Source: a virus. Taken from it: DNA of 47,592 bases. The translations under genes and the position numbers were made by a program. Location: the IMG/VR virus record IMGVR_UViG_3300033153_001849, positions 1 to 47,592 of that record; one strand, 5' to 3'. The notes below the pieces were generated by a model. That model searched no databases. It was not told where the DNA came from and saw only the letters and a program-made list of their open reading frames with translations. Of this stretch, positions 1-47,592 are shown piece by piece. How positions within the stretch are numbered: position 1 is the stretch's first letter; each line of letters opens with the position of its first letter.

Positions 1-55
1 CGTATATATATACATGTGCCGGATAACGTTTACATACGGGTAGTCAACTTATCGT
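1..55. repeat. 55-bp terminal direct repeat (left copy)
   Basis: Bases 1-55 are identical to bases 47,538-47,592. An exact 55-nt overlap at contig ends is what a de Bruijn assembler leaves on a circular or circularly permuted genome, so this is most likely an assembly signature and not a physical terminal repeat. The copy begins with the perfect palindrome GTATATATATAC (2-13). The true packaging end cannot be read from this. Confidence 0.95.
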
Positions 56-173
56 GACCGTGTTCGTCATTTGCTGGCTGTGGGGAACTGGAACACCTTG
101 TGTTCCTGTTCCTTCTGGTTTCATCGCCACTTCCTGTGGTGTATGAACCATTGTTCCTCAATGGTGGGGGGTT

Positions 174-193
174 GAAGGGGGTACTCCCCCTTC
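174..193. other. Perfect GC hairpin with TACT loop
   Basis: GAAGGGGG (174-181) pairs perfectly with CCCCCTTC (186-193) around a four-base loop. It is the first of a tandem pair of hairpins that has a counterpart at 3,240-3,315. It lies in the gene-free region between the end of the left minus-strand operon and the start of the late operon, where terminators or insulating structures are expected. Confidence 0.7.
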
Positions 194-205
194 GTCTGGG
201 GGTTG

Positions 206-231
206 GTAAGGGGGGCGTCTGCCCCTCTTAC
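206..231. other. GC hairpin with GTCT loop
   Basis: GTAAGGGGGGC (206-216) pairs with GCCCCTCTTAC (221-231), 11 pairs with one G-U in the plus-sense RNA and a four-base loop. Its core GGGGGGCGTCTGCCCC is nearly the same as the core of the hairpin at 3,284-3,315, and both are followed by CATGCTT, so the two are copies of one element. Confidence 0.7.
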
Positions 232-305
232 ATGCTTGGTGTTTCTGTTTGTGAGTCTTCGAACTCCTTTCTTCTTGGGTTGTTAGGGGTTTCCCCTGAC
301 GGTGT

Positions 306-334
306 AACTCAATCAGGTTCTTCCCTGATGAGTT
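306..334. other. Inverted repeat with one bulge
   Basis: AACTC (306-310), a bulged A, then ATCAGG (312-317) pair with CCTGAT (324-329) and GAGTT (330-334): 11 pairs and a six-base loop. A short repeat AGGGG-TTT-CCCCT precedes it at 285-297, and ATCAG-CTTG-CTGAT follows at 369-382. No ORF with a ribosome site overlaps, so these are probably RNA structures or protein-binding palindromes. Confidence 0.55.
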
Positions 335-403
335 CACGGATCGAGACTTTGAGATCCCGGTTTCATCTATCAGCTTGCTGATTCAATGGCTTCCGCAGAA
401 GAA

Positions 404-434
404 GGCAGCGCTCCCCGTTAGGGGAGCTGCTGCC
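404..434 (-). terminator. Terminator hairpin at end of left minus-strand operon
   Basis: GGCAGC plus CTCCCC (404-416) pair with GGGGAG plus GCTGCC (421-434) around the loop GTTA, with a small internal loop. It starts 13 nt past the stop of the last minus-strand gene (448). A pyrimidine-rich stretch follows on the minus strand (TTCTTC) and on the plus strand (TCTT), so it may act in both directions. Confidence 0.7.
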
Positions 435-447
435 TCTTACGAACTGG

Positions 448-639
448 CTAGCTGATGAGTAGCCTTGCTTGTTCTCCACTGAGCTTGACGATGGATGCTT
501 CTTCTTTGCAGACGTAGCAGGCTGGTTGGCAATCGTCAGTGGCGTGTAGCATGACGTCTCGTTCGTACATGAGTAGGTCTACACAGTTCGTGCAGTCGAG
601 TCGTAGGTCTTGGTGGCAGGGGATGGGTCGGTAGTTCAT
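448..639 (-). CDS. Small Cys-rich protein (63 aa), last gene of left operon
   Basis: This gene encodes 63 aa with two CxxC pairs (DCTNC near residue 18 and ACYVC near residue 41), suggesting a zinc-ribbon knuckle. I chose the ATG at 639 because it overlaps the stop of the upstream gene as ATGA and has GGAG about 9 nt upstream; starts further upstream would run into that gene. It is the promoter-distal member of a chain of coupled minus-strand genes and is followed directly by a strong hairpin terminator. Function is not recognisable. Similar small phage zinc proteins often bind nucleic acid or host regulators, but nothing here shows that. Confidence 0.65.
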   Translation of the reverse strand: MNYRPIPCHQDLRLDCTNCVDLLMYERDVMLHATDDCQPACYVCKEEASIVKLSGEQARLLIS

Positions 640-728
640 TCGATGATGCTCCATATGTATGTGGCTACGATGGCTAGGCATATAGCGATGACGATGATTG
701 CGATGATGACTGCGATTGCTTCTGTCAT
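636..728 (-). CDS. 30-aa single-membrane-span mini-protein
   Basis: This is a 30-aa ORF. After Met-Thr-Glu it is almost entirely hydrophobic (about 22 residues rich in Ile, Val and Ala) and ends with a short Trp-containing tail, so it should form one transmembrane helix. Its start overlaps the stop of the upstream gene (ATGA at 725-728) and its own stop overlaps the next start (ATGA at 636-639), which is the best evidence that it is translated. AGGT lies about 9 nt upstream. Function is unknown; candidates are a small holin or superinfection-exclusion peptide. Two similarly tiny membrane proteins precede the endolysin at 13,786-13,952. Confidence 0.6.
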   Translation of the reverse strand: MTEAIAVIIAIIVIAICLAIVATYIWSIIE

Positions 729-910
729 GAAACGGTGACCTGTTTCCCGCAGAGGGTTCCTCCGATACGGAGTCGGGCTGCGAACTTGGTGATGATGTGG
801 TCTTGTCCGTCGTCTTCGTGTCGGACTGAGACGTATCCCTCTCCGTCTGCTGGTTCGGCTCCGAACACGATGGGTAGGTATGCGAGAGTGCATTTGCGGC
901 ATGGGTTCAT
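725..910 (-). CDS. Small protein with CxxC motif (61 aa)
   Basis: This gene encodes 61 aa beginning MNPCRKC, a CxxC at residues 4-7, with a third Cys near residue 54, so a small zinc-binding or redox-sensitive fold is possible. The start at 910 has an excellent Shine-Dalgarno (AAGGAGG, about 7 nt upstream). The stop overlaps the start of the 30-aa membrane protein. It lies just downstream of the UUCG-capped hairpin at 942-973, which separates it from the 134-aa gene. I do not recognise a family. Confidence 0.7.
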   Translation of the reverse strand: MNPCRKCTLAYLPIVFGAEPADGEGYVSVRHEDDGQDHIITKFAARLRIGGTLCGKQVTVS

Positions 911-941
911 CTTTGCCTCCTTGGGGCGTGGTGTGAGATGG

Positions 942-973
942 GTACGGGGAAGAGCCGAAGCCCTCCCCCGTAC
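942..973 (-). terminator. 14-bp hairpin with UUCG tetraloop
   Basis: On the minus strand GTACGGGGGAGGGC is followed by TTCG and then GCTCTTCCCCGTAC. That gives 14 consecutive pairs (two are G-U) closed by C(UUCG)G, the most stable known tetraloop context. It lies 20 nt past the stop of the 134-aa gene and upstream of the 61-aa gene. There is no U-tract, so it could be a Rho-independent terminator of the actinobacterial type or an mRNA-stabilising or processing structure. Confidence 0.7.
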
Positions 974-992
974 ACGATGGTTGTCTTGCTTG

Positions 993-1397
993 CTAGGCGA
1001 CTGCCGTGATGGACAGGAACCTGAGCTTCTGCGGTACGAAGGCAGCTGCCCCGAACTCCTCAGACTTGCTCAGGTCGCCCCATGCCAGCTTCGTTGAACC
1101 CTTACGGGTACGAACGACTGTCTGGTCAACGTTCTGCTCAGCGACCACGAGGACTTCGCCACCTTCGGGAATGTCCATCCCTGTTGGGTAGTACAAGTTC
1201 ACTTGGATGGTCTTTGCTTCGTCCAAGAACCCTTCGTACTTGGTCCTCGACTGTCCGTCGACGAGCGTGACCGAGATGTCGATGTTGAACTTGTCGTCCA
1301 TCTCAATCTTGTTGATGGGGGTGCTGACGGGCTTCGCCTGCTGTGCTGCTTCGGCTGCCGTAGGGGGCAGTGCCGTAGGTCGTGTCTTCGTACTCAT
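993..1397 (-). CDS. Hypothetical protein (134 aa) with its own leader element
   Basis: This gene encodes 134 aa: an Ala/Pro/Thr-rich N-terminus (residues 1-30), then a likely beta-rich domain with alternating hydrophobic residues (IDISVTL, IQVNLYY, VLVVAE, LRFLSITAV). I start at the ATG at 1,397 because a strong GGAGG lies 8 nt upstream inside a 16-nt hairpin. The gene stands alone: a terminator hairpin (1,496-1,532) precedes its leader and the UUCG hairpin follows it, so it is probably a separate, well-expressed unit. No family is recognised. A small structural or DNA-binding beta protein would fit, but this is a guess. Confidence 0.75.
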   Translation of the reverse strand: MSTKTRPTALPPTAAEAAQQAKPVSTPINKIEMDDKFNIDISVTLVDGQSRTKYEGFLDEAKTIQVNLYYPTGMDIPEGGEVLVVAEQNVDQTVVRTRKGSTKLAWGDLSKSEEFGAAAFVPQKLRFLSITAVA

Positions 1398-1401
1398 CTT
1401 C

Positions 1402-1439
1402 GATACCTCCAAGTATCCGTGTGGGAGCGAACTTGCTCC
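1402..1439 (-). promoter_or_regulatory. Leader element: inverted repeat plus SD-loop hairpin (copy 1)
   Basis: Read on the minus strand, GGAGC-AAGTTC-GCTCC (1,439-1,424) is followed after 6 nt by GATAC-TTGGAG-GTATC (1,417-1,402), a perfect 5-bp stem whose loop carries the first part of the Shine-Dalgarno GGAGG. The ATG starts 4 nt later. The same 16-mer occurs at 2,871-2,886, and a variant with a compensated base pair at 9,485-9,500. The layout resembles the start-associated sequences of cluster K mycobacteriophages. Confidence 0.7.
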
Positions 1440-1495
1440 ATGTTCCTAACCAAACTCAACTCTCTCAACTACAACTCTCACTCTCCAATAGACAA

Positions 1496-1532
1496 CCCGA
1501 ATCGGCTAGGCACACTCGCCAGCCGATTCGGG
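1496..1532 (-). terminator. Strong 12-bp terminator hairpin
   Basis: CCCGAATCGGCT (1,496-1,507) is perfectly complementary to AGCCGATTCGGG (1,521-1,532). The 13-nt loop itself can form GGC/GCC. It starts 13 nt past the stop of the 234-aa gene, and TTGTCTATT follows on the minus strand. It should end the 2,864-1,545 transcript. Between it and the next leader (about 1,441-1,495) the plus strand is nearly G-free. Confidence 0.85.
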
Positions 1533-1544
1533 TACTCACCTGAA

Positions 1545-2249
1545 TTACCGTAGGGTCATGTGCTTGGTGCTTACGAACCTTCGTTCCGATATCCACTGAT
1601 ACATGCCGGGAACGTCAATGGGGCGACGGTTCCGTGCTTCGAACCTGTTGAACCACTCGCATCCCCGAGCGACGTTGGCATCCATCCACTCAACGGGATG
1701 GTCTACCTCCAACGGTTCTTCAACGTGTCCGAACCCATCCATCTCCAGTCCTTCGTTTAACGCTGTATCCCAGAGGTGTTGCGATACGGTGTCGGCTAGG
1801 TCAAGTCCGTCACGAACGAAGATGCTGTTCGTACCCTCTTGAGCGACTCGTACATACACGACGGGTTCCGAACCGACGAGCCAACCGAACCGGTCATTGC
1901 CTGACGGATCGGCACCGTCTGGCATGTCGTCTGAGAGGTCGGTCTGACCCGTATTGGTAGGGTATGAAGCGAAGTCCCTGTCTTTCAACTCGGTAGCGAC
2001 AGGCTTGCGTTCGAACTGTTCCGTTGGTGCAACGTACCGAGCGAGCACGCCGTCCTTCACACCTTGGGGCAGACAGCTACACACCTTGTCCTTACGACGC
2101 CAGTTGCTAGGTGCGAGAACGAGTCCGTTACACCATCCGCAGACGCTGTCCCGATACACGTTGCAGAGCGAGCATGACCCGACGAGTATGTACTCGCCGG
2201 GTTCGTCGCCACTCCAGAGGTCTTCGAGGTTGTGCTTGCATAGTTCCAT
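1545..2249 (-). CDS. Hypothetical Cys-rich protein (234 aa)
   Basis: This gene encodes 234 aa. The first 60 residues contain several Cys pairs (C4 and C26-x2-C29, then C37-x2-C40 and C56/C58), consistent with one or two zinc ribbons. The rest has no Cys-pair pattern and is mixed acidic and aromatic, with WEFN-like Trp-rich segments near the C-terminus. The start at 2,249 is ATG with AAAGGGA about 12 nt upstream, just past the AAC-TAG end of the preceding gene. It is the third gene of a minus-strand unit and is followed by the 12-bp terminator. I do not recognise a family. Confidence 0.7.
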   Translation of the reverse strand: MELCKHNLEDLWSGDEPGEYILVGSCSLCNVYRDSVCGWCNGLVLAPSNWRRKDKVCSCLPQGVKDGVLARYVAPTEQFERKPVATELKDRDFASYPTNTGQTDLSDDMPDGADPSGNDRFGWLVGSEPVVYVRVAQEGTNSIFVRDGLDLADTVSQHLWDTALNEGLEMDGFGHVEEPLEVDHPVEWMDANVARGCEWFNRFEARNRRPIDVPGMYQWISERRFVSTKHMTLR

Positions 2250-2266
2250 AGTTGTCGTGTCCCTTT

Positions 2267-2659
2267 CTAGTTGGTCGTGTTCTTACGAAGGCTGGTGACT
2301 CCACGAATGACATCGATGAAGTCGCCGTAGCCCAACGGGTAGCTATCGCAGTCGGGATGTTGCATCGTGTCGATACCGATGTTCGTTACCCACTGAGTCA
2401 TGTCTCCGCAGACCCAGCAAGCTGCTTCGGTAGACTGTTTCCACCAGTTCGATGAACCGTTGGCGATGGCGTACATGTCCATCCGTCTGCGAGCAACGGG
2501 TGACGCTGCGAGGATGCAGTGGTTGCACGTAGTTTCTACGATGCCACTATCAGCCGTGTCGTATGCGACGATGACGTCACACATCTTGCACTGATAGAGC
2601 AGCGCATCTCCTAGGTCTGAGGTTTCGGATAGTTCCAAGGCACATGCTCGAATGGTCAC
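2267..2659 (-). CDS. Hypothetical zinc-ribbon protein (130 aa), GTG start
   Basis: This gene encodes 130 aa with two CxxC-type knuckles (CKMCD near residue 24, CNHC near residue 45) and a third (CWVCG near residue 81), so probably at least one Zn-ribbon. The start is GTG at 2,659, fixed by a very strong AAGGAG 7-8 nt upstream. The preceding gene ends only 14 nt away with AAC-TAG running straight into AAGGAG, and the same arrangement recurs at the next junction. Function is unknown. The cluster of small Cys-rich proteins suggests host-takeover or nucleic-acid-binding roles, which is inference. Confidence 0.7.
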   Translation of the reverse strand: MTIRACALELSETSDLGDALLYQCKMCDVIVAYDTADSGIVETTCNHCILAASPVARRRMDMYAIANGSSNWWKQSTEAACWVCGDMTQWVTNIGIDTMQHPDCDSYPLGYGDFIDVIRGVTSLRKNTTN

Positions 2660-2672
2660 GATATATCTCCTT

Positions 2673-2864
2673 CTAGTTCTTTACGAACTCGATGATTGTC
2701 ACGGTGTCTGTAGCGGTGAACTGGTAGACGAGTCCGTCTTGTGCTGTGATGAACACGTCGCCCGTACGGGGGTGTTCACGCTTCTTGGCTACCACGATTG
2801 GGTAACTGGCGAAGATAGAAATCTCGTCGCCCCTCTTCACGAGCTTTGCTAGTAGTCGAGTCAT
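2673..2864 (-). CDS. Small basic protein (63 aa), first gene of left operon
   Basis: This gene encodes 63 aa: a basic N-terminal helix (MTRLLAKLVKRGDEI) followed by a compact beta-rich segment (VVAKKREHP, DVFITAQDGLVYQF). The ATG at 2,864 is preferred over upstream codons because GGAGG sits 10 nt upstream in a hairpin loop of the conserved leader. It is the first gene of the leftward operon reading away from the divergent control region and is thus likely to be expressed early. No family is recognised; its size and pattern would fit an SH3-like small regulator. Confidence 0.65.
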   Translation of the reverse strand: MTRLLAKLVKRGDEISIFASYPIVVAKKREHPRTGDVFITAQDGLVYQFTATDTVTIIEFVKN

Positions 2865-2870
2865 GTCTGC

Positions 2871-2908
2871 GATACCTCCAAGTATCTGCGGCACGGTTTG
2901 TTCCGTGC
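2871..2908 (-). promoter_or_regulatory. Leader element: inverted repeat plus SD-loop hairpin (copy 2)
   Basis: Read on the minus strand, GCACGG-AACAAA-CCGTGC (2,908-2,891, perfect 6-bp stem) is followed after 4 nt by GATAC-TTGGAG-GTATC (2,886-2,871), with the SD core GGAGG at the loop and stem edge. The ATG lies 6 nt further on. The second hairpin is identical to that at 1,402-1,417, whereas the upstream stem has unrelated sequence, so stem structure but not sequence is kept. Confidence 0.7.
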
Positions 2909-3138
2909 TTTGGTACCACCAACTCAAGCCACCGATAATCTGGGAAATCCATGACCGTCATGAAGTCTCAGATTGTTGAGAGTCTTCGATTCAAGAATCT
3001 GTGAGTTCATGGCGCAGCTTGGATTTAGGCGGGCTTGTGCAACGGTGCGTGTGACGTACCGCCGCCCAGATTTCGGTGAGCTAAACTGAGAAGTACCACA
3101 CACACCTGTCCCCACTTACATCGGCTCGGGGAGGGGTC

Positions 3139-3176
3139 GTTAGGGGAGGGGGCGAGCGATAGCTCCCTCCCCTAAC
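3139..3176. other. Perfect 12-bp inverted repeat
   Basis: GTTAGGGGAGGG (3,139-3,150) pairs perfectly with CCCTCCCCTAAC (3,165-3,176). The loop contains a further AGC-GATA-GCT hairpin. It is part of a series of purine-rich hairpins in the divergent region and could serve as a terminator in either direction. Confidence 0.65.
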
Positions 3177-3197
3177 AAGAAGCCAACTGCTAGACAG

Positions 3198-3215
3198 GTC
3201 ACCGTCCCCGGTGAC
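3198..3215. other. GTCACC/GGTGAC inverted repeat
   Basis: GTCACC (3,198-3,203) and GGTGAC (3,210-3,215) form a perfect 6-bp inverted repeat with a six-base spacer. The size suits either a small hairpin or a dimeric-regulator operator. Which of these it is cannot be told from sequence alone. Confidence 0.5.
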
Positions 3216-3239
3216 ACCGCTCGTTTCCTCAGGGGAGGC

Positions 3240-3266
3240 GGGGAGGGGGCGGAAGCCCCACTCCCC
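3240..3266. other. GC hairpin with GNRA (GGAA) loop
   Basis: GGGGAGGGGGC (3,240-3,250) pairs with GCCCC and CTCCCC (3,255-3,266), with one bulged A, around a GGAA tetraloop. It is the first of a tandem hairpin pair; the second is at 3,284-3,315. GGGGGTAGGT between them matches GGGGGTTGGT between the pair at 174-231. Confidence 0.65.
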
Positions 3267-3283
3267 ATCAGGGGGTAGGTTCA

Positions 3284-3315
3284 GAAGGGAGGGGGGCGTC
3301 AGCCCCCTTCCCTTC
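3284..3315. other. 14-bp GC hairpin with GTCA loop
   Basis: GAAGGGAGGGGGGC (3,284-3,297) pairs with GCCCCCTTCCCTTC (3,302-3,315), 14 pairs with one G-U and a four-base loop. The core and the following CATGCTT match the hairpin at 206-231. It resembles the GC-rich, U-tract-free terminators common in actinobacteria. Confidence 0.7.
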
Positions 3316-3408
3316 ATGCTTCAACGCATGCAGCAAGGTCAAGGTCACCTGTGCATACGGGTTATGACATGGTGTCGGGGTGTCGTGGTATGGCTGGCCG
3401 ACACTTCA

Positions 3409-3436
3409 ATTTCTCGCCTGTTGTGAGTCGAGAAAT
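3409..3436. promoter_or_regulatory. Candidate operator upstream of early block
   Basis: ATTTCTCG (3,409-3,416) and CGAGAAAT (3,429-3,436) form a perfect 8-bp inverted repeat with a 12-base spacer, ending 28 nt before the first early start codon. Unlike the other repeats here it is AT-containing and has two half-sites about two helical turns apart, which suits a dimeric repressor or activator site. Confidence 0.45.
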
Positions 3437-3464
3437 CTTGTGTCTAGTTTGGGAGGATCATGCG

Positions 3465-3569
3465 ATGTGGACGATGATGTATATGTGTGAAGCGGAGCCA
3501 GGGGTACAAGAGCAGCCTGTCAGACAGAGATGCCAGGTTGATGCTCAACCCGTCATCGAGGTGGCCTGA
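3465..3569 (+). CDS. 34-aa peptide, first gene of early block
   Basis: This gene encodes 34 aa, Met-rich at the start (MWTMMYMC) and Pro/Gln/Val-rich after that. Two ATGs follow the strong GGGAGGA. The one at 3,460 meets a stop within six codons, while that at 3,465 (8 nt from the SD) stays open and its stop overlaps the next ATG as TGATG. It may be a leader peptide that couples translation to the membrane protein, or a real small protein. No family is recognised. Confidence 0.5.
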   Translation: MWTMMYMCEAEPGVQEQPVRQRCQVDAQPVIEVA

Positions 3570-3781
3570 TGTGGTACACCGTACTCGCATGGATCATTGG
3601 CATCGTCATCGTCATCTCAGCCATAGCCAAGGTGTTCCCCATCATAGAAACATGGCTCATCTGGCTGTTCGTAGCTGTCGTTGGCACCATCTTCTCGTTC
3701 CTCTGGTTCTACATATTCATCCTCGGACCCATCACCCTCTTCGGATACATGTTCAGCCGATACGCACGAATCAACAAATAG
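3569..3781 (+). CDS. Small membrane protein (70 aa, two spans)
   Basis: This gene encodes 70 aa with two hydrophobic helices (about residues 3-23 and 27-55) joined by a short turn containing Lys, Pro and Glu, and a basic C-terminal end (RYARINK). The start overlaps the preceding stop (TGATG). It is first in the early block and is followed by a strong terminator, so it is expressed separately from the replication genes. Early small membrane proteins in phages often alter the host envelope or exclude other phages; its position argues against a lysis role. That role is inference. Confidence 0.7.
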   Translation: MWYTVLAWIIGIVIVISAIAKVFPIIETWLIWLFVAVVGTIFSFLWFYIFILGPITLFGYMFSRYARINK

Positions 3782-3828
3782 ACACACCCCCATCCGTTAC
3801 TCACTGAGAGTGACACGTCGGTGTGTTC

Positions 3829-3867
3829 ACACACAACCCCCTTTGTCGTTGAGTCGGGGTTGTGTGT
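3829..3867 (+). terminator. 12-bp terminator hairpin with T-tract
   Basis: ACACACAACCCC (3,829-3,840) pairs perfectly with GGGGTTGTGTGT (3,856-3,867), followed by TTTC, about 48 nt past the stop of the membrane protein. It separates that unit from the long chain starting at 3,891. A smaller repeat TCACT-GAG-AGTGA lies at 3,801-3,813. Confidence 0.75.
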
Positions 3868-3890
3868 TTCACCATGGAAAGGAACAAGAG

Positions 3891-4145
3891 ATGGACAAGA
3901 GAGCTGAACCAGTGGAGACATACGAGATCGTGGACATGGTGTGTTCGGTGTCGTTGTGTGGTCGTGACGGTGAGGAGATGTGGATGGGTGCCCCGTTGTG
4001 TCGTGAACATCATGAGGACATGGTTGAGATCCGTGCCGTCCGTGAGGAGAGGGAGCATGAGGACGGTACGTGTGCATGTTCGACCTTCGAACCGAATGTT
4101 GAGGCGTGTCGGTTCTATCAGCGACAGTACAAGGAGAGGATTTGA
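3891..4145 (+). CDS. Acidic zinc-finger-like protein (84 aa)
   Basis: This gene encodes 84 aa, strongly charged, with Cys at about residues 18 and 23 and a CREHH segment at about 37-41, a plausible C2HC or C2H2-type zinc site, plus more Cys later (CACS, ACRF). The ATG at 3,891 has AAAGGA about 8 nt upstream. Its stop overlaps the next ATG (TGATG at 4,143-4,147). It opens the replication-side operon after the terminator. Related CxxxxC...CxxH arrangements occur in the 58-aa and 200-aa proteins further on. Function is unknown. Confidence 0.7.
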   Translation: MDKRAEPVETYEIVDMVCSVSLCGRDGEEMWMGAPLCREHHEDMVEIRAVREEREHEDGTCACSTFEPNVEACRFYQRQYKERI

Positions 4146-4390
4146 TGGCAGTACAGAACTTTCATGTGATGGCAAAGATCGATGGGCGTGACACGGTGTT
4201 GAGGGGTGGCCCTCGCAACAAGGATGGGGGCATGGATATCACGGTGTTGATGCGTGACGAGGGCGAGAAGGTTGAAGCTGTCTCCATTCTGTGTCGTGTC
4301 TTTGGTGACGATAAGGAAGGACGCATCTTGCAGGTCACGGTTCAGGACACCGACGGTATGGATGTGCATCAGATCAGGAGGTATCGCTGA
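4145..4390 (+). CDS. Hypothetical protein (81 aa)
   Basis: This gene encodes 81 aa with regular beta-strand-like alternation (FHVMAKIDG, MDITVLMRD, VSILCRVFG, ILQVTVQDT), suggesting a small beta-barrel or beta-sandwich. The start is set by TGATG coupling to the preceding gene and by AGGAGAGGA just upstream. It is coupled to the next gene by TGATGG. I do not recognise a family. Confidence 0.7.
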   Translation: MAVQNFHVMAKIDGRDTVLRGGPRNKDGGMDITVLMRDEGEKVEAVSILCRVFGDDKEGRILQVTVQDTDGMDVHQIRRYR

Positions 4391-4584
4391 TGGAAGTGCT
4401 GACTGAGTACTGCGATGAGGAGCTGTCGCTGCGGGTCATGAACGAGGAAAGGTTCTATCAGTACGTCGAGTTCAATCATTGGCCCATGCTTATTGCAGTA
4501 GTGCGGTTGCTGTTCAAGTTCAACAAGGCGCAGCTCGCTGACCTGAAGGAAACGTTCGATGACTACCAGAAGGAGAACTCGTGA
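4390..4584 (+). CDS. Hypothetical helical protein (64 aa)
   Basis: This gene encodes 64 aa, predicted mostly helical, with an aromatic FYQYVEFNHW stretch and a C-terminal LADLKETFDDYQK helix. The next gene product has the same general plan (hydrophobic HW/HA segment, then LARLKSVFPAE), so the two may be diverged duplicates: WPMLIAVVRLLFKFNKAQLADLKETF aligns with YWFHALLFALIRKADTGNLARLKSVF over positions 32-57 and 18-43. Start and stop are coupled to its neighbours (TGATG; GTGA). Confidence 0.7.
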   Translation: MEVLTEYCDEELSLRVMNEERFYQYVEFNHWPMLIAVVRLLFKFNKAQLADLKETFDDYQKENS

Positions 4585-4823
4585 GCATCTACGACTACAA
4601 GCAGAGCATCGAGATAGCGCAGCATGGCTACTGGTTCCATGCTCTGCTGTTCGCACTGATCCGTAAGGCCGATACCGGCAACCTTGCCCGTCTCAAGTCA
4701 GTGTTTCCTGCCGAGGTAGCTGAGATGCAACAGCGGTACAACGCTCCTGGAGGGGCACTCGATGACAAGGAGATGGAATGGGTGAAGCAACAAGCGATGT
4801 CCGTGATGGACGAGGAGATGTGA
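4581..4823 (+). CDS. Hypothetical helical protein (80 aa), GTG start
   Basis: This gene encodes 80 aa, mainly helical and acidic at the C-terminus. The start is GTG at 4,581, overlapping the preceding TGA as GTGA, with GGAG 8-9 nt upstream. Residues about 18-43 resemble residues 32-57 of the preceding product (hydrophobic helix, Lys/Asn turn, then LA-LK-xF), which suggests tandem duplication and divergence. It lies immediately before the SSB gene. Confidence 0.7.
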   Translation: MSIYDYKQSIEIAQHGYWFHALLFALIRKADTGNLARLKSVFPAEVAEMQQRYNAPGGALDDKEMEWVKQQAMSVMDEEM

Positions 4824-4825
4824 AC

Positions 4826-5155
4826 GTGGATCTGAATCTGATCGTGATGGCTGGTCGGCTGGCTGCTGACCCTGAGTTCACAACGTTCGCATCGGGTGCG
4901 ACGTTGTGTCGCATCCTGATAACAGTGAGGTCGACGGAGCCGAGGCGTCGGCTTGATGTGATACCGGTGGTGATGTGGGATCCGGCAGACGATGCCGAGA
5001 TCCGTGACATGGTACGTGGCGAGCGTGTATGGGTGGCTGGTGCCATTCAGCGTCGCTTCTGGTCAGCTGAGGCTGGTCGCACCTCGAGGGTTGAGGTCGT
5101 AGCTCATGATGTGCAACGCAAGGTGACACGGGAGGAGGAAGCCGATGTTGTCTGA
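4826..5155 (+). CDS. ssb: Single-stranded DNA-binding protein (109 aa)
   Basis: This protein binds and protects ssDNA during replication and recombination. It has the usual SSB opening: a short beta strand, GRLAADPEF, then ASGATLCRILITV, and a VWVAGAIQRRFW strand near residue 68 where SSBs have a v-v-G-l-ryW-like motif. At 109 aa it is essentially only the OB fold, without the long disordered tail and acidic tip of host SSB. I take GTG at 4,826 because GAGGAG is 8 nt upstream; GTG at 4,820 would leave almost no spacing. Its stop lies inside the next gene. The second OB-like protein at 9,967 does have an SSB-type C-terminus, so the two may divide tasks. Confidence 0.8.
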   Translation: MDLNLIVMAGRLAADPEFTTFASGATLCRILITVRSTEPRRRLDVIPVVMWDPADDAEIRDMVRGERVWVAGAIQRRFWSAEAGRTSRVEVVAHDVQRKVTREEEADVV

Positions 5156-5336
5156 TCCGGATACGTGGACGGTGACGATTGGGCATCCACGGGCAGACAC
5201 GCATGATGTGACGTTCGATGTGCGTGACGATGCTATTGCATTCATCGAGTACATGAAGCAACTTGACACCAACGGGTGGTGGAAGATGTGGATCACTAAC
5301 GACTTCGAAGGGACAAGTGACCAGTTATGGGGATGA
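5145..5336 (+). CDS. Hypothetical protein (63 aa)
   Basis: This gene encodes 63 aa that look like a compact alpha/beta domain (TWTVTIG strand, DVTFDV strand, DDAIAFIEYMK helix, WKMWITND strand). The ATG at 5,145 lies inside the end of ssb with GGAGGAGG about 7 nt upstream. It is small, acidic and Trp-rich. No family is recognised. Confidence 0.65.
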   Translation: MLSDPDTWTVTIGHPRADTHDVTFDVRDDAIAFIEYMKQLDTNGWWKMWITNDFEGTSDQLWG

Positions 5337-5353
5337 CCGAGGCAGGAGACAGG

Positions 5354-5530
5354 ATGAACAGACCAGTGCCACCGGATCCACCTGAGTGGGCTGAGTGTGA
5401 GTGGGACGATTGTTTCACGATGGTGCATGAGGATGAGGAGAGTCAGCCATTGTGTTGGCTGCATTACATCCAAGCGATAGAAGAGAACGAAGCAGAGCTT
5501 GCGATCAAGCGGGCGAAGGAGGACATTTGA
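5354..5530 (+). CDS. Small Cys/His protein (58 aa)
   Basis: This gene encodes 58 aa: a Pro-rich start, then CEWDDC, a CWLHY segment 20 residues later and an acidic C-terminal helix. CxxxxC plus CxxH is a likely zinc site. Three in-frame ATGs exist (5,327, 5,333, 5,354). I prefer 5,354 because AGGAG lies 5 nt upstream; 5,333 would overlap the preceding stop as ATGA but has no visible SD. It is coupled to the next gene by TGATGG. Function is unknown. Confidence 0.6.
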   Translation: MNRPVPPDPPEWAECEWDDCFTMVHEDEESQPLCWLHYIQAIEENEAELAIKRAKEDI

Positions 5531-6132
5531 TGGAACAACTGAGCAGGACGGGCATCATCGATGAGGTGAAGGCTATCCGTCACGATGATGTGGTGACGTC
5601 CCTTCAGGCCACGATCAGGTTCGATACGGGTATGCGTGACAGCTACCAGTACTCGAGGGCGAGTGCGATACAGGTCGATCGCCTGATCGTGACGTTCCCG
5701 GTGTTGACGGGTATCAACCCGGGTGATCTGGTGAACTTCGACATGACGATCCAGTCACCGACGGCACAGCGGTTCATGCCTGCGTTGGAAGCTGGTGTCG
5801 TTGAGGACGATGATGTTGCGTACATCGTGACAGCTGATGAGGTGACGTATCCGTTGTACGAGATGGGCAAGCAGTGTGTTGACTGGCATGACTACAAGGC
5901 ATCTACTGATGATGACGATGACGATGAGCGGTACTCGACAGCTGAGTTCGTGAGTGATCTCGAGGACAGCAAGAATCCTCGTTGTGTCACGGTGCAGTGG
6001 GAAGAGGACGGCAACAAGGAAACGGTGCTGTGCAACAACACCGGTGTGTATTGCGATAACTGGGCGACGAAGATCGTGGATGGCAAGCCCTATTGCCGGC
6101 TCCACACAGCAGCAGAGAGTAAGGACGAATAG
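5530..6132 (+). CDS. Hypothetical protein (200 aa) with Asp run and C-terminal Cys site
   Basis: This gene encodes 200 aa. Residues 1-115 look beta-rich; residues about 127-132 are a run of six Asp. The C-terminal 50 residues contain CNNTG, CDNW and CRLH, a probable C3H zinc site like those of the 84-aa and 58-aa proteins, suggesting a shared mobile zinc module. The start is coupled to the previous gene (TGATGG) with GGAGGA just upstream. No enzymatic motif is recognised. It lies next to the ParB-like gene, so a nucleic-acid role is plausible but not shown. Confidence 0.7.
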   Translation: MEQLSRTGIIDEVKAIRHDDVVTSLQATIRFDTGMRDSYQYSRASAIQVDRLIVTFPVLTGINPGDLVNFDMTIQSPTAQRFMPALEAGVVEDDDVAYIVTADEVTYPLYEMGKQCVDWHDYKASTDDDDDDERYSTAEFVSDLEDSKNPRCVTVQWEEDGNKETVLCNNTGVYCDNWATKIVDGKPYCRLHTAAESKDE

Positions 6133-6134
6133 CC

Positions 6135-7475
6135 ATGTTGACTATCAACCTTGACGACATCATCAGTCAGAGCAATGTAAGGGTGGAGGTGGGGGACGTT
6201 ACGTCCCTCGCCGCCAGCATCGAGAAGGTTGGCATGTTGCAGCCACCACGGGTCGTGGTACCTGATGACGGATTGGATCCAACGTATGTGTTGGTGGCTG
6301 GTCATCGTCGTGTTGCAGCAGCCAAGCTGCTCGAGTGGGAGACGATCGATGTTGTGCTTGATGACGGCAGCCTCATCGCTACTGCTGCTGATGTGTTGGC
6401 TGCACAGTGGGCTGAGAACACTGAGCGTAAGGATCTGTCTGCCTTCGAGCAGATAGAGGTGGCGTGGGATCTCAAGCTTGAGGGTCTGAAGCAGGCTGAT
6501 GTCGCTGCCATCATGGGTTTGGACAAGTCTGTCGTGTCGAAGATGCACAAGACACACAAGGCACTCACGTCGGATGACCTGGATGCCACCAGAGCCACAC
6601 AGTTGAGCGCACAGGCACTGTTCGAACTGGCAGAGGACGTTCTACCCGAGCACATCCCTGATGTGATACGCCTCATCGTGGACGGTGAAGCGAACACGGT
6701 GTGGTCTGCCCAACGCAAGGTTGAACAGGAGTACGAGGCCATCGAGTTCATGGAGTCGATCGCTGAGGAGCAGAAGTCGTGGCATGAGATGGGTGTCAAT
6801 GTCGTGACCGAGATCCCAACGTTGACGGGTGAAACGAAAGAAGAGTACGGGTCGGTACGTCCGCAGCATGACCGCAAGAACCGCAAGGAATTGCGTGACC
6901 TTGGGTTCAGCGTGGAGGAGCACATCAACGAGCCGTGCCATGTCATCTACATCAAGGCTGACGGTGGGTACTCATCGGTCACACACTGGTGTGTCCAGAC
7001 AGACAGGCACCGGGCTGTGACCAAGGCCAAGGGTGAACCGTTGGGTGAGGTGTCACCGAAGATGAAGGCTGATGCCGAGCGCAAGGTCGAGGACTCGGCT
7101 GAACGTAAGGAACGTCGTGACTCCAAGAAGCTGCGCTTCCAACAGGCTGCACAGTGGATGGGGCAGCGCACCAAGGCTGCTGACCGTGAACTGTGGGCTC
7201 TCGACCGTGCCCTTGACGGATGGAAGTCTGAACACACGAAGGCTGCGTTGATCATGCTTGACCTGTTGGGTACCCGTCCGAAGGGTGCCGAGTACTCCTG
7301 GTACGACACCACGTTCGACACGTGGATGGTCGACACGTTCAAGGGCGACAGCTTGGCAGCCTCGAGGTGGCAGGTCAGGTTCCTGATTGCGTTCGGGTTC
7401 ATCGAGCAGCGGTACGGACACGACGGCCAGTTCGACGACGACCTGGCAGACATCGAGATCAAGGAGGATGGATGA
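6135..7475 (+). CDS. ParB-like DNA-binding protein (446 aa)
   Basis: Residues about 1-100 form a ParB/Sulfiredoxin-type N-terminal domain: SLAASIEKVGMLQPP, then GHRRVAAAKL (box with GxRR at 56-59) and AENTERKDLSAFEQ at 93-106. A helix-turn-helix follows (LKQADVAAIMGLDKSVVSK, about 118-136). This matches the CTP-binding/HTH part of ParB. The remaining 300 residues have a Lys/Glu/Arg-rich helical stretch (about 310-345) and a C-terminal region I do not recognise. In phages such proteins act in plasmid partition, as transcription regulators or as nucleases. With no parA nearby, partition is unlikely. The start ATG has AAGGA 8 nt upstream; the stop overlaps the clamp start (ATGA). Confidence 0.8.
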   Translation: MLTINLDDIISQSNVRVEVGDVTSLAASIEKVGMLQPPRVVVPDDGLDPTYVLVAGHRRVAAAKLLEWETIDVVLDDGSLIATAADVLAAQWAENTERKDLSAFEQIEVAWDLKLEGLKQADVAAIMGLDKSVVSKMHKTHKALTSDDLDATRATQLSAQALFELAEDVLPEHIPDVIRLIVDGEANTVWSAQRKVEQEYEAIEFMESIAEEQKSWHEMGVNVVTEIPTLTGETKEEYGSVRPQHDRKNRKELRDLGFSVEEHINEPCHVIYIKADGGYSSVTHWCVQTDRHRAVTKAKGEPLGEVSPKMKADAERKVEDSAERKERRDSKKLRFQQAAQWMGQRTKAADRELWALDRALDGWKSEHTKAALIMLDLLGTRPKGAEYSWYDTTFDTWMVDTFKGDSLAASRWQVRFLIAFGFIEQRYGHDGQFDDDLADIEIKEDG

Positions 7476-8191
7476 GTTTCACACTCACAAAGAACAACGC
7501 ACTCAGGTTGGCACAGATAGGGACAGTGGCAGTCAACGATGACAGACGGGAGGTGCTGCAACATGTGCGTCTCGAGTTCAGAACCGATGGTGTCCTCGTT
7601 GCTACCGCCACCGACTCGTACAGGTTGGCGGTGATGACGTTCATCGTTGACACGTTCGATGCTGATGCCCCTGGAGTTGACCTATTAGTGCCTGCCAAGG
7701 AGTTCGGTGATGCCATCAAAGGGGTCTTGAAACTGATGCCCAAAGAGGACAAGGACAAGAACGTCATCTTGCTGCCGTTCACTGAGTATCACCATCAAGT
7801 ACGTGTCTTCGGTGGCACCCTCGACGGACCAGTTGCAACAGTGGTCGATCGAACAGGAGCAGCGAAGTTCCCGAACGTAGCTCAACTGTTCGATGGACAG
7901 ACAATGGATGGCATCGACAGATTCAACACGACAGAGATGCGGGTCGTAGGTGAGGGCACCGTGTTGCCAACGTTCGATGGTGGCTACATGGCTGACATGG
8001 ACAAGCTCCACGGCACCACTCAGGTGTTGAAGAGAGGCATGTCCCCATGGCAGATGTCATGGATACCCAAGACCAGTGACTTCCCTCATAATGCAGGGTT
8101 CCAGCCGTGGGTGTGGGCATCCAAGGACAAGGAAGAAACGATGGGGATCTGTTACATGCAGATGCCGGTCAACCCGAACAGGAGGAACTGA
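7472..8191 (+). CDS. dnaN-like: Short beta sliding-clamp homologue (239 aa)
   Basis: The segment VLVATATDSYRLAVM (residues 41-55) is the bacterial beta-clamp signature (compare VATDGHRLA in E. coli). DLLVPAKEFGDAIK (70-83) matches the conserved strand and helix that follow it, and the C-terminal ICYMQMPV fits the end of a clamp domain (yvvMPMRL-like). Bacterial beta is about 366 aa with three domains per monomer. This protein is 239 aa, enough for two, the size of T4 gp45 or PCNA, which work as trimers. A clamp encircles DNA and tethers polymerase. No phage polymerase is visible, so it may recruit the host replicative polymerase. Its start overlaps the ParB-like stop (ATGA). Confidence 0.75.
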   Translation: MSFTLTKNNALRLAQIGTVAVNDDRREVLQHVRLEFRTDGVLVATATDSYRLAVMTFIVDTFDADAPGVDLLVPAKEFGDAIKGVLKLMPKEDKDKNVILLPFTEYHHQVRVFGGTLDGPVATVVDRTGAAKFPNVAQLFDGQTMDGIDRFNTTEMRVVGEGTVLPTFDGGYMADMDKLHGTTQVLKRGMSPWQMSWIPKTSDFPHNAGFQPWVWASKDKEETMGICYMQMPVNPNRRN

Positions 8192-9192
8192 TGAGTGATG
8201 CACCGATCATGACCGACACCAACGCTGTGTACTCGATACAACAGCTGCTCAGTGGTGTCGAGTGGGACAGCGAGATGTTGGAGACAGTGGCACAGTTCAT
8301 ACGTCTCACTGGACGTGATGTCCTGGACCCTGACGACCCGAAGGTGAGGCACGTTGCAATGGATCCGGTTGACATGACACAGCCCAAGGTGGATGTTCCC
8401 GTTCAAAACAGGCAGTGGATACATGACAACCAGATCTCTGCGGTTGCCTTCGACCATGGCTACAAACACGGGTTGATCTCGGGTGACAACTACAAGACTG
8501 GTTGGAACGAAGGGCTCAAGCATGGGCTGGCGCAGTGCAACCACCATCCCGAAGCGATGACAATACCTGACTTTGACGATGCTCTTACGACAGCGATTGG
8601 TAAAGCGTTCGAGGAAGGTAAAGCTGTCGGTCAAGCTGACTGCAATGGATTGAAGTCCACCCGTATCAGTGACCTCGAGCGGCACGTCACTCGTCTCGAG
8701 TTCGTTGGCAAGCAGCAAGAGGTTCGTGTTGCTGACCTTGTCCGATTGAACGGCAACCAGTCGGAGATCATCGACCAGGGTACGTTCGATGAGGGCAACG
8801 AGGCTGGGTACGCCGACGGGTTGGCGCAAGGTCGAAGAGAGATGGCACTTCAGTTGCAAGGCAACAAGGAAGACTATGCCGACGGGTTGGCAGCAGGCTT
8901 GCAAAGAGGTGAAAAGACAGCGCATCAGAAGTACGACGAAGGACATACTGTTGGACACAAGACAGGCTTCGAGGAGGGCCGCAAGTACGGGCTCCAAGAC
9001 TGGATGATGCACTTCATCCTGTACCTGCAGGAGAACGACCAGGACTTCGCAGTGGTGAAGCTCAGCCAGCTCAACGAGATGCGTGAAGCAACGCTGAAGA
9101 TCCGACAGATCGTGGACTTCAGTGAAGACCTTGACCCGATGCTCGAAGAGATCGAGACGGTACTCACCAGATTGGAGACGATCGACAGGTGA
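8191..9192 (+). CDS. Glycine-periodic (GX3-repeat) protein (333 aa)
   Basis: This gene encodes 333 aa with long runs of Gly every fourth residue. These fall near residues 90-115 (DHGYKHGLISGDNYKTG), 142-150 and 210-272 (YADGLAQGRREM, YADGLAAGLQRGEKT, HTVGHKTGFEEGRKYG), the pattern called deca-GX3 in Yae1-type proteins and seen in FliH. Such periodicity makes tightly packed helix pairs. A coiled-coil-like stretch (about 155-190) and a helical C-terminus flank it. Start ATG at 8,191 overlaps the clamp stop (TGATGA). Function is unknown; a long helical scaffold linking clamp-associated proteins would fit the position but is inference. Confidence 0.7.
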   Translation: MSDAPIMTDTNAVYSIQQLLSGVEWDSEMLETVAQFIRLTGRDVLDPDDPKVRHVAMDPVDMTQPKVDVPVQNRQWIHDNQISAVAFDHGYKHGLISGDNYKTGWNEGLKHGLAQCNHHPEAMTIPDFDDALTTAIGKAFEEGKAVGQADCNGLKSTRISDLERHVTRLEFVGKQQEVRVADLVRLNGNQSEIIDQGTFDEGNEAGYADGLAQGRREMALQLQGNKEDYADGLAAGLQRGEKTAHQKYDEGHTVGHKTGFEEGRKYGLQDWMMHFILYLQENDQDFAVVKLSQLNEMREATLKIRQIVDFSEDLDPMLEEIETVLTRLETIDR

Positions 9193-9452
9193 CCCTCGAA
9201 CTATCAGACGTCGAAGGTGTGTACGGCACAGTCACCATCGAAGACACACCGATGAGAGTCCTGTTCACAGACATACCCGACAAGACGAAGCCACCAGGTA
9301 TCACCATCGTGAACGGTGTCGGCTCAGTGTACAAGTACTTCATATTCGTACCAGTGGAGGTGTTCGAAGCCTTGGTTGAGGTGCGTGGTGAGCGTGCTTT
9401 TCGTGAGGCGTTACATCGTTTGTGTGTGTCGTTGTATCAGGGTGAAACGTAG
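9189..9452 (+). CDS. Hypothetical protein (87 aa), GTG start
   Basis: This gene encodes 87 aa, beta-rich at the start (VYGTVTIED, RVLFTDIP, GITIVNGVG, KYFIFVPVEVF) and helical at the end (RAFREALHRLCVSLY). The start is GTG overlapping the preceding TGA (GTGA). It is the last gene of the coupled run that began at 3,891; a promoter-like and leader region follows. I recognise no family. Confidence 0.65.
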   Translation: MTLELSDVEGVYGTVTIEDTPMRVLFTDIPDKTKPPGITIVNGVGSVYKYFIFVPVEVFEALVEVRGERAFREALHRLCVSLYQGET

Positions 9453-9455
9453 GCG

Positions 9456-9500
9456 TAGCACAGGTTTGCGTGCTATGATGAGTAGGTACTTGGAGGTACC
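9456..9500 (+). promoter_or_regulatory. Leader element: inverted repeat plus SD-loop hairpin (copy 3), with extended -10
   Basis: TAGCAC-AGGTTTGC-GTGCTA (9,456-9,475) is followed by GGTAC-TTGGAG-GTACC (9,485-9,500), two bases before the ATG at 9,503. Compared with the minus-strand copies (GATAC...GTATC), the second pair changes from A-T to G-C on both sides, a compensatory change that argues for an RNA or DNA stem. TGCTATGAT (9,471-9,479) reads as an extended -10 box overlapping the first repeat's right arm, so the repeat could also be an operator over a promoter. Confidence 0.65.
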
Positions 9501-9502
9501 CG

Positions 9503-9949
9503 ATGGCTAAGACAACTGTTGATGAACAGGTTCGTGGACTCTTGGATCTTGCGATGAGGCTCATGCCTGAAGGTGAAGGCATCGACCTTACCGACAAGGA
9601 CTATGAGACAGAGGACCTGGTTGCTTTGAAGAACCGGGTGTCCACTATCCGTAGTGCATGTGACGTGGTGAACCATGCCCTTGCACGGGTATGGAAGAAC
9701 GACCACCTTGGTGAGAGGTACGTCGATGAGTTCAACACGTACTACCTGGACAAGACACGAGGTAAGAAGGCGATCGATAGGAAAGCGTTCTACGAGTGGC
9801 TTGCCACCAAGGATGCTGCTGAACTGTCGACCCTTGTTGCTGACTACAACATCAAGACAGGGGGTATGACGTCCGCTGAACGTGCGACGTTCCTTGATGA
9901 ATCCCCCACCACTGATCGGTTCACGATCAAATCAACGCTACGTAAGTAG
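9503..9949 (+). CDS. Hypothetical helical protein (148 aa)
   Basis: This gene encodes 148 aa, predicted helical and highly charged. Features are an acidic loop (GIDLTDKDYETED, residues 26-38), a long helix through residues 40-70, and a YVDEFNTYYLDKTRGKKAIDRKAFYEWL segment (about 73-100) that looks like a conserved core. The start has GGAGG 6 nt upstream inside the leader hairpin. It opens a unit with the OB-fold-like gene that follows 17 nt later, so a role in DNA replication or recombination is plausible. The family is not recognised with certainty. Confidence 0.7.
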   Translation: MAKTTVDEQVRGLLDLAMRLMPEGEGIDLTDKDYETEDLVALKNRVSTIRSACDVVNHALARVWKNDHLGERYVDEFNTYYLDKTRGKKAIDRKAFYEWLATKDAAELSTLVADYNIKTGGMTSAERATFLDESPTTDRFTIKSTLRK

Positions 9950-9966
9950 CAGGAAGTAGAGGAACT

Positions 9967-10437
9967 ATGGGACTAGATGATCTGCGTAAGCAGCGTGACG
10001 AAGGCGTGTCAACTGACGAGACAGGTGATACGTGGAAGCCGGAGGAGGAAGGCGACGAGCTCGCTGGCACACTCGAAGGCATCAACTACGTTGGTACACG
10101 TTTCGGTGAGACGTTCGTGCTCCGTATCCGTGACGAGGACGACAAGCTATGGGCACTGTGGATCTCACAGACCGTGCTGAAGTCGTTGATGGTCAAGTAC
10201 GGCCCCGGTGTCGGGTCGCTGGTCGTGTTCACATACGGTGGCAAGACGAAGGGCGAGTCGGGGTACAGCTACAACAGCTTCTCGTTCGTCACTGACTCTG
10301 AGATGTGTCACGATCAGTGGGATGATGCGAAGGCAGAGTTCGAGAAGTCGAAGGCGCTTGCCGATGCGATGAAGCCGACCGTGGGTAGCACAGGCATCAC
10401 CGCTGAAGGCGATGACGCTTCGATGTCACCGTTCTGA
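9967..10437 (+). CDS. OB-fold-like ssDNA-binding candidate with SSB-type tail (156 aa)
   Basis: This gene encodes 156 aa. Residues about 33-105 read as an OB-like beta barrel (LAGTLEGINYVGTRFGETFVLRI, KLWALWISQ, VGSLVVFTYGGK, YNSFSFVT). The C-terminus is a flexible stretch ending DDASMSPF. Bacterial SSBs end in an acidic tip plus Pro-Phe that docks RecO, PriA, Exo I and other partners, and this tail has the same design. I therefore read it as a second ssDNA-binding protein that can recruit host SSB partners, complementing the tailless SSB at 4,826. The evidence is the pattern only. AGAGGA precedes the ATG. Confidence 0.55.
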   Translation: MGLDDLRKQRDEGVSTDETGDTWKPEEEGDELAGTLEGINYVGTRFGETFVLRIRDEDDKLWALWISQTVLKSLMVKYGPGVGSLVVFTYGGKTKGESGYSYNSFSFVTDSEMCHDQWDDAKAEFEKSKALADAMKPTVGSTGITAEGDDASMSPF

Positions 10438-10447
10438 TGATCACCCA

Positions 10448-10515
10448 GGGGGTCGGCTCAATCGATAAGCAGTCGGCTGATAACACACCGACCCCCGTGA
10501 GTCCTTAAGGAGGAC
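10448..10515 (+). promoter_or_regulatory. Long-loop inverted repeat followed by SD hairpin
   Basis: GGGGGTCGG (10,448-10,456) pairs perfectly with CCGACCCCC (10,488-10,496) around a 31-nt loop. GTCCT-TAAGG-AGGAC (10,501-10,515) follows at once, a 5-bp stem that contains the SD AAGGAGG, with the ATG 5 nt later. The order (large inverted repeat, then SD-bearing hairpin, then start) repeats the architecture of the three conserved leaders with unrelated sequence. The first stem may also end the upstream transcript. Confidence 0.6.
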
Positions 10516-10520
10516 ACTAT

Positions 10521-10700
10521 ATGGCAGAGGCAAAGAAAGACAACGTACCAGTGAAGAAGAGGCGAGGCATCTCAACTGCTCGGCTGTACCGTGAGGTGAA
10601 GGAGTTCGTCTCCACTCATGGCTTGACGGCTGAACAGTCCATCAACGACCTGCAAGAGGCGTTGAAGGATCAGGTGCTCGAGGATCTCAACATCAGCTGA
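10521..10700 (+). CDS. Small basic/helical protein (59 aa)
   Basis: This gene encodes 59 aa: a Lys/Arg-rich N-terminus (residues 5-22, with VKKRRG), then two helices (RLYREVKEFVSTH, EQSINDLQEALKDQVLEDL). A basic arm with a helical pair looks like a small DNA-binding or DNA-mimic partner protein. It starts 5 nt after a strong AAGGAGG embedded in a hairpin and its stop overlaps the next start (TGATG), so translation is well supported despite the size. No family is recognised. Confidence 0.7.
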   Translation: MAEAKKDNVPVKKRRGISTARLYREVKEFVSTHGLTAEQSINDLQEALKDQVLEDLNIS

Positions 10701-10987
10701 TGCGTGAACAATGTCGGCGTTGCGAAGGGCGTGGTGAGGTGGTCTACCGGACGGGAAAACCCGGTCAGGATCATCGCACCATGCCCTACGCCGACATTGA
10801 ATGGAACGACCCGATCATCAAGCGGTGCCCTGTATGTAAGGGCACGAAGAAGCATCCCCTCAAACGGGAGTATGCACCACCACGAACACAGATCTATTGG
10901 AACACCCCGCTCACTGATGAGGAGAAGGCGGAGTTGTTCACCACCTTGGAGGTACCACCACATGTCTACGACGAAGAAGACCACTGA
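10700..10987 (+). CDS. DnaJ-type zinc-finger protein (95 aa)
   Basis: This gene encodes 95 aa with two CxxCxGxG-like motifs: CRRCEGRGEV (residues 5-14) and CPVCKGTKK (43-51). A pair of these forms one zinc centre as in DnaJ and many small phage proteins. No J domain is present. The start overlaps the upstream stop (TGATG); the C-terminal part overlaps the next gene's start by 26 nt. Phage proteins of this kind are usually of unknown role; binding of nucleic acid or unfolded partner is the common guess. Confidence 0.7.
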   Translation: MREQCRRCEGRGEVVYRTGKPGQDHRTMPYADIEWNDPIIKRCPVCKGTKKHPLKREYAPPRTQIYWNTPLTDEEKAELFTTLEVPPHVYDEEDH

Positions 10988-11627
10988 CCTAGCGAAGCTC
11001 CCCCTCGATCAGTTACCTGTCAACTATTCCACCCTGCAGGCACTACACGCCTCCCCCACTGTACCTGCACGGTATCAGCAGTCCCCGACAGGTGTGAACG
11101 ACATGTACACCACCACCCTTGTCGGTAAAGAGATAGGCGTCGGCCCGTTCACTTCCATCTACGAGATCTACATGGTCAATGGGCAGGCGTCGATGTCAGG
11201 CAAGATGATGCTTGCTTTGATATGGCGTGCTGGTCACAAGCTCACCGTCATCATCGAGGAAACACAGTCAACAGTGAAATGTTGGCGCCGTATCGACGGG
11301 GTGTTCGAACATGTCGGTGATGTCACCTTCACTGTCGAGGATGCTGCCAGGGCAGGGCTCATGGACAAGGGCACCTATGAGCAGTATCCCAAGACGATGC
11401 TGACGTGGCGTGCTGTCACGATGGCTGCCCGTATCTACTATCCCGATGTGATCCTCGGTGTGAGCTATGTACCTGAAGAACTCAACATCGAAGCGGACAT
11501 GGATGCCATACCTGAAGGGGTCATCATCAGTGAGGACGGGAGTATGGAGATGGAGAGGGCTGTCATCGAGATGGAGAACGTGCTCGATGCTGAGGTCATA
11601 GGGGAATATGATGGCGAAGAAGGGTGA
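10962..11627 (+). CDS. RecT-like ssDNA-annealing protein (221 aa, tentative)
   Basis: The central region carries GQASMSGKMMLALIWRAGH (about residues 74-92), a WRRIDG segment near 108, FTVEDAARAGL (123-133) and YPKTMLTWRAVTMAARIYYPDVI (142-164). The order of these (Gln/Ser-Gly-Lys helix, xRR strand, ArgAlaGly helix, then MLxxRAxxxxARxxxPD) is how I remember actinophage proteins annotated as RecT-like. RusA and SSB-like genes nearby support recombination-driven replication. ATG at 10,962 is chosen because CTTGGAGGTACC, the SD core also used at 9,485, ends 5 nt upstream. The acidic C-terminal 50 residues are probably disordered. Alternative: a clamp-linked protein of unknown function. Confidence 0.5.
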   Translation: MSTTKKTTDLAKLPLDQLPVNYSTLQALHASPTVPARYQQSPTGVNDMYTTTLVGKEIGVGPFTSIYEIYMVNGQASMSGKMMLALIWRAGHKLTVIIEETQSTVKCWRRIDGVFEHVGDVTFTVEDAARAGLMDKGTYEQYPKTMLTWRAVTMAARIYYPDVILGVSYVPEELNIEADMDAIPEGVIISEDGSMEMERAVIEMENVLDAEVIGEYDGEEG

Positions 11628-11883
11628 CTGGTTCGAACATCAGGGTGTACCTGTACGGTGGTGGGACTCCTCACCTGCCAACCGTGCAGCGTACTGCGAG
11701 GCGAGGGTGTGCAAAGGGGTATCCCGTCGGGTGGAACGAGACGCACCCCGCCTCGAGGTCGACAACAACAAGGGCAAGGTACGGGTGAAGGGCAAAGGGA
11801 AACGGAACCAGTGGGTGTGCCAGCTGTGTGCCCGTGACGTACCACGCCGACCGATGGATGATAGGCAAGGGACGTTGCTGTGA
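11608..11883 (+). CDS. Basic zinc-ribbon protein (91 aa)
   Basis: This gene encodes 91 aa: a CEARVC (about residues 30-35) and a CQLC (71-74) separated by a Lys/Arg-rich stretch (VKGKGKRNQW), so a zinc ribbon with a basic, probably nucleic-acid-binding, insert. Two adjacent ATGs (11,608 and 11,611) follow AGGGGA. It overlaps the end of the RecT-like gene by 20 nt in another frame. It is followed by the hairpin leader at 11,888. Function is unknown. Confidence 0.65.
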   Translation: MMAKKGDWFEHQGVPVRWWDSSPANRAAYCEARVCKGVSRRVERDAPRLEVDNNKGKVRVKGKGKRNQWVCQLCARDVPRRPMDDRQGTLL

Positions 11884-11887
11884 TAGG

Positions 11888-11938
11888 AGAGAACCCACCG
11901 ATCCGTGATGGATGGTGGGTTCTCTACTTGGAGGTGCC
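11888..11938 (+). promoter_or_regulatory. Long hairpin followed by CTTGGAGGTGCC core
   Basis: AGAGAACCCACC (11,888-11,899) pairs perfectly with GGTGGGTTCTCT (11,914-11,925), and ATCC/GGAT can extend the stem inside. It runs straight into ACTTGGAGGTGCC, one base different from the SD core used at 9,489 and 10,945. The next annotated ATG is 37 nt away and has its own SD. A 13-codon GTG ORF (11,934-11,975) overlaps the SD core and ends as TGATG on the primase-fragment start, so a leader peptide is conceivable. Confidence 0.55.
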
Positions 11939-11974
11939 CTCCTCCCGGAGCAAGCTCGACAGGAAGGACCGTTG

Positions 11975-12547
11975 ATGACAGGATACCTCAAACCGAGAGA
12001 CATAGTGAAGCTATGTGGCGGTGGAACACAACAGATGAACCGTTCAATGGTGGCATGTCCCGCCCACAAGGACAAGACCGCATCGATGCGTGTCTCGAAA
12101 GGTCGGAAGGCAACGATCGTTCACTGTCACGCAGGATGCACGATCAAAGAGATCTGTGCTGCTCTCGAGATTCAGGTGGCGCAGCTCTACCACGACTACA
12201 CACCGAACCATCAGGGCTCCACTGGTTCGATGACATTGAAACGGATGCAGCAGAAGCGCACACCCCCCACCTTATGGGAGATAGCTCCCCATCAGAGCGT
12301 TCAGGATGTCCTGTACGAGGTGTTGGATGTATCGCCGGAGGTCTGGGCTGATGTGACATATCGGTGGCAGGACATCCTCGAATCAGGGTTCGATGGGGCA
12401 TGGAGTGATGCATCATTTGTGATCGTCAACGCCTTGTGTGGTGACTTGCTGGTGGAACACATCGATGCAGGGTGGGAGTACACGGTGAAGAGACGGAAGC
12501 TATTGGAAGACAAGATCCTTGATGAATGGGAAGAACATGGGGCATAA
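11975..12547 (+). CDS. CHC2 zinc-finger primase fragment (190 aa)
   Basis: Residues 28-55 contain CPAHKDKTASMRV and HCHAGC, the C-x2-H ... C-x3-C zinc ligands of the DnaG/phage primase N-terminal domain (C28, H31, C51, C55), followed by a helix like that of the CHC2 fold. The remaining 120 aa show no TOPRIM motif, Walker box or winged helix I can recognise. So this is a zinc-binding recognition module without the catalytic part. It may guide host DnaG or act as a regulator. SD AGGAAGGA lies 7 nt before the ATG. The gene overlaps the RusA gene by 11 nt. Confidence 0.7.
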   Translation: MTGYLKPRDIVKLCGGGTQQMNRSMVACPAHKDKTASMRVSKGRKATIVHCHAGCTIKEICAALEIQVAQLYHDYTPNHQGSTGSMTLKRMQQKRTPPTLWEIAPHQSVQDVLYEVLDVSPEVWADVTYRWQDILESGFDGAWSDASFVIVNALCGDLLVEHIDAGWEYTVKRRKLLEDKILDEWEEHGA

Positions 12548-12923
12548 GAACTATCCGGGGATGATCCGGATCCCACTAACAGGCAAGTCGAAGCCTCGGC
12601 CAGCAGTGTCGAACAAGCGGGCGTACATGCCCAAGGAGTACATGGAGTGGAAGGTCGCTGTTGGTCAGGCACTCAAAGAACTGAAGGTACCTGCCGATGA
12701 GTACGAGGGGGCGGTTGCTCTCGAGGTGATCTTCGGACGGTACGACATGTGGGTCCAGGTGGTACCAGTGAACGACACGAAGCCGAAGGGGTTGAAGCGC
12801 AATGACATCGACAACCTTGTTGGTGGTGTCATGGATGCGTTGGAAAACTATGGGATCTACAAGAACGATGCTCAGGTGGTGTCGTTGGACGTGATGTTCG
12901 AGCAGGAGGTTGATGATGGATGA
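12537..12923 (+). CDS. rusA: RusA-type Holliday-junction resolvase (128 aa)
   Basis: This enzyme cuts four-way DNA junctions as a dimer. The N-terminal IRIPLTGKSKPRP followed by a MPKEYMEWK helix, and the C-terminal RNDIDNLVGGVMDAL plus GIYKNDAQV, are diagnostic of the family. D90, D92 and D111 have exactly the spacing of the catalytic D70, D72 and D91 of E. coli RusA. Starts at 12,519, 12,537 or 12,561 are possible; 12,561 (MIRIPL) best matches family length, 12,537 has a weak GGGAAGA upstream. It pairs functionally with the RecT-like and SSB genes for concatemer resolution. Confidence 0.9.
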   Translation: MGHKNYPGMIRIPLTGKSKPRPAVSNKRAYMPKEYMEWKVAVGQALKELKVPADEYEGAVALEVIFGRYDMWVQVVPVNDTKPKGLKRNDIDNLVGGVMDALENYGIYKNDAQVVSLDVMFEQEVDDG

Positions 12924-13110
12924 AAACGAGTTGACGTTCGAGGACAAGTTGCGGCGGGCAGTGAACATCGTGTCGTGGGAGAAGTGGGAAGCGTTCTCCA
13001 CTGACGAGATTCTGGCTGTCATTTTCAACAGCCTCGGTGAGACGGAGAAGGTCAACACTCTTACCGGTGAGGTGTTGGATGTGTATGTGATAGGAAGGAG
13101 CAGAGCATGA
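12913..13110 (+). CDS. Hypothetical protein (65 aa)
   Basis: This gene encodes 65 aa, with an acidic/helical N-terminus (ENELTFEDKLRRAVNIVSWEKW) and a short beta C-terminus (VLDVYVIGR). The start is inside the end of rusA, with AGGAGG about 4-7 nt before two adjacent ATGs (12,913 and 12,916). Its stop overlaps the next start as ATGA. No family is recognised. Confidence 0.65.
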   Translation: MMDENELTFEDKLRRAVNIVSWEKWEAFSTDEILAVIFNSLGETEKVNTLTGEVLDVYVIGRSRA

Positions 13111-13562
13111 GGAAGAAGATCTGGGCTCTCGAGTCAGGGCACTACTCGGATCGTGAGGTTCACTGTTTGTTCACGAATAAGGCTGATGCTGATAAGGCTG
13201 CGTTGACTGAGGATCCGTATGGCGGTGGTGGGTACAACGTTGTGTCATATGACGTGTTCGATGTGATGCCTGAACCGATGACACAGTATTCGATGGTCGA
13301 GGTGATCTCGGATGCGAACCCGTCGTACATCAACACGACAGTGGTGACAGAGGAAACGAAGTATCCGTGGATGTTCTGGGATTCGGTGCCGAGGGGTGCC
13401 CGTGCCAGATATGTGCGTGCCCCCATGTATGGGGATACGGCCGGTCGGCTCGAGGTCAAGGGCGATGACAAGCAGGCTGTTCAGCAGGTGTTCTCTGACA
13501 ATCGTGCTGTGATCCTTGATGCTTTGTCGAAGGATGAGAAGCCAAGAGAGGTGCGACCATGA
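13107..13562 (+). CDS. Hypothetical protein (151 aa)
   Basis: This gene encodes 151 aa. The opening (KKIWALESGHYSDREVHCLFTNKADADKAA) is a strand, a sGxYSDxxV turn and a helix, a layout that recurs in small phage and host proteins whose role is not known. The middle has a Pro/Gly-rich loop and an RGARARYVRAPMYG segment. It is coupled to both neighbours (ATGA at each end). I do not assign a function. Confidence 0.65.
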   Translation: MRKKIWALESGHYSDREVHCLFTNKADADKAALTEDPYGGGGYNVVSYDVFDVMPEPMTQYSMVEVISDANPSYINTTVVTEETKYPWMFWDSVPRGARARYVRAPMYGDTAGRLEVKGDDKQAVQQVFSDNRAVILDALSKDEKPREVRP

Positions 13563-13789
13563 GTGATCTGTATCGGTTGATAACCGAAGAGCAGTGGGAG
13601 CAGATACCTCGGCATGAACGGGCAGGGTATGTCGTTAGTGGTGGCGTGATGGTGAAGGTTAAACCCACCGACCGTATCTGCACCTATCACGACCGTCTGG
13701 TGCCACTGGAATGGGAGACGTGTTTCGAGGGCGACGAGTACAAAGAGCCGTGCCACATGGTCGATTTGGTGAGGGTGGAGGACGTATGA
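13559..13789 (+). CDS. Hypothetical protein (76 aa)
   Basis: This gene encodes 76 aa. It starts with an amphipathic EEQWEQIPRHERAGY helix, then VVSGGVMVKVK and a CTYHDRLVPLEW segment; two Cys and several His could bind metal. It is coupled by ATGA to the gene before and to the 26-aa membrane peptide after it. Function is not recognised. Confidence 0.65.
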   Translation: MSDLYRLITEEQWEQIPRHERAGYVVSGGVMVKVKPTDRICTYHDRLVPLEWETCFEGDEYKEPCHMVDLVRVEDV

Positions 13790-13866
13790 GCGACTTGACG
13801 TGGATTGGTGCAGGCATCGTGTTCGCAGTCAGTGTGATACTGAGTGTCCTTTGGAGGCAACGATGA
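13786..13866 (+). CDS. 26-aa membrane mini-protein upstream of endolysin
   Basis: This is a 26-aa ORF, MSDLTW followed by about 15 hydrophobic residues (GAGIVFAVSVILSVL) and a basic WRQR end, predicted to be one helix with N-out/C-in charge. Start and stop both overlap the neighbouring genes as ATGA. Together with the next 29-aa ORF it forms a pair of tiny membrane proteins directly before the endolysin, so a lysis function (pinholin-like, or regulator of the holins at 14,925-15,358) is a reasonable hypothesis. No homologue is known to me. Confidence 0.6.
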   Translation: MSDLTWIGAGIVFAVSVILSVLWRQR

Positions 13867-13952
13867 CAGCAGCGACGATAGCGATGACAACCATCGGGCT
13901 GACCTTGGTGTTGGCTGGTATCGTTGTATGGATACGGGACTTGCGACGATGA
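13863..13952 (+). CDS. 29-aa membrane mini-protein upstream of endolysin
   Basis: This is a 29-aa ORF: MTAAT, then a single hydrophobic helix (IAMTTIGLTLVLAGIVVWI) and a basic RDLRR tail, the same plan as the preceding 26-aa product. It is translationally coupled to that gene (ATGA), and its stop lies 10 nt before the endolysin ATG, with the endolysin SD GAAGGAG overlapping its stop. Two successive one-helix proteins with basic cytoplasmic tails suggest an oligomeric membrane partner pair. The lysis role is inference from position. Confidence 0.6.
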   Translation: MTAATIAMTTIGLTLVLAGIVVWIRDLRR

Positions 13953-13962
13953 AGGAGAACAG

Positions 13963-14928
13963 ATGAAGACATTCGACATTCCGGCAGTGTTGATCGCAGC
14001 TGGCGTCAACGTGCGTGTGCTCGATGGGTGGGAGAACATCCACATCCAGAACGGGGCACCGTACAACTGGCGTGAAAGCCCCCGTGACCCTGCCGGTCAC
14101 ATCGTACACCACACAGCCACAGATCAGTACACCCCTAACCGTACGAAGGCATCGGGCTATGCAGGGCTTGCCATTGCTAGCTCGTCACGATTGTGGCAGG
14201 ACACCCGACCGGGAGACTTCCCTGTCTATGTGGTAGCGAACGCCTATCCCGCACCCGTCAGTGCCGGGGCAGGGGTGCGTTGGGTGCTTGACGACATGGT
14301 GAAGCAAGACATCCCGATGATTCGTAAGCAACTTGACGGCGATGACTATCCGAAGTGGTATGGAAACACTCACTACTGGAACACCGAAACGATTCTGGAC
14401 GGGACGGGTAGCCCACTCGATCCACGGGTGTTCGACATGCTTGTCGTTGTCGGTCAGGTACTCAACGACCTGTTCGGTTGGACATCAGCTCGTACCATCG
14501 GACACGGGCATCACACGAGACGCAAGGTTGACCTGTGGGACGGTCGATACAAGGACATGAACCAGACCATCATGGTGATGCGGGCAGCGATAGACGAAAC
14601 CGTCATCGAGCTGCCACCTGTTGAGCCACCACCAGTTGACCCACCAGTACCAGGAGGATATGTGCGACCATTACTCAGAGAAGGCGACGGCTATGTCAAC
14701 GGAGAGAACCCGGACGTACGGGGCGCAGTGGTTGGGGTACAGCAACAGCTGGCATACCACGGTCACGCTGATCGGAACACTGCCGACAGGTCGAAGTGTG
14801 CGGCTGACGGTGCATTCGGAACTGGTACCGACACCGCTGTTCGGTCGTTTCAGTCTGCCAAGCAGCTCGTTGTCGATGGAATTGTGGGAGACATGACCTA
14901 CATCGAACTGGACAAACCCAAGGGCTAA
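13963..14928 (+). CDS. Endolysin: amidase-like domain plus peptidoglycan-binding domain (321 aa)
   Basis: Residues about 20-215 fit an N-acetylmuramoyl-L-alanine amidase (Amidase_2/PGRP type): a HIVHHTAT strand with H49-H50, a later IGHGHH (H181, H183, H184) and KVDL (K188, D190), which supply the usual zinc ligands and catalytic base. A Pro-rich linker (218-231) leads to a PG_binding_1-type repeat (VQQQLAYHG ... DGAFGTGTDTAVRSFQ ... VDGIVG, about 235-318). There is no signal peptide, so holins are needed. SD AAGGAG lies 7 nt upstream. Its TAA overlaps the end of the convergent holin-like gene by 4 nt, marking the meeting point of early and late blocks. Confidence 0.85.
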   Translation: MKTFDIPAVLIAAGVNVRVLDGWENIHIQNGAPYNWRESPRDPAGHIVHHTATDQYTPNRTKASGYAGLAIASSSRLWQDTRPGDFPVYVVANAYPAPVSAGAGVRWVLDDMVKQDIPMIRKQLDGDDYPKWYGNTHYWNTETILDGTGSPLDPRVFDMLVVVGQVLNDLFGWTSARTIGHGHHTRRKVDLWDGRYKDMNQTIMVMRAAIDETVIELPPVEPPPVDPPVPGGYVRPLLREGDGYVNGENPDVRGAVVGVQQQLAYHGHADRNTADRSKCAADGAFGTGTDTAVRSFQSAKQLVVDGIVGDMTYIELDKPKG

Positions 14929-15098
14929 CCGTTCGACGTCCAATAGACGCCCTCGAAAGCAACAAGAGATGCGATTGCGGCTGCAACCCAGGTGGCTGTG
15001 GTCGCATCTCCTGTTGCGAGGGCAGCACCCACTACTCCGAGCCCTGCAACGAGGGCACCAACTACAGCTTTCATAGCTCCACGGATCTTGTCGTTCAC
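14925..15098 (-). CDS. Small holin-like membrane protein (57 aa)
   Basis: This gene encodes 57 aa, GTG start at 15,098 with a strong AAGGAG (embedded in the end of the previous gene). A short basic N-terminus is followed by two hydrophobic helices (AVVGALVAGLGVVGAALA and TWVAAAIASLVAFEGVYW) separated by a short TGDATT turn, ending TSNG. This two-helix plan with a VYW end is what I expect of small actinophage holins. It would form the pore that releases the amidase encoded tail to tail on the other strand. The sequence is short and I have no database confirmation. Confidence 0.65.
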   Translation of the reverse strand: MNDKIRGAMKAVVGALVAGLGVVGAALATGDATTATWVAAAIASLVAFEGVYWTSNG

Positions 15099-15100
15099 GA

Positions 15101-15358
15101 TTACTCCTTCTTCGAGACAGTGTGGTCAGAAGCGTACTTCGCTCCCGTCATGCCACCAAACAGCAGCACGATGATCTTCACGATTGCATTCCATGTTCCA
15201 TCCAGTGTTATTCCCAACACCACATCACCTACCCAAGCCAATGCGATGAGGACAAGAAACGCCACAGCTGCAAAGCCGAATATGGCAGCAGCTTTTAACA
15301 CTGTCCCGTTGAGCTGTTCAAGCAGGTTCAAGAACGACCAACCTATCTTCGATGTCAC
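15101..15358 (-). CDS. Holin-like membrane protein (85 aa)
   Basis: This gene encodes 85 aa with two long hydrophobic segments (about residues 20-48, LKAAAIFGFAAVAFLVLIAL; and 54-75, AIVKIIVLLFGGMTGAKYA) and a charged C-terminus (SDHTVSKKE). I start at GTG 15,358, inside the end of the fibre gene; no strong SD is visible, so TTG codons further in are possible. Two consecutive membrane genes after the fibre, opposite the endolysin, suggest a holin/antiholin pair. The next gene starts 3 nt past its stop. Confidence 0.65.
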   Translation of the reverse strand: MTSKIGWSFLNLLEQLNGTVLKAAAIFGFAAVAFLVLIALAWVGDVVLGITLDGTWNAIVKIIVLLFGGMTGAKYASDHTVSKKE

Positions 15359-16916
15359 GTAACACTTCGAGGATGGGTGCCACCAACATCTCGTAGTGGA
15401 TGCTCTGAGGTTCACCGTCAACCATATGAGTCAGCTCTGGGAACGTCTCGGCAACTTCAGTGGAGAACAGTCCAACAGTTTCACCCTCATCAGGCGATTC
15501 GATATCGCCATAGACGTAACCCTGTGCTGTCTGCACCAGTTCCTTTGCCCGCTCCAAGAAATTGACAGGGCGACGGGCGTTGCTCTTGTACTTCGGATGC
15601 GATGTCCATTCGAGAATGGAACCGTCGCTGTCACGCCGACGCAGGGTGGCATACCCACCAGACGAAAACTTGGGTAGCGCCTGATAGAGCCTCATCGTTC
15701 CCGACAGTCGTGTCGCTTGGGTACCAATGATTGCCACAGTGTCACCGTCAGTGACGTACTTCCACTCTCCACCTGACACGGTATCGAAATAGAAGTAGTC
15801 GTTGGTCTGTCCCATGTTGATGCGGGAGAAGGCGTTCATCCATAGTTCGTCCCACCTGTTGACAGGACCGCCAAGACCGTAAGCATTGTTCGTGCGAGGG
15901 TTGATGTGTGACGAAAGGAGCGTCCCCGTCAACGTACCACCAGCCAACGGTAGATACGTGTGGCTGTGTGTCTTCTGGGCGTACTGTGTGTCGTTGTACC
16001 CCTTGTCACCGACATGGTTGCTGTTCGTAGGGTTCGCAGGGTTGTAGAGGATATGACCCTCCATGTTGACCCGCTTCTTGAACTCCCACCAGTCAACCGA
16101 GTCGTCCCAACGCAACAGGTCGGTACCGTCTGACGCTTCGATCACGAAATCGTTCTGTCGTGCCTGTATGACACCGCTCTTCAACAGTCCCGTGACAGCG
16201 AGGTCACCCGATACGGTGTCGCCTGTGTTCTTCACGTAGTCGTCGGCAACAGCAACAGCAGCAACAGCATCATCGTCGTCATACTCGTTGGTGATGTCCA
16301 CGAAGTTCTGCTCTACCCACAGCTTCGGAACGGCATGACCGTCCTGAACGGGAGGGTTCAACAGATTGCTGACAGTACTGAGATGGTTCATGTCGATGTT
16401 GCCACTCATCTGTCCACCGATAAGCGGGAGACGCAAAGCAACCTGATCGTCAACATACAACTTCCGTGCAGCCTGATCGTCGTTGACCGGGGTAACACTC
16501 TGAAGCAGCAACGGCCCCGTCATAGGCGTGTTCGCACCACTGAGCTGCACATACGACGTAGGAAGTGCTGCAACATCACTCTCGAGGTCTTCGATGTCAT
16601 CAAAGATGTCGTCCTGTACCTGATGCACCGGTACCGCACGAACCTTCGCACCTGATGGATGGGTGGATCCCGTGTTCGGGTCAGCAGAGCCAGGTAACCC
16701 ACGGCCACCAGGGTTCAGGACGTTCCATGTCGTACCGTTCACCGAGTTGACACGAACCCATTCCACAATGGCAAGGTCGTCGGGGCTGATACAGAAGTAG
16801 TAATCGTCGTGTGTGATGCCAAGATCTGAGAGGACAGTGAGGGAAAAGACGCTCGGTTCGAGCTGTGTTGCAAGCTCCGTCTCGAATCCGTTACGGCTGT
16901 ATGTTCGTCTGCTCAT
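15318..16916 (-). CDS. Tail fibre with S74-type C-terminal chaperone (532 aa)
   Basis: The N-terminal 120 residues probably attach to the tail. Several fibre repeats of the form L-x-G-x-x-M/L-T-G-x-L/I follow (SGANTPMTGPL, IGGQMSGNI, LAGGTLTGTL). The last about 95 residues (NARRPVNFLERAKELV ... GLFSTEVAETFPEL ... SIHYEMLVAPILEVLRDIEDRLVVLE) fit the intramolecular chaperone/peptidase S74 domain that trimerises fibres and is then released, ending in a short coiled coil. The usual SDxRLK opening is altered here, so self-cleavage is not certain. ATG 16,916 has AAAGGA upstream. It is probably the receptor-binding protein. Confidence 0.85.
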   Translation of the reverse strand: MSRRTYSRNGFETELATQLEPSVFSLTVLSDLGITHDDYYFCISPDDLAIVEWVRVNSVNGTTWNVLNPGGRGLPGSADPNTGSTHPSGAKVRAVPVHQVQDDIFDDIEDLESDVAALPTSYVQLSGANTPMTGPLLLQSVTPVNDDQAARKLYVDDQVALRLPLIGGQMSGNIDMNHLSTVSNLLNPPVQDGHAVPKLWVEQNFVDITNEYDDDDAVAAVAVADDYVKNTGDTVSGDLAVTGLLKSGVIQARQNDFVIEASDGTDLLRWDDSVDWWEFKKRVNMEGHILYNPANPTNSNHVGDKGYNDTQYAQKTHSHTYLPLAGGTLTGTLLSSHINPRTNNAYGLGGPVNRWDELWMNAFSRINMGQTNDYFYFDTVSGGEWKYVTDGDTVAIIGTQATRLSGTMRLYQALPKFSSGGYATLRRRDSDGSILEWTSHPKYKSNARRPVNFLERAKELVQTAQGYVYGDIESPDEGETVGLFSTEVAETFPELTHMVDGEPQSIHYEMLVAPILEVLRDIEDRLVVLEPA

Positions 16917-16917
16917 G

Positions 16918-19035
16918 TCAAGTCCTTTCGGTCTGGCCAATGCCCATTGTTGCTATACCCATGAACCCGAGGCCCATACCGGCGTCACCTGTTGTCGGAA
17001 TCGTAGCTGTTGATCGTTGTCCCCTGAACTCGACCATGACGTATCGTGTCACAGAGCCACGTTCGGCAAGGTACTCGATAGGTTCAGAGATGTTGTTGAT
17101 GACACCTTCGAACACGACAGGTGGGTCGATGATGGCGACCTGTACGTTGTCACCGATCATGTCGAGTATCCGATTGTGAACGTCGTAACCGAAGCCAGGA
17201 ACCTTCAACGGTGCCCGCCCCGGTACCGACACGTAGTCGGAGATGTTCATCGGTATCTGCATGATGAAGTCACGGTGGGATGGGATGCCACGCATCGCAA
17301 TGCGGGTCACCTTTGGCGTCTCGGTGCCACCGCTGTGGTTGAACATGCGAAGCTGCAACGCCAACGTGCGTGACTTGACACCAAGCATCGGGATCTCAAG
17401 GTTCGTGTTCCCCGGCGCTGAGAGGCGCTGTACGAGCGTCCATGACGGGTCTTGCCAGTCGAGTAGCCCCTGCGGATCAGACGTGCGCCACAGCTCAACC
17501 TGGGTACCGGACGAGGCAAGGTTCTGTGCTTCAACGATCGATGCCATCCATGTGATCGGTGTGTTCACCCCGAATGTGATGTTGGGGAACACGATCCAAC
17601 CCGAGTCCTGATATGTGTCACGGTCTTGGACAAGGATGGATTCCGAGTTGAAGTCGATACCGGCAGCGAGGGCATCGAAGACGACCATGCCGTTGAGGTT
17701 GATGCCAGGGTACGTGTTACGTCGAGACAGCCCGTTCGTTACGACATCGAACCTCCACAGGGCTTCGGTGAATGTGCCGTCGATGAGTTCACGGACAAAC
17801 CAAAGTATTTCGTCACGGGTCACGGTCATGTTCCGTGTCACCAACGGTTCGTGGAACGATGCGAACCATGTACGCCTGAGTTGCATCTGCCCGACGATGT
17901 AATCGAAGCGTGCGTCAAGGACTTCGGCCTGATACATCCTCACCGTCTGAAGTGTCTCTTCCTGTCCATCAACGATGCCGGTCAGGTCAGTGTCGGCAGT
18001 AGCCATGATGAGTAGCACGCCACTATTGGAACCCATCAGGATCGGACGTTCCCCTTCCGGCATCGACGTGCGACCCCTCGGAATGAGGTGATAATCGGAA
18101 CCTGTCGAAATGTCAGGTGTGTATGTCCTGACGGTGCCATCAAGGTTCGATGCCACCACAGCAGGACCGGACTCGACAACAGACATGAACGCTGAGTCGG
18201 CTGTATCTATCTCGGTTTCTTGCCATTCGAGATCGATTGCGTTCCAGTCCAATGACCACAGGACACCAGCGTCTTTGACCTCGTTGAACGTGGAGAACAC
18301 GAACCTGCCGTGGACGTACCACACACCTGATGCGAGTTGCCGTTCAGATGGCGGCTGTGAAGTATCGCTGTATGCCTGTATGAACAAGGAACCGTCAGCA
18401 GCGTTCTTCATGTACAACGTGCCGTCTTCGAGGATCGCTGCCACCACATTCGACGGTGACGCAGCAATGGCATGGATAGCTATGTTCTCAACTATCTCCC
18501 ACGTTGCGATAGAAACAAGGTCAGTCCACGACCCGTACTGGAACACCGTGTCGCCGTCAGCGACATAGATGTATACCGACGATGTGGTGATGTCTCGCAG
18601 GTCATCGAACGTGACGTTCGGTAACGCCTGCTCACTCTGGTTGGACAGCCTCAACGTGTACTGCTCACCGTTCGTAGCCGGCCGTGACACATCTATGTTG
18701 CTCGAAGAGAAGAACCGTAACTGGTCAAGGGCAGCCTGATCCTGGAACAAAGCCATCTCACGGGGATCCCAATCCAAACCCTCGCCGCCACTGAGGTCGG
18801 TACGTGACCATGCGTACCCGATATCGAGCACGTTCTCGTAGACGGAACCGGCACGGTCCTGCCTCTCAGCAAGGGAGTCACGGGTACCTATCGTCAACGG
18901 TGTCTGCGGAGACGCAATGGTGCGGAACCACACGTCACCGATACGCAGGTTGTATCCCTGAGCCTTCGGCTGGTTCACGACCTGACCCGATACGCTTATC
19001 CCACGGGTACCAACAGTGGCGATGCCGGGAGACAT
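16918..19035 (-). CDS. Tail nozzle/hub-like beta protein (705 aa)
   Basis: This gene encodes 705 aa, almost all beta-strand-like, with repeated segments resembling propeller blades (DGTLYMKNAADGSLFIQ, VVASNLDGTVRTYTP, SGVLLIMATADTD) and a C-terminal region of beta-sandwich type. In T7-like phages the nozzle protein (gp12) is a beta-propeller of similar size located beside the adaptor gene, and fibre genes follow. The gene order 322 aa - this - fibre agrees. Start ATG 19,035 overlaps the preceding TGA (TGATG). The assignment rests on size, composition and order, not on a clear motif; a minor tail protein in a different tail type is the alternative. Confidence 0.55.
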   Translation of the reverse strand: MSPGIATVGTRGISVSGQVVNQPKAQGYNLRIGDVWFRTIASPQTPLTIGTRDSLAERQDRAGSVYENVLDIGYAWSRTDLSGGEGLDWDPREMALFQDQAALDQLRFFSSSNIDVSRPATNGEQYTLRLSNQSEQALPNVTFDDLRDITTSSVYIYVADGDTVFQYGSWTDLVSIATWEIVENIAIHAIAASPSNVVAAILEDGTLYMKNAADGSLFIQAYSDTSQPPSERQLASGVWYVHGRFVFSTFNEVKDAGVLWSLDWNAIDLEWQETEIDTADSAFMSVVESGPAVVASNLDGTVRTYTPDISTGSDYHLIPRGRTSMPEGERPILMGSNSGVLLIMATADTDLTGIVDGQEETLQTVRMYQAEVLDARFDYIVGQMQLRRTWFASFHEPLVTRNMTVTRDEILWFVRELIDGTFTEALWRFDVVTNGLSRRNTYPGINLNGMVVFDALAAGIDFNSESILVQDRDTYQDSGWIVFPNITFGVNTPITWMASIVEAQNLASSGTQVELWRTSDPQGLLDWQDPSWTLVQRLSAPGNTNLEIPMLGVKSRTLALQLRMFNHSGGTETPKVTRIAMRGIPSHRDFIMQIPMNISDYVSVPGRAPLKVPGFGYDVHNRILDMIGDNVQVAIIDPPVVFEGVINNISEPIEYLAERGSVTRYVMVEFRGQRSTATIPTTGDAGMGLGFMGIATMGIGQTERT

Positions 19036-20003
19036 CAAGTCACAGCCCTTGTCGGCATCATCGTCACCCTGGTCTTGTACTCAGCTTTCATCTCGTACTC
19101 AGCGTCCTTCAACAGCATGTTGCGTAGCTGATACAGACCACCGGCAATGGACATGCGGGATCCGACACGAATGTTCTCTGCCTCGAGCACACTCTTGACC
19201 CACTCCGATTGGGCGGCAGTGACATCACGGCCGGCGAACAGGTCAGCGGCGACACCGAACATCACGATACGTACCCAACGTTCATCGACACCAAGGTCGT
19301 AGAGCTCGTCTGTCTCCCACTGAGCCTTCGCCATACGGCGCCGATACCGGAGCCACACGCTTCCCAACGCAGCAGAGTTCGACACCATCTGCCCTGTCGC
19401 CAACGAACCACGCATCCCGCCACCACCATGCGGATTCAGGATGAGGGCACGGCCACCAGTCATCGGATGGAAGTCAACGATCTCACCGTGGATATCCATG
19501 TCGGTAACGAAGTCACCAGGCTTCACGTCCAGCACCTCGACAGCCAGATCGTCACCTATCGGGAACACCCCACCCGTTACCGACGACAGCAGTTCATTCC
19601 CTGTCGTGAACAGTTTCGGATACAGGGTGATGAGGTTGTCTGCCACCGATTCAAAGACCGATGCCCGTGTGTAGACGGGGTTCATGGTGAGCAGGGACGG
19701 TACCTCATGCCGGGAAGGTACGGTCCCGTACTCACCACGGGTCACGGTCACGATCTTCGATGCGCCGTCCCATGACACGACACGCATCAGTTCCTGTGCC
19801 CCCTCGAGGAGAGAGCCCTGCCTGATAAGCAACTCGTCTTCAGGGATCGTGAAATTACCCAACTTCAGGTCCGTTTGGGACGCATCTATCGCATCGATGA
19901 GTGGCACCTGTGCAGGCTGTACGTCAGGAGGCGTCAGGATCGACTGTAAGAGCCTGTTGATGATCGACCCTACGGTGTATTGAGATGTACCTTGACCGAC
20001 CAT
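19035..20003 (-). CDS. Tail/connector structural protein (322 aa)
   Basis: This gene encodes 322 aa of mixed alpha/beta type, with a Gly-rich loop (GGRALILNPHGGGGMRGSLATG, about residues 182-203) and a helical, charged C-terminus. It lies directly before the nozzle-like gene, to which it is coupled (TGATG), and after a BppU-like small gene. This is where T7-like phages keep the adaptor, although that protein is shorter (about 200 aa). Two ATGs (20,006 and 20,003) follow GGAGG; the second has better spacing. A general tail assignment is safer than a specific one. Confidence 0.5.
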   Translation of the reverse strand: MVGQGTSQYTVGSIINRLLQSILTPPDVQPAQVPLIDAIDASQTDLKLGNFTIPEDELLIRQGSLLEGAQELMRVVSWDGASKIVTVTRGEYGTVPSRHEVPSLLTMNPVYTRASVFESVADNLITLYPKLFTTGNELLSSVTGGVFPIGDDLAVEVLDVKPGDFVTDMDIHGEIVDFHPMTGGRALILNPHGGGGMRGSLATGQMVSNSAALGSVWLRYRRRMAKAQWETDELYDLGVDERWVRIVMFGVAADLFAGRDVTAAQSEWVKSVLEAENIRVGSRMSIAGGLYQLRNMLLKDAEYEMKAEYKTRVTMMPTRAVT

Positions 20004-20013
20004 CATGGGCCTC

Positions 20014-20466
20014 CTATGCGGGTGGGAAAGTTTGCTCTGCCTCGGTGGAGGACGAGGCGCCAGAGTTCACCAACGGGCCACCAACCTTCGGCTGGATCAC
20101 CATCGGTAACCAAGTGTTCTGCGGCACCGTCATATGCGTACCATCCTGATACGTCACCTCGAACGTGTACTGGAACCTACCCGACGGGGTAAGAGCGTTC
20201 TCCGGTGGCGACCACGACACCCAACCCCTGAACCCATCCTCAGTCTGATCGTCGTTCACATCACACGGCGACTGGAACACGATGAGATCCCGGGGGAACA
20301 ACACGAAGCCACCCGACCGCATCGCATACGAGATCGAGATCGTCACCGTCGCACCCGTCAAATCGATCGGATGACCTGCCTGTTTGAGACATCGGGTCAG
20401 TGGCGGGGCAGTGTCGAGCCTCACGTAGTAGGCGGTGGTGTTCTGGTTAGTCTGTGCTGGCGACAT
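20014..20466 (-). CDS. Small virion protein with immunoglobulin-like/BppU-like pattern (150 aa)
   Basis: This gene encodes 150 aa, beta-rich. The stretch GHPIDLTGATVTISISYAM (about residues 31-49) looks like the strand pair at the start of BppU-type baseplate domains, where a PxDLTGxxVxF motif is common. FQYTFEVTYQDGTHMTVP (98-115) reads as later strands of the same sandwich. ATG 20,466 has GGAGG 6 nt upstream and overlaps the 71-aa gene by 20 nt. It is likely part of the tail or baseplate, since tail genes surround it. Confidence 0.55.
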   Translation of the reverse strand: MSPAQTNQNTTAYYVRLDTAPPLTRCLKQAGHPIDLTGATVTISISYAMRSGGFVLFPRDLIVFQSPCDVNDDQTEDGFRGWVSWSPPENALTPSGRFQYTFEVTYQDGTHMTVPQNTWLPMVIQPKVGGPLVNSGASSSTEAEQTFPPA

Positions 20467-20662
20467 CTACAACCTCCGTGTTCTGTTCCTGCTTGTGGAG
20501 TTGTGTTTCGAGGTCCATGATCTTGCCGCTCATGGCATGACTCTCAGCCAACAGCTGCTGAACAGCAGCCTCGAGATGCACTTCACGTACAGCCCCCATC
20601 GACACCTTGTTCTCCAACACCTGAATCAGAGCCTCGTTCTGGAGATCGATACCTTGTTCCAT
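20447..20662 (-). CDS. Small coiled-coil protein (71 aa)
   Basis: This gene encodes 71 aa, almost entirely helical with heptad-like Leu/Val spacing (residues 8-60), then an acidic tail. ATG 20,662 overlaps the previous stop (TGATGG) and has AAAGGA 8 nt upstream. Short coiled-coil proteins between tail genes can be assembly chaperones or fibre-attachment connectors. There is no direct evidence of which. Confidence 0.6.
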   Translation of the reverse strand: MEQGIDLQNEALIQVLENKVSMGAVREVHLEAAVQQLLAESHAMSGKIMDLETQLHKQEQNTEVVDVASTD

Positions 20663-21822
20663 CAGCAATCCTTTCGTCCACACAAACATGCACTTGCAGG
20701 GTACAACCTATCAGTGACGGACGAAGGCCCAACGCCACAACCAACAGCCGACGTGCCAGGGCACAGCAACGGCATCCAGATCATCGAGACATCAGCTGTC
20801 CCCTCGAGCCCGAACAAACCATGCATCTCAGCCTGACCAGTGAACCCCAACTCTGCCGAACCAACCAAAGCGAACTCACGGTCCACATAGTTCAACCCAC
20901 TGAACCCAAGCAGAGCTTCCGATTCCAACCCGAAGGAACCAGTGAAGAAGGACTCACCAGTGAAATCGAGGAACGATTCACCGAGAAGAGTGAACGAACC
21001 TGAGAGTGGTAGAAGTTCGACGCCAACGAACTCGGTGTCGGCTTCACCTTCGAGAGCGAACGTGGCACGCATTATGTCGATGCCTGTAAAGGCAAGGTCA
21101 CTGGCACCCTCTAGTGCGAAGGAACCTTCAAGGTTCTGTATCTCCGTACCTGTGAAAGCAAGGTCGCTGACACCTTCCAACTCGAAAGAACCGCTGAACT
21201 CTGGAATCTCTCCTGTGTAGGACACATCAGTGCCATGAACAGTCCACACTCTGCCGTTAGATGTGAACGTGGAACCGTCAGGTATCAGCCCGTTGGCGAA
21301 GGGCGCATCGTTGGCTTCCATCCTTACCGCAAAGAAAACATCACCGAACGCTCCGATAACGATACTGGAGATGTCTCCAATGAACGTCGAAGACGTTGGA
21401 CCATGTGCACCAACGTACAACGGTTCAGCAGAGTTCGGTGTGAAATCGGCAACATTGAGAGCACTCGTAGTTTGCACTACTCCATCCAAGTATGTCTTCC
21501 ACTCAGAAAGGTCTTGAGTGAATTGGATCAGATGTTGCTCACCATCGACAAGAGACGAAACGTCTAACTGTTTCGTCTTGACGTCACCGCCGTCATAGAT
21601 ACGTGCTACTGCTTTACCCGTCGGATTTGACAGAAAGTAGATGCCTTGACCTTCTCCGGCTACACCGTTACGAAGGGCGTAATACGTTGAGGCTGGTGTC
21701 CACTCAGCAGGACGGACATCGCACTCCATGTCGACACCATCAACGAACTCCATGTCGTTCGTATGTGGTGTCGACAGATAGTTCCCTGCTACCCCATTGA
21801 ACGTAAAGAAGGCGTCAGCCAT
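20662..21822 (-). CDS. LamG-like adhesin with seven short repeats and Cys-rich tail (386 aa)
   Basis: Residues 1-205 resemble a concanavalin/LamG jelly roll (FFTFNG ... LSTPHT, DMECDVRP, IQFTQDLSEWKTYLDG, PLYVGAHG ... FIGDISSIVIG) that in phages binds sugars. Residues 211-350 are seven tandem repeats of 20-22 aa with consensus GSF-x-LEG-x3-L-x-FTG. The last 35 residues have five Cys (354, 362, 379, 381, 386), unusual in a cytoplasm-assembled protein and perhaps a metal knot. Residues 171-201 are closely similar to the end of the 245-aa protein at 41,170, so the two genes are paralogous. Probably a decoration or adhesion protein. Confidence 0.7.
   Translation of the reverse strand: MADAFFTFNGVAGNYLSTPHTNDMEFVDGVDMECDVRPAEWTPASTYYALRNGVAGEGQGIYFLSNPTGKAVARIYDGGDVKTKQLDVSSLVDGEQHLIQFTQDLSEWKTYLDGVVQTTSALNVADFTPNSAEPLYVGAHGPTSSTFIGDISSIVIGAFGDVFFAVRMEANDAPFANGLIPDGSTFTSNGRVWTVHGTDVSYTGEIPEFSGSFELEGVSDLAFTGTEIQNLEGSFALEGASDLAFTGIDIMRATFALEGEADTEFVGVELLPLSGSFTLLGESFLDFTGESFFTGSFGLESEALLGFSGLNYVDREFALVGSAELGFTGQAEMHGLFGLEGTADVSMIWMPLLCPGTSAVGCGVGPSSVTDRLYPASACLCGRKDC
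20773..21192 (-). repeat. Seven tandem 60-66 bp coding repeats
   Basis: The region encodes seven tandem protein repeats (consensus GSF-x-LEG-x3-L-x-FTG-x4) of the 386-aa protein. The first two copies are the most similar (GSFELEGVSDLAFTG and GSFALEGASDLAFTG); the last is degenerate. Nucleotide identity between copies is moderate, showing old duplication and later drift. Such arrays lengthen a beta shaft and can vary in copy number between strains. Confidence 0.75.
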
Positions 21823-21825
21823 GAG

Positions 21826-22215
21826 CTATACGTGATCGAGCTTGGAGCCTGCGTCGAACTTGAAGTTGGAACCAGCCGTCACTGCAATCGGAGCTACAAC
21901 AGCACCCTTGTACCAACAGTTACCAGCCGAAGCAGCATCCCACACAGACATGTGGCTGTACGTCTCCGTCGACGTAACAGCAGTCCACACAACGTCACCT
22001 ATCGTCAGTGCCTGGGCACGACCATCGGTCGACACGTTGATAGCCGTATCGAACGAGACAGCTTCCCGTGTGTTCTCCACTGCAAGGTTCGCTGTGCCTT
22101 CAGCACCGGGATCACCCGTGTGCAGCTGAAGGAACAGAAAGTCTGGGGGTGTACCGGGTGTCTGATCGAGAACCCACTTCATCGTTTCGAGCGCACCGTG
22201 ATTAGAAAAATCCAT
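21826..22215 (-). CDS. Capsid decoration-like protein (129 aa)
   Basis: This gene encodes 129 aa. LFLQLHTGDPGAEGTANLA (residues 27-45) followed by REAVSFDTA and a Gly-rich strand (ALTIGDVVWTAVTSTETYSHMSVWD) is the pattern of a widespread phage virion family found near capsid and tail genes. It comes directly after the MCP and its terminator, where decoration or head-stabilising proteins are usual. ATG 22,215 has AAAGGA. The exact role (decoration or tail protein) remains open. Confidence 0.6.
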   Translation of the reverse strand: MDFSNHGALETMKWVLDQTPGTPPDFLFLQLHTGDPGAEGTANLAVENTREAVSFDTAINVSTDGRAQALTIGDVVWTAVTSTETYSHMSVWDAASAGNCWYKGAVVAPIAVTAGSNFKFDAGSKLDHV

Positions 22216-22233
22216 GATGTCCTTTCAGTGAAC

Positions 22234-22271
22234 GGAGGGGCAGGGCAGGGGGAAATCCGCCCCACCCCTCC
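22234..22271 (-). terminator. Hairpin after the capsid gene
   Basis: GGAGGGG (22,234-22,240) pairs with CCCCTCC (22,265-22,271), and GGGGGA/TCC-GCCCC can continue the stem, forming a GC-rich hairpin 17 nt past the MCP stop. A (partial) terminator at this point is common in phages and gives higher capsid mRNA than downstream tail mRNA. Confidence 0.65.
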
Positions 22272-22287
22272 AACTTCACACCATCGG

Positions 22288-23517
22288 TTAGGTAGGTGTG
22301 TCCGTCACGATTCCGTGATACGAACGTGGACCGTACTCGAACCCGATCTCCCCGTAGATCTGCATACGTTCGTATGCACCGGTCTTGGCGAGTGGCTCAG
22401 TGAAGAACACACCCTTGCCAGGAATCGGGAGAGTCACAGGGTTGATGTACGACATGTCCGCAAGGACGATGACGTTCTTGGGCAGGTACCTGTCGAGCGC
22501 CACACCAAAGACACCGAAGTCTGTGATGATCGTCTCGATGTTGACACCACCAACGGTGCGTGACCTGTCGGCCAGCCCGAAGTTGTTCGTGTACTCCTTG
22601 GACAGTGCCACCTTCGTGGAACCGTTCATCCAAAGCACCGGTGTCATCATCGGCGCCTCGGTGTCAGCCTCGAAGAGGGAGACAAGGAGAGCATTCAGGC
22701 CGTCACGCCACAGGTCGCCACCGGCACCCGTATCGATCTTGGCACCAAAGAACGGATCCTCAGTGTCCTGCGCTGCTGCTGCATCCATCTGTGCAACAGT
22801 GATGTCTGCACCAGGAACCAGCGGCGTACCGTTCGTCTGACCGGCTCCGATGAGGAGATAGTCAAGGAACCCCTGTGCCTTACGAACCGTTGCCGGATCG
22901 TACGTACCGGAGAACCCGGACGTACCCGCACCTGTTGGCTGTGTCTCAGGGTTGAGATACGTGCCGTACAAGATCGTTTTCTGCAAGTCACGGGCGATCT
23001 TCTTCAGCTTCTTGTCGATCGCCTTCTGCATCGGTGTGCCTTCAGCCTCAACGATGGAACCATCGTTCGGGACAAGGGCACCAGTACGGGCGTCGCCACC
23101 GGCACCGATCTGTCCACTGACAGCATCACGGGTGTACGTGAGCGCAATGGAATGCTGATGGATCTCGGTCACACCGACACGCTGCGCTCCGAAGAACACT
23201 CGTTCGTCCTCAGGGGTCCAGCCCTCAGGGCGTGCGTTGTTGAGTTCAGAGCTTTCACCCTGCTCGATCTGGAACACGAAATCCTTCGTGTTCAGGGTAC
23301 GTCCTGTACCAAGGCCACCGACAGCGGACAGGAAAGGCACGATCTCACGGGTGAGGTAGTACATCTGACCCTGCCACTGCGGGTAGTTGAACGTTGAGGC
23401 CATTGCCTCATTGACGGGCGTGCTTGACGCAGCTGCCCCTGGCTCTACGGCATCTACCGGATTGCCGCCATCGGCGGCCTTGCCAGTATTACCGAATGCT
23501 GTTGGATCTCCTGCCAC
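22288..23517 (-). CDS. Major capsid protein (409 aa)
   Basis: This gene encodes 409 aa. Evidence: position right after a scaffold-like gene, absence of other candidates, and an HK97-fold/SU10-like (DUF5309-type) pattern. That pattern is a disordered Gly/Ala-rich N-arm (1-40), a TREIVPFLSAVGG and TLNTKDFVFQIEQGES region, then a helix with EAEGTPMQKAIDKKLKKIARDLQKTILYG (about 158-186, the spine-like helix), and a beta C-terminus ending IVTDTPT. Start GTG 23,517 has AGGAG 8 nt upstream. A hairpin terminator follows. Confidence 0.85.
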   Translation of the reverse strand: MAGDPTAFGNTGKAADGGNPVDAVEPGAAASSTPVNEAMASTFNYPQWQGQMYYLTREIVPFLSAVGGLGTGRTLNTKDFVFQIEQGESSELNNARPEGWTPEDERVFFGAQRVGVTEIHQHSIALTYTRDAVSGQIGAGGDARTGALVPNDGSIVEAEGTPMQKAIDKKLKKIARDLQKTILYGTYLNPETQPTGAGTSGFSGTYDPATVRKAQGFLDYLLIGAGQTNGTPLVPGADITVAQMDAAAAQDTEDPFFGAKIDTGAGGDLWRDGLNALLVSLFEADTEAPMMTPVLWMNGSTKVALSKEYTNNFGLADRSRTVGGVNIETIITDFGVFGVALDRYLPKNVIVLADMSYINPVTLPIPGKGVFFTEPLAKTGAYERMQIYGEIGFEYGPRSYHGIVTDTPT

Positions 23518-23527
23518 GGTGAAACTC

Positions 23528-24007
23528 CTATGTTTGTGTGGGTCGCTGAGCGTCCATCATGTCCTGCATCTGTGCAGCCATGATCGCCCCTTCTGCTCTC
23601 ATGTCGCCTGTCTCCCTTGCAGTCTGCAAGCGTTCCAAGCGTGTTGTCTGGGTGACTGACCCTGCAACGTTTCCGACCTGATCCAACTGGTGCTGCCCGA
23701 CAGCTATCTGAGCTGCCTGTGGGTGCGGTACCGGCTGGTTCTCAGCGGTAGGGATGAACTCGTACTCGTCGGAAGCGAACTTGAGTATGGCCTCTGAGGT
23801 CACATCTCCTTCGTATACCTGCGAGATCGCTTTGCCCAACCCTTTGCTTGTGTCGAACCCTGCGTCAGTGAAGGCACGAGTGCGTTCATTGGCTTCGAGT
23901 TCTTTGTTGCGTGCCAACGTCTTCTCGAGTTGCTTACGGAGTCCACCACCGGACGAGTCGTCGTCCTTAGGTGCCTCTGTGTGGCTCTGATCGGATCGTG
24001 TGGTCAT
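23528..24007 (-). CDS. Capsid scaffold protein (159 aa)
   Basis: This gene encodes 159 aa: an acidic/Ser-rich disordered start, a coiled-coil helix (LRKQLEKTLARNKELEANERTRAF, about residues 23-46), a middle DAGFDTSKGLGKAISQVYEGD segment often found in phage scaffold proteins, and a Gln/Arg/Met-rich helical end. It lies 10 nt before the MCP and is co-transcribed with it. ATG 24,007 has GGGAG about 9 nt upstream. It would direct procapsid assembly and then leave the head. Confidence 0.8.
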   Translation of the reverse strand: MTTRSDQSHTEAPKDDDSSGGGLRKQLEKTLARNKELEANERTRAFTDAGFDTSKGLGKAISQVYEGDVTSEAILKFASDEYEFIPTAENQPVPHPQAAQIAVGQHQLDQVGNVAGSVTQTTRLERLQTARETGDMRAEGAIMAAQMQDMMDAQRPTQT

Positions 24008-24141
24008 TGTGTCTCCCTTGTCCTCCACATGTGGCAGTTCTCAGGAGAAGTGTGGGCTTCCCTGGCTGAGGGGAGCTTTGGAACAGAATACAAGAAGGGA
24101 GCTCCCGCTCTGAAACCTTCGTAGCATCTGTCCTAGATACA

Positions 24142-24169
24142 TGATCGAACGAGGACGGTGGCTCGATCA
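24142..24169 (-). promoter_or_regulatory. Inverted repeat upstream of scaffold-capsid pair
   Basis: TGATCGA (24,142-24,148) and TCGATCA (24,163-24,169) form a perfect 7-bp inverted repeat with a 14-base spacer, within the 170-bp gene-free gap between the 278-aa gene and scaffold. The gap also holds the palindrome GGGAGCTCCC near 24,099-24,108. This is the only sizeable gap inside the late block, so an extra promoter for the scaffold and capsid genes is likely. I cannot pick a convincing -35/-10 pair. Confidence 0.45.
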
Positions 24170-24177
24170 GGATGTCA

Positions 24178-25014
24178 TCATATCACGTCAAGACCCGAAA
24201 CGCCGCCAGTCTTACGTGACAACGTGTAATCGAGTTGCTTACCACCGAGGAACGTCGACTTTTCCTGTGCCATGAGACGATTCATCCGTCGCCTCTGTTC
24301 AGGGTCAGCGAAGACATCAGCAGCAACGAACTCTTCGAGGTCGAAGTCGTCGTCAGGGTCAGCGTGACGGCTGGCAAGTATCGACAAGGCAGGTACAAAC
24401 GATTCTGCCCGTTGGAAGACCGACTCGGCTTCTGACCGTGACATGTCCGACCCTTCTTCGAACATGCGGAGAGCGAGCGCCTTGTCCACGTTGAACCCTG
24501 ACTCCAACCCTTCGCCACCTATTTCAGCAACAGAGATCCGTTTCATCAGTATCTCTTCACCGAGGTCAGGGTCAAGCATCGACACCAATAATGCAGCATC
24601 GGTCATCTCGACACCGTTGTAGTCGGCGTATACCTGCTTCAACGCTTGAGACTGCGACACGATACGTTCGTATCCGGGCAGCACACGTGATTCCACTTCA
24701 CCGGGGGTCACGTTGCCGGCTATCCATTCGCCGTACCTTGAACGGTAGAAGTCACCGAGCCCCACTGAGTTCATCACATCGTCGTACTGTGCAATGACGT
24801 TGGCGTACAACGCCTCTGAATAGCGTGGCCGGCCGTCATCGGTGAGGTTGCCGGGGAACCATTCCTCATATCGAGAGTCCTTACGTACCGCTACCCACGC
24901 ACGGGTGGCATCACCTGTCTCAATGAATGCCGTGAGGTACACATCGAAAGCTGCAGGGTCAAGCCATCCGAACTCTTGCTTCAACGCAGCAACATCAACC
25001 GTTTCGTCAGCCAT
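24178..25014 (-). CDS. Helical virion-associated protein (278 aa)
   Basis: This gene encodes 278 aa, helical and acidic. It has Trp/Tyr-rich short motifs (YEEWFPGNLTDD, YGEWIAGNVTPG) spaced about 45 residues apart that look like a degenerate internal repeat, and SMLDPDLGEEIL followed by RISVAEIGGEG. The start overlaps the previous stop (TAATG). It ends the block of large proteins between portal and scaffold (3,524, 974, 269, 488 and 278 aa), so I infer an internal or ejected virion protein. The specific family is not recognised. Confidence 0.6.
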   Translation of the reverse strand: MADETVDVAALKQEFGWLDPAAFDVYLTAFIETGDATRAWVAVRKDSRYEEWFPGNLTDDGRPRYSEALYANVIAQYDDVMNSVGLGDFYRSRYGEWIAGNVTPGEVESRVLPGYERIVSQSQALKQVYADYNGVEMTDAALLVSMLDPDLGEEILMKRISVAEIGGEGLESGFNVDKALALRMFEEGSDMSRSEAESVFQRAESFVPALSILASRHADPDDDFDLEEFVAADVFADPEQRRRMNRLMAQEKSTFLGGKQLDYTLSRKTGGVSGLDVI

Positions 25015-26480
25015 TACGTTGCTCCGATCACGTTGCTACGGGAACCATTTGTGATCCCACCAAGTGTCTCATTGACGACCTTCTCGTATCCACGGTCGAA
25101 CCCCGTACTACGTGCCAGCCGTCCAGCACCTGTCGGGTCGTTCATCTGCATCACCTCTTGGAACACACTGTCCATCTGGTCAGGGACTACACCCCATTGC
25201 TGCGTCAGGAACGTTGACCACGGACGGGCAGCAGCAGAGTACGACACCTCACGGTCCTTGTACTCCGGATACATCGCCATGCGTTGATCCTTCAAGTATT
25301 CGATGAAATTCGTTTCAGCATCGGTGTCGTTACGTATCTCCCCTGCTTTGGCAGCGATGTCTTCATTCGACCAGTCGCCGTACACCGGACCCAACCATTC
25401 ACGTAACAACGTTCGAACTTCAGCTTCCTTGTCCTGCGTTTCGTCAGGAGTCCAACCTGCAGTAGTAGCGAACTCTGCCATCTCATCGTTGATCTCATCA
25501 GACCCGAACGGGTCAGACAGTGCCACGATCTGTCCTGTCAGTACTGCCTGTGACCAGTGACCTTTCGTCAGCTGGTCAGCCATGAAGTTCACAACAGCTT
25601 CAGTAGCGTTGTTGATGCCGGCTGCTTCGAGCTGTGTCCGTACGTTGATACGGTTGTTCTCGATCAACTGTTCTGCTGTGGCAGGGTCACCGTGATACGT
25701 CTCCATCCACGCACGTTCAGCTGCTGTATGGGTACGCCACCAGTTCGTTGTCTTGATCTCGTCAAGAGACACCGCACCATCGGCACGTTCCATTGCAGCC
25801 TGCACCACCAGAGCAATGTAATCCTCCTCGAGGATCCACGGACGCACCTCTGCCATCACGGTCATGTCCTCGACCCACGTATCGAATGGGTCGCCCTCGA
25901 GGTTCCCGAAGTCACGGAGCTCGTCTATCTCACCGAGGTCTATGAGTCCTTTGCCAGTGAAGTCCTCAGTGGAGCCTGTGAAGTCTGCCTTCGGAGTGTT
26001 ACCAGGACCAACAACAGCTGTGAGGTCTTCAGTGGTAGGTATCAGCCATCCGGTGTAGATCTGTGCCGAGGTGGATCCGTCAGGGAGTGTGATCTGTGGG
26101 ATCTCGTACACGACCCACCACTCTTTGGTGTCTTCGTTGTACCACAGCTCTGACGTGCCAGGCAGGATGAGTTGGCTGTCGTCGTTCGACGTTGACTGTG
26201 TGCCACCTGTGCCGCTGTCAGAGCCACTACCACCACTAAGGTACTTTTGTTCTGCTGCGTTGGTGAGGGGGCCACGGATGCCGTCAACAGTGAGGTTCGC
26301 CCCCATGCTGTTGAGCCTGCGTTGCAGGTCAGCAACACTTTCACCAGAGCTTCCACCCGAATCGTTGCTGCCACCTGTCCTGTCAACGTAGTCCTCTGTG
26401 GGTTGCCCTCCACCATCAGACTGATCGACCGGATCAGCAGAATAATCGTAATCGTCTGCGTCACCTGGTAGACGTGCCAT
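25014..26480 (-). CDS. Virion protein with peptidoglycan-binding-like motif (488 aa)
   Basis: Residues 1-45 are acidic and Gly/Ser-rich, probably disordered. Residues about 49-80 (ADLQRRLNSMG, VDGIRGPLTNAAEQKYL) match the PG_binding_1 repeat (LQ...LG...DGxxGxxT). After a Gly/Ser linker the rest is helical with a TTNWWRTHTAAERAWM segment (about 249-264) and several Trp-containing helices like those of actinophage virion proteins. ATG 26,480 sits 6 nt after a perfect AAGGAGG. Together with the adjacent M23 peptidase it suggests a module that handles host peptidoglycan at DNA entry. Confidence 0.6.
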   Translation of the reverse strand: MARLPGDADDYDYSADPVDQSDGGGQPTEDYVDRTGGSNDSGGSSGESVADLQRRLNSMGANLTVDGIRGPLTNAAEQKYLSGGSGSDSGTGGTQSTSNDDSQLILPGTSELWYNEDTKEWWVVYEIPQITLPDGSTSAQIYTGWLIPTTEDLTAVVGPGNTPKADFTGSTEDFTGKGLIDLGEIDELRDFGNLEGDPFDTWVEDMTVMAEVRPWILEEDYIALVVQAAMERADGAVSLDEIKTTNWWRTHTAAERAWMETYHGDPATAEQLIENNRINVRTQLEAAGINNATEAVVNFMADQLTKGHWSQAVLTGQIVALSDPFGSDEINDEMAEFATTAGWTPDETQDKEAEVRTLLREWLGPVYGDWSNEDIAAKAGEIRNDTDAETNFIEYLKDQRMAMYPEYKDREVSYSAAARPWSTFLTQQWGVVPDQMDSVFQEVMQMNDPTGAGRLARSTGFDRGYEKVVNETLGGITNGSRSNVIGAT

Positions 26481-27270
26481 CACTCACCTCCTTACGCTGT
26501 GCCTGAGCGATGTCTTCCGGTATCCCCGTATCAGACCCCGGATCAGTGTTGAACCCGTACTGTCGCACCATTGCAGCCATCCCCTCGAGGGAGGAACGTA
26601 CCGCAGCAGACGCACGCTGCTTTATAGGAGACACGGTTGGCATCTGAGACAGATACTCCGTCTGCCACTGTTGGAACTGTTGCACCGTCGAAGGAGTCTG
26701 GTCATATGCGTAGATCTCCGGGCCTTGACGGGCAGCCTCTGATGGAGTAATCCCTTGAGGTATGTCTTCAGGGACACCGCCACCCTCGCCGTAATAAGCA
26801 CCACGCTCCCACGACTCAACATTCGACTCAGGAGAACGACCAGTTGAACCACCAACATTCGGAACCACGACACCGTTCTCCAACATGTTGATCGGGTTCA
26901 CTGCCGTACCGTTCCGTTTGATAGAGAAATGCACATGCGTTGAAGTGGTACGAGCCGAACCAGAGTTACCGACAGCGCCCATCTGCTGCCCTCCACTGAC
27001 CCTATCGTTCCGAGACAGATGTGTCGGTGCGTTCATGTGGGCAAAGTAGTACACGTATCCGTCGTCGCCCTCGATCTGTATCCAATGACCACCAACAGAC
27101 GTAGACCCTGTTGCCTTCACCCTCCCTGATACAGGAGCGATGATCGGTGCACCTCTGTCTGCGTAAATGTCGATGGCAGCATGGGTACGTCCACGATGGT
27201 TCTTCGTATTCGGCATCCACCCGCCCCTCGACCATTGCGTGACACCTATGACAGGAAACAGGACAGACAT
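26461..27270 (-). CDS. M23-family peptidoglycan endopeptidase (269 aa)
   Basis: The catalytic domain occupies about residues 18-130: HAAIDI (H30, D34) supplies the first zinc ligands, GxPIxAPxSGRV is the conserved lysostaphin-family strand, YYFAHM gives H78, and THVHF (H112, H114) the last ligand pair. The C-terminal 130 aa have no known domain. There is no signal peptide. M23 enzymes cut peptide cross-bridges. Lying among virion proteins and far from the lysis genes, this one should help DNA injection. ATG 27,270 overlaps the previous stop (TGATG). Confidence 0.85.
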   Translation of the reverse strand: MSVLFPVIGVTQWSRGGWMPNTKNHRGRTHAAIDIYADRGAPIIAPVSGRVKATGSTSVGGHWIQIEGDDGYVYYFAHMNAPTHLSRNDRVSGGQQMGAVGNSGSARTTSTHVHFSIKRNGTAVNPINMLENGVVVPNVGGSTGRSPESNVESWERGAYYGEGGGVPEDIPQGITPSEAARQGPEIYAYDQTPSTVQQFQQWQTEYLSQMPTVSPIKQRASAAVRSSLEGMAAMVRQYGFNTDPGSDTGIPEDIAQAQRKEVSDGTSTR

Positions 27271-30194
27271 CACACTCTCCCTGTCTGTTGTACGTTCTCG
27301 GCAGCGGTCATGTTCCCTATCGAAGCACGGTTCCCCATCGTTGCGTTCAACATGCGTTGGAACGTAGTCGAGTTCGCTTCACGACGTTCATTCAAGTTGA
27401 TCTCGTCCTTCCACTTGCTACTGATGTCGAACATCGCAGCCGATTGAGGATCTTCTATTGCTTTGAACTGTGCCCCTGTGATGAGGCCACCATTGTCACC
27501 ATCGTAACGTGCCATATCCAAAGCTATGAGTTGCTGGTTCCGTTGGGTGTAGGAACCAGATAACTGTGAACCGATAGAAGCAAGTTCGTCAGGTCGTGCC
27601 TGTCTACCCATCTTTTCCTCAAACGTAGCCTGTGCCTGTTCAGCGATCGTCTTGGGTCCAGGTATCGACCTCAGTGAAAGAGGGACAGAGTACGGGAGAC
27701 GGGCAGGCATGGCAGGTGCCTTCGGTGGTGAGTAAGGATCGAGTGGTCCTCGGCCGTATCTACCAGGATTCTGTGCCATGTTGCGAAGCATCTGCCAGAA
27801 CTCTTGACCGTCAACGTTCGCTTGACCGAGGACGGTGACAACGTGTTGCTGATCTTCTGCTGTCATGTATCCACGGGTGAGTGGTTGACCACTGGTGCCG
27901 TAGAACCCTGCCCTACCTGCAAGTTCTTGGAACTCCATGACCTTCGTGAACGACATTGCGTTGATGAAGTCGAGGGTATCGGATTCCCTGTATGTAGCTT
28001 CGACACCTGCACCTTCAACGTCAGTACCACTGAACCCTTGAGCTTTCTCTATGAACCGTGCTTCGAAATCGTCCATCCCTCCGAACCGTGAGTCGGTACC
28101 CGTGATGGTTCCACCACCAGGTGCCTTGATCTCTCGTTCGAACGTCCGTGCCGAATACCCTTCAGGTACACGGATGAGAAGGTCTTCCTCTTCTTCGAAG
28201 TCGACCCAATCGTTCATGTATTCAACGAACGCTGCCGCCTTTATCTCAGGTGGCAACAGGATATGTCGTGGATCAGTCTTGGGTGCTGACGGGTCGTCAT
28301 AGAGCGTCCATCCGTACAGGTCGGTGAAGTTATCTGCTTCGTTCATCTCCTCGATGGTCAACCCATCAGGATCGAAGTACGTCAAACCCAATTCGTCCAT
28401 GATCTGACTCATCTTGCGTTCAAGACCCGTTTGATATTCGCCCCACAGGTCAGGGTCATCCTCGTAAGGATCTCCACCATCAAGGATCGAAGCTACAGCT
28501 GCACCTACCTGAAATTCAAAGAGGTACTGGTCGTCGCTTGGCCCTGACAGGGCTCCAGTATTGGGGGTAGTGGTTGTCGTTGAACTTTCGGGAACAGTGG
28601 TAGTGGTGGAGGGTGGTGCTTCATCGGGGTCAACTGGTTGGTCTTCTTCAGGTACGTCGTCTCCCCAATCCGTTTGTGCTCGGATAGCGTTCGCTTCGAA
28701 ATCGTTGGCTCTGTCAACCCTGTCCTTTCCGATGGTGGTCAGGCTGTCGCTGAGGTCCATGAGTTTCTTGATCTCTGCGGCGAAGGGGCTGTCTGACATG
28801 ACAGAGAAGCTGGCTTGCTGCATCTGGGATTTGTCGAATGGTTTCTTACCACTGAGTAGGTCATCGATTCCATAGTCGGCATCGAATTCGTGGAGGTATG
28901 GACCATGAGCCAGCTGTGCAGCTTCGAGGCGTGCTTGTTGTTCCTGATTAGGTGTCAACACACCTGCCCTAATGTCGCCTATCTGCACCTGGAGGATGCG
29001 GATCTCTTCAGCTTCAGCATCTGTTGTTTCACCGTCGCTACGTTCAAGCTGTTCGATCTGCTTCTCGAGGTACGTGATGTCGTACTCGTCGGCAGCGAAG
29101 TATCCATATGCACCAAGACCGATTTCTCCGAACATCACTGATCCACCGATGAGTGCCATGTTCCCCGCAACAGATGGTGCCCATTTCGGGGCTTCGGGTA
29201 AACCTCGTCGAGCAGCAGCGTTGAAGACACTTTCTGCTGTTTGTCCTGTGCGATACTGGATAATCGATGCGAGACGTACAGGGCTGAACCTCCTACGTTC
29301 TACGTCAGCCCCTGGGTTGATCGCATTGAAGAACCTTTTCACTCTTTGGAAGCTAGGGCTTGCAGCGATTGACGCAGCCCACGGTTTTGACCCTACGAAT
29401 TTGACAACTTTCGGTACAGCAGTGATCGCAGCTTTCGTGGTCAGGGCACCAGCGAATATCACTCCCATCGTTTCGACAACACTGACCGTGTTCTCAGCGA
29501 GGATTCGTTTGTCGTCCCACCCTGTCCGCATACCTGATACGTTCGACCGGCGAACCTGTTGTGTCGGTATCAGAAGTCCTTGCAAACGAGAGTCAGGCCT
29601 GAACAGAGATGAACCTTCGTTGTTCGGTGCCCCCATTCCAGGAATGACGCCCGGCTTGTAGAATTGGGCAACTGCACCAGCAGCACCCCACGCATCGTCA
29701 GCGACACCTTTCCATCCTCCGGGCTGTGCCCAATTGTTCTTCTCAAGAATGTACTGGCGTGCAGCATTGGCGCTGCCACCGAACGAAACGTACAGATCGT
29801 AGGTGGCAGGGTTGAAAGCGAAACGGTTGTCCTCTGGGTAGTGGGCAGCGTATTCGACAGCTTCGGTAGCGAGGTGGTCGTTCGGGGCCCACGCAAGGAT
29901 CGCCAGTTCGATGTCGAACAGGGCGCCAGTGCCACCTGTGTTCATGATCTCACCCAACGTGGCGTAATAGTTGGCACGATCGATCGGTTGAAAGGTCTGT
30001 CCGATGTAGTTCAACGTGGCAGCAAGATCATCTTTGGATATCGGACGTCGATCATTGGCGAACGTGTCGCCAGTGTCACCAGGGATCTTGGCAGCTGATT
30101 CCCATGAACCCAACATCCATGTGATCTCTGCAAGAGCTTCAGCTTGTTCGTCGGTGAGGTCATGGACCTCTGACGGTTCTCTTTCTTCTACCAT
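27270..30194 (-). CDS. Large internal virion (ejection) protein candidate (974 aa)
   Basis: This gene encodes 974 aa. Two hydrophobic helical segments (about residues 235-262 and 340-367) could insert in a membrane. A Thr-rich linker (PPSTTTTVPESSTTTTTP, about 525-545) divides an Ala-rich N-terminal half from a C-terminal half with acidic Trp/Tyr motifs. The last 150 aa (FEEKMGRQARPDELASIG ... GLITGAQFKAIEDPQSA) look like a distinct helical domain. Such linkers are frequent in secreted proteins of actinobacteria. Position after the giant gene and before M23 suggests an ejected protein that forms part of a DNA-entry channel. GGAGGGA lies 6 nt before the ATG. Confidence 0.6.
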   Translation of the reverse strand: MVEEREPSEVHDLTDEQAEALAEITWMLGSWESAAKIPGDTGDTFANDRRPISKDDLAATLNYIGQTFQPIDRANYYATLGEIMNTGGTGALFDIELAILAWAPNDHLATEAVEYAAHYPEDNRFAFNPATYDLYVSFGGSANAARQYILEKNNWAQPGGWKGVADDAWGAAGAVAQFYKPGVIPGMGAPNNEGSSLFRPDSRLQGLLIPTQQVRRSNVSGMRTGWDDKRILAENTVSVVETMGVIFAGALTTKAAITAVPKVVKFVGSKPWAASIAASPSFQRVKRFFNAINPGADVERRRFSPVRLASIIQYRTGQTAESVFNAAARRGLPEAPKWAPSVAGNMALIGGSVMFGEIGLGAYGYFAADEYDITYLEKQIEQLERSDGETTDAEAEEIRILQVQIGDIRAGVLTPNQEQQARLEAAQLAHGPYLHEFDADYGIDDLLSGKKPFDKSQMQQASFSVMSDSPFAAEIKKLMDLSDSLTTIGKDRVDRANDFEANAIRAQTDWGDDVPEEDQPVDPDEAPPSTTTTVPESSTTTTTPNTGALSGPSDDQYLFEFQVGAAVASILDGGDPYEDDPDLWGEYQTGLERKMSQIMDELGLTYFDPDGLTIEEMNEADNFTDLYGWTLYDDPSAPKTDPRHILLPPEIKAAAFVEYMNDWVDFEEEEDLLIRVPEGYSARTFEREIKAPGGGTITGTDSRFGGMDDFEARFIEKAQGFSGTDVEGAGVEATYRESDTLDFINAMSFTKVMEFQELAGRAGFYGTSGQPLTRGYMTAEDQQHVVTVLGQANVDGQEFWQMLRNMAQNPGRYGRGPLDPYSPPKAPAMPARLPYSVPLSLRSIPGPKTIAEQAQATFEEKMGRQARPDELASIGSQLSGSYTQRNQQLIALDMARYDGDNGGLITGAQFKAIEDPQSAAMFDISSKWKDEINLNERREANSTTFQRMLNATMGNRASIGNMTAAENVQQTGRV

Positions 30195-30195
30195 G

Positions 30196-33100
30196 TCATC
30201 CCTCCGGTATCAGTAACGCATCAACCGACACGATAAACGGATTCTCAATATCGTACCCTGCCATCAACGGTGTCACGATGTAATCGACGAACCATTTCGT
30301 CTGCAACTGCAGTTCATGGTCATCGATACGTTCGATAAGAGCCTGTAGCCGTGACGTGAACTCCGACCGTAACGCCGTCGTTGTCTGATCTGTTGTGGCC
30401 GTACCTGAGTACCACCACGACGCTTCGTGACCCATGTTGATCGAATGCTGCTCGTTCTCTGCCCACCATGTGGTGATACGTTCAAGGTTCTTCGTCAACT
30501 CAGGGTTGATCTCCATTCCCAATTCGTACTGTGGCGTACCGAACGTGCCGGTCAGCCTCATCTCGTCAAGGATCATCTTGTAGCTTGGACGTTTTGGGAT
30601 ACCAGCAGGGCCACCGACACCGGCATATCCGAAGTACATGGCTTCGATGTTGCGCTTTGCAGTGTTGTACCACGGGTCGAGGATCTGTTCCACGTAGTCC
30701 TTGTAGATGTGGGAGTCCTTGCCGTACCTACGTTCCATATCAAGCAACGATGCTGCCCTGTCCTCCTGAACAATGGCGAACCTGTGACGGCCTTGATTGT
30801 ATGAGATGATCTCCATCGACTGTCGAGGTGTCAGCTTCGCAATGATCCCATCAGATAGTTGATCGTCATATTCGGGTTGATAGAACTGGCCACCGACCAC
30901 TGGCGGAATGAACGCTGCTTGGGTGTATGGCAACAGCGTTGCAGCATCGGGATACTTTTGAGAGAACTCATATGACGTCTTGTCCAACGGCTTCGATGTG
31001 ATCCGGTACGACTTACGGGCAACAGCCAACGGGTCTTCCCCGTACCAGGTGCGTACTGTCTCGAGAGCTTCCTCAGGTCCGAGGTACTCGATGAGGAACG
31101 CATAGTCGTTCGCTATCGACGTCGGTTTGAGGAGCACCTCACCCTTGGAGCCCATGTGTACAGCCTCAATGTCGAGGGCAGGTTGTGCCGGTAGTACAGC
31201 AGACGTGATCGATTCCATGAACCCGTACTGTGCCGCATACGACTGTGCCTTGTTCAACGCTTCGTTCAGCAATCCCATGTCGGTACCGATGTCGGCGTAC
31301 TTCGGGTCAGATGCCATCAAAGCGTTCAGATAGTCGATCTGCAATGAAGCGAAACGAACGTCGTAATCGCCACGATCTGCCCACGCCAAGAAGTTCCTTG
31401 CATAGGCAGGGAACATGAACTGTTCGAACCCGTCACTGAGATCAGACGGTGAGAACCCACCATAGATAGCAGTATTCAGGACGTTCATCAGGGCAGGGTT
31501 GTCGTCGATCAGTGGACGTACCGCTGCTGCTCCGAACTGCATGACAGGGCCAGTACCTGGACCCAATACTGACCGTGTGTCAGCGAAGTTGATGAACCCG
31601 ATATTGCCGACAACGAGTGAGTCCTGTGCTACGACACCTTCAGGCATGTCTGAGGTCAGTGAAGCAAGCATGGCGGGACCGGGGAAGAACGAGAATACAC
31701 GTTCGCCGTATTCGTTCTCGTCGAACCATCCTGAGTTCTGTCCCATCGTGTTCACCTGTTGCATACGGCGCAGGTTTCGGAATGGCTTACCGAACTCCTT
31801 TGTCTTGACGGGGTTCATGAGTTTCCCCCAACGGGTGAGCAGTTCCCACCATGCGTCACCGAATGGGAAGATCAGCTTCAAAGCGTCAGCCCAGTTACCA
31901 CGCTTCGACAGGTCGAAGAACAGGTCACGGGTGTCCTTCACTGCGGTAGCGACCATGATCTCTTCGATCTCGTCAAGCCCTAACTGCACAGCTGCTGGCC
32001 GTGACGGAAGTTCCGTCATGCCCTTGATACGCATCTGTTGCTTCACGAACCTGTCGAACTGGTTGCCGGTCATACCTGATTCGATAGCTGCTTCACGTAA
32101 TGCTGTACGAATATCCACTGTTGCATGGAGGTAGAAGTCGGCTGCTACCTCCCATGCCCTCACCTTCGAGTACGGGTTCCTGACCAACACCTCAGACGGC
32201 TTCTGCCCGATCATCATGAACAGATCAGTGATGAGCTGGTTCGCAGCGTTCATCCCCTCGAGGTCATCTCGTAGCCCTGGTGCCTTGACCTTGTGGGGTA
32301 CAGGGTTGTCCTGCGTGTACGCCTCTGTGCGGAAGAACTTGACGAGTTCGTCGATCTCTTCAGGTGTCATTTCCTCATGGATGAGGATGTGTTCGTTCTT
32401 TTCCATTTGGGTACGTCGCAGGTCGGTGAGTACTTCGAACTCGTCGATACCGGTACGGGCGAACTCTCGTTGGAGGGCACGATAGATCTCACCGAACGCT
32501 GCATCGCCCAGACCTTCAGCGTCTCTGATGTCATCGATGCCGTACTTGTCGAGAAGGGCTTGCATCGTACGTGACGGCTTCTGGTTGCCACGGACGATAC
32601 GTTCCAGATCGAAGTTGACCATCTGTTCGCCCTGATCCATGTAGTTCTTCTGGATCTTGATGAGGTCTTCAGGGTCAAGGGTTCTCGAGTCGAGGATGAG
32701 GAGTCCTTGATAGCCGTCAACCGTTTCGTCACCAAGTTTGACATCGATCGCTGAACGTAGGAACTCCACAGTGTCGGGCTTGTTCATGTGCCGTCGAACA
32801 ACGACGTACACCTGTTCAGATACAGGGATTTGTCGTCTTGTTCCAAGCTGTTGGATGACACGACGGGTCGCTGATCGTTGCTGTGTGTACAGGTCAGCTT
32901 CGGGACGGTCGATACGTCCGTTGCCCAGGACGTTCAGGAGGTCAGAGTCACCGTTCTTGATGATGACATAGTTATCTTCCCTCGCCACCTTGTTCACGTC
33001 AGGGATGTTGTCCATCTCCATGAGGCGTGCCTTCAGGTCTTCCATGGTGACCTTCTGCCCATCACGGGAGTACAGGTTTCCAGCTTCCGGGTCACGAAGT

Positions 33101-36100
33101 TTGATCTCTTCGATCATCAACCGCTTCGACCACGGCAACGGCTGCCCGTTCACTCCCGTATGGGGTGACATGCCGGTGTACGTTTCGACAGCGTTGCCTG
33201 CAGAGTCGATCCATTCAGGGACACCATCGACCTCACCGAAGTCAGGGTTCCGTTTGATCCAATCGCCACCAGTCAACAGGTGCCTCTGTGCTTCGAGAGC
33301 TTCGAGGTTGATGCGTAAGAGACGGAACTGCTCCCACGGGTCTTCTGTGTCACGGAGGATACCGAGGCGTTGCTTATCGCCTGGTACAGCGCCTGTGCCT
33401 TTGCCGAACATCAGCCCTTCAAGTGGTGAATTGCGGTCGTTGAGTAGGAACTCGGTTGCCCGATTGATGTCACCATCGAACTCCCACAATGTCTTCAACA
33501 GTGAAGAGTTCCACGATTGGGCATAGTTACGTGCCAACGCCTGGGCACCCTCGAGCGTGATGTTGCCGTTCGCATCGGTCGTGTCGATCGCTATCCATAT
33601 CTTCGACTGTGGACCGAAGGCACCCTCGAGGGCAAGTTCGTCGGTGAGGCCGGCGCCGAACATGCCGATACCGAGTCCACCCATAGCCTTCGACAGTTCA
33701 CTGAGCAGTTCACCTGACGGCAACTTGTCACCCGTGTTCTGCAACACCAGATTCAGGAGGAACATCGGGTTCTTTGCAGCAGCAGAGTGCCCCTCGAAGA
33801 ACGGACGTAACAGTTCATCAGGGATCACCGATGTCATCCATCCGAGCTTCAACAGCTGCATGTTGCGCCACATCGAGAACCCGATATCGGCCATTACCTG
33901 TGCAGCAGCATCATCGAACAGGACAGGGGACGCCTTCCACCTGTTACGTACGTACCGTCCACGAGAGGTGGCTCTACGGAACTCACGCACTGACGGTGCA
34001 TGGATATACGACATCGAGATCTCAGCATCAGACAACGGTTGGTCGATACCGAGACGGAACTTACGACCCGAAGCCGTGTTACGTATCTCGAATACTGTGT
34101 CCGCTTCAGCGATCGGGTTACCCACCGAATCGATGTTGAACGCAGTCTTCGTACTCATCGTCTTGTAGTACTCCTCCATGGCGTCGATAACTTCATCAAC
34201 GGAGTAGCCACGTTTCACAAGAGCTTTCTCGTACTCACCCATCAACGCACCAGTGAGCTTCGATGTTGCCTTGTAATCGTTGCGTGCATTCCACGCTTGA
34301 CGCAAGATCTCATCGACACGCATCGGGTCGGTGCCTATCGTCTCGAGGTTGCTGATGATCGTCTCAGAGGTAGCGTTGAAATCCCATGGGTCGAACCGTG
34401 ACGCAGCAGACGTCGCCATCCAACGACGGCCAAAGTCACCGATCCACCGTTTCGCTTTCGGCATCGTTGTAGCAGCAACCATGCGACTGTTCGACGCCAT
34501 CTGTGTCGCCTGAGCACGAACACTTGAGTACCCCGGAGGGGACAGTTGCTGTGTCAGGCGCTGATTGTTCACCCAAGCTCGCACGCTGTCATGGGATGAG
34601 TCGCCCTGCTTAACTTGGTCGAGCATCTGGTATATGTCGTCATACGGGACACCGTTGTCATGCAGCTTCTCGATCTTGATGGATTCAGGAACGGCCATGT
34701 CGTCGAGCCACGCAACGAACTTCTTGCCCTTACCGGCCAACCATTCCTCAGCAGACGGTACGTTGTAATCGCCACCACGACTACGTACAACAGGAGGCTT
34801 ACCCCCTCCACCGCTGCCACCACCCATTGCAGTATGGGCAGCGTCGAGCTGTTCGACACCACCGGGGAACACGTACCCCTCATGCAACATCCGTTCAGCG
34901 TCCTCGATACTCATCGTGTTATGTACCGGGATGTCGGTGGAACCGATTGTGGCAGGGTCGATATTGCCACCGAGTTGTGCTTCCACGATGGCACGTTGAT
35001 CTGGTGACAAAGTACGCATCTCTGACCGTGCAAGGTCAGCTGCACGATTGGCGTCGTTGCGTCGTATCACCGCTCGATCCAACTCATCGATCGATATCGG
35101 GTTGACATACGCTTCGAGTGCTTCGTCAGGGGTCAGTGGACGAGTACGGGGGGATGCGTCAGCGATCGGTGTCTGTGTTCTGTAGATGTCGCCCTGGATC
35201 CGTTCGACCTGTAGGCGTGCATCGTCGAGGGTCAGGTTCCGTCCTTCATCAGGTACCGGTACAGCCGCTCCTGCCTGATAGTCCTCATCGAGTTGTCGTG
35301 ATTGGCGTTCCATCATCGTTGCTTGGTCTTCGAGAGAGTCGAACATCTGTCCAACGTCATCGAGCTCTATCGCTGTTTCTTCAGTGACGAGGACGAGCTC
35401 TTCCATCTCGTTCTTGATGCGGTTGCTCTTGGCTGCTGTTTTGGTGCCGTCGAGTTGTTTCTGGAGTGCGAAGAACTTGTTCCTCGCTGCAACACCACTG
35501 GCCTGTACCTGTTCCATGTAGAGACGGAGCGCACTACGCAATGCTTCAACACCCTGGACAGTGTTCGGGAGCGGCATCGTTGGGATATGAACCCATCGTT
35601 CAGCGATCGATATCAGTTCCTCATCGAGGTCATCCAGTTCCGTGTTGGCAGCAGACAGATTGTCCTTCACTGTCTCCTTCTCGGGGCCACGCAACCCTTC
35701 ATCGAGGAGTTCCTGATATGCGGCTTGGTCTTCGATGAGTTCGTCACGACGGGTCGCTGCATGGTTGAGGGTGTCCTCGGTTTGTGTCTGTACCTCAGTC
35801 TCGTATCGACTCAACTCGCTGGCGTCACGCTGTTGGCGTGCAAGCACATCCTCATGGGCACCCAAAGCATCGTTGTATCCCTCCATGAACTCAGGGTTAT
35901 CGATCAGTTCGGGATTGTCCTTGAGGGTTTCTTCCCACTGGTCAACGATCTGTTGACCGAATGTTCTTCCCGGTTCTTCGGCACCACTTCGTATCGCTTC
36001 ACCAACAGGGTCAGCCGTTTCAGCCGAGGTCATACCCCCTGGCTTCTGAAGGTCTATTTCCTCGATGACCTTCTGGTTCTGGGCGATCTCCGTTTCGAGT

Positions 36101-39100
36101 TCTTTGATAGTGCTTTGAGCAGCAAGCTTCTGACCGTCAGACATGTCGTCAAGAGTTGCGTAGATGGTGAACATGCGGTCCCTCAACTCACCGACCTTCT
36201 TTTCTGCGTCTTCCCATTGCACCTGAATAACGAGGTCTTCCATGTCTTGGTTCAGCCGTTCAAGACCTACCCCGGTTGATTGTTCGATACCTGACCTGAC
36301 ACCAGCGTTCATGTCAGCATTGAACGCTGCAAGTTCTTCTGCAACGCCAGCAGGAGGATCAGGTAACGTATGAGGAACGTCGAAGCCGTATGCGAAAGCT
36401 TGTTCAACGGGATACTCGCCCGTGATCCAATATGTAGCAAGCAGGGACGCTTCATTGACATTTCCGTCAACAAGGGGTTTGGCTTCATCGATGAGTTTTT
36501 TCTGTAAGCCTATGAATTCGACGCTGTTCGCTAGTCGGTTACCCGTTTCCTGAGGTGTTTGGATGATGTCATCAGGGGTGATCGTTTCGTTGAACTTGGC
36601 AGGGTCGTCGTACCCTATCTGAACTTTCATCGGGTCGTTCGTCTTCGATATCTCAGTGATGTTGCCGGGAGGAATATCACCATAGATAACAGCACCCCAA
36701 CGGTCAGTGATGAGGCCACGAAACACGCCACCTTCAGACTTCCGTGCAGGCACCTCAGGTGGTACGAGGATGTCTTTCTTACGAACACGGATTCGGATGA
36801 CGGTGTACTCACCGGTCTGATTGGGATCCCATCCGTACATCTCGGTAACACGGGGGTCAGACGAAACGTATAAACCTTCACCCACCTGACCCTTTTCTGA
36901 TCGGATCTGGTCACCGACAGCAACAGGCTTGTCCTTACCCCTGATCCCCTCATCAACATACGCTCCCGTACTTTCACTACGAGACGTCCGATACACATCA
37001 ACCCATTCGTCAGCACCAATAGCATCGAACTCTTTAGAAGTTATCCCTACCAGAGAGCGACCTGTCGGTGGAGCAACAGGCATCGGGGTAGCACCCGGGC
37101 CTGACACGATCGGACCTTCGTCCCATGCATACCGAAGTTCCTCAAGAGCGTCCTTCGTTTGTTGCAGGAATACTTCAGATGAAGGAAAGCCATACCCTTT
37201 TTTCCCTGCAGGTTTCGCAGGATGAGGGTTGTTGGCGTAATGGTTGATCATCGCTTCAAGCTGATCGACCCGTTTGTCGTACTCGAACCTGTTGATCGGA
37301 CGACCATCAAGGACACGAACAGAATCCTCTGTACGTGCCTGTACCGGTCCTTCCACTGCTCCACGGCCGGCAGCCTGCTCGGGGTCAGTGAGGCGAAGCT
37401 GGCCCGGTACCTGCCTGTTGTCACGGAGGTGACGTTCCTGTATAGCGGTCGGATAGTTATCGATGAACTCTTCCAACTCATCGATGAACGACTGACGGTT
37501 CTTCAACATGTCAGGGCCACCCTTGCTGTCAAGCAAGCCGAGCCCTTCGACACGAACATCCATTCGTAAGTTTCGCAATACAGCCTTGGCGTCCTTCAAA
37601 CTGTTGAACGCCACATCGGTCGACTTCATCCTGTCGATGAAGTTCCGGTACCGCATCCACACCTTGTTGAAATCACGAACCGATAGCTTCCCAAACGTTT
37701 CCGTAGGACGACCAACCGGAGGACGGTCACCCCACAGCTCTATCTCCTCAGCGTTCCGGGTAGCGATCTCGTCAGGTGTCGCACCAGATATCGACGTCTC
37801 GTCAACGAAGTCGTTGTAAGCAGGGTCGTAGTCCTCACCTGTGATCTTCCACGTTTCATCGGTCAACGACTCGTACTCGAACTTGAGGTAGTTGTACTCA
37901 GACAACAGCTTGTTGTCGAGGACACCAGCAGCTGTCCGTTCCGCAATGAGACGATCCATACGTTCGAGACGCATCGTCAAATCATCGAGCTTCGACGCTG
38001 CCATCGTCACTGGTGCGAACGGTTCTGGTGGTGTCTCGTCAACGAACGGACGGGGAGGCTGCTTCTTGCCCTCAGGTACCAGGTCAGGGCGTGCCACCAG
38101 TTCAGGAATGGGTTGCTGTACCTCGAGGACACCCTGCCCCTCAACCTGATTGAGATGCTGCTTATCACGGAAGTTGAGTTCTACCTCAGCTTCACGATAC
38201 GAGTCAAGGAAGAACTCACCGTCGAACAGTTCGTCTTCGACGTATCGCAGTTCACTGCTGTAGTCAGCCACTGCCTTGTTCGTGGCGTCAGGGCCGAGCT
38301 TGTCTCTCAGCTCCTGTGACTTCTTGCGGAGCCAGTTGAGCCGGTTCTCGAGGTGGCTCATGTCCTTGATGTTCTTGTCGTCCATCCATTCTTTGAGGTC
38401 GTCAACAGCTTTGTTGACATCCTCTATCGGCTTGTCCTTGAACTGGACAGACGGATCTACCTTCTCTGGTGGTGGTGCGAACACAGGGTCGTCACGTAGC
38501 GCAGCGGACGATACAGGACGTTCAGGGATGTACGGATATGCAGAATCTGTTGGGTCGCCGTATCGGTGCAACGGGTCAGCCATGTCAGCGAAGTCGTCGT
38601 ACGTTGAAGGTGGGCCTGCCTTGAAAGTTTCTTGCACTGCAGCGTCAACCTCTATGAACTTGTTCGCACGTTCCTCACCGATCAGTTCAACGATGATCTC
38701 GTATTCATCTGACCGGTAATCGATACCATCGATGGAGATCGCTTCTTTCATGTCACGGGCTTCTGCAGCTGACTGCATCTGATTGCCCTCTAGCTCTATG
38801 AAAGCGTCTTCTAGCTTCACCCATTCATCGTCAGTGAGTTCGACACCATCGAACCGGAGGTCATACACCTCATCTACGAACCCGCCCTTGAACGGCGTAT
38901 CTGTCGCACGACGGACACGCTCCTCTTCGATACGAAGCAACTCGATCAGGTTGTCAGCGTTCCCCGGTGCGTCAGGGTTCTCATCGACAACCCTGCTCAA
39001 ACGACGCCACTCTCTGTGTAGGTCGACAGACCGTGTTTCGGTGAGGTCTTCAGGGAACTCGATCACCTTCGGAGGACGTGACGTGACAGCTTCGTCAGGT

Positions 39101-40770
39101 TCCACCGGAGCACCGAACGTCCGGTCGTTCACGTCTAGCTTCGAATCAAGGACGTCACGCAGTTCCTGTTCGATGGAATGAAGTTGAGCTTGGACAGCAG
39201 GGTCGTTCGGGTTGTACCTATTGGCAGACATCACATCGTCGTACCGAGTGGACAGATCTTGGATAGCGCCTACACGTTGCTCCATGTTCCTGAGACGAAC
39301 AGCTTGCTCTACACGCTGTTCGCTACGGTCAACGCCCACCAGCTTCCACCGTTCAGGGTTCGTGATGTACTCCTGCCATTCAGCGAGCTGTTGAGCGTAT
39401 TCGGGTGACTCATCACTGAGTTCATCGATGAGTGTCTGGTACGCCAGTTCAGCGTCGTCGGCCTCGATCTCAGAGTTGAAGATGTTGTCCACGACAGAAT
39501 CGATCTGTTCGTTGACCTCGATGTCTCCACCTGATGCATACCTCTCGGCGGTACCAACCTCGTAGAGACGTTCCTGAAGTGCCTGCGGGAGGTGTCGACG
39601 GTCGAGGATGTGAACGACACCGGTACCAGGTTCCAACAGTTCTTGCGCTTTGGCGTCTTCGATGGCTTGGATGAAGTTGTCAGTGACAGCACCAGACGAC
39701 AGACCTTCGGCTCCGTCTGCGACAGGTCCGTTGCCAGAGAACACATATCCTGATACGTTGTTCTGCCCTGGTTTCGTGCCGATAGCGTTCGATACCTGTG
39801 GGCCTGTGTTGATCGGGACACCACCATGGGCAACAGCTGCTTGGGCAGCATCTTGTATCCCATCCGGTTTCACGAACTTATGGATAGCCCATGCACGGGT
39901 CATCGAGTTGAACACAGGATCCAACGGGTCGAGGAACACCTGATGGGTGAAGTCGATGCCACCAGAGATGATGTTCGCTGGTACAGACTTGGGTTGGATG
40001 AGCCCAACCATCGCCAACGGTGTGTACAACAGACGCCCTGTCGACACGCCATACCCGTAATCGACACCATCGAACGTCTGATGGAGCTGTGTGATGGCAG
40101 CAGATTCATATGCTTCGTTCACAACAGGGGCACCATGTTTATCGATCGCCCACTGGTAGCTCTCCTCGAGAGCTTCCTCGATGGTGGCTCCTTCAGCCAA
40201 CAGGTTCTCGAAGTGCTTACCGACGCCCGGCGATTGCATCAACGATTCAGAGTTGCCTGCCATCAAACCGTAGCCAAGGCCTTTCCCCGACCATGCCTGA
40301 TACGGATCCATCGTACCTTGTGCCAGGTTCGAAGCTGTACGCCCAACGATCGTTTGACCTGCTGCACGCAACGATTCAGCAGGGTCGAACGTGCCGTACC
40401 TGTCGTACTGCTGCACCATGTCGGTAGCGGTACGCAACGGAATACCGACCATCGTTTCCCACACGTCGTAGAAGCCTGCTGTCAGTGGACGGGTGACAGG
40501 GCCGGCGATGGTTGTCCACCCTCGAGCCATGAACGACTGTTCTTGATAGTCCTGCCGAATGATGCTGGCAAGGTTCGGATTCTGAGGGTCGATGCCAGCC
40601 ATCGTGAATGCTGACAGCATGTCGGGAGACATATTTGGGTATTCCCTGACAGCCCCTGCGATCTGACTGGATGCAGGGTTACCTTTTATCTGATTCCTGA
40701 TTCCCGTGACAAGGCTTAACGCATCAACACTTCGCTGCAACTGGATCGATTCATCATCTGGTGGCGGCAT
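30196..40770 (-). CDS. Giant virion protein (3,524 aa)
   Basis: One uninterrupted reading frame of 10.6 kb, 22% of the genome. Near residues 1,250-1,385 a segment (WVDVYRTSR, then VGEGLYVSSDPRVTEMYG, then TVIRIRVRKKDILV) resembles an ADP-ribosyltransferase fold. Long coiled-coil-like stretches occupy about 1,560-1,790. Residues 2,960-2,990 hold LIFPFGDAWWELLTRWGKLM, a Pro-Phe/aromatic motif I associate with large internal virion proteins. I find no T7-type RNA polymerase motifs, so it is not an obvious N4-like virion polymerase. Placement between portal and scaffold with M23 and membrane-helix proteins suggests a multi-domain ejected protein. Start ATG has GAGGA 5 nt upstream. Confidence 0.7.
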   Translation of the reverse strand: MPPPDDESIQLQRSVDALSLVTGIRNQIKGNPASSQIAGAVREYPNMSPDMLSAFTMAGIDPQNPNLASIIRQDYQEQSFMARGWTTIAGPVTRPLTAGFYDVWETMVGIPLRTATDMVQQYDRYGTFDPAESLRAAGQTIVGRTASNLAQGTMDPYQAWSGKGLGYGLMAGNSESLMQSPGVGKHFENLLAEGATIEEALEESYQWAIDKHGAPVVNEAYESAAITQLHQTFDGVDYGYGVSTGRLLYTPLAMVGLIQPKSVPANIISGGIDFTHQVFLDPLDPVFNSMTRAWAIHKFVKPDGIQDAAQAAVAHGGVPINTGPQVSNAIGTKPGQNNVSGYVFSGNGPVADGAEGLSSGAVTDNFIQAIEDAKAQELLEPGTGVVHILDRRHLPQALQERLYEVGTAERYASGGDIEVNEQIDSVVDNIFNSEIEADDAELAYQTLIDELSDESPEYAQQLAEWQEYITNPERWKLVGVDRSEQRVEQAVRLRNMEQRVGAIQDLSTRYDDVMSANRYNPNDPAVQAQLHSIEQELRDVLDSKLDVNDRTFGAPVEPDEAVTSRPPKVIEFPEDLTETRSVDLHREWRRLSRVVDENPDAPGNADNLIELLRIEEERVRRATDTPFKGGFVDEVYDLRFDGVELTDDEWVKLEDAFIELEGNQMQSAAEARDMKEAISIDGIDYRSDEYEIIVELIGEERANKFIEVDAAVQETFKAGPPSTYDDFADMADPLHRYGDPTDSAYPYIPERPVSSAALRDDPVFAPPPEKVDPSVQFKDKPIEDVNKAVDDLKEWMDDKNIKDMSHLENRLNWLRKKSQELRDKLGPDATNKAVADYSSELRYVEDELFDGEFFLDSYREAEVELNFRDKQHLNQVEGQGVLEVQQPIPELVARPDLVPEGKKQPPRPFVDETPPEPFAPVTMAASKLDDLTMRLERMDRLIAERTAAGVLDNKLLSEYNYLKFEYESLTDETWKITGEDYDPAYNDFVDETSISGATPDEIATRNAEEIELWGDRPPVGRPTETFGKLSVRDFNKVWMRYRNFIDRMKSTDVAFNSLKDAKAVLRNLRMDVRVEGLGLLDSKGGPDMLKNRQSFIDELEEFIDNYPTAIQERHLRDNRQVPGQLRLTDPEQAAGRGAVEGPVQARTEDSVRVLDGRPINRFEYDKRVDQLEAMINHYANNPHPAKPAGKKGYGFPSSEVFLQQTKDALEELRYAWDEGPIVSGPGATPMPVAPPTGRSLVGITSKEFDAIGADEWVDVYRTSRSESTGAYVDEGIRGKDKPVAVGDQIRSEKGQVGEGLYVSSDPRVTEMYGWDPNQTGEYTVIRIRVRKKDILVPPEVPARKSEGGVFRGLITDRWGAVIYGDIPPGNITEISKTNDPMKVQIGYDDPAKFNETITPDDIIQTPQETGNRLANSVEFIGLQKKLIDEAKPLVDGNVNEASLLATYWITGEYPVEQAFAYGFDVPHTLPDPPAGVAEELAAFNADMNAGVRSGIEQSTGVGLERLNQDMEDLVIQVQWEDAEKKVGELRDRMFTIYATLDDMSDGQKLAAQSTIKELETEIAQNQKVIEEIDLQKPGGMTSAETADPVGEAIRSGAEEPGRTFGQQIVDQWEETLKDNPELIDNPEFMEGYNDALGAHEDVLARQQRDASELSRYETEVQTQTEDTLNHAATRRDELIEDQAAYQELLDEGLRGPEKETVKDNLSAANTELDDLDEELISIAERWVHIPTMPLPNTVQGVEALRSALRLYMEQVQASGVAARNKFFALQKQLDGTKTAAKSNRIKNEMEELVLVTEETAIELDDVGQMFDSLEDQATMMERQSRQLDEDYQAGAAVPVPDEGRNLTLDDARLQVERIQGDIYRTQTPIADASPRTRPLTPDEALEAYVNPISIDELDRAVIRRNDANRAADLARSEMRTLSPDQRAIVEAQLGGNIDPATIGSTDIPVHNTMSIEDAERMLHEGYVFPGGVEQLDAAHTAMGGGSGGGGKPPVVRSRGGDYNVPSAEEWLAGKGKKFVAWLDDMAVPESIKIEKLHDNGVPYDDIYQMLDQVKQGDSSHDSVRAWVNNQRLTQQLSPPGYSSVRAQATQMASNSRMVAATTMPKAKRWIGDFGRRWMATSAASRFDPWDFNATSETIISNLETIGTDPMRVDEILRQAWNARNDYKATSKLTGALMGEYEKALVKRGYSVDEVIDAMEEYYKTMSTKTAFNIDSVGNPIAEADTVFEIRNTASGRKFRLGIDQPLSDAEISMSYIHAPSVREFRRATSRGRYVRNRWKASPVLFDDAAAQVMADIGFSMWRNMQLLKLGWMTSVIPDELLRPFFEGHSAAAKNPMFLLNLVLQNTGDKLPSGELLSELSKAMGGLGIGMFGAGLTDELALEGAFGPQSKIWIAIDTTDANGNITLEGAQALARNYAQSWNSSLLKTLWEFDGDINRATEFLLNDRNSPLEGLMFGKGTGAVPGDKQRLGILRDTEDPWEQFRLLRINLEALEAQRHLLTGGDWIKRNPDFGEVDGVPEWIDSAGNAVETYTGMSPHTGVNGQPLPWSKRLMIEEIKLRDPEAGNLYSRDGQKVTMEDLKARLMEMDNIPDVNKVAREDNYVIIKNGDSDLLNVLGNGRIDRPEADLYTQQRSATRRVIQQLGTRRQIPVSEQVYVVVRRHMNKPDTVEFLRSAIDVKLGDETVDGYQGLLILDSRTLDPEDLIKIQKNYMDQGEQMVNFDLERIVRGNQKPSRTMQALLDKYGIDDIRDAEGLGDAAFGEIYRALQREFARTGIDEFEVLTDLRRTQMEKNEHILIHEEMTPEEIDELVKFFRTEAYTQDNPVPHKVKAPGLRDDLEGMNAANQLITDLFMMIGQKPSEVLVRNPYSKVRAWEVAADFYLHATVDIRTALREAAIESGMTGNQFDRFVKQQMRIKGMTELPSRPAAVQLGLDEIEEIMVATAVKDTRDLFFDLSKRGNWADALKLIFPFGDAWWELLTRWGKLMNPVKTKEFGKPFRNLRRMQQVNTMGQNSGWFDENEYGERVFSFFPGPAMLASLTSDMPEGVVAQDSLVVGNIGFINFADTRSVLGPGTGPVMQFGAAAVRPLIDDNPALMNVLNTAIYGGFSPSDLSDGFEQFMFPAYARNFLAWADRGDYDVRFASLQIDYLNALMASDPKYADIGTDMGLLNEALNKAQSYAAQYGFMESITSAVLPAQPALDIEAVHMGSKGEVLLKPTSIANDYAFLIEYLGPEEALETVRTWYGEDPLAVARKSYRITSKPLDKTSYEFSQKYPDAATLLPYTQAAFIPPVVGGQFYQPEYDDQLSDGIIAKLTPRQSMEIISYNQGRHRFAIVQEDRAASLLDMERRYGKDSHIYKDYVEQILDPWYNTAKRNIEAMYFGYAGVGGPAGIPKRPSYKMILDEMRLTGTFGTPQYELGMEINPELTKNLERITTWWAENEQHSINMGHEASWWYSGTATTDQTTTALRSEFTSRLQALIERIDDHELQLQTKWFVDYIVTPLMAGYDIENPFIVSVDALLIPEG

Positions 40771-41158
40771 TGTTCCTCACCATTCGCATCATCCACGGTG
40801 TCGGATACGCCATCGCTAATTGACGTAGAACCAGATCAGCTTCTGGTGGCTCTGTCGGTGCTTGACTCATCTGCATCTGTTCCATCGGTCGTTCCGTAGG
40901 ACGGAACAGATCAGGGGTCGGCATCTCTGGCGTTACCGGAGCTGCACCACCTTGAGGAGTGGCAGGTCCGCCTGCAGCCAACGGAGCACCCTGCTGCTGT
41001 TCCGTGAGTGCTTTCGCTTCACCGTAGGCGCCTCCTGTCGGTGTCCTGATGGGTTGCTTGTCTGCTGGCCCGCCATCGGTTCGTGCCCCTGATTGGGGGG
41101 CAGAAACTGCAGCCGGTCGTGCAGGTTTGCGGTAACCGCCATGCTGGTTTGTAGTCAT
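40754..41158 (-). CDS. Pro/Gln/Ala-rich disordered protein (134 aa)
   Basis: This gene encodes 134 aa, mostly low-complexity (Pro, Gln, Ala, Gly), with a short helical C-terminus (EADLVLRQLAMAYPTPWMMRMVRNN). ATG 41,158 has GAGGGG upstream; the gene overlaps the giant gene by 17 nt. Disordered proteins next to the portal occur in many actinophages and may fill the head or bind the giant protein. No motif indicates function. Confidence 0.65.
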   Translation of the reverse strand: MTTNQHGGYRKPARPAAVSAPQSGARTDGGPADKQPIRTPTGGAYGEAKALTEQQQGAPLAAGGPATPQGGAAPVTPEMPTPDLFRPTERPMEQMQMSQAPTEPPEADLVLRQLAMAYPTPWMMRMVRNNAATR

Positions 41159-41169
41159 GGGTCACCCCT

Positions 41170-41907
41170 CTATGCGATGACGTAGAGAACATTAGCTCCA
41201 TTGACAGTCCAGACACGACCGTTGGATACGAATGTTGCACCGTCGGCTACTGGTCCGTTCGGGAACGCTGCGTCGTTGCAGTCCAACCCGAGTACATCGG
41301 CGCCAGCGATGGAGTTCTTGAACTGTGCACTGAAGTACTTACCGGGGAAGGTGTTGCCACCTACCTTGTCAGAGCCAACAGCGAGTAAGTCGCTGGTAGC
41401 AGGGATAGACGTTGCCGCAGCAGACGTTGAAGTATCAACTTCAACGTCATCGATGAGAGCACTCAGGTTGACACCTGTTATATCGATCTCGACACGGAAG
41501 GCATGGCGACCGGCCAACACTCCAAGGGTGTAGCTCAGGTTCTTGAATCCTGTATCGGCGTGCATCGCTACCCGTGCAGTCCTCATGACTTGGAACGCAG
41601 CCGATACTTCAGAACCGTTAGCGATCAGGATGTTGCCGTCACCCCAATCGTCAGGTTCAACATCGACACCGAGAACGACCTCGGTTGCCGGTTCAAGGTC
41701 AGCCGTGTGCGGTGTCGTGAGCACCGAGCTGGCTCCGAGGTAGAACGAGTTGTTCCCCGTCGAAATGGGAGTTGACGTGAACCCGTACAGCGACAGGTCA
41801 GCACCACAACTGTCACAGATCAGGTCGGCACCGATGTCTCCGAGTCCTGAGTTGTCTGGTGCCCATCCGCATTGTCCACAGAAAGGTCGGGTGTCGGGGA
41901 ACGTCAT
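41170..41907 (-). CDS. Zinc-ribbon plus LamG-like virion protein (245 aa)
   Basis: Residues 8-36 carry CGQCGW and CDSCG, a zinc ribbon. Residues about 45-245 form a LamG/concanavalin-like jelly roll (ASSVLTTPHTADLEPATEVVLGVDVEPDDWG ... HAFRVEIDITGVNLSALIDDVEVD). The end, DAAFPNGPVADGATFVSNGR and RVWTVNG, parallels residues 172-197 of the 386-aa protein at 20,662, so the two are paralogues of which only this one has a zinc ribbon and only the other has the repeat array. Probably a surface or decoration protein. Its ATG overlaps the end of the frameshifted gene (ATGA). Confidence 0.7.
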   Translation of the reverse strand: MTFPDTRPFCGQCGWAPDNSGLGDIGADLICDSCGADLSLYGFTSTPISTGNNSFYLGASSVLTTPHTADLEPATEVVLGVDVEPDDWGDGNILIANGSEVSAAFQVMRTARVAMHADTGFKNLSYTLGVLAGRHAFRVEIDITGVNLSALIDDVEVDTSTSAAATSIPATSDLLAVGSDKVGGNTFPGKYFSAQFKNSIAGADVLGLDCNDAAFPNGPVADGATFVSNGRVWTVNGANVLYVIA

Positions 41908-42124
41908 GATGTCTCCTGTTCAGCGCACAGCGCCTTCGCTTGATCTATGAGTGTGTTCTTGTCGAGGGCATCATCAAATGGGATCCCGTTGTTCTTGAAC
42001 CAGTTCTCAACCTTGGTTCTGCCGTGTACAACGGTTCTTCAGGTTTCGTCCCTGGCGGTTTCGGTACCGGCACACCAGAAACATCTTCGTAGACCCCGTG
42101 TACGTTCTTCATCATCAAAGGCAT
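41904..42124 (-). CDS. Small gene split by a frameshift (73 aa if corrected)
   Basis: From ATG 42,124 (AGGAG 6 nt upstream) the frame encodes 37 sensible residues, ending GTKPEEPLYTAEP, then a nonsense-looking tail to 41,945. In the -1 frame the sequence continues as KVENWFKNNGIPFDD ... LCAEQETS and its stop overlaps the next ATG (ATGA), as in all neighbouring genes. So one base is missing near 42,010-42,020 (CCAAGG should perhaps be CCAAAGG), or the ribosome shifts there. The site is not a usual slippery heptamer, so an indel is more likely. Function is unknown; a head-completion role would fit the position. Confidence 0.6.
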
Positions 42125-42131
42125 GTTGCTC

Positions 42132-44018
42132 CTACATCTGTCCAACGGTCATGGCCCCGCCTCCGGGTGCCTCCATCTGTGAAAGTATCGTCTGTACCCC
42201 TGGTGGCGGTCCACCCTCGAACCCTTCGCCTCCACCACCGGCGCCTGGGGGCATCCCTCCGCCCATTCCCGGCATCCCCGGCTGTCCCATACCCTGAGCC
42301 ATCGCAGCCTCCTCAGGAGACATTTGAGGCTCCTCGGGAGTGAACAGCTTCTTGAGTGTGGTCGTTGCCTCAGAGGGATTATCAAGGATCGACACCAGAG
42401 CCATATCAGCAGCAGGGTCACCGGACTGTGCCCTTGCACCGAGCGACTGGATCAACATCTCTTTCGCCTGATCCGAATCGATACGTTCGTTGATAAGCGA
42501 CGGGTTCTCGAGGCCGTCTAGGTTCTCCTGCAACGTGCGGCGGTCCAATACCCTCGCCTGTAACAGCTGCAACCCTGCAACGATCTTCGTGTTCTCATCG
42601 AAGGTTGCCATAGCGCCATAGATCCGCTTCGTGCGGTAATCGCCGGCGATGTCCTTAGACGCAACATACGTTTCCTCGTTCTGCTTTGCGCCCTGGAACC
42701 AGTACACATTTTTCTTCTCATTGGGATGCATCACCTCTTCCCACTCGAGCCGTTTCCGGTCGAGTGCTTCCACCGTGTACTTGATTGATGTCTGATACTC
42801 ACGGACGTTCTGGTCGGCAGACGACCCGAGTTCTTTGATGCCCTGGCCAGTGGCGAACGAGTTCGGTGACTGTCCGTCCTGTGCCACGTCGTAGCCAGCA
42901 ACGATACGGAACTGACGTTCCAGAATATTGATCGCCTGCCACGTCTGTTGCAACTGATCGGAGGTCGGCTTCTCGATACGGGTGCCAGGTTCGAACTCGT
43001 TGACAGCGAACCGTCCACGCTTGTACACCGACCCGACGAGTTCGCCAACGATGTTCGTTTCACGGAACGTCGAATCCTCGACACCGATAAGTCCCAAGAT
43101 GTTGAGCTTCGCCATCATCGCCATCAAACCGAAGACGTGATGGAACTGCCCCTGCAACTTGTCGAATGCGAACCTTTTCGTGACGACGAACGCCGGACCT
43201 GAGTACAGAGGGTTCGGGATGTGGGACAGCATCAGCGACATTTCGGCACATACAACGTACGTGCCCGAGTCGCACATGTACTCGATGATCGTCATGTTGT
43301 CGTTACCTGATTGGGTCGCAGTGCCCCGCTCCCACTGACCTTGGGCAGCAGCACCGAAGGTCGAATTGGAACGGGGCCTCTGCGCCTCCTTGTACGACAG
43401 CATCTGAGCGGTGTGCTGCGGATACGTCTTCTTCATGGCACTGTGGGAGATGTTGCGATACACAGCCACCTCGGTCGGTTGCTGGTTTGCACCGAACGTA
43501 CCAGGGTACACATCGAACGGGTCACGGAGTTGGGCGACCGGATATGTCGTGTCACCGAACCAGCGTTCCCTGATGACATGAAGTGTGTATCCGTAGCCGG
43601 GGAGCCACCTCCCGATCTGGGGATACTGGAGTTCCATCATGTCCTGCTCGTCCCACGCCGACACGATGCGTGCCCTCTTCTCCGCTTTCTTGCGGGCAGG
43701 GTTCGTGTCCTTCGTGGGGATCATGTCGGTCTTGACCGTTGGTTGCCGGCCGATACGTTGAGCCAACCGTTCGAGCGACGAGTACATGATGTTGGCGGTG
43801 GGGAGGTCGACACCGAACCCTGACGGCAGGGCAAGCTGGTTCGACATCGAAGCCGAGTTCAGGACTGCTTGGACGCCTTGTGCGCCACCGTTCATGACGT
43901 TACGGATCCGTTCACGGTCGGTGAGGTCGGCAAGGTTCTTGAGGTGTGATGCCCGTTCGAGGACTTCACTGACCTCGAGGGTGGTTCGCTGCATGTCGTA
44001 TTTCATTGCAGCAACCAT
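42132..44018 (-). CDS. Portal protein (628 aa)
   Basis: The portal ring is the DNA gate of the head. Evidence: it lies directly after TerL (one small gene between), it has the expected length, and its pattern is a helical N-terminus, DPFDVYPG (a typical portal strand), long helical stretches, and a C-terminal region rich in Met/Pro/Gly (GMPGMGGGMPPGAGGGGEG) likely disordered. ATG 44,018 is coupled to the preceding stop (TGATGG); the upstream ORF extension to 44,090 would overlap that gene. Family-specific motifs are not strong by eye, but no other gene fits. Confidence 0.8.
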   Translation of the reverse strand: MVAAMKYDMQRTTLEVSEVLERASHLKNLADLTDRERIRNVMNGGAQGVQAVLNSASMSNQLALPSGFGVDLPTANIMYSSLERLAQRIGRQPTVKTDMIPTKDTNPARKKAEKRARIVSAWDEQDMMELQYPQIGRWLPGYGYTLHVIRERWFGDTTYPVAQLRDPFDVYPGTFGANQQPTEVAVYRNISHSAMKKTYPQHTAQMLSYKEAQRPRSNSTFGAAAQGQWERGTATQSGNDNMTIIEYMCDSGTYVVCAEMSLMLSHIPNPLYSGPAFVVTKRFAFDKLQGQFHHVFGLMAMMAKLNILGLIGVEDSTFRETNIVGELVGSVYKRGRFAVNEFEPGTRIEKPTSDQLQQTWQAINILERQFRIVAGYDVAQDGQSPNSFATGQGIKELGSSADQNVREYQTSIKYTVEALDRKRLEWEEVMHPNEKKNVYWFQGAKQNEETYVASKDIAGDYRTKRIYGAMATFDENTKIVAGLQLLQARVLDRRTLQENLDGLENPSLINERIDSDQAKEMLIQSLGARAQSGDPAADMALVSILDNPSEATTTLKKLFTPEEPQMSPEEAAMAQGMGQPGMPGMGGGMPPGAGGGGEGFEGGPPPGVQTILSQMEAPGGGAMTVGQM

Positions 44019-44299
44019 CAGACTGTCTCCCACACGCTGAGATGGAGCTTGTTCGTGATCCGTGTACGGATACACGTCGAGTTCAAGCAATGACCCTCAC
44101 GGGCGTTACAGGTTCGACACAAACCGGTGTTGTGTTGCCACAGGGCAAGGAACACATGTCTGTTCTGGTCGGCATCGAAATCGGGATGTGCGGTGTACGG
44201 CTTCTTGGGGTTCATGAACTTGTTGAGCCATTTCAGTTCCTTGGCGTCAAGGTCAACCTTTTCGATGTAGACGGTTTCTCCGTCGATCATGTGTTCCAT
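44018..44299 (-). CDS. Zinc-binding protein between terminase and portal (93 aa)
   Basis: This gene encodes 93 aa. N-terminal half: beta/helix (ETVYIEKVDLDAKELKWLNKFM). C-terminal half: a compact Cys cluster (LCRTCNAREGHCLNSTC, about residues 59-75), a good four-Cys zinc site. ATG 44,299 overlaps the TerL stop (TGATGG) with GGAGG 6 nt upstream. Its place between terminase and portal suggests a DNA-packaging accessory, such as an HNH-like or small-terminase-like helper, but I see no HNH motif. Confidence 0.6.
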   Translation of the reverse strand: MEHMIDGETVYIEKVDLDAKELKWLNKFMNPKKPYTAHPDFDADQNRHVFLALWQHNTGLCRTCNAREGHCLNSTCIRTRITNKLHLSVWETV

Positions 44300-46350
44300 C
44301 ATCTGCCTCCGTAAGAGCCGTAGTCAGTGAAGCCCCAAGCAGGGGTGTTGCCACCAACGTCAGGGTACGACTGATCGGACACCAATTCAAGCCTTGCCGC
44401 TTTCTCTGTGCGGTCCCACCGTACCAGCCGGCGCACATACGGCAACCACGACGCCATCTTGATGTCGGTCACTGTCGCACCTTTCTGTAATCCGTCTGTC
44501 GTCCACAGCTGTAGCTGCCCCAACAGCAGTTTCGTTTTCTTCACTGATTCGGCGTTGCCGTACGGAAGGATGAACTGGCCGGTGTGGTACCACGGGGCCA
44601 TCGACGAGATCCCAACTTCGGCGTCACGTTTCTCGTTGCCGGTTGTGTGCTTCTCGATGGTGAGATCGTATTTCGCTTTCACCGCAATAAGGTCCGGTCG
44701 GGTGAAGAAGTTCTGCTTCGCCATGTTCTCTTCGTACACCCAACGGGTGAGCCCATATTTGATGTACCAGTCCTCGAACAGTTGGATGGCACCCAACTCT
44801 CCTTGTCCACGGGTGGTGACGATATCGATGAGGTAGGTGCCATGTTTCGTCCATGCCCACAGGACAGCGGCCTGGTAGCCACGAGGGGCAGGGTCCATCC
44901 CGGCGATGAGTCGATAGTTGACGTTGAGGTCGACGTCTCCGATGATGCGTGAACGGTCAAGACATTTCTCTCTGATGAGTTGAATGTCGAAGATCATGCC
45001 GTCGACAGGGATCGACTTCTGGAGATACCTGAGTTCGTATCTGCCGGGGATCGCCAACGACTCTGTGCCGTTCTTCTTCTCCAACAGCTTGTAGTACGGC
45101 ACGATGCCGGGTGCCAGGACACAGCCGTTCTCGTCGTGTCCTTCAACAACGTCGTCGTCCAACATGCAGTCCTCGTCGTGGGCAGGGTACGCATGGACCC
45201 TCCACGCCATCGACCCTGTTTCTTGAAGCAACGTGTTCGGGATGTCGTCAGGGTGCTGCCTTGATGCGATCGTCACGACCCCTGTGTGTGTCTCCTGACG
45301 TTCCATGATCTCAGAATGTTTCACCTTCGACTTTTGGCGTTGCTCGTAGGTGCCTACCGTCTTACGTTCCTCGAGGTCGTCGATGCCGATGAAATCGGCG
45401 TCACGACCAGCAACGGTGGCGTTCGACCCGATAGCGGTGAACGTCGAAGATTTCAGGGTGTGGTCGGTGCGGGTGTACAGCGTGAACTCTGATGCTGTCC
45501 ATACGGGGGCACGTTTGTCGCCGTACTTGTGGCCCTTCGGCAACGTCTCTTCAATGAGGAGTTCCGAATGTTGGAACACTCCTTTGAGTTTCCCTGTCAT
45601 CGATTTCGCCAGTGGCAACGTTGCAGCGACCCACAGGATCTGGATGTTGGGGTACATGATGATGAGCCACGCCACGAACCGGAGCACCATCTCCGACTTG
45701 CCGTGCCTTGGCGGTGTCAGGATCAGTACCTTCGTTGCGAACGTGTGTGCGATGATGAACTCACGCACCGATTCGACGTGGAACCCGTACACCTTGAACT
45801 TCTGTTGCATCGACCCGATCGTGAAGTAGCGGTGTTCGAACTGCCAGAACGAGAACTCGAGACGGAACATGAGATGCTCGAACTCTTTGGAGCCTTCCTT
45901 GTCGAGGCCGACAGCTTTGAGTTCAGTGAACAGGTCGACGGGGAACATCGCTGCAATGTCGGGTGCCATCCTCCATTCGGAGTCGACCCTGTCCCTGGCT
46001 TGCATGTATTCCCATGTGGCGAACCCTCTCGACACAGCAGCCGGTGTGACCTGTAACAGTTCGGCGCAGTGCGTCACCGTCAACACCCTGTCATGGATCT
46101 TCTGTGCCATCCCGTTCTCGTCGATCGTTTCGTAGACCTTGCCTGTGCGTCTCAGGTTCGGTTCCTCGTTGAGGATCTGACGGTCGGTGCGGCGCCTCTT
46201 CTCCATGGCGATCTGGTTGAAACGGGTCTTGCACTGGTCGGTGCAGTACTTCGTGCCGGCACGTTTCTGTTTAGAAACGGCTTTGCCACAGTGGAGACAT
46301 TTGCGTCCAGGGATATCAGATGGGCGTTGCTTCTGTCCCTTGTACGCCAT
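44299..46350 (-). CDS. terL: Terminase large subunit with N-terminal zinc ribbon and HTH (683 aa)
   Basis: This ATPase/nuclease packages DNA. Walker A PPRHGKSE (213-220), Walker B region FIGIDDLEE (320-328) and the nuclease start AGMDPAP (483-489, first catalytic Asp) are clear, followed by the VYEENMAKQ segment. Unusual additions precede the ATPase: a C-x2-C...C-x3-C zinc ribbon (C18, C21, C36, C40) and a helix-turn-helix-like stretch (TVTHCAELLQVTPAAVSRGF, 91-110). No separate small terminase is visible, so these N-terminal DNA-binding elements may replace it. ATG 46,350 is coupled to the upstream stop (TGATG); SD is weak. Confidence 0.9.
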   Translation of the reverse strand: MAYKGQKQRPSDIPGRKCLHCGKAVSKQKRAGTKYCTDQCKTRFNQIAMEKRRRTDRQILNEEPNLRRTGKVYETIDENGMAQKIHDRVLTVTHCAELLQVTPAAVSRGFATWEYMQARDRVDSEWRMAPDIAAMFPVDLFTELKAVGLDKEGSKEFEHLMFRLEFSFWQFEHRYFTIGSMQQKFKVYGFHVESVREFIIAHTFATKVLILTPPRHGKSEMVLRFVAWLIIMYPNIQILWVAATLPLAKSMTGKLKGVFQHSELLIEETLPKGHKYGDKRAPVWTASEFTLYTRTDHTLKSSTFTAIGSNATVAGRDADFIGIDDLEERKTVGTYEQRQKSKVKHSEIMERQETHTGVVTIASRQHPDDIPNTLLQETGSMAWRVHAYPAHDEDCMLDDDVVEGHDENGCVLAPGIVPYYKLLEKKNGTESLAIPGRYELRYLQKSIPVDGMIFDIQLIREKCLDRSRIIGDVDLNVNYRLIAGMDPAPRGYQAAVLWAWTKHGTYLIDIVTTRGQGELGAIQLFEDWYIKYGLTRWVYEENMAKQNFFTRPDLIAVKAKYDLTIEKHTTGNEKRDAEVGISSMAPWYHTGQFILPYGNAESVKKTKLLLGQLQLWTTDGLQKGATVTDIKMASWLPYVRRLVRWDRTEKAARLELVSDQSYPDVGGNTPAWGFTDYGSYGGR

Positions 46351-46505
46351 CAGTGTTTCGCAGCAACGTCGAGGGTCATCGCCTCGTAGATGACGTAGCC
46401 GCACATGCATTCACCCGCAGTGAACCACACCTCAGTGTCGGCGTCCAAAGCGAGTTGGCACCAGCCTGTGAAACGGATCAGATCTCCGCAGATTTCGCAC
46501 ATCAT
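46350..46505 (-). CDS. Small four-Cys protein before terminase (51 aa)
   Basis: This gene encodes 51 aa: CEIC (3-6), C16 and CMC (33-35), with hydrophobic residues between, so a small zinc knuckle. It begins ATGATG after weak AGGG and its stop overlaps the TerL start (TGATG), which supports translation. It might act with the zinc ribbon of TerL in DNA recognition. No family is recognised. Confidence 0.55.
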   Translation of the reverse strand: MMCEICGDLIRFTGWCQLALDADTEVWFTAGECMCGYVIYEAMTLDVAAKH

Positions 46506-46550
46506 GACAGAACCCTATCATGGAAGACTCAGTGAAGGAAGAAAGGGGGG

Positions 46551-46621
46551 CTCGGGGACAGGGACTCGAACCCCGATGACCAGCTCCAAAAGCTGGCGTC
46601 TTGCCATTGGACGATCCCCGA
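46551..46621 (-). tRNA. tRNA-Gln (anticodon TTG)
   Basis: On the minus strand the 71-nt segment folds into a full cloverleaf. The acceptor stem TCGGGGA/TCCCCGA has 7 pairs, the discriminator is G, the anticodon stem CCAGC/GCTGG has 5 pairs with loop TTTTGGA (anticodon TTG at 34-36), and the T arm has GTTCGAGTC with a CGGGG/CCCTG-type stem. No CCA is encoded. It starts only 5 nt after the stop of the 59-aa gene and sits within the late transcript, so processing by host RNases is needed. It would help to read CAA codons. Confidence 0.9.
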
Positions 46622-46625
46622 AAGG

Positions 46626-46805
46626 TCAGTCGACGAAGCCAACCTGCCGAAGCTGCGACTGAACGATCAGGGCACGTCTCGCCCGGTCGTAACCGTCGAG
46701 ACGGTCAACGGTACGGTCGATGACTTCACGGGTCACCGGCTCCGTACCCACCTTCACCTGGCGGGCAGAAGCGTTCGCATCGAACAGCATCTCAACACTG
46801 TTCAC
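46626..46805 (-). CDS. Hypothetical protein (59 aa), GTG start
   Basis: This gene encodes 59 aa, helical, rich in Arg/Asp/Val (REVIDRTVDRLDGYDRARRALIVQSQL), similar in character to a small DNA-binding helix bundle. GTG at 46,805 overlaps the preceding TGA (GTGA); AAGGG lies upstream. It is the third gene of the late transcript and is followed at once by tRNA-Gln. It might be a small terminase-like or regulator protein; this is not shown by sequence. Confidence 0.6.
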   Translation of the reverse strand: MNSVEMLFDANASARQVKVGTEPVTREVIDRTVDRLDGYDRARRALIVQSQLRQVGFVD

Positions 46806-46978
46806 GCAGGGCCGCCCTTGGAGCGAGGAGGCTTCTGAGCGTCCCGCTTCCACGTCTTCTCCGAAATGTACGGGTCATACGCCTCAACAGCCTTCTGCAC
46901 GTCAGGATCGTGATACGAAGACCTCACAGCCTTCCCCTCCTTCACCACCGACCCCGGCAGATTCTTCATGACATCCAT
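46802..46978 (-). CDS. Hypothetical basic protein (58 aa)
   Basis: This gene encodes 58 aa, with Lys/Arg/Pro-rich ends (MDVMKNLPGSVVKEGKAVRS; KTWKRDAQKPPRSKGGPA) and an SYHDPDVQKAVEAYDPYI core. ATG overlaps the 39-aa gene's stop (TGATGG), and its own stop overlaps the next start (GTGA). These tight couplings are the main evidence for it. No family is recognised. Confidence 0.6.
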   Translation of the reverse strand: MDVMKNLPGSVVKEGKAVRSSYHDPDVQKAVEAYDPYISEKTWKRDAQKPPRSKGGPA

Positions 46979-47097
46979 CAGCGAGGACCGCCCTCAACGT
47001 CGACACCCGAACTTGTCGTCCGCTGACCCGCCGTATTCAGAGCAGTAGCCACACCGGAGCTTCCGGTACGCTGCCCACCTTCGATCTTGGCTCCCAT
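46978..47097 (-). CDS. 39-aa peptide, first gene of late block
   Basis: This gene encodes 39 aa, low-complexity (Gly, Ser, Thr), MGAKIEGGQRTGSSG onward. A strong AGGAGG 8 nt before ATG 47,097 and coupling to the next gene (TGATGG) support translation. As the first ORF after the gene-free control region it marks the start of the late mRNA. It could be a leader peptide. No family is recognised. Confidence 0.55.
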   Translation of the reverse strand: MGAKIEGGQRTGSSGVATALNTAGQRTTSSGVDVEGGPR

Positions 47098-47111
47098 TCT
47101 GGAATCCTCCT

Positions 47112-47165
47112 GGGTAGATACCCCAACCCTACCACGAGAAGAGGGCTCCCCGTAGGAAGCCCTCT
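47112..47165 (-). promoter_or_regulatory. Late-operon leader with two hairpins
   Basis: AGAGGGCT (47,140-47,147) pairs with AGCCCTCT (47,158-47,165), and GGGT-AGAT-ACCC (47,112-47,123) forms a second small stem that ends directly at the SD AGGAGG of the first late gene (minus-strand reading). The larger hairpin could end transcripts that read through from the left operon, or act as an antitermination/attenuation site for the late operon. On the plus strand it is followed by ATTCTCTT. Confidence 0.5.
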
Positions 47166-47205
47166 ATTCTCTTGACTTGCGTAGTCCTGACGAACCGCCT
47201 AGTCT

Positions 47206-47222
47206 GTGGATACGACATCCAC
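47206..47222. promoter_or_regulatory. Candidate operator: GTGGAT/ATCCAC inverted repeat
   Basis: GTGGAT-ACGAC-ATCCAC is a perfect 6-bp inverted repeat with a 5-base spacer, about 110 nt upstream of the first late gene. The odd spacer and modest GC content suit a dimeric DNA-binding protein better than a terminator. It is a candidate site for the late activator, possibly the ParB-like protein; there is no direct proof. Confidence 0.4.
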
Positions 47223-47592
47223 CCTCGAGTGTAGCAGAGAGAGAACACAGAGGGGATCAAACTTCCCAGGACCGACCTGCTAACCGGCCTTCTAACCATC
47301 CCGTCGTAGGGCTTCGCTCCCCACTCACTCCAGATTCAGACGGATCGTCGGTAACTCGGCACCTGGACGACTGCAACACCCCATCAAGCCACAAGGCCAT
47401 GGCGGGATCCCCTGAAAACAGAAAGCGTCGCCGCCCTGCCAGGGCATATCACGTCCAAAACACCCCCAACCCAATAACCACCAAACAGAACAGACCAATA
47501 CCCAACCAAAACGTTACCAAACAAGCTAGAAACACTACGTATATATATACATGTGCCGGATAACGTTTACATACGGGTAGTCAACTTATCGT
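47223..47592. other. Gene-free region with G-poor stretch; includes right repeat copy
   Basis: No ORF here has both a ribosome site and reasonable composition. Between about 47,440 and 47,530 the plus strand is nearly free of G (A and C dominate), so a plus-strand RNA would be C-rich and G-poor, as at Rho-utilisation sites; the minus strand has several GG/GGG runs. The last 55 bases repeat positions 1-55. The region joins 1-447 in the circle, giving about 0.94 kb without genes, a possible place for the origin or packaging start. Confidence 0.6.

Follow-up and report, generated by a model that had tools for sequence, protein, structure and literature searches.

Hairpins with the Shine-Dalgarno sequence in the loop before three phage genes, and their counterparts in other phages

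Why are the Shine-Dalgarno (SD) sequences of three genes in this viral DNA flanked by arms that can pair with each other, an arrangement that puts the GGAG into the loop of a small hairpin immediately 5' of the start? The window, by which we mean the whole stretch of 47,592 bases that was analysed, begins and ends with a 55-bp direct repeat (1-55 and 47538-47592) and thus looks like a complete circular assembly, as it probably is. Its major capsid protein shares ~30-34% identity with the major capsid proteins of Mycobacterium phage Mendokysei, Propionibacterium phage B22 and a Bifidobacterium phage, which makes an actinobacterial host likely. Rightward early genes at 3.5-14.9 kb diverge from leftward genes at 0.7-3.3 kb, and the structural genes run leftward. 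We think it probable that the three elements act in the mRNA, as start-associated hairpins that show the SD GGAG in an apical loop 2-6 nt 5' of the start, usually behind a variable inverted repeat, and that would in this way favour or insulate initiation.

Three hairpins in the window

The three hairpins described in the earlier note, which was made from the letters of the DNA, are all present, each 2-6 nt 5' of an ATG. Copy 1, GGTAC-TTGGAG-GTACC, with GGAGG as its SD, occupies 9485..9500 on the plus strand and is followed 2 nt further by the ATG at 9503. Copies 2 and 3, both GATAC-TTGGAG-GTATC, lie on the minus strand at 1402..1417 (ATG 1397, 4 nt further) and 2871..2886 (ATG 2864, 6 nt further). 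The variable stem pair is likewise as the note had described it: copy 1 has G-C there, the other two copies A-T. The genes that follow encode proteins of 148 residues (9503..9949, plus strand) and 134 residues (993..1397, minus strand), neither with a family match, and of 63 residues (2673..2864, minus strand), with no significant family match. All three elements are in the non-structural, early part of the genome, and are separated from the gene upstream by gaps of 50, about 59 or more, and 147 nt.

Could this be a strong SD and nothing more, three related ribosome-binding sites that arose by duplication or recombination and in which the pairing of the flanks is accidental? Copies 2 and 3 share all 16 bases and are weakly alike further upstream, the three may have been copied from each other and so are not fully independent, and a wider survey of phage SD sites, described below, is weakly positive. 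Within the window only one of the five stem pairs varies, and re-dealing the arms by permutation gives p 0.33; the claim of covariation therefore depends on the sequences of other phages. Against such an origin, the genome contains 3 perfect 5-bp hairpins with an NNGGAG loop where 0.35 are expected (Poisson P = 0.006, with the start-codon position left out of the calculation), and all 3 are at gene starts; moreover, compensated stems of the same design recur in several unrelated phage lineages. We regard chance pairing around copied SD sequences as improbable. For comparison, GGAG occurs 359 times on the two strands of the genome and TTGGAG 26 times. A motif search of the window at 3 mismatches gave 5 matches, against 0.59 in shuffled sequence, and a covariance model built from the three copies matched only those three in the window (E 1.7e-5).

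The inverted repeat that the note had seen upstream of copy 1 is real: TAGCAC-8 nt-GTGCTA, at 9456..9475 on the plus strand, pairs over 6 bp (shuffle p 0.02) and folds as 8 bp over 9454-9477. Copies 2 and 3 have one too, GGAGC-aagttc-GCTCC at 1424..1439 (minus strand, shuffle p 0.15) and GCACGG-aacaaa-CCGTGC at 2891..2908 (minus strand, shuffle p 0.04). The three sequences are unrelated, and each repeat taken singly is modestly unlikely.

The proposal that the hairpins mark the first genes of transcription units fared less well. The gap upstream is ~50 nt or more at all three genes, but there is no promoter match: a promoter scan of the window reported none at the elements, and when SigA-like hexamers were sought, only copy 1 had one, an extended -10-like TGCTATGAT at 9471..9479 (plus strand) without a -35, which the scan did not call. 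Judged from its sequence, and if TGCTATGAT is a promoter, transcription would begin at ~9486, at the base of the copy 1 hairpin. The upstream repeat of copy 1, which TGCTATGAT overlaps, is for that reason perhaps not transcribed.

A further candidate, at 11925, was rejected as a functional SD-loop hairpin. Here, at 11889..11935 on the plus strand, an 11-bp hairpin GAGAACCCACC/GGTGGGTTCTC (fold z -2.7) is directly followed by TACTTGGAGGT; since the right arm is unpaired and the start ATG, at 11975, is too distant, this partial copy is not functional as read.

Pairing of the flanks in other phages

Terminase relatives of the window phage are identical (contigs L107 and L108), 74% identical (L276) or 46-48% identical (L109), the last two being ~5-kb contigs, and none of them spans the motif region. 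The proteins of gene 9503, the ParB-like gene 6135-7475 and gene 8191-9192 found no relative in viral contigs, the product of gene 42132-44090 found none in bacterial genomes, and megablast of the first 20 kb against phages gave no match. The lineages compared here were obtained by searching for the core itself, and the window phage has no close relative among them. Viral contigs were scanned for TACTTGGAGGTA followed by an ATG within 2-9 nt, with the flanks left free, which gave at least 120 stretches; after removal of near-duplicates there were 37 intergenic sites and 39 sites inside ORFs among the matches listed.

At the 37 intergenic viral sites among the matches listed, at least one, two and three extra pairs extend the core in 26, 17 and 8 cases, where permutation within GC quartiles predicts 17.5, 7.9 and 2.4 (p 0.0014, 0 of 5000 permutations, and p 0.0004). 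The pairing depends on register: the successive positions are paired at 26, 19 and 14 of these 37 listed sites, and when the partner is slid by one the number falls to 10-14. Where the core lies inside an upstream ORF (39 viral sites among the matches listed) the counts are 15, 3 and 0 against 11.4, 3.3 and 0.8, with no clear excess. The same scan of bacterial and archaeal genomes gave 16, 6 and 2 of 47 intergenic sites against 12.5, 5.1 and 1.5 expected, with a marginal excess at the 24 bacterial sites inside ORFs (8 against 4.6, p 0.04). Viral intergenic sites among the matches listed and bacterial intergenic sites differ at each threshold (Fisher p 0.002, 0.001 and 0.02). An upstream stem of at least 6 bp is found at 11 of the 37 listed viral intergenic sites, against 2.9 expected. 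The argument that the pairing goes beyond conservation of the SD is thus borne out in other phages, where 17 of the 37 sites among the matches listed have at least two extra pairs against 7.9 expected, and not by the window alone. As far as such comparisons go, base pairing in phages appears to be selected, and not the SD alone.

How general is the arrangement? Among all SD sites in the fetched loci, the search matches excluded, 22 intergenic stems of at least 5 bp were seen against 14.1 expected, and a similar excess inside ORFs points to an effect of composition. The idea that all phage SD sequences sit in hairpins was dropped on this weak and composition-confounded excess; the SD-loop hairpin is lineage-specific and no general phage rule. 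Nor can every match of the first viral scan be counted as an element, most being coding, with pairing limited to the start-proximal ones. When the stem was held constant as GTTAC/GTAAC and the loop left as NNGGAG, the two free bases were TT in 7, AA in 6 and TA in 5 of 29 cases, which rules out a universal TTGGAG loop. A covariance-model search with the three copies, the check that the earlier note had recommended in related genomes, returned at E <0.1 in other phages mostly start-proximal copies that were already known, albeit in phages that are not close relatives. A recurring sequence in bacterial genomes, GGAC-TAC-TTGGAG-GTA-GNYC before an ATG, is fully paired in locus L388 and partially in L296, L339 and L371, and perhaps belongs to the gene of a mobile element.

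Several phage lineages carry 3-9 SD-loop hairpins per genome, with stems that have changed and are still paired. In phage genome G022 (57.5 kb) eight TTGGAG hairpins lie within the first 5.4 kb, on stems GTAC, TTAC, ATTAC and TATTAC in which one pair is G-C or T-A; most sit behind a second hairpin that has itself changed with its pairing kept (TTGGAC-n5-GTCCAA, TTGGAT-n5-ATCCAA). In a marine lineage (G041, G039, G048, G060 and G061) the stems are ATTAC, AATAC, TGACC, AATTC, TGTCC, CATAC, AAGAA and others; at sites preselected for at least 3 pairs, 57 of 60 cells are paired against 31 on permutation, and without this preselection, of 27 leaders defined by pattern, which include some chance matches in coding sequence, 20 have stems of at least 4 bp. 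A third set (G055, G054 and G056) has the stems TGTAGC/GCTACA, TGTTAC/GTAACA and TGTCAC/GTGACA. Some pairs are broken by a change on one side.

These stems bear directly on the question of whether the element is a DNA operator, GRTAC-N6-GTAYC being a palindromic site for a dimeric regulator that spans the SD by coincidence. The palindrome has a 6-bp spacer and its TAC/GTA half-site is constant in the window, the -10-like TGCTATGAT is just upstream of copy 1, and the ESAS elements of cluster K mycobacteriophages combine a SigA-like promoter sequence with an inverted repeat (PMC11373665). In other phages, though, the arms change freely while pairing is kept (TGACC/GGTCA, AATTC/GAATT, AAGAA/TTCTT), which disfavours a DNA operator there, if not in the window taken alone; in every case the mRNA strand has the SD in the loop, and bacterial genes show little or no excess pairing. 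We consider an operator of this kind very doubtful.

Comparison with known elements

The earlier note drew a parallel with the SAS and ESAS elements of cluster K mycobacteriophages (Pope et al. 2011, PMC3203893), while calling the sequence unrelated. To the extent of the published description on which we draw, the likeness in layout holds. Both elements carry the SD a few nucleotides 5' of the start between symmetric arms (GGG...CCC in SAS), both occur in several copies, and both are oriented with non-structural genes that have an upstream gap of ~50 nt or more. SAS lies ~3-9 bp before the start, and the window copies lie 2, 4 and 6 nt before it, with gaps of 50, about 59 or more, and 147 nt that match the SAS gene context. 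An inverted repeat stands upstream of about half of the SAS copies in that description and of all three window copies. The stem and loop differ from SAS, however, and there are 3 copies in the window compared with 11-19 in the SAS phages described there.

Membership, by contrast, fails, both by sequence and by the repeats of ESAS. The 13-bp SAS consensus GGGATAGGAGCCC, defined by several copies with no more than 2 mismatches, has 8 matches in the window even at up to 3 mismatches, against 9.5 by chance, none of them at an element, and the sequences are unrelated as the note had held. ESAS repeats, in the same description, are conserved, imperfect 17-bp inverted repeats with the promoter inside, whereas the repeats at the three window copies are of 5-6 bp and have no sequence in common.

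Is SAS itself an SD-loop hairpin? In the sections of Pope et al. to which we refer, symmetric outer parts of SAS are described and no hairpin is proposed, and RNA pairing of the ESAS repeats is doubted (PMC3203893). SAS too folds in this way, as GGG-ATAGGAG-CCC (-1.9 kcal/mol), and its loop ATAGGAG is also that of phage G055. In some variants the two arms have both changed and still pair: CGG/CCG in Pixie, TGG/CCA in Kratio, and CAG/CTG in Aminay, there inside a longer stem. Six cluster K regions contain 88 consensus SAS sites, a further 15 sites with changes in one arm only and 10 with changes in both, 5 of these last being fully paired. Five fully paired among 25 variants compares with 3.2 on permutation (p 0.19, not significant), so that covariation in SAS is at most suggestive. 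At the Aminay site, near 9139-9171 of locus L401 (Aminay, ~37.1 kb), ATAGGAG lies in the loop of a stem of at least 10 bp, GGCCCCG CAG-ATAGGAG-CTG CGGGGCC, at -21.9 kcal/mol; by prediction the 16S tail would leave this stem closed.

A SAS-like motif, GGGAAAGGACCCC, has also been reported from Microbacterium cluster EF phages (PMC7302621). Compared by description only, it resembles the window element in having the SD inside symmetric arms at starts with an associated sequence upstream; its sequence is unrelated.

CsrA sites prefer A at the first position of the hexaloop (ANGGAN), and CsrA is rare in actinobacteria. Both points matter for a translational operator, in which a phage or host RNA-binding protein (CsrA/RsmA-like, or another repressor or activator) would read the loop and switch the three genes jointly. 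As in CsrA/RsmA targets, a short hairpin that overlaps the SD has a GGA in its apical loop (PMC6686035), and the loop TTGGAG is common to all three window copies and to 8 of 8 early G022 copies. The window loop, UUGGAG, differs from the ANGGAN site with its C-G closing pair, beginning as it does with U instead of the favoured A, and the likely hosts are actinobacterial. Across phages the loop bases are not conserved (TT, AA or TA, and ATAGGAG in the G055 lineage), and the window contains no gene of the CsrA or RegB families. The earlier suggestion that one factor may switch on a set of genes is therefore not supported, and we judge a protein-read operator unlikely, if the least so of the alternatives.

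A further alternative places the function in the message itself: a 5'-proximal hairpin that blocks RNases, or that is cut at GGAG by a phage endoribonuclease, with translation secondary. What speaks for it is that in the marine lineage the SD-loop hairpins stand directly 3' of hammerhead-like ribozyme leaders, and that copy 1 would be at the very 5' end of its mRNA if TGCTATGAT were used. What speaks against it is the lack of a RegB homologue in the window and a placement, 2-6 nt 5' of the start, more exact than stability needs. This too is unlikely, and we would rank the alternatives in about the order protein-controlled operator, stability or processing element, DNA operator.

Hammerhead ribozymes clustered in phage leaders are known (Perreault et al. 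2011, PMC3088659); the marine lineage has a likewise structured element with the SD-loop hairpin in addition. Its contigs (L227:13006-16745, L230:2285-3455, L233:14193-16858, L271 and L272) contain repeated hammerhead-like leaders, in which stems flank CTGANGA ... GAAA; in most of them an SD-loop hairpin and a start codon come ~50-90 nt past the CTGANGA core. One of them, L233 16766-16821, scores 47.5 bits on the hammerhead model RF00008, and most others fall below significance with the Rfam model. RF00008 has no match in the window, where an Rfam search gave nothing relevant, the one hit being to a miRNA model (E 0.38) elsewhere. The eight early leaders of G022 (L224 1-5440) are mostly two- or three-hairpin structures, with fold z down to -4.6 and no Rfam match, and could be a structured RNA family of their own.

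A proposed model for SD display

What might a hairpin around the SD achieve? The isolated hairpins are weak, at -5.7 and -3.7 kcal/mol in the window and -1.5 to -6.2 kcal/mol in the other lineages tested; in the minimum-energy fold of copy 1 (-5.7 kcal/mol) a U.G pair closes the loop and leaves a UGGA tetraloop. The computed pairing of the SD with the 16S tail is worth -9 to -11.6 kcal/mol, and the stems are by comparison weak enough for a 30S subunit to open. Folded in isolation, the leaders of copies 1 and 2 do not exceed shuffled sequence in stability.

On our favoured reading, of an RNA hairpin that displays the SD, the weak stem, at about -4 to -6 kcal/mol, would keep the SD out of longer-range structure in the mRNA and present it to the 16S tail, whose pairing, worth about -10.6 kcal/mol, would then melt the stem. 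Initiation could thereby become robust and independent of neighbouring sequence. The genes so served would be those with a leader of their own, uncoupled from the gene directly upstream, and the 5' end may be protected or defined by the hairpin upstream, a role that would fall to a self-cleaving ribozyme in some marine phages. The hairpin would then be an expression device of the phage, and no switch run by one dedicated factor.

If the class is defined by a stem of at least 5 bp, an SD in the loop, an ATG within ~10 nt and paired stem changes, the window elements belong to it, with one changed pair within the window. In the open PubMed Central papers covered by our searches we found SD-loop hairpins nowhere described as a class of phage element. 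More tentatively, and with less confidence than in display of the SD as such, we suggest that such hairpins could form a class of translation element that phages have evolved convergently and that ordinary bacterial genes lack, often in company with a second hairpin or a self-cleaving ribozyme upstream. Cluster K SAS would be a sequence-specific instance of this class, and initiation might be favoured in this way during infection, for example with altered host ribosomes or S1. The function of SAS elements has been described as ill-defined since 2011, and to see them and the window element as SD-displaying hairpins gives a concrete model, in which pairing counts more than the sequence of the arms. 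If true, it would improve the annotation of phage start sites and provide a compact natural leader, of upstream structure and SD hairpin, that could be studied as an insulating translation element. A further question is why the arrangement is found in phage genes and not in bacterial genes with the same core.

Some minor features of the genome may be added. At 10501-10515 on the plus strand, GTCCT-TAAGG-AGGAC before the ATG at 10521 has part of the SD inside the stem, where it could be masked instead of displayed. The otherwise identical contig L108 has 97 extra bases (5568-5664) relative to window positions 42025-42026. Finally, the ORF at 30196-40770 on the minus strand, of 3,524 residues, is unusually long for a 47.6-kb phage and may, by its position only, encode a tape measure protein.
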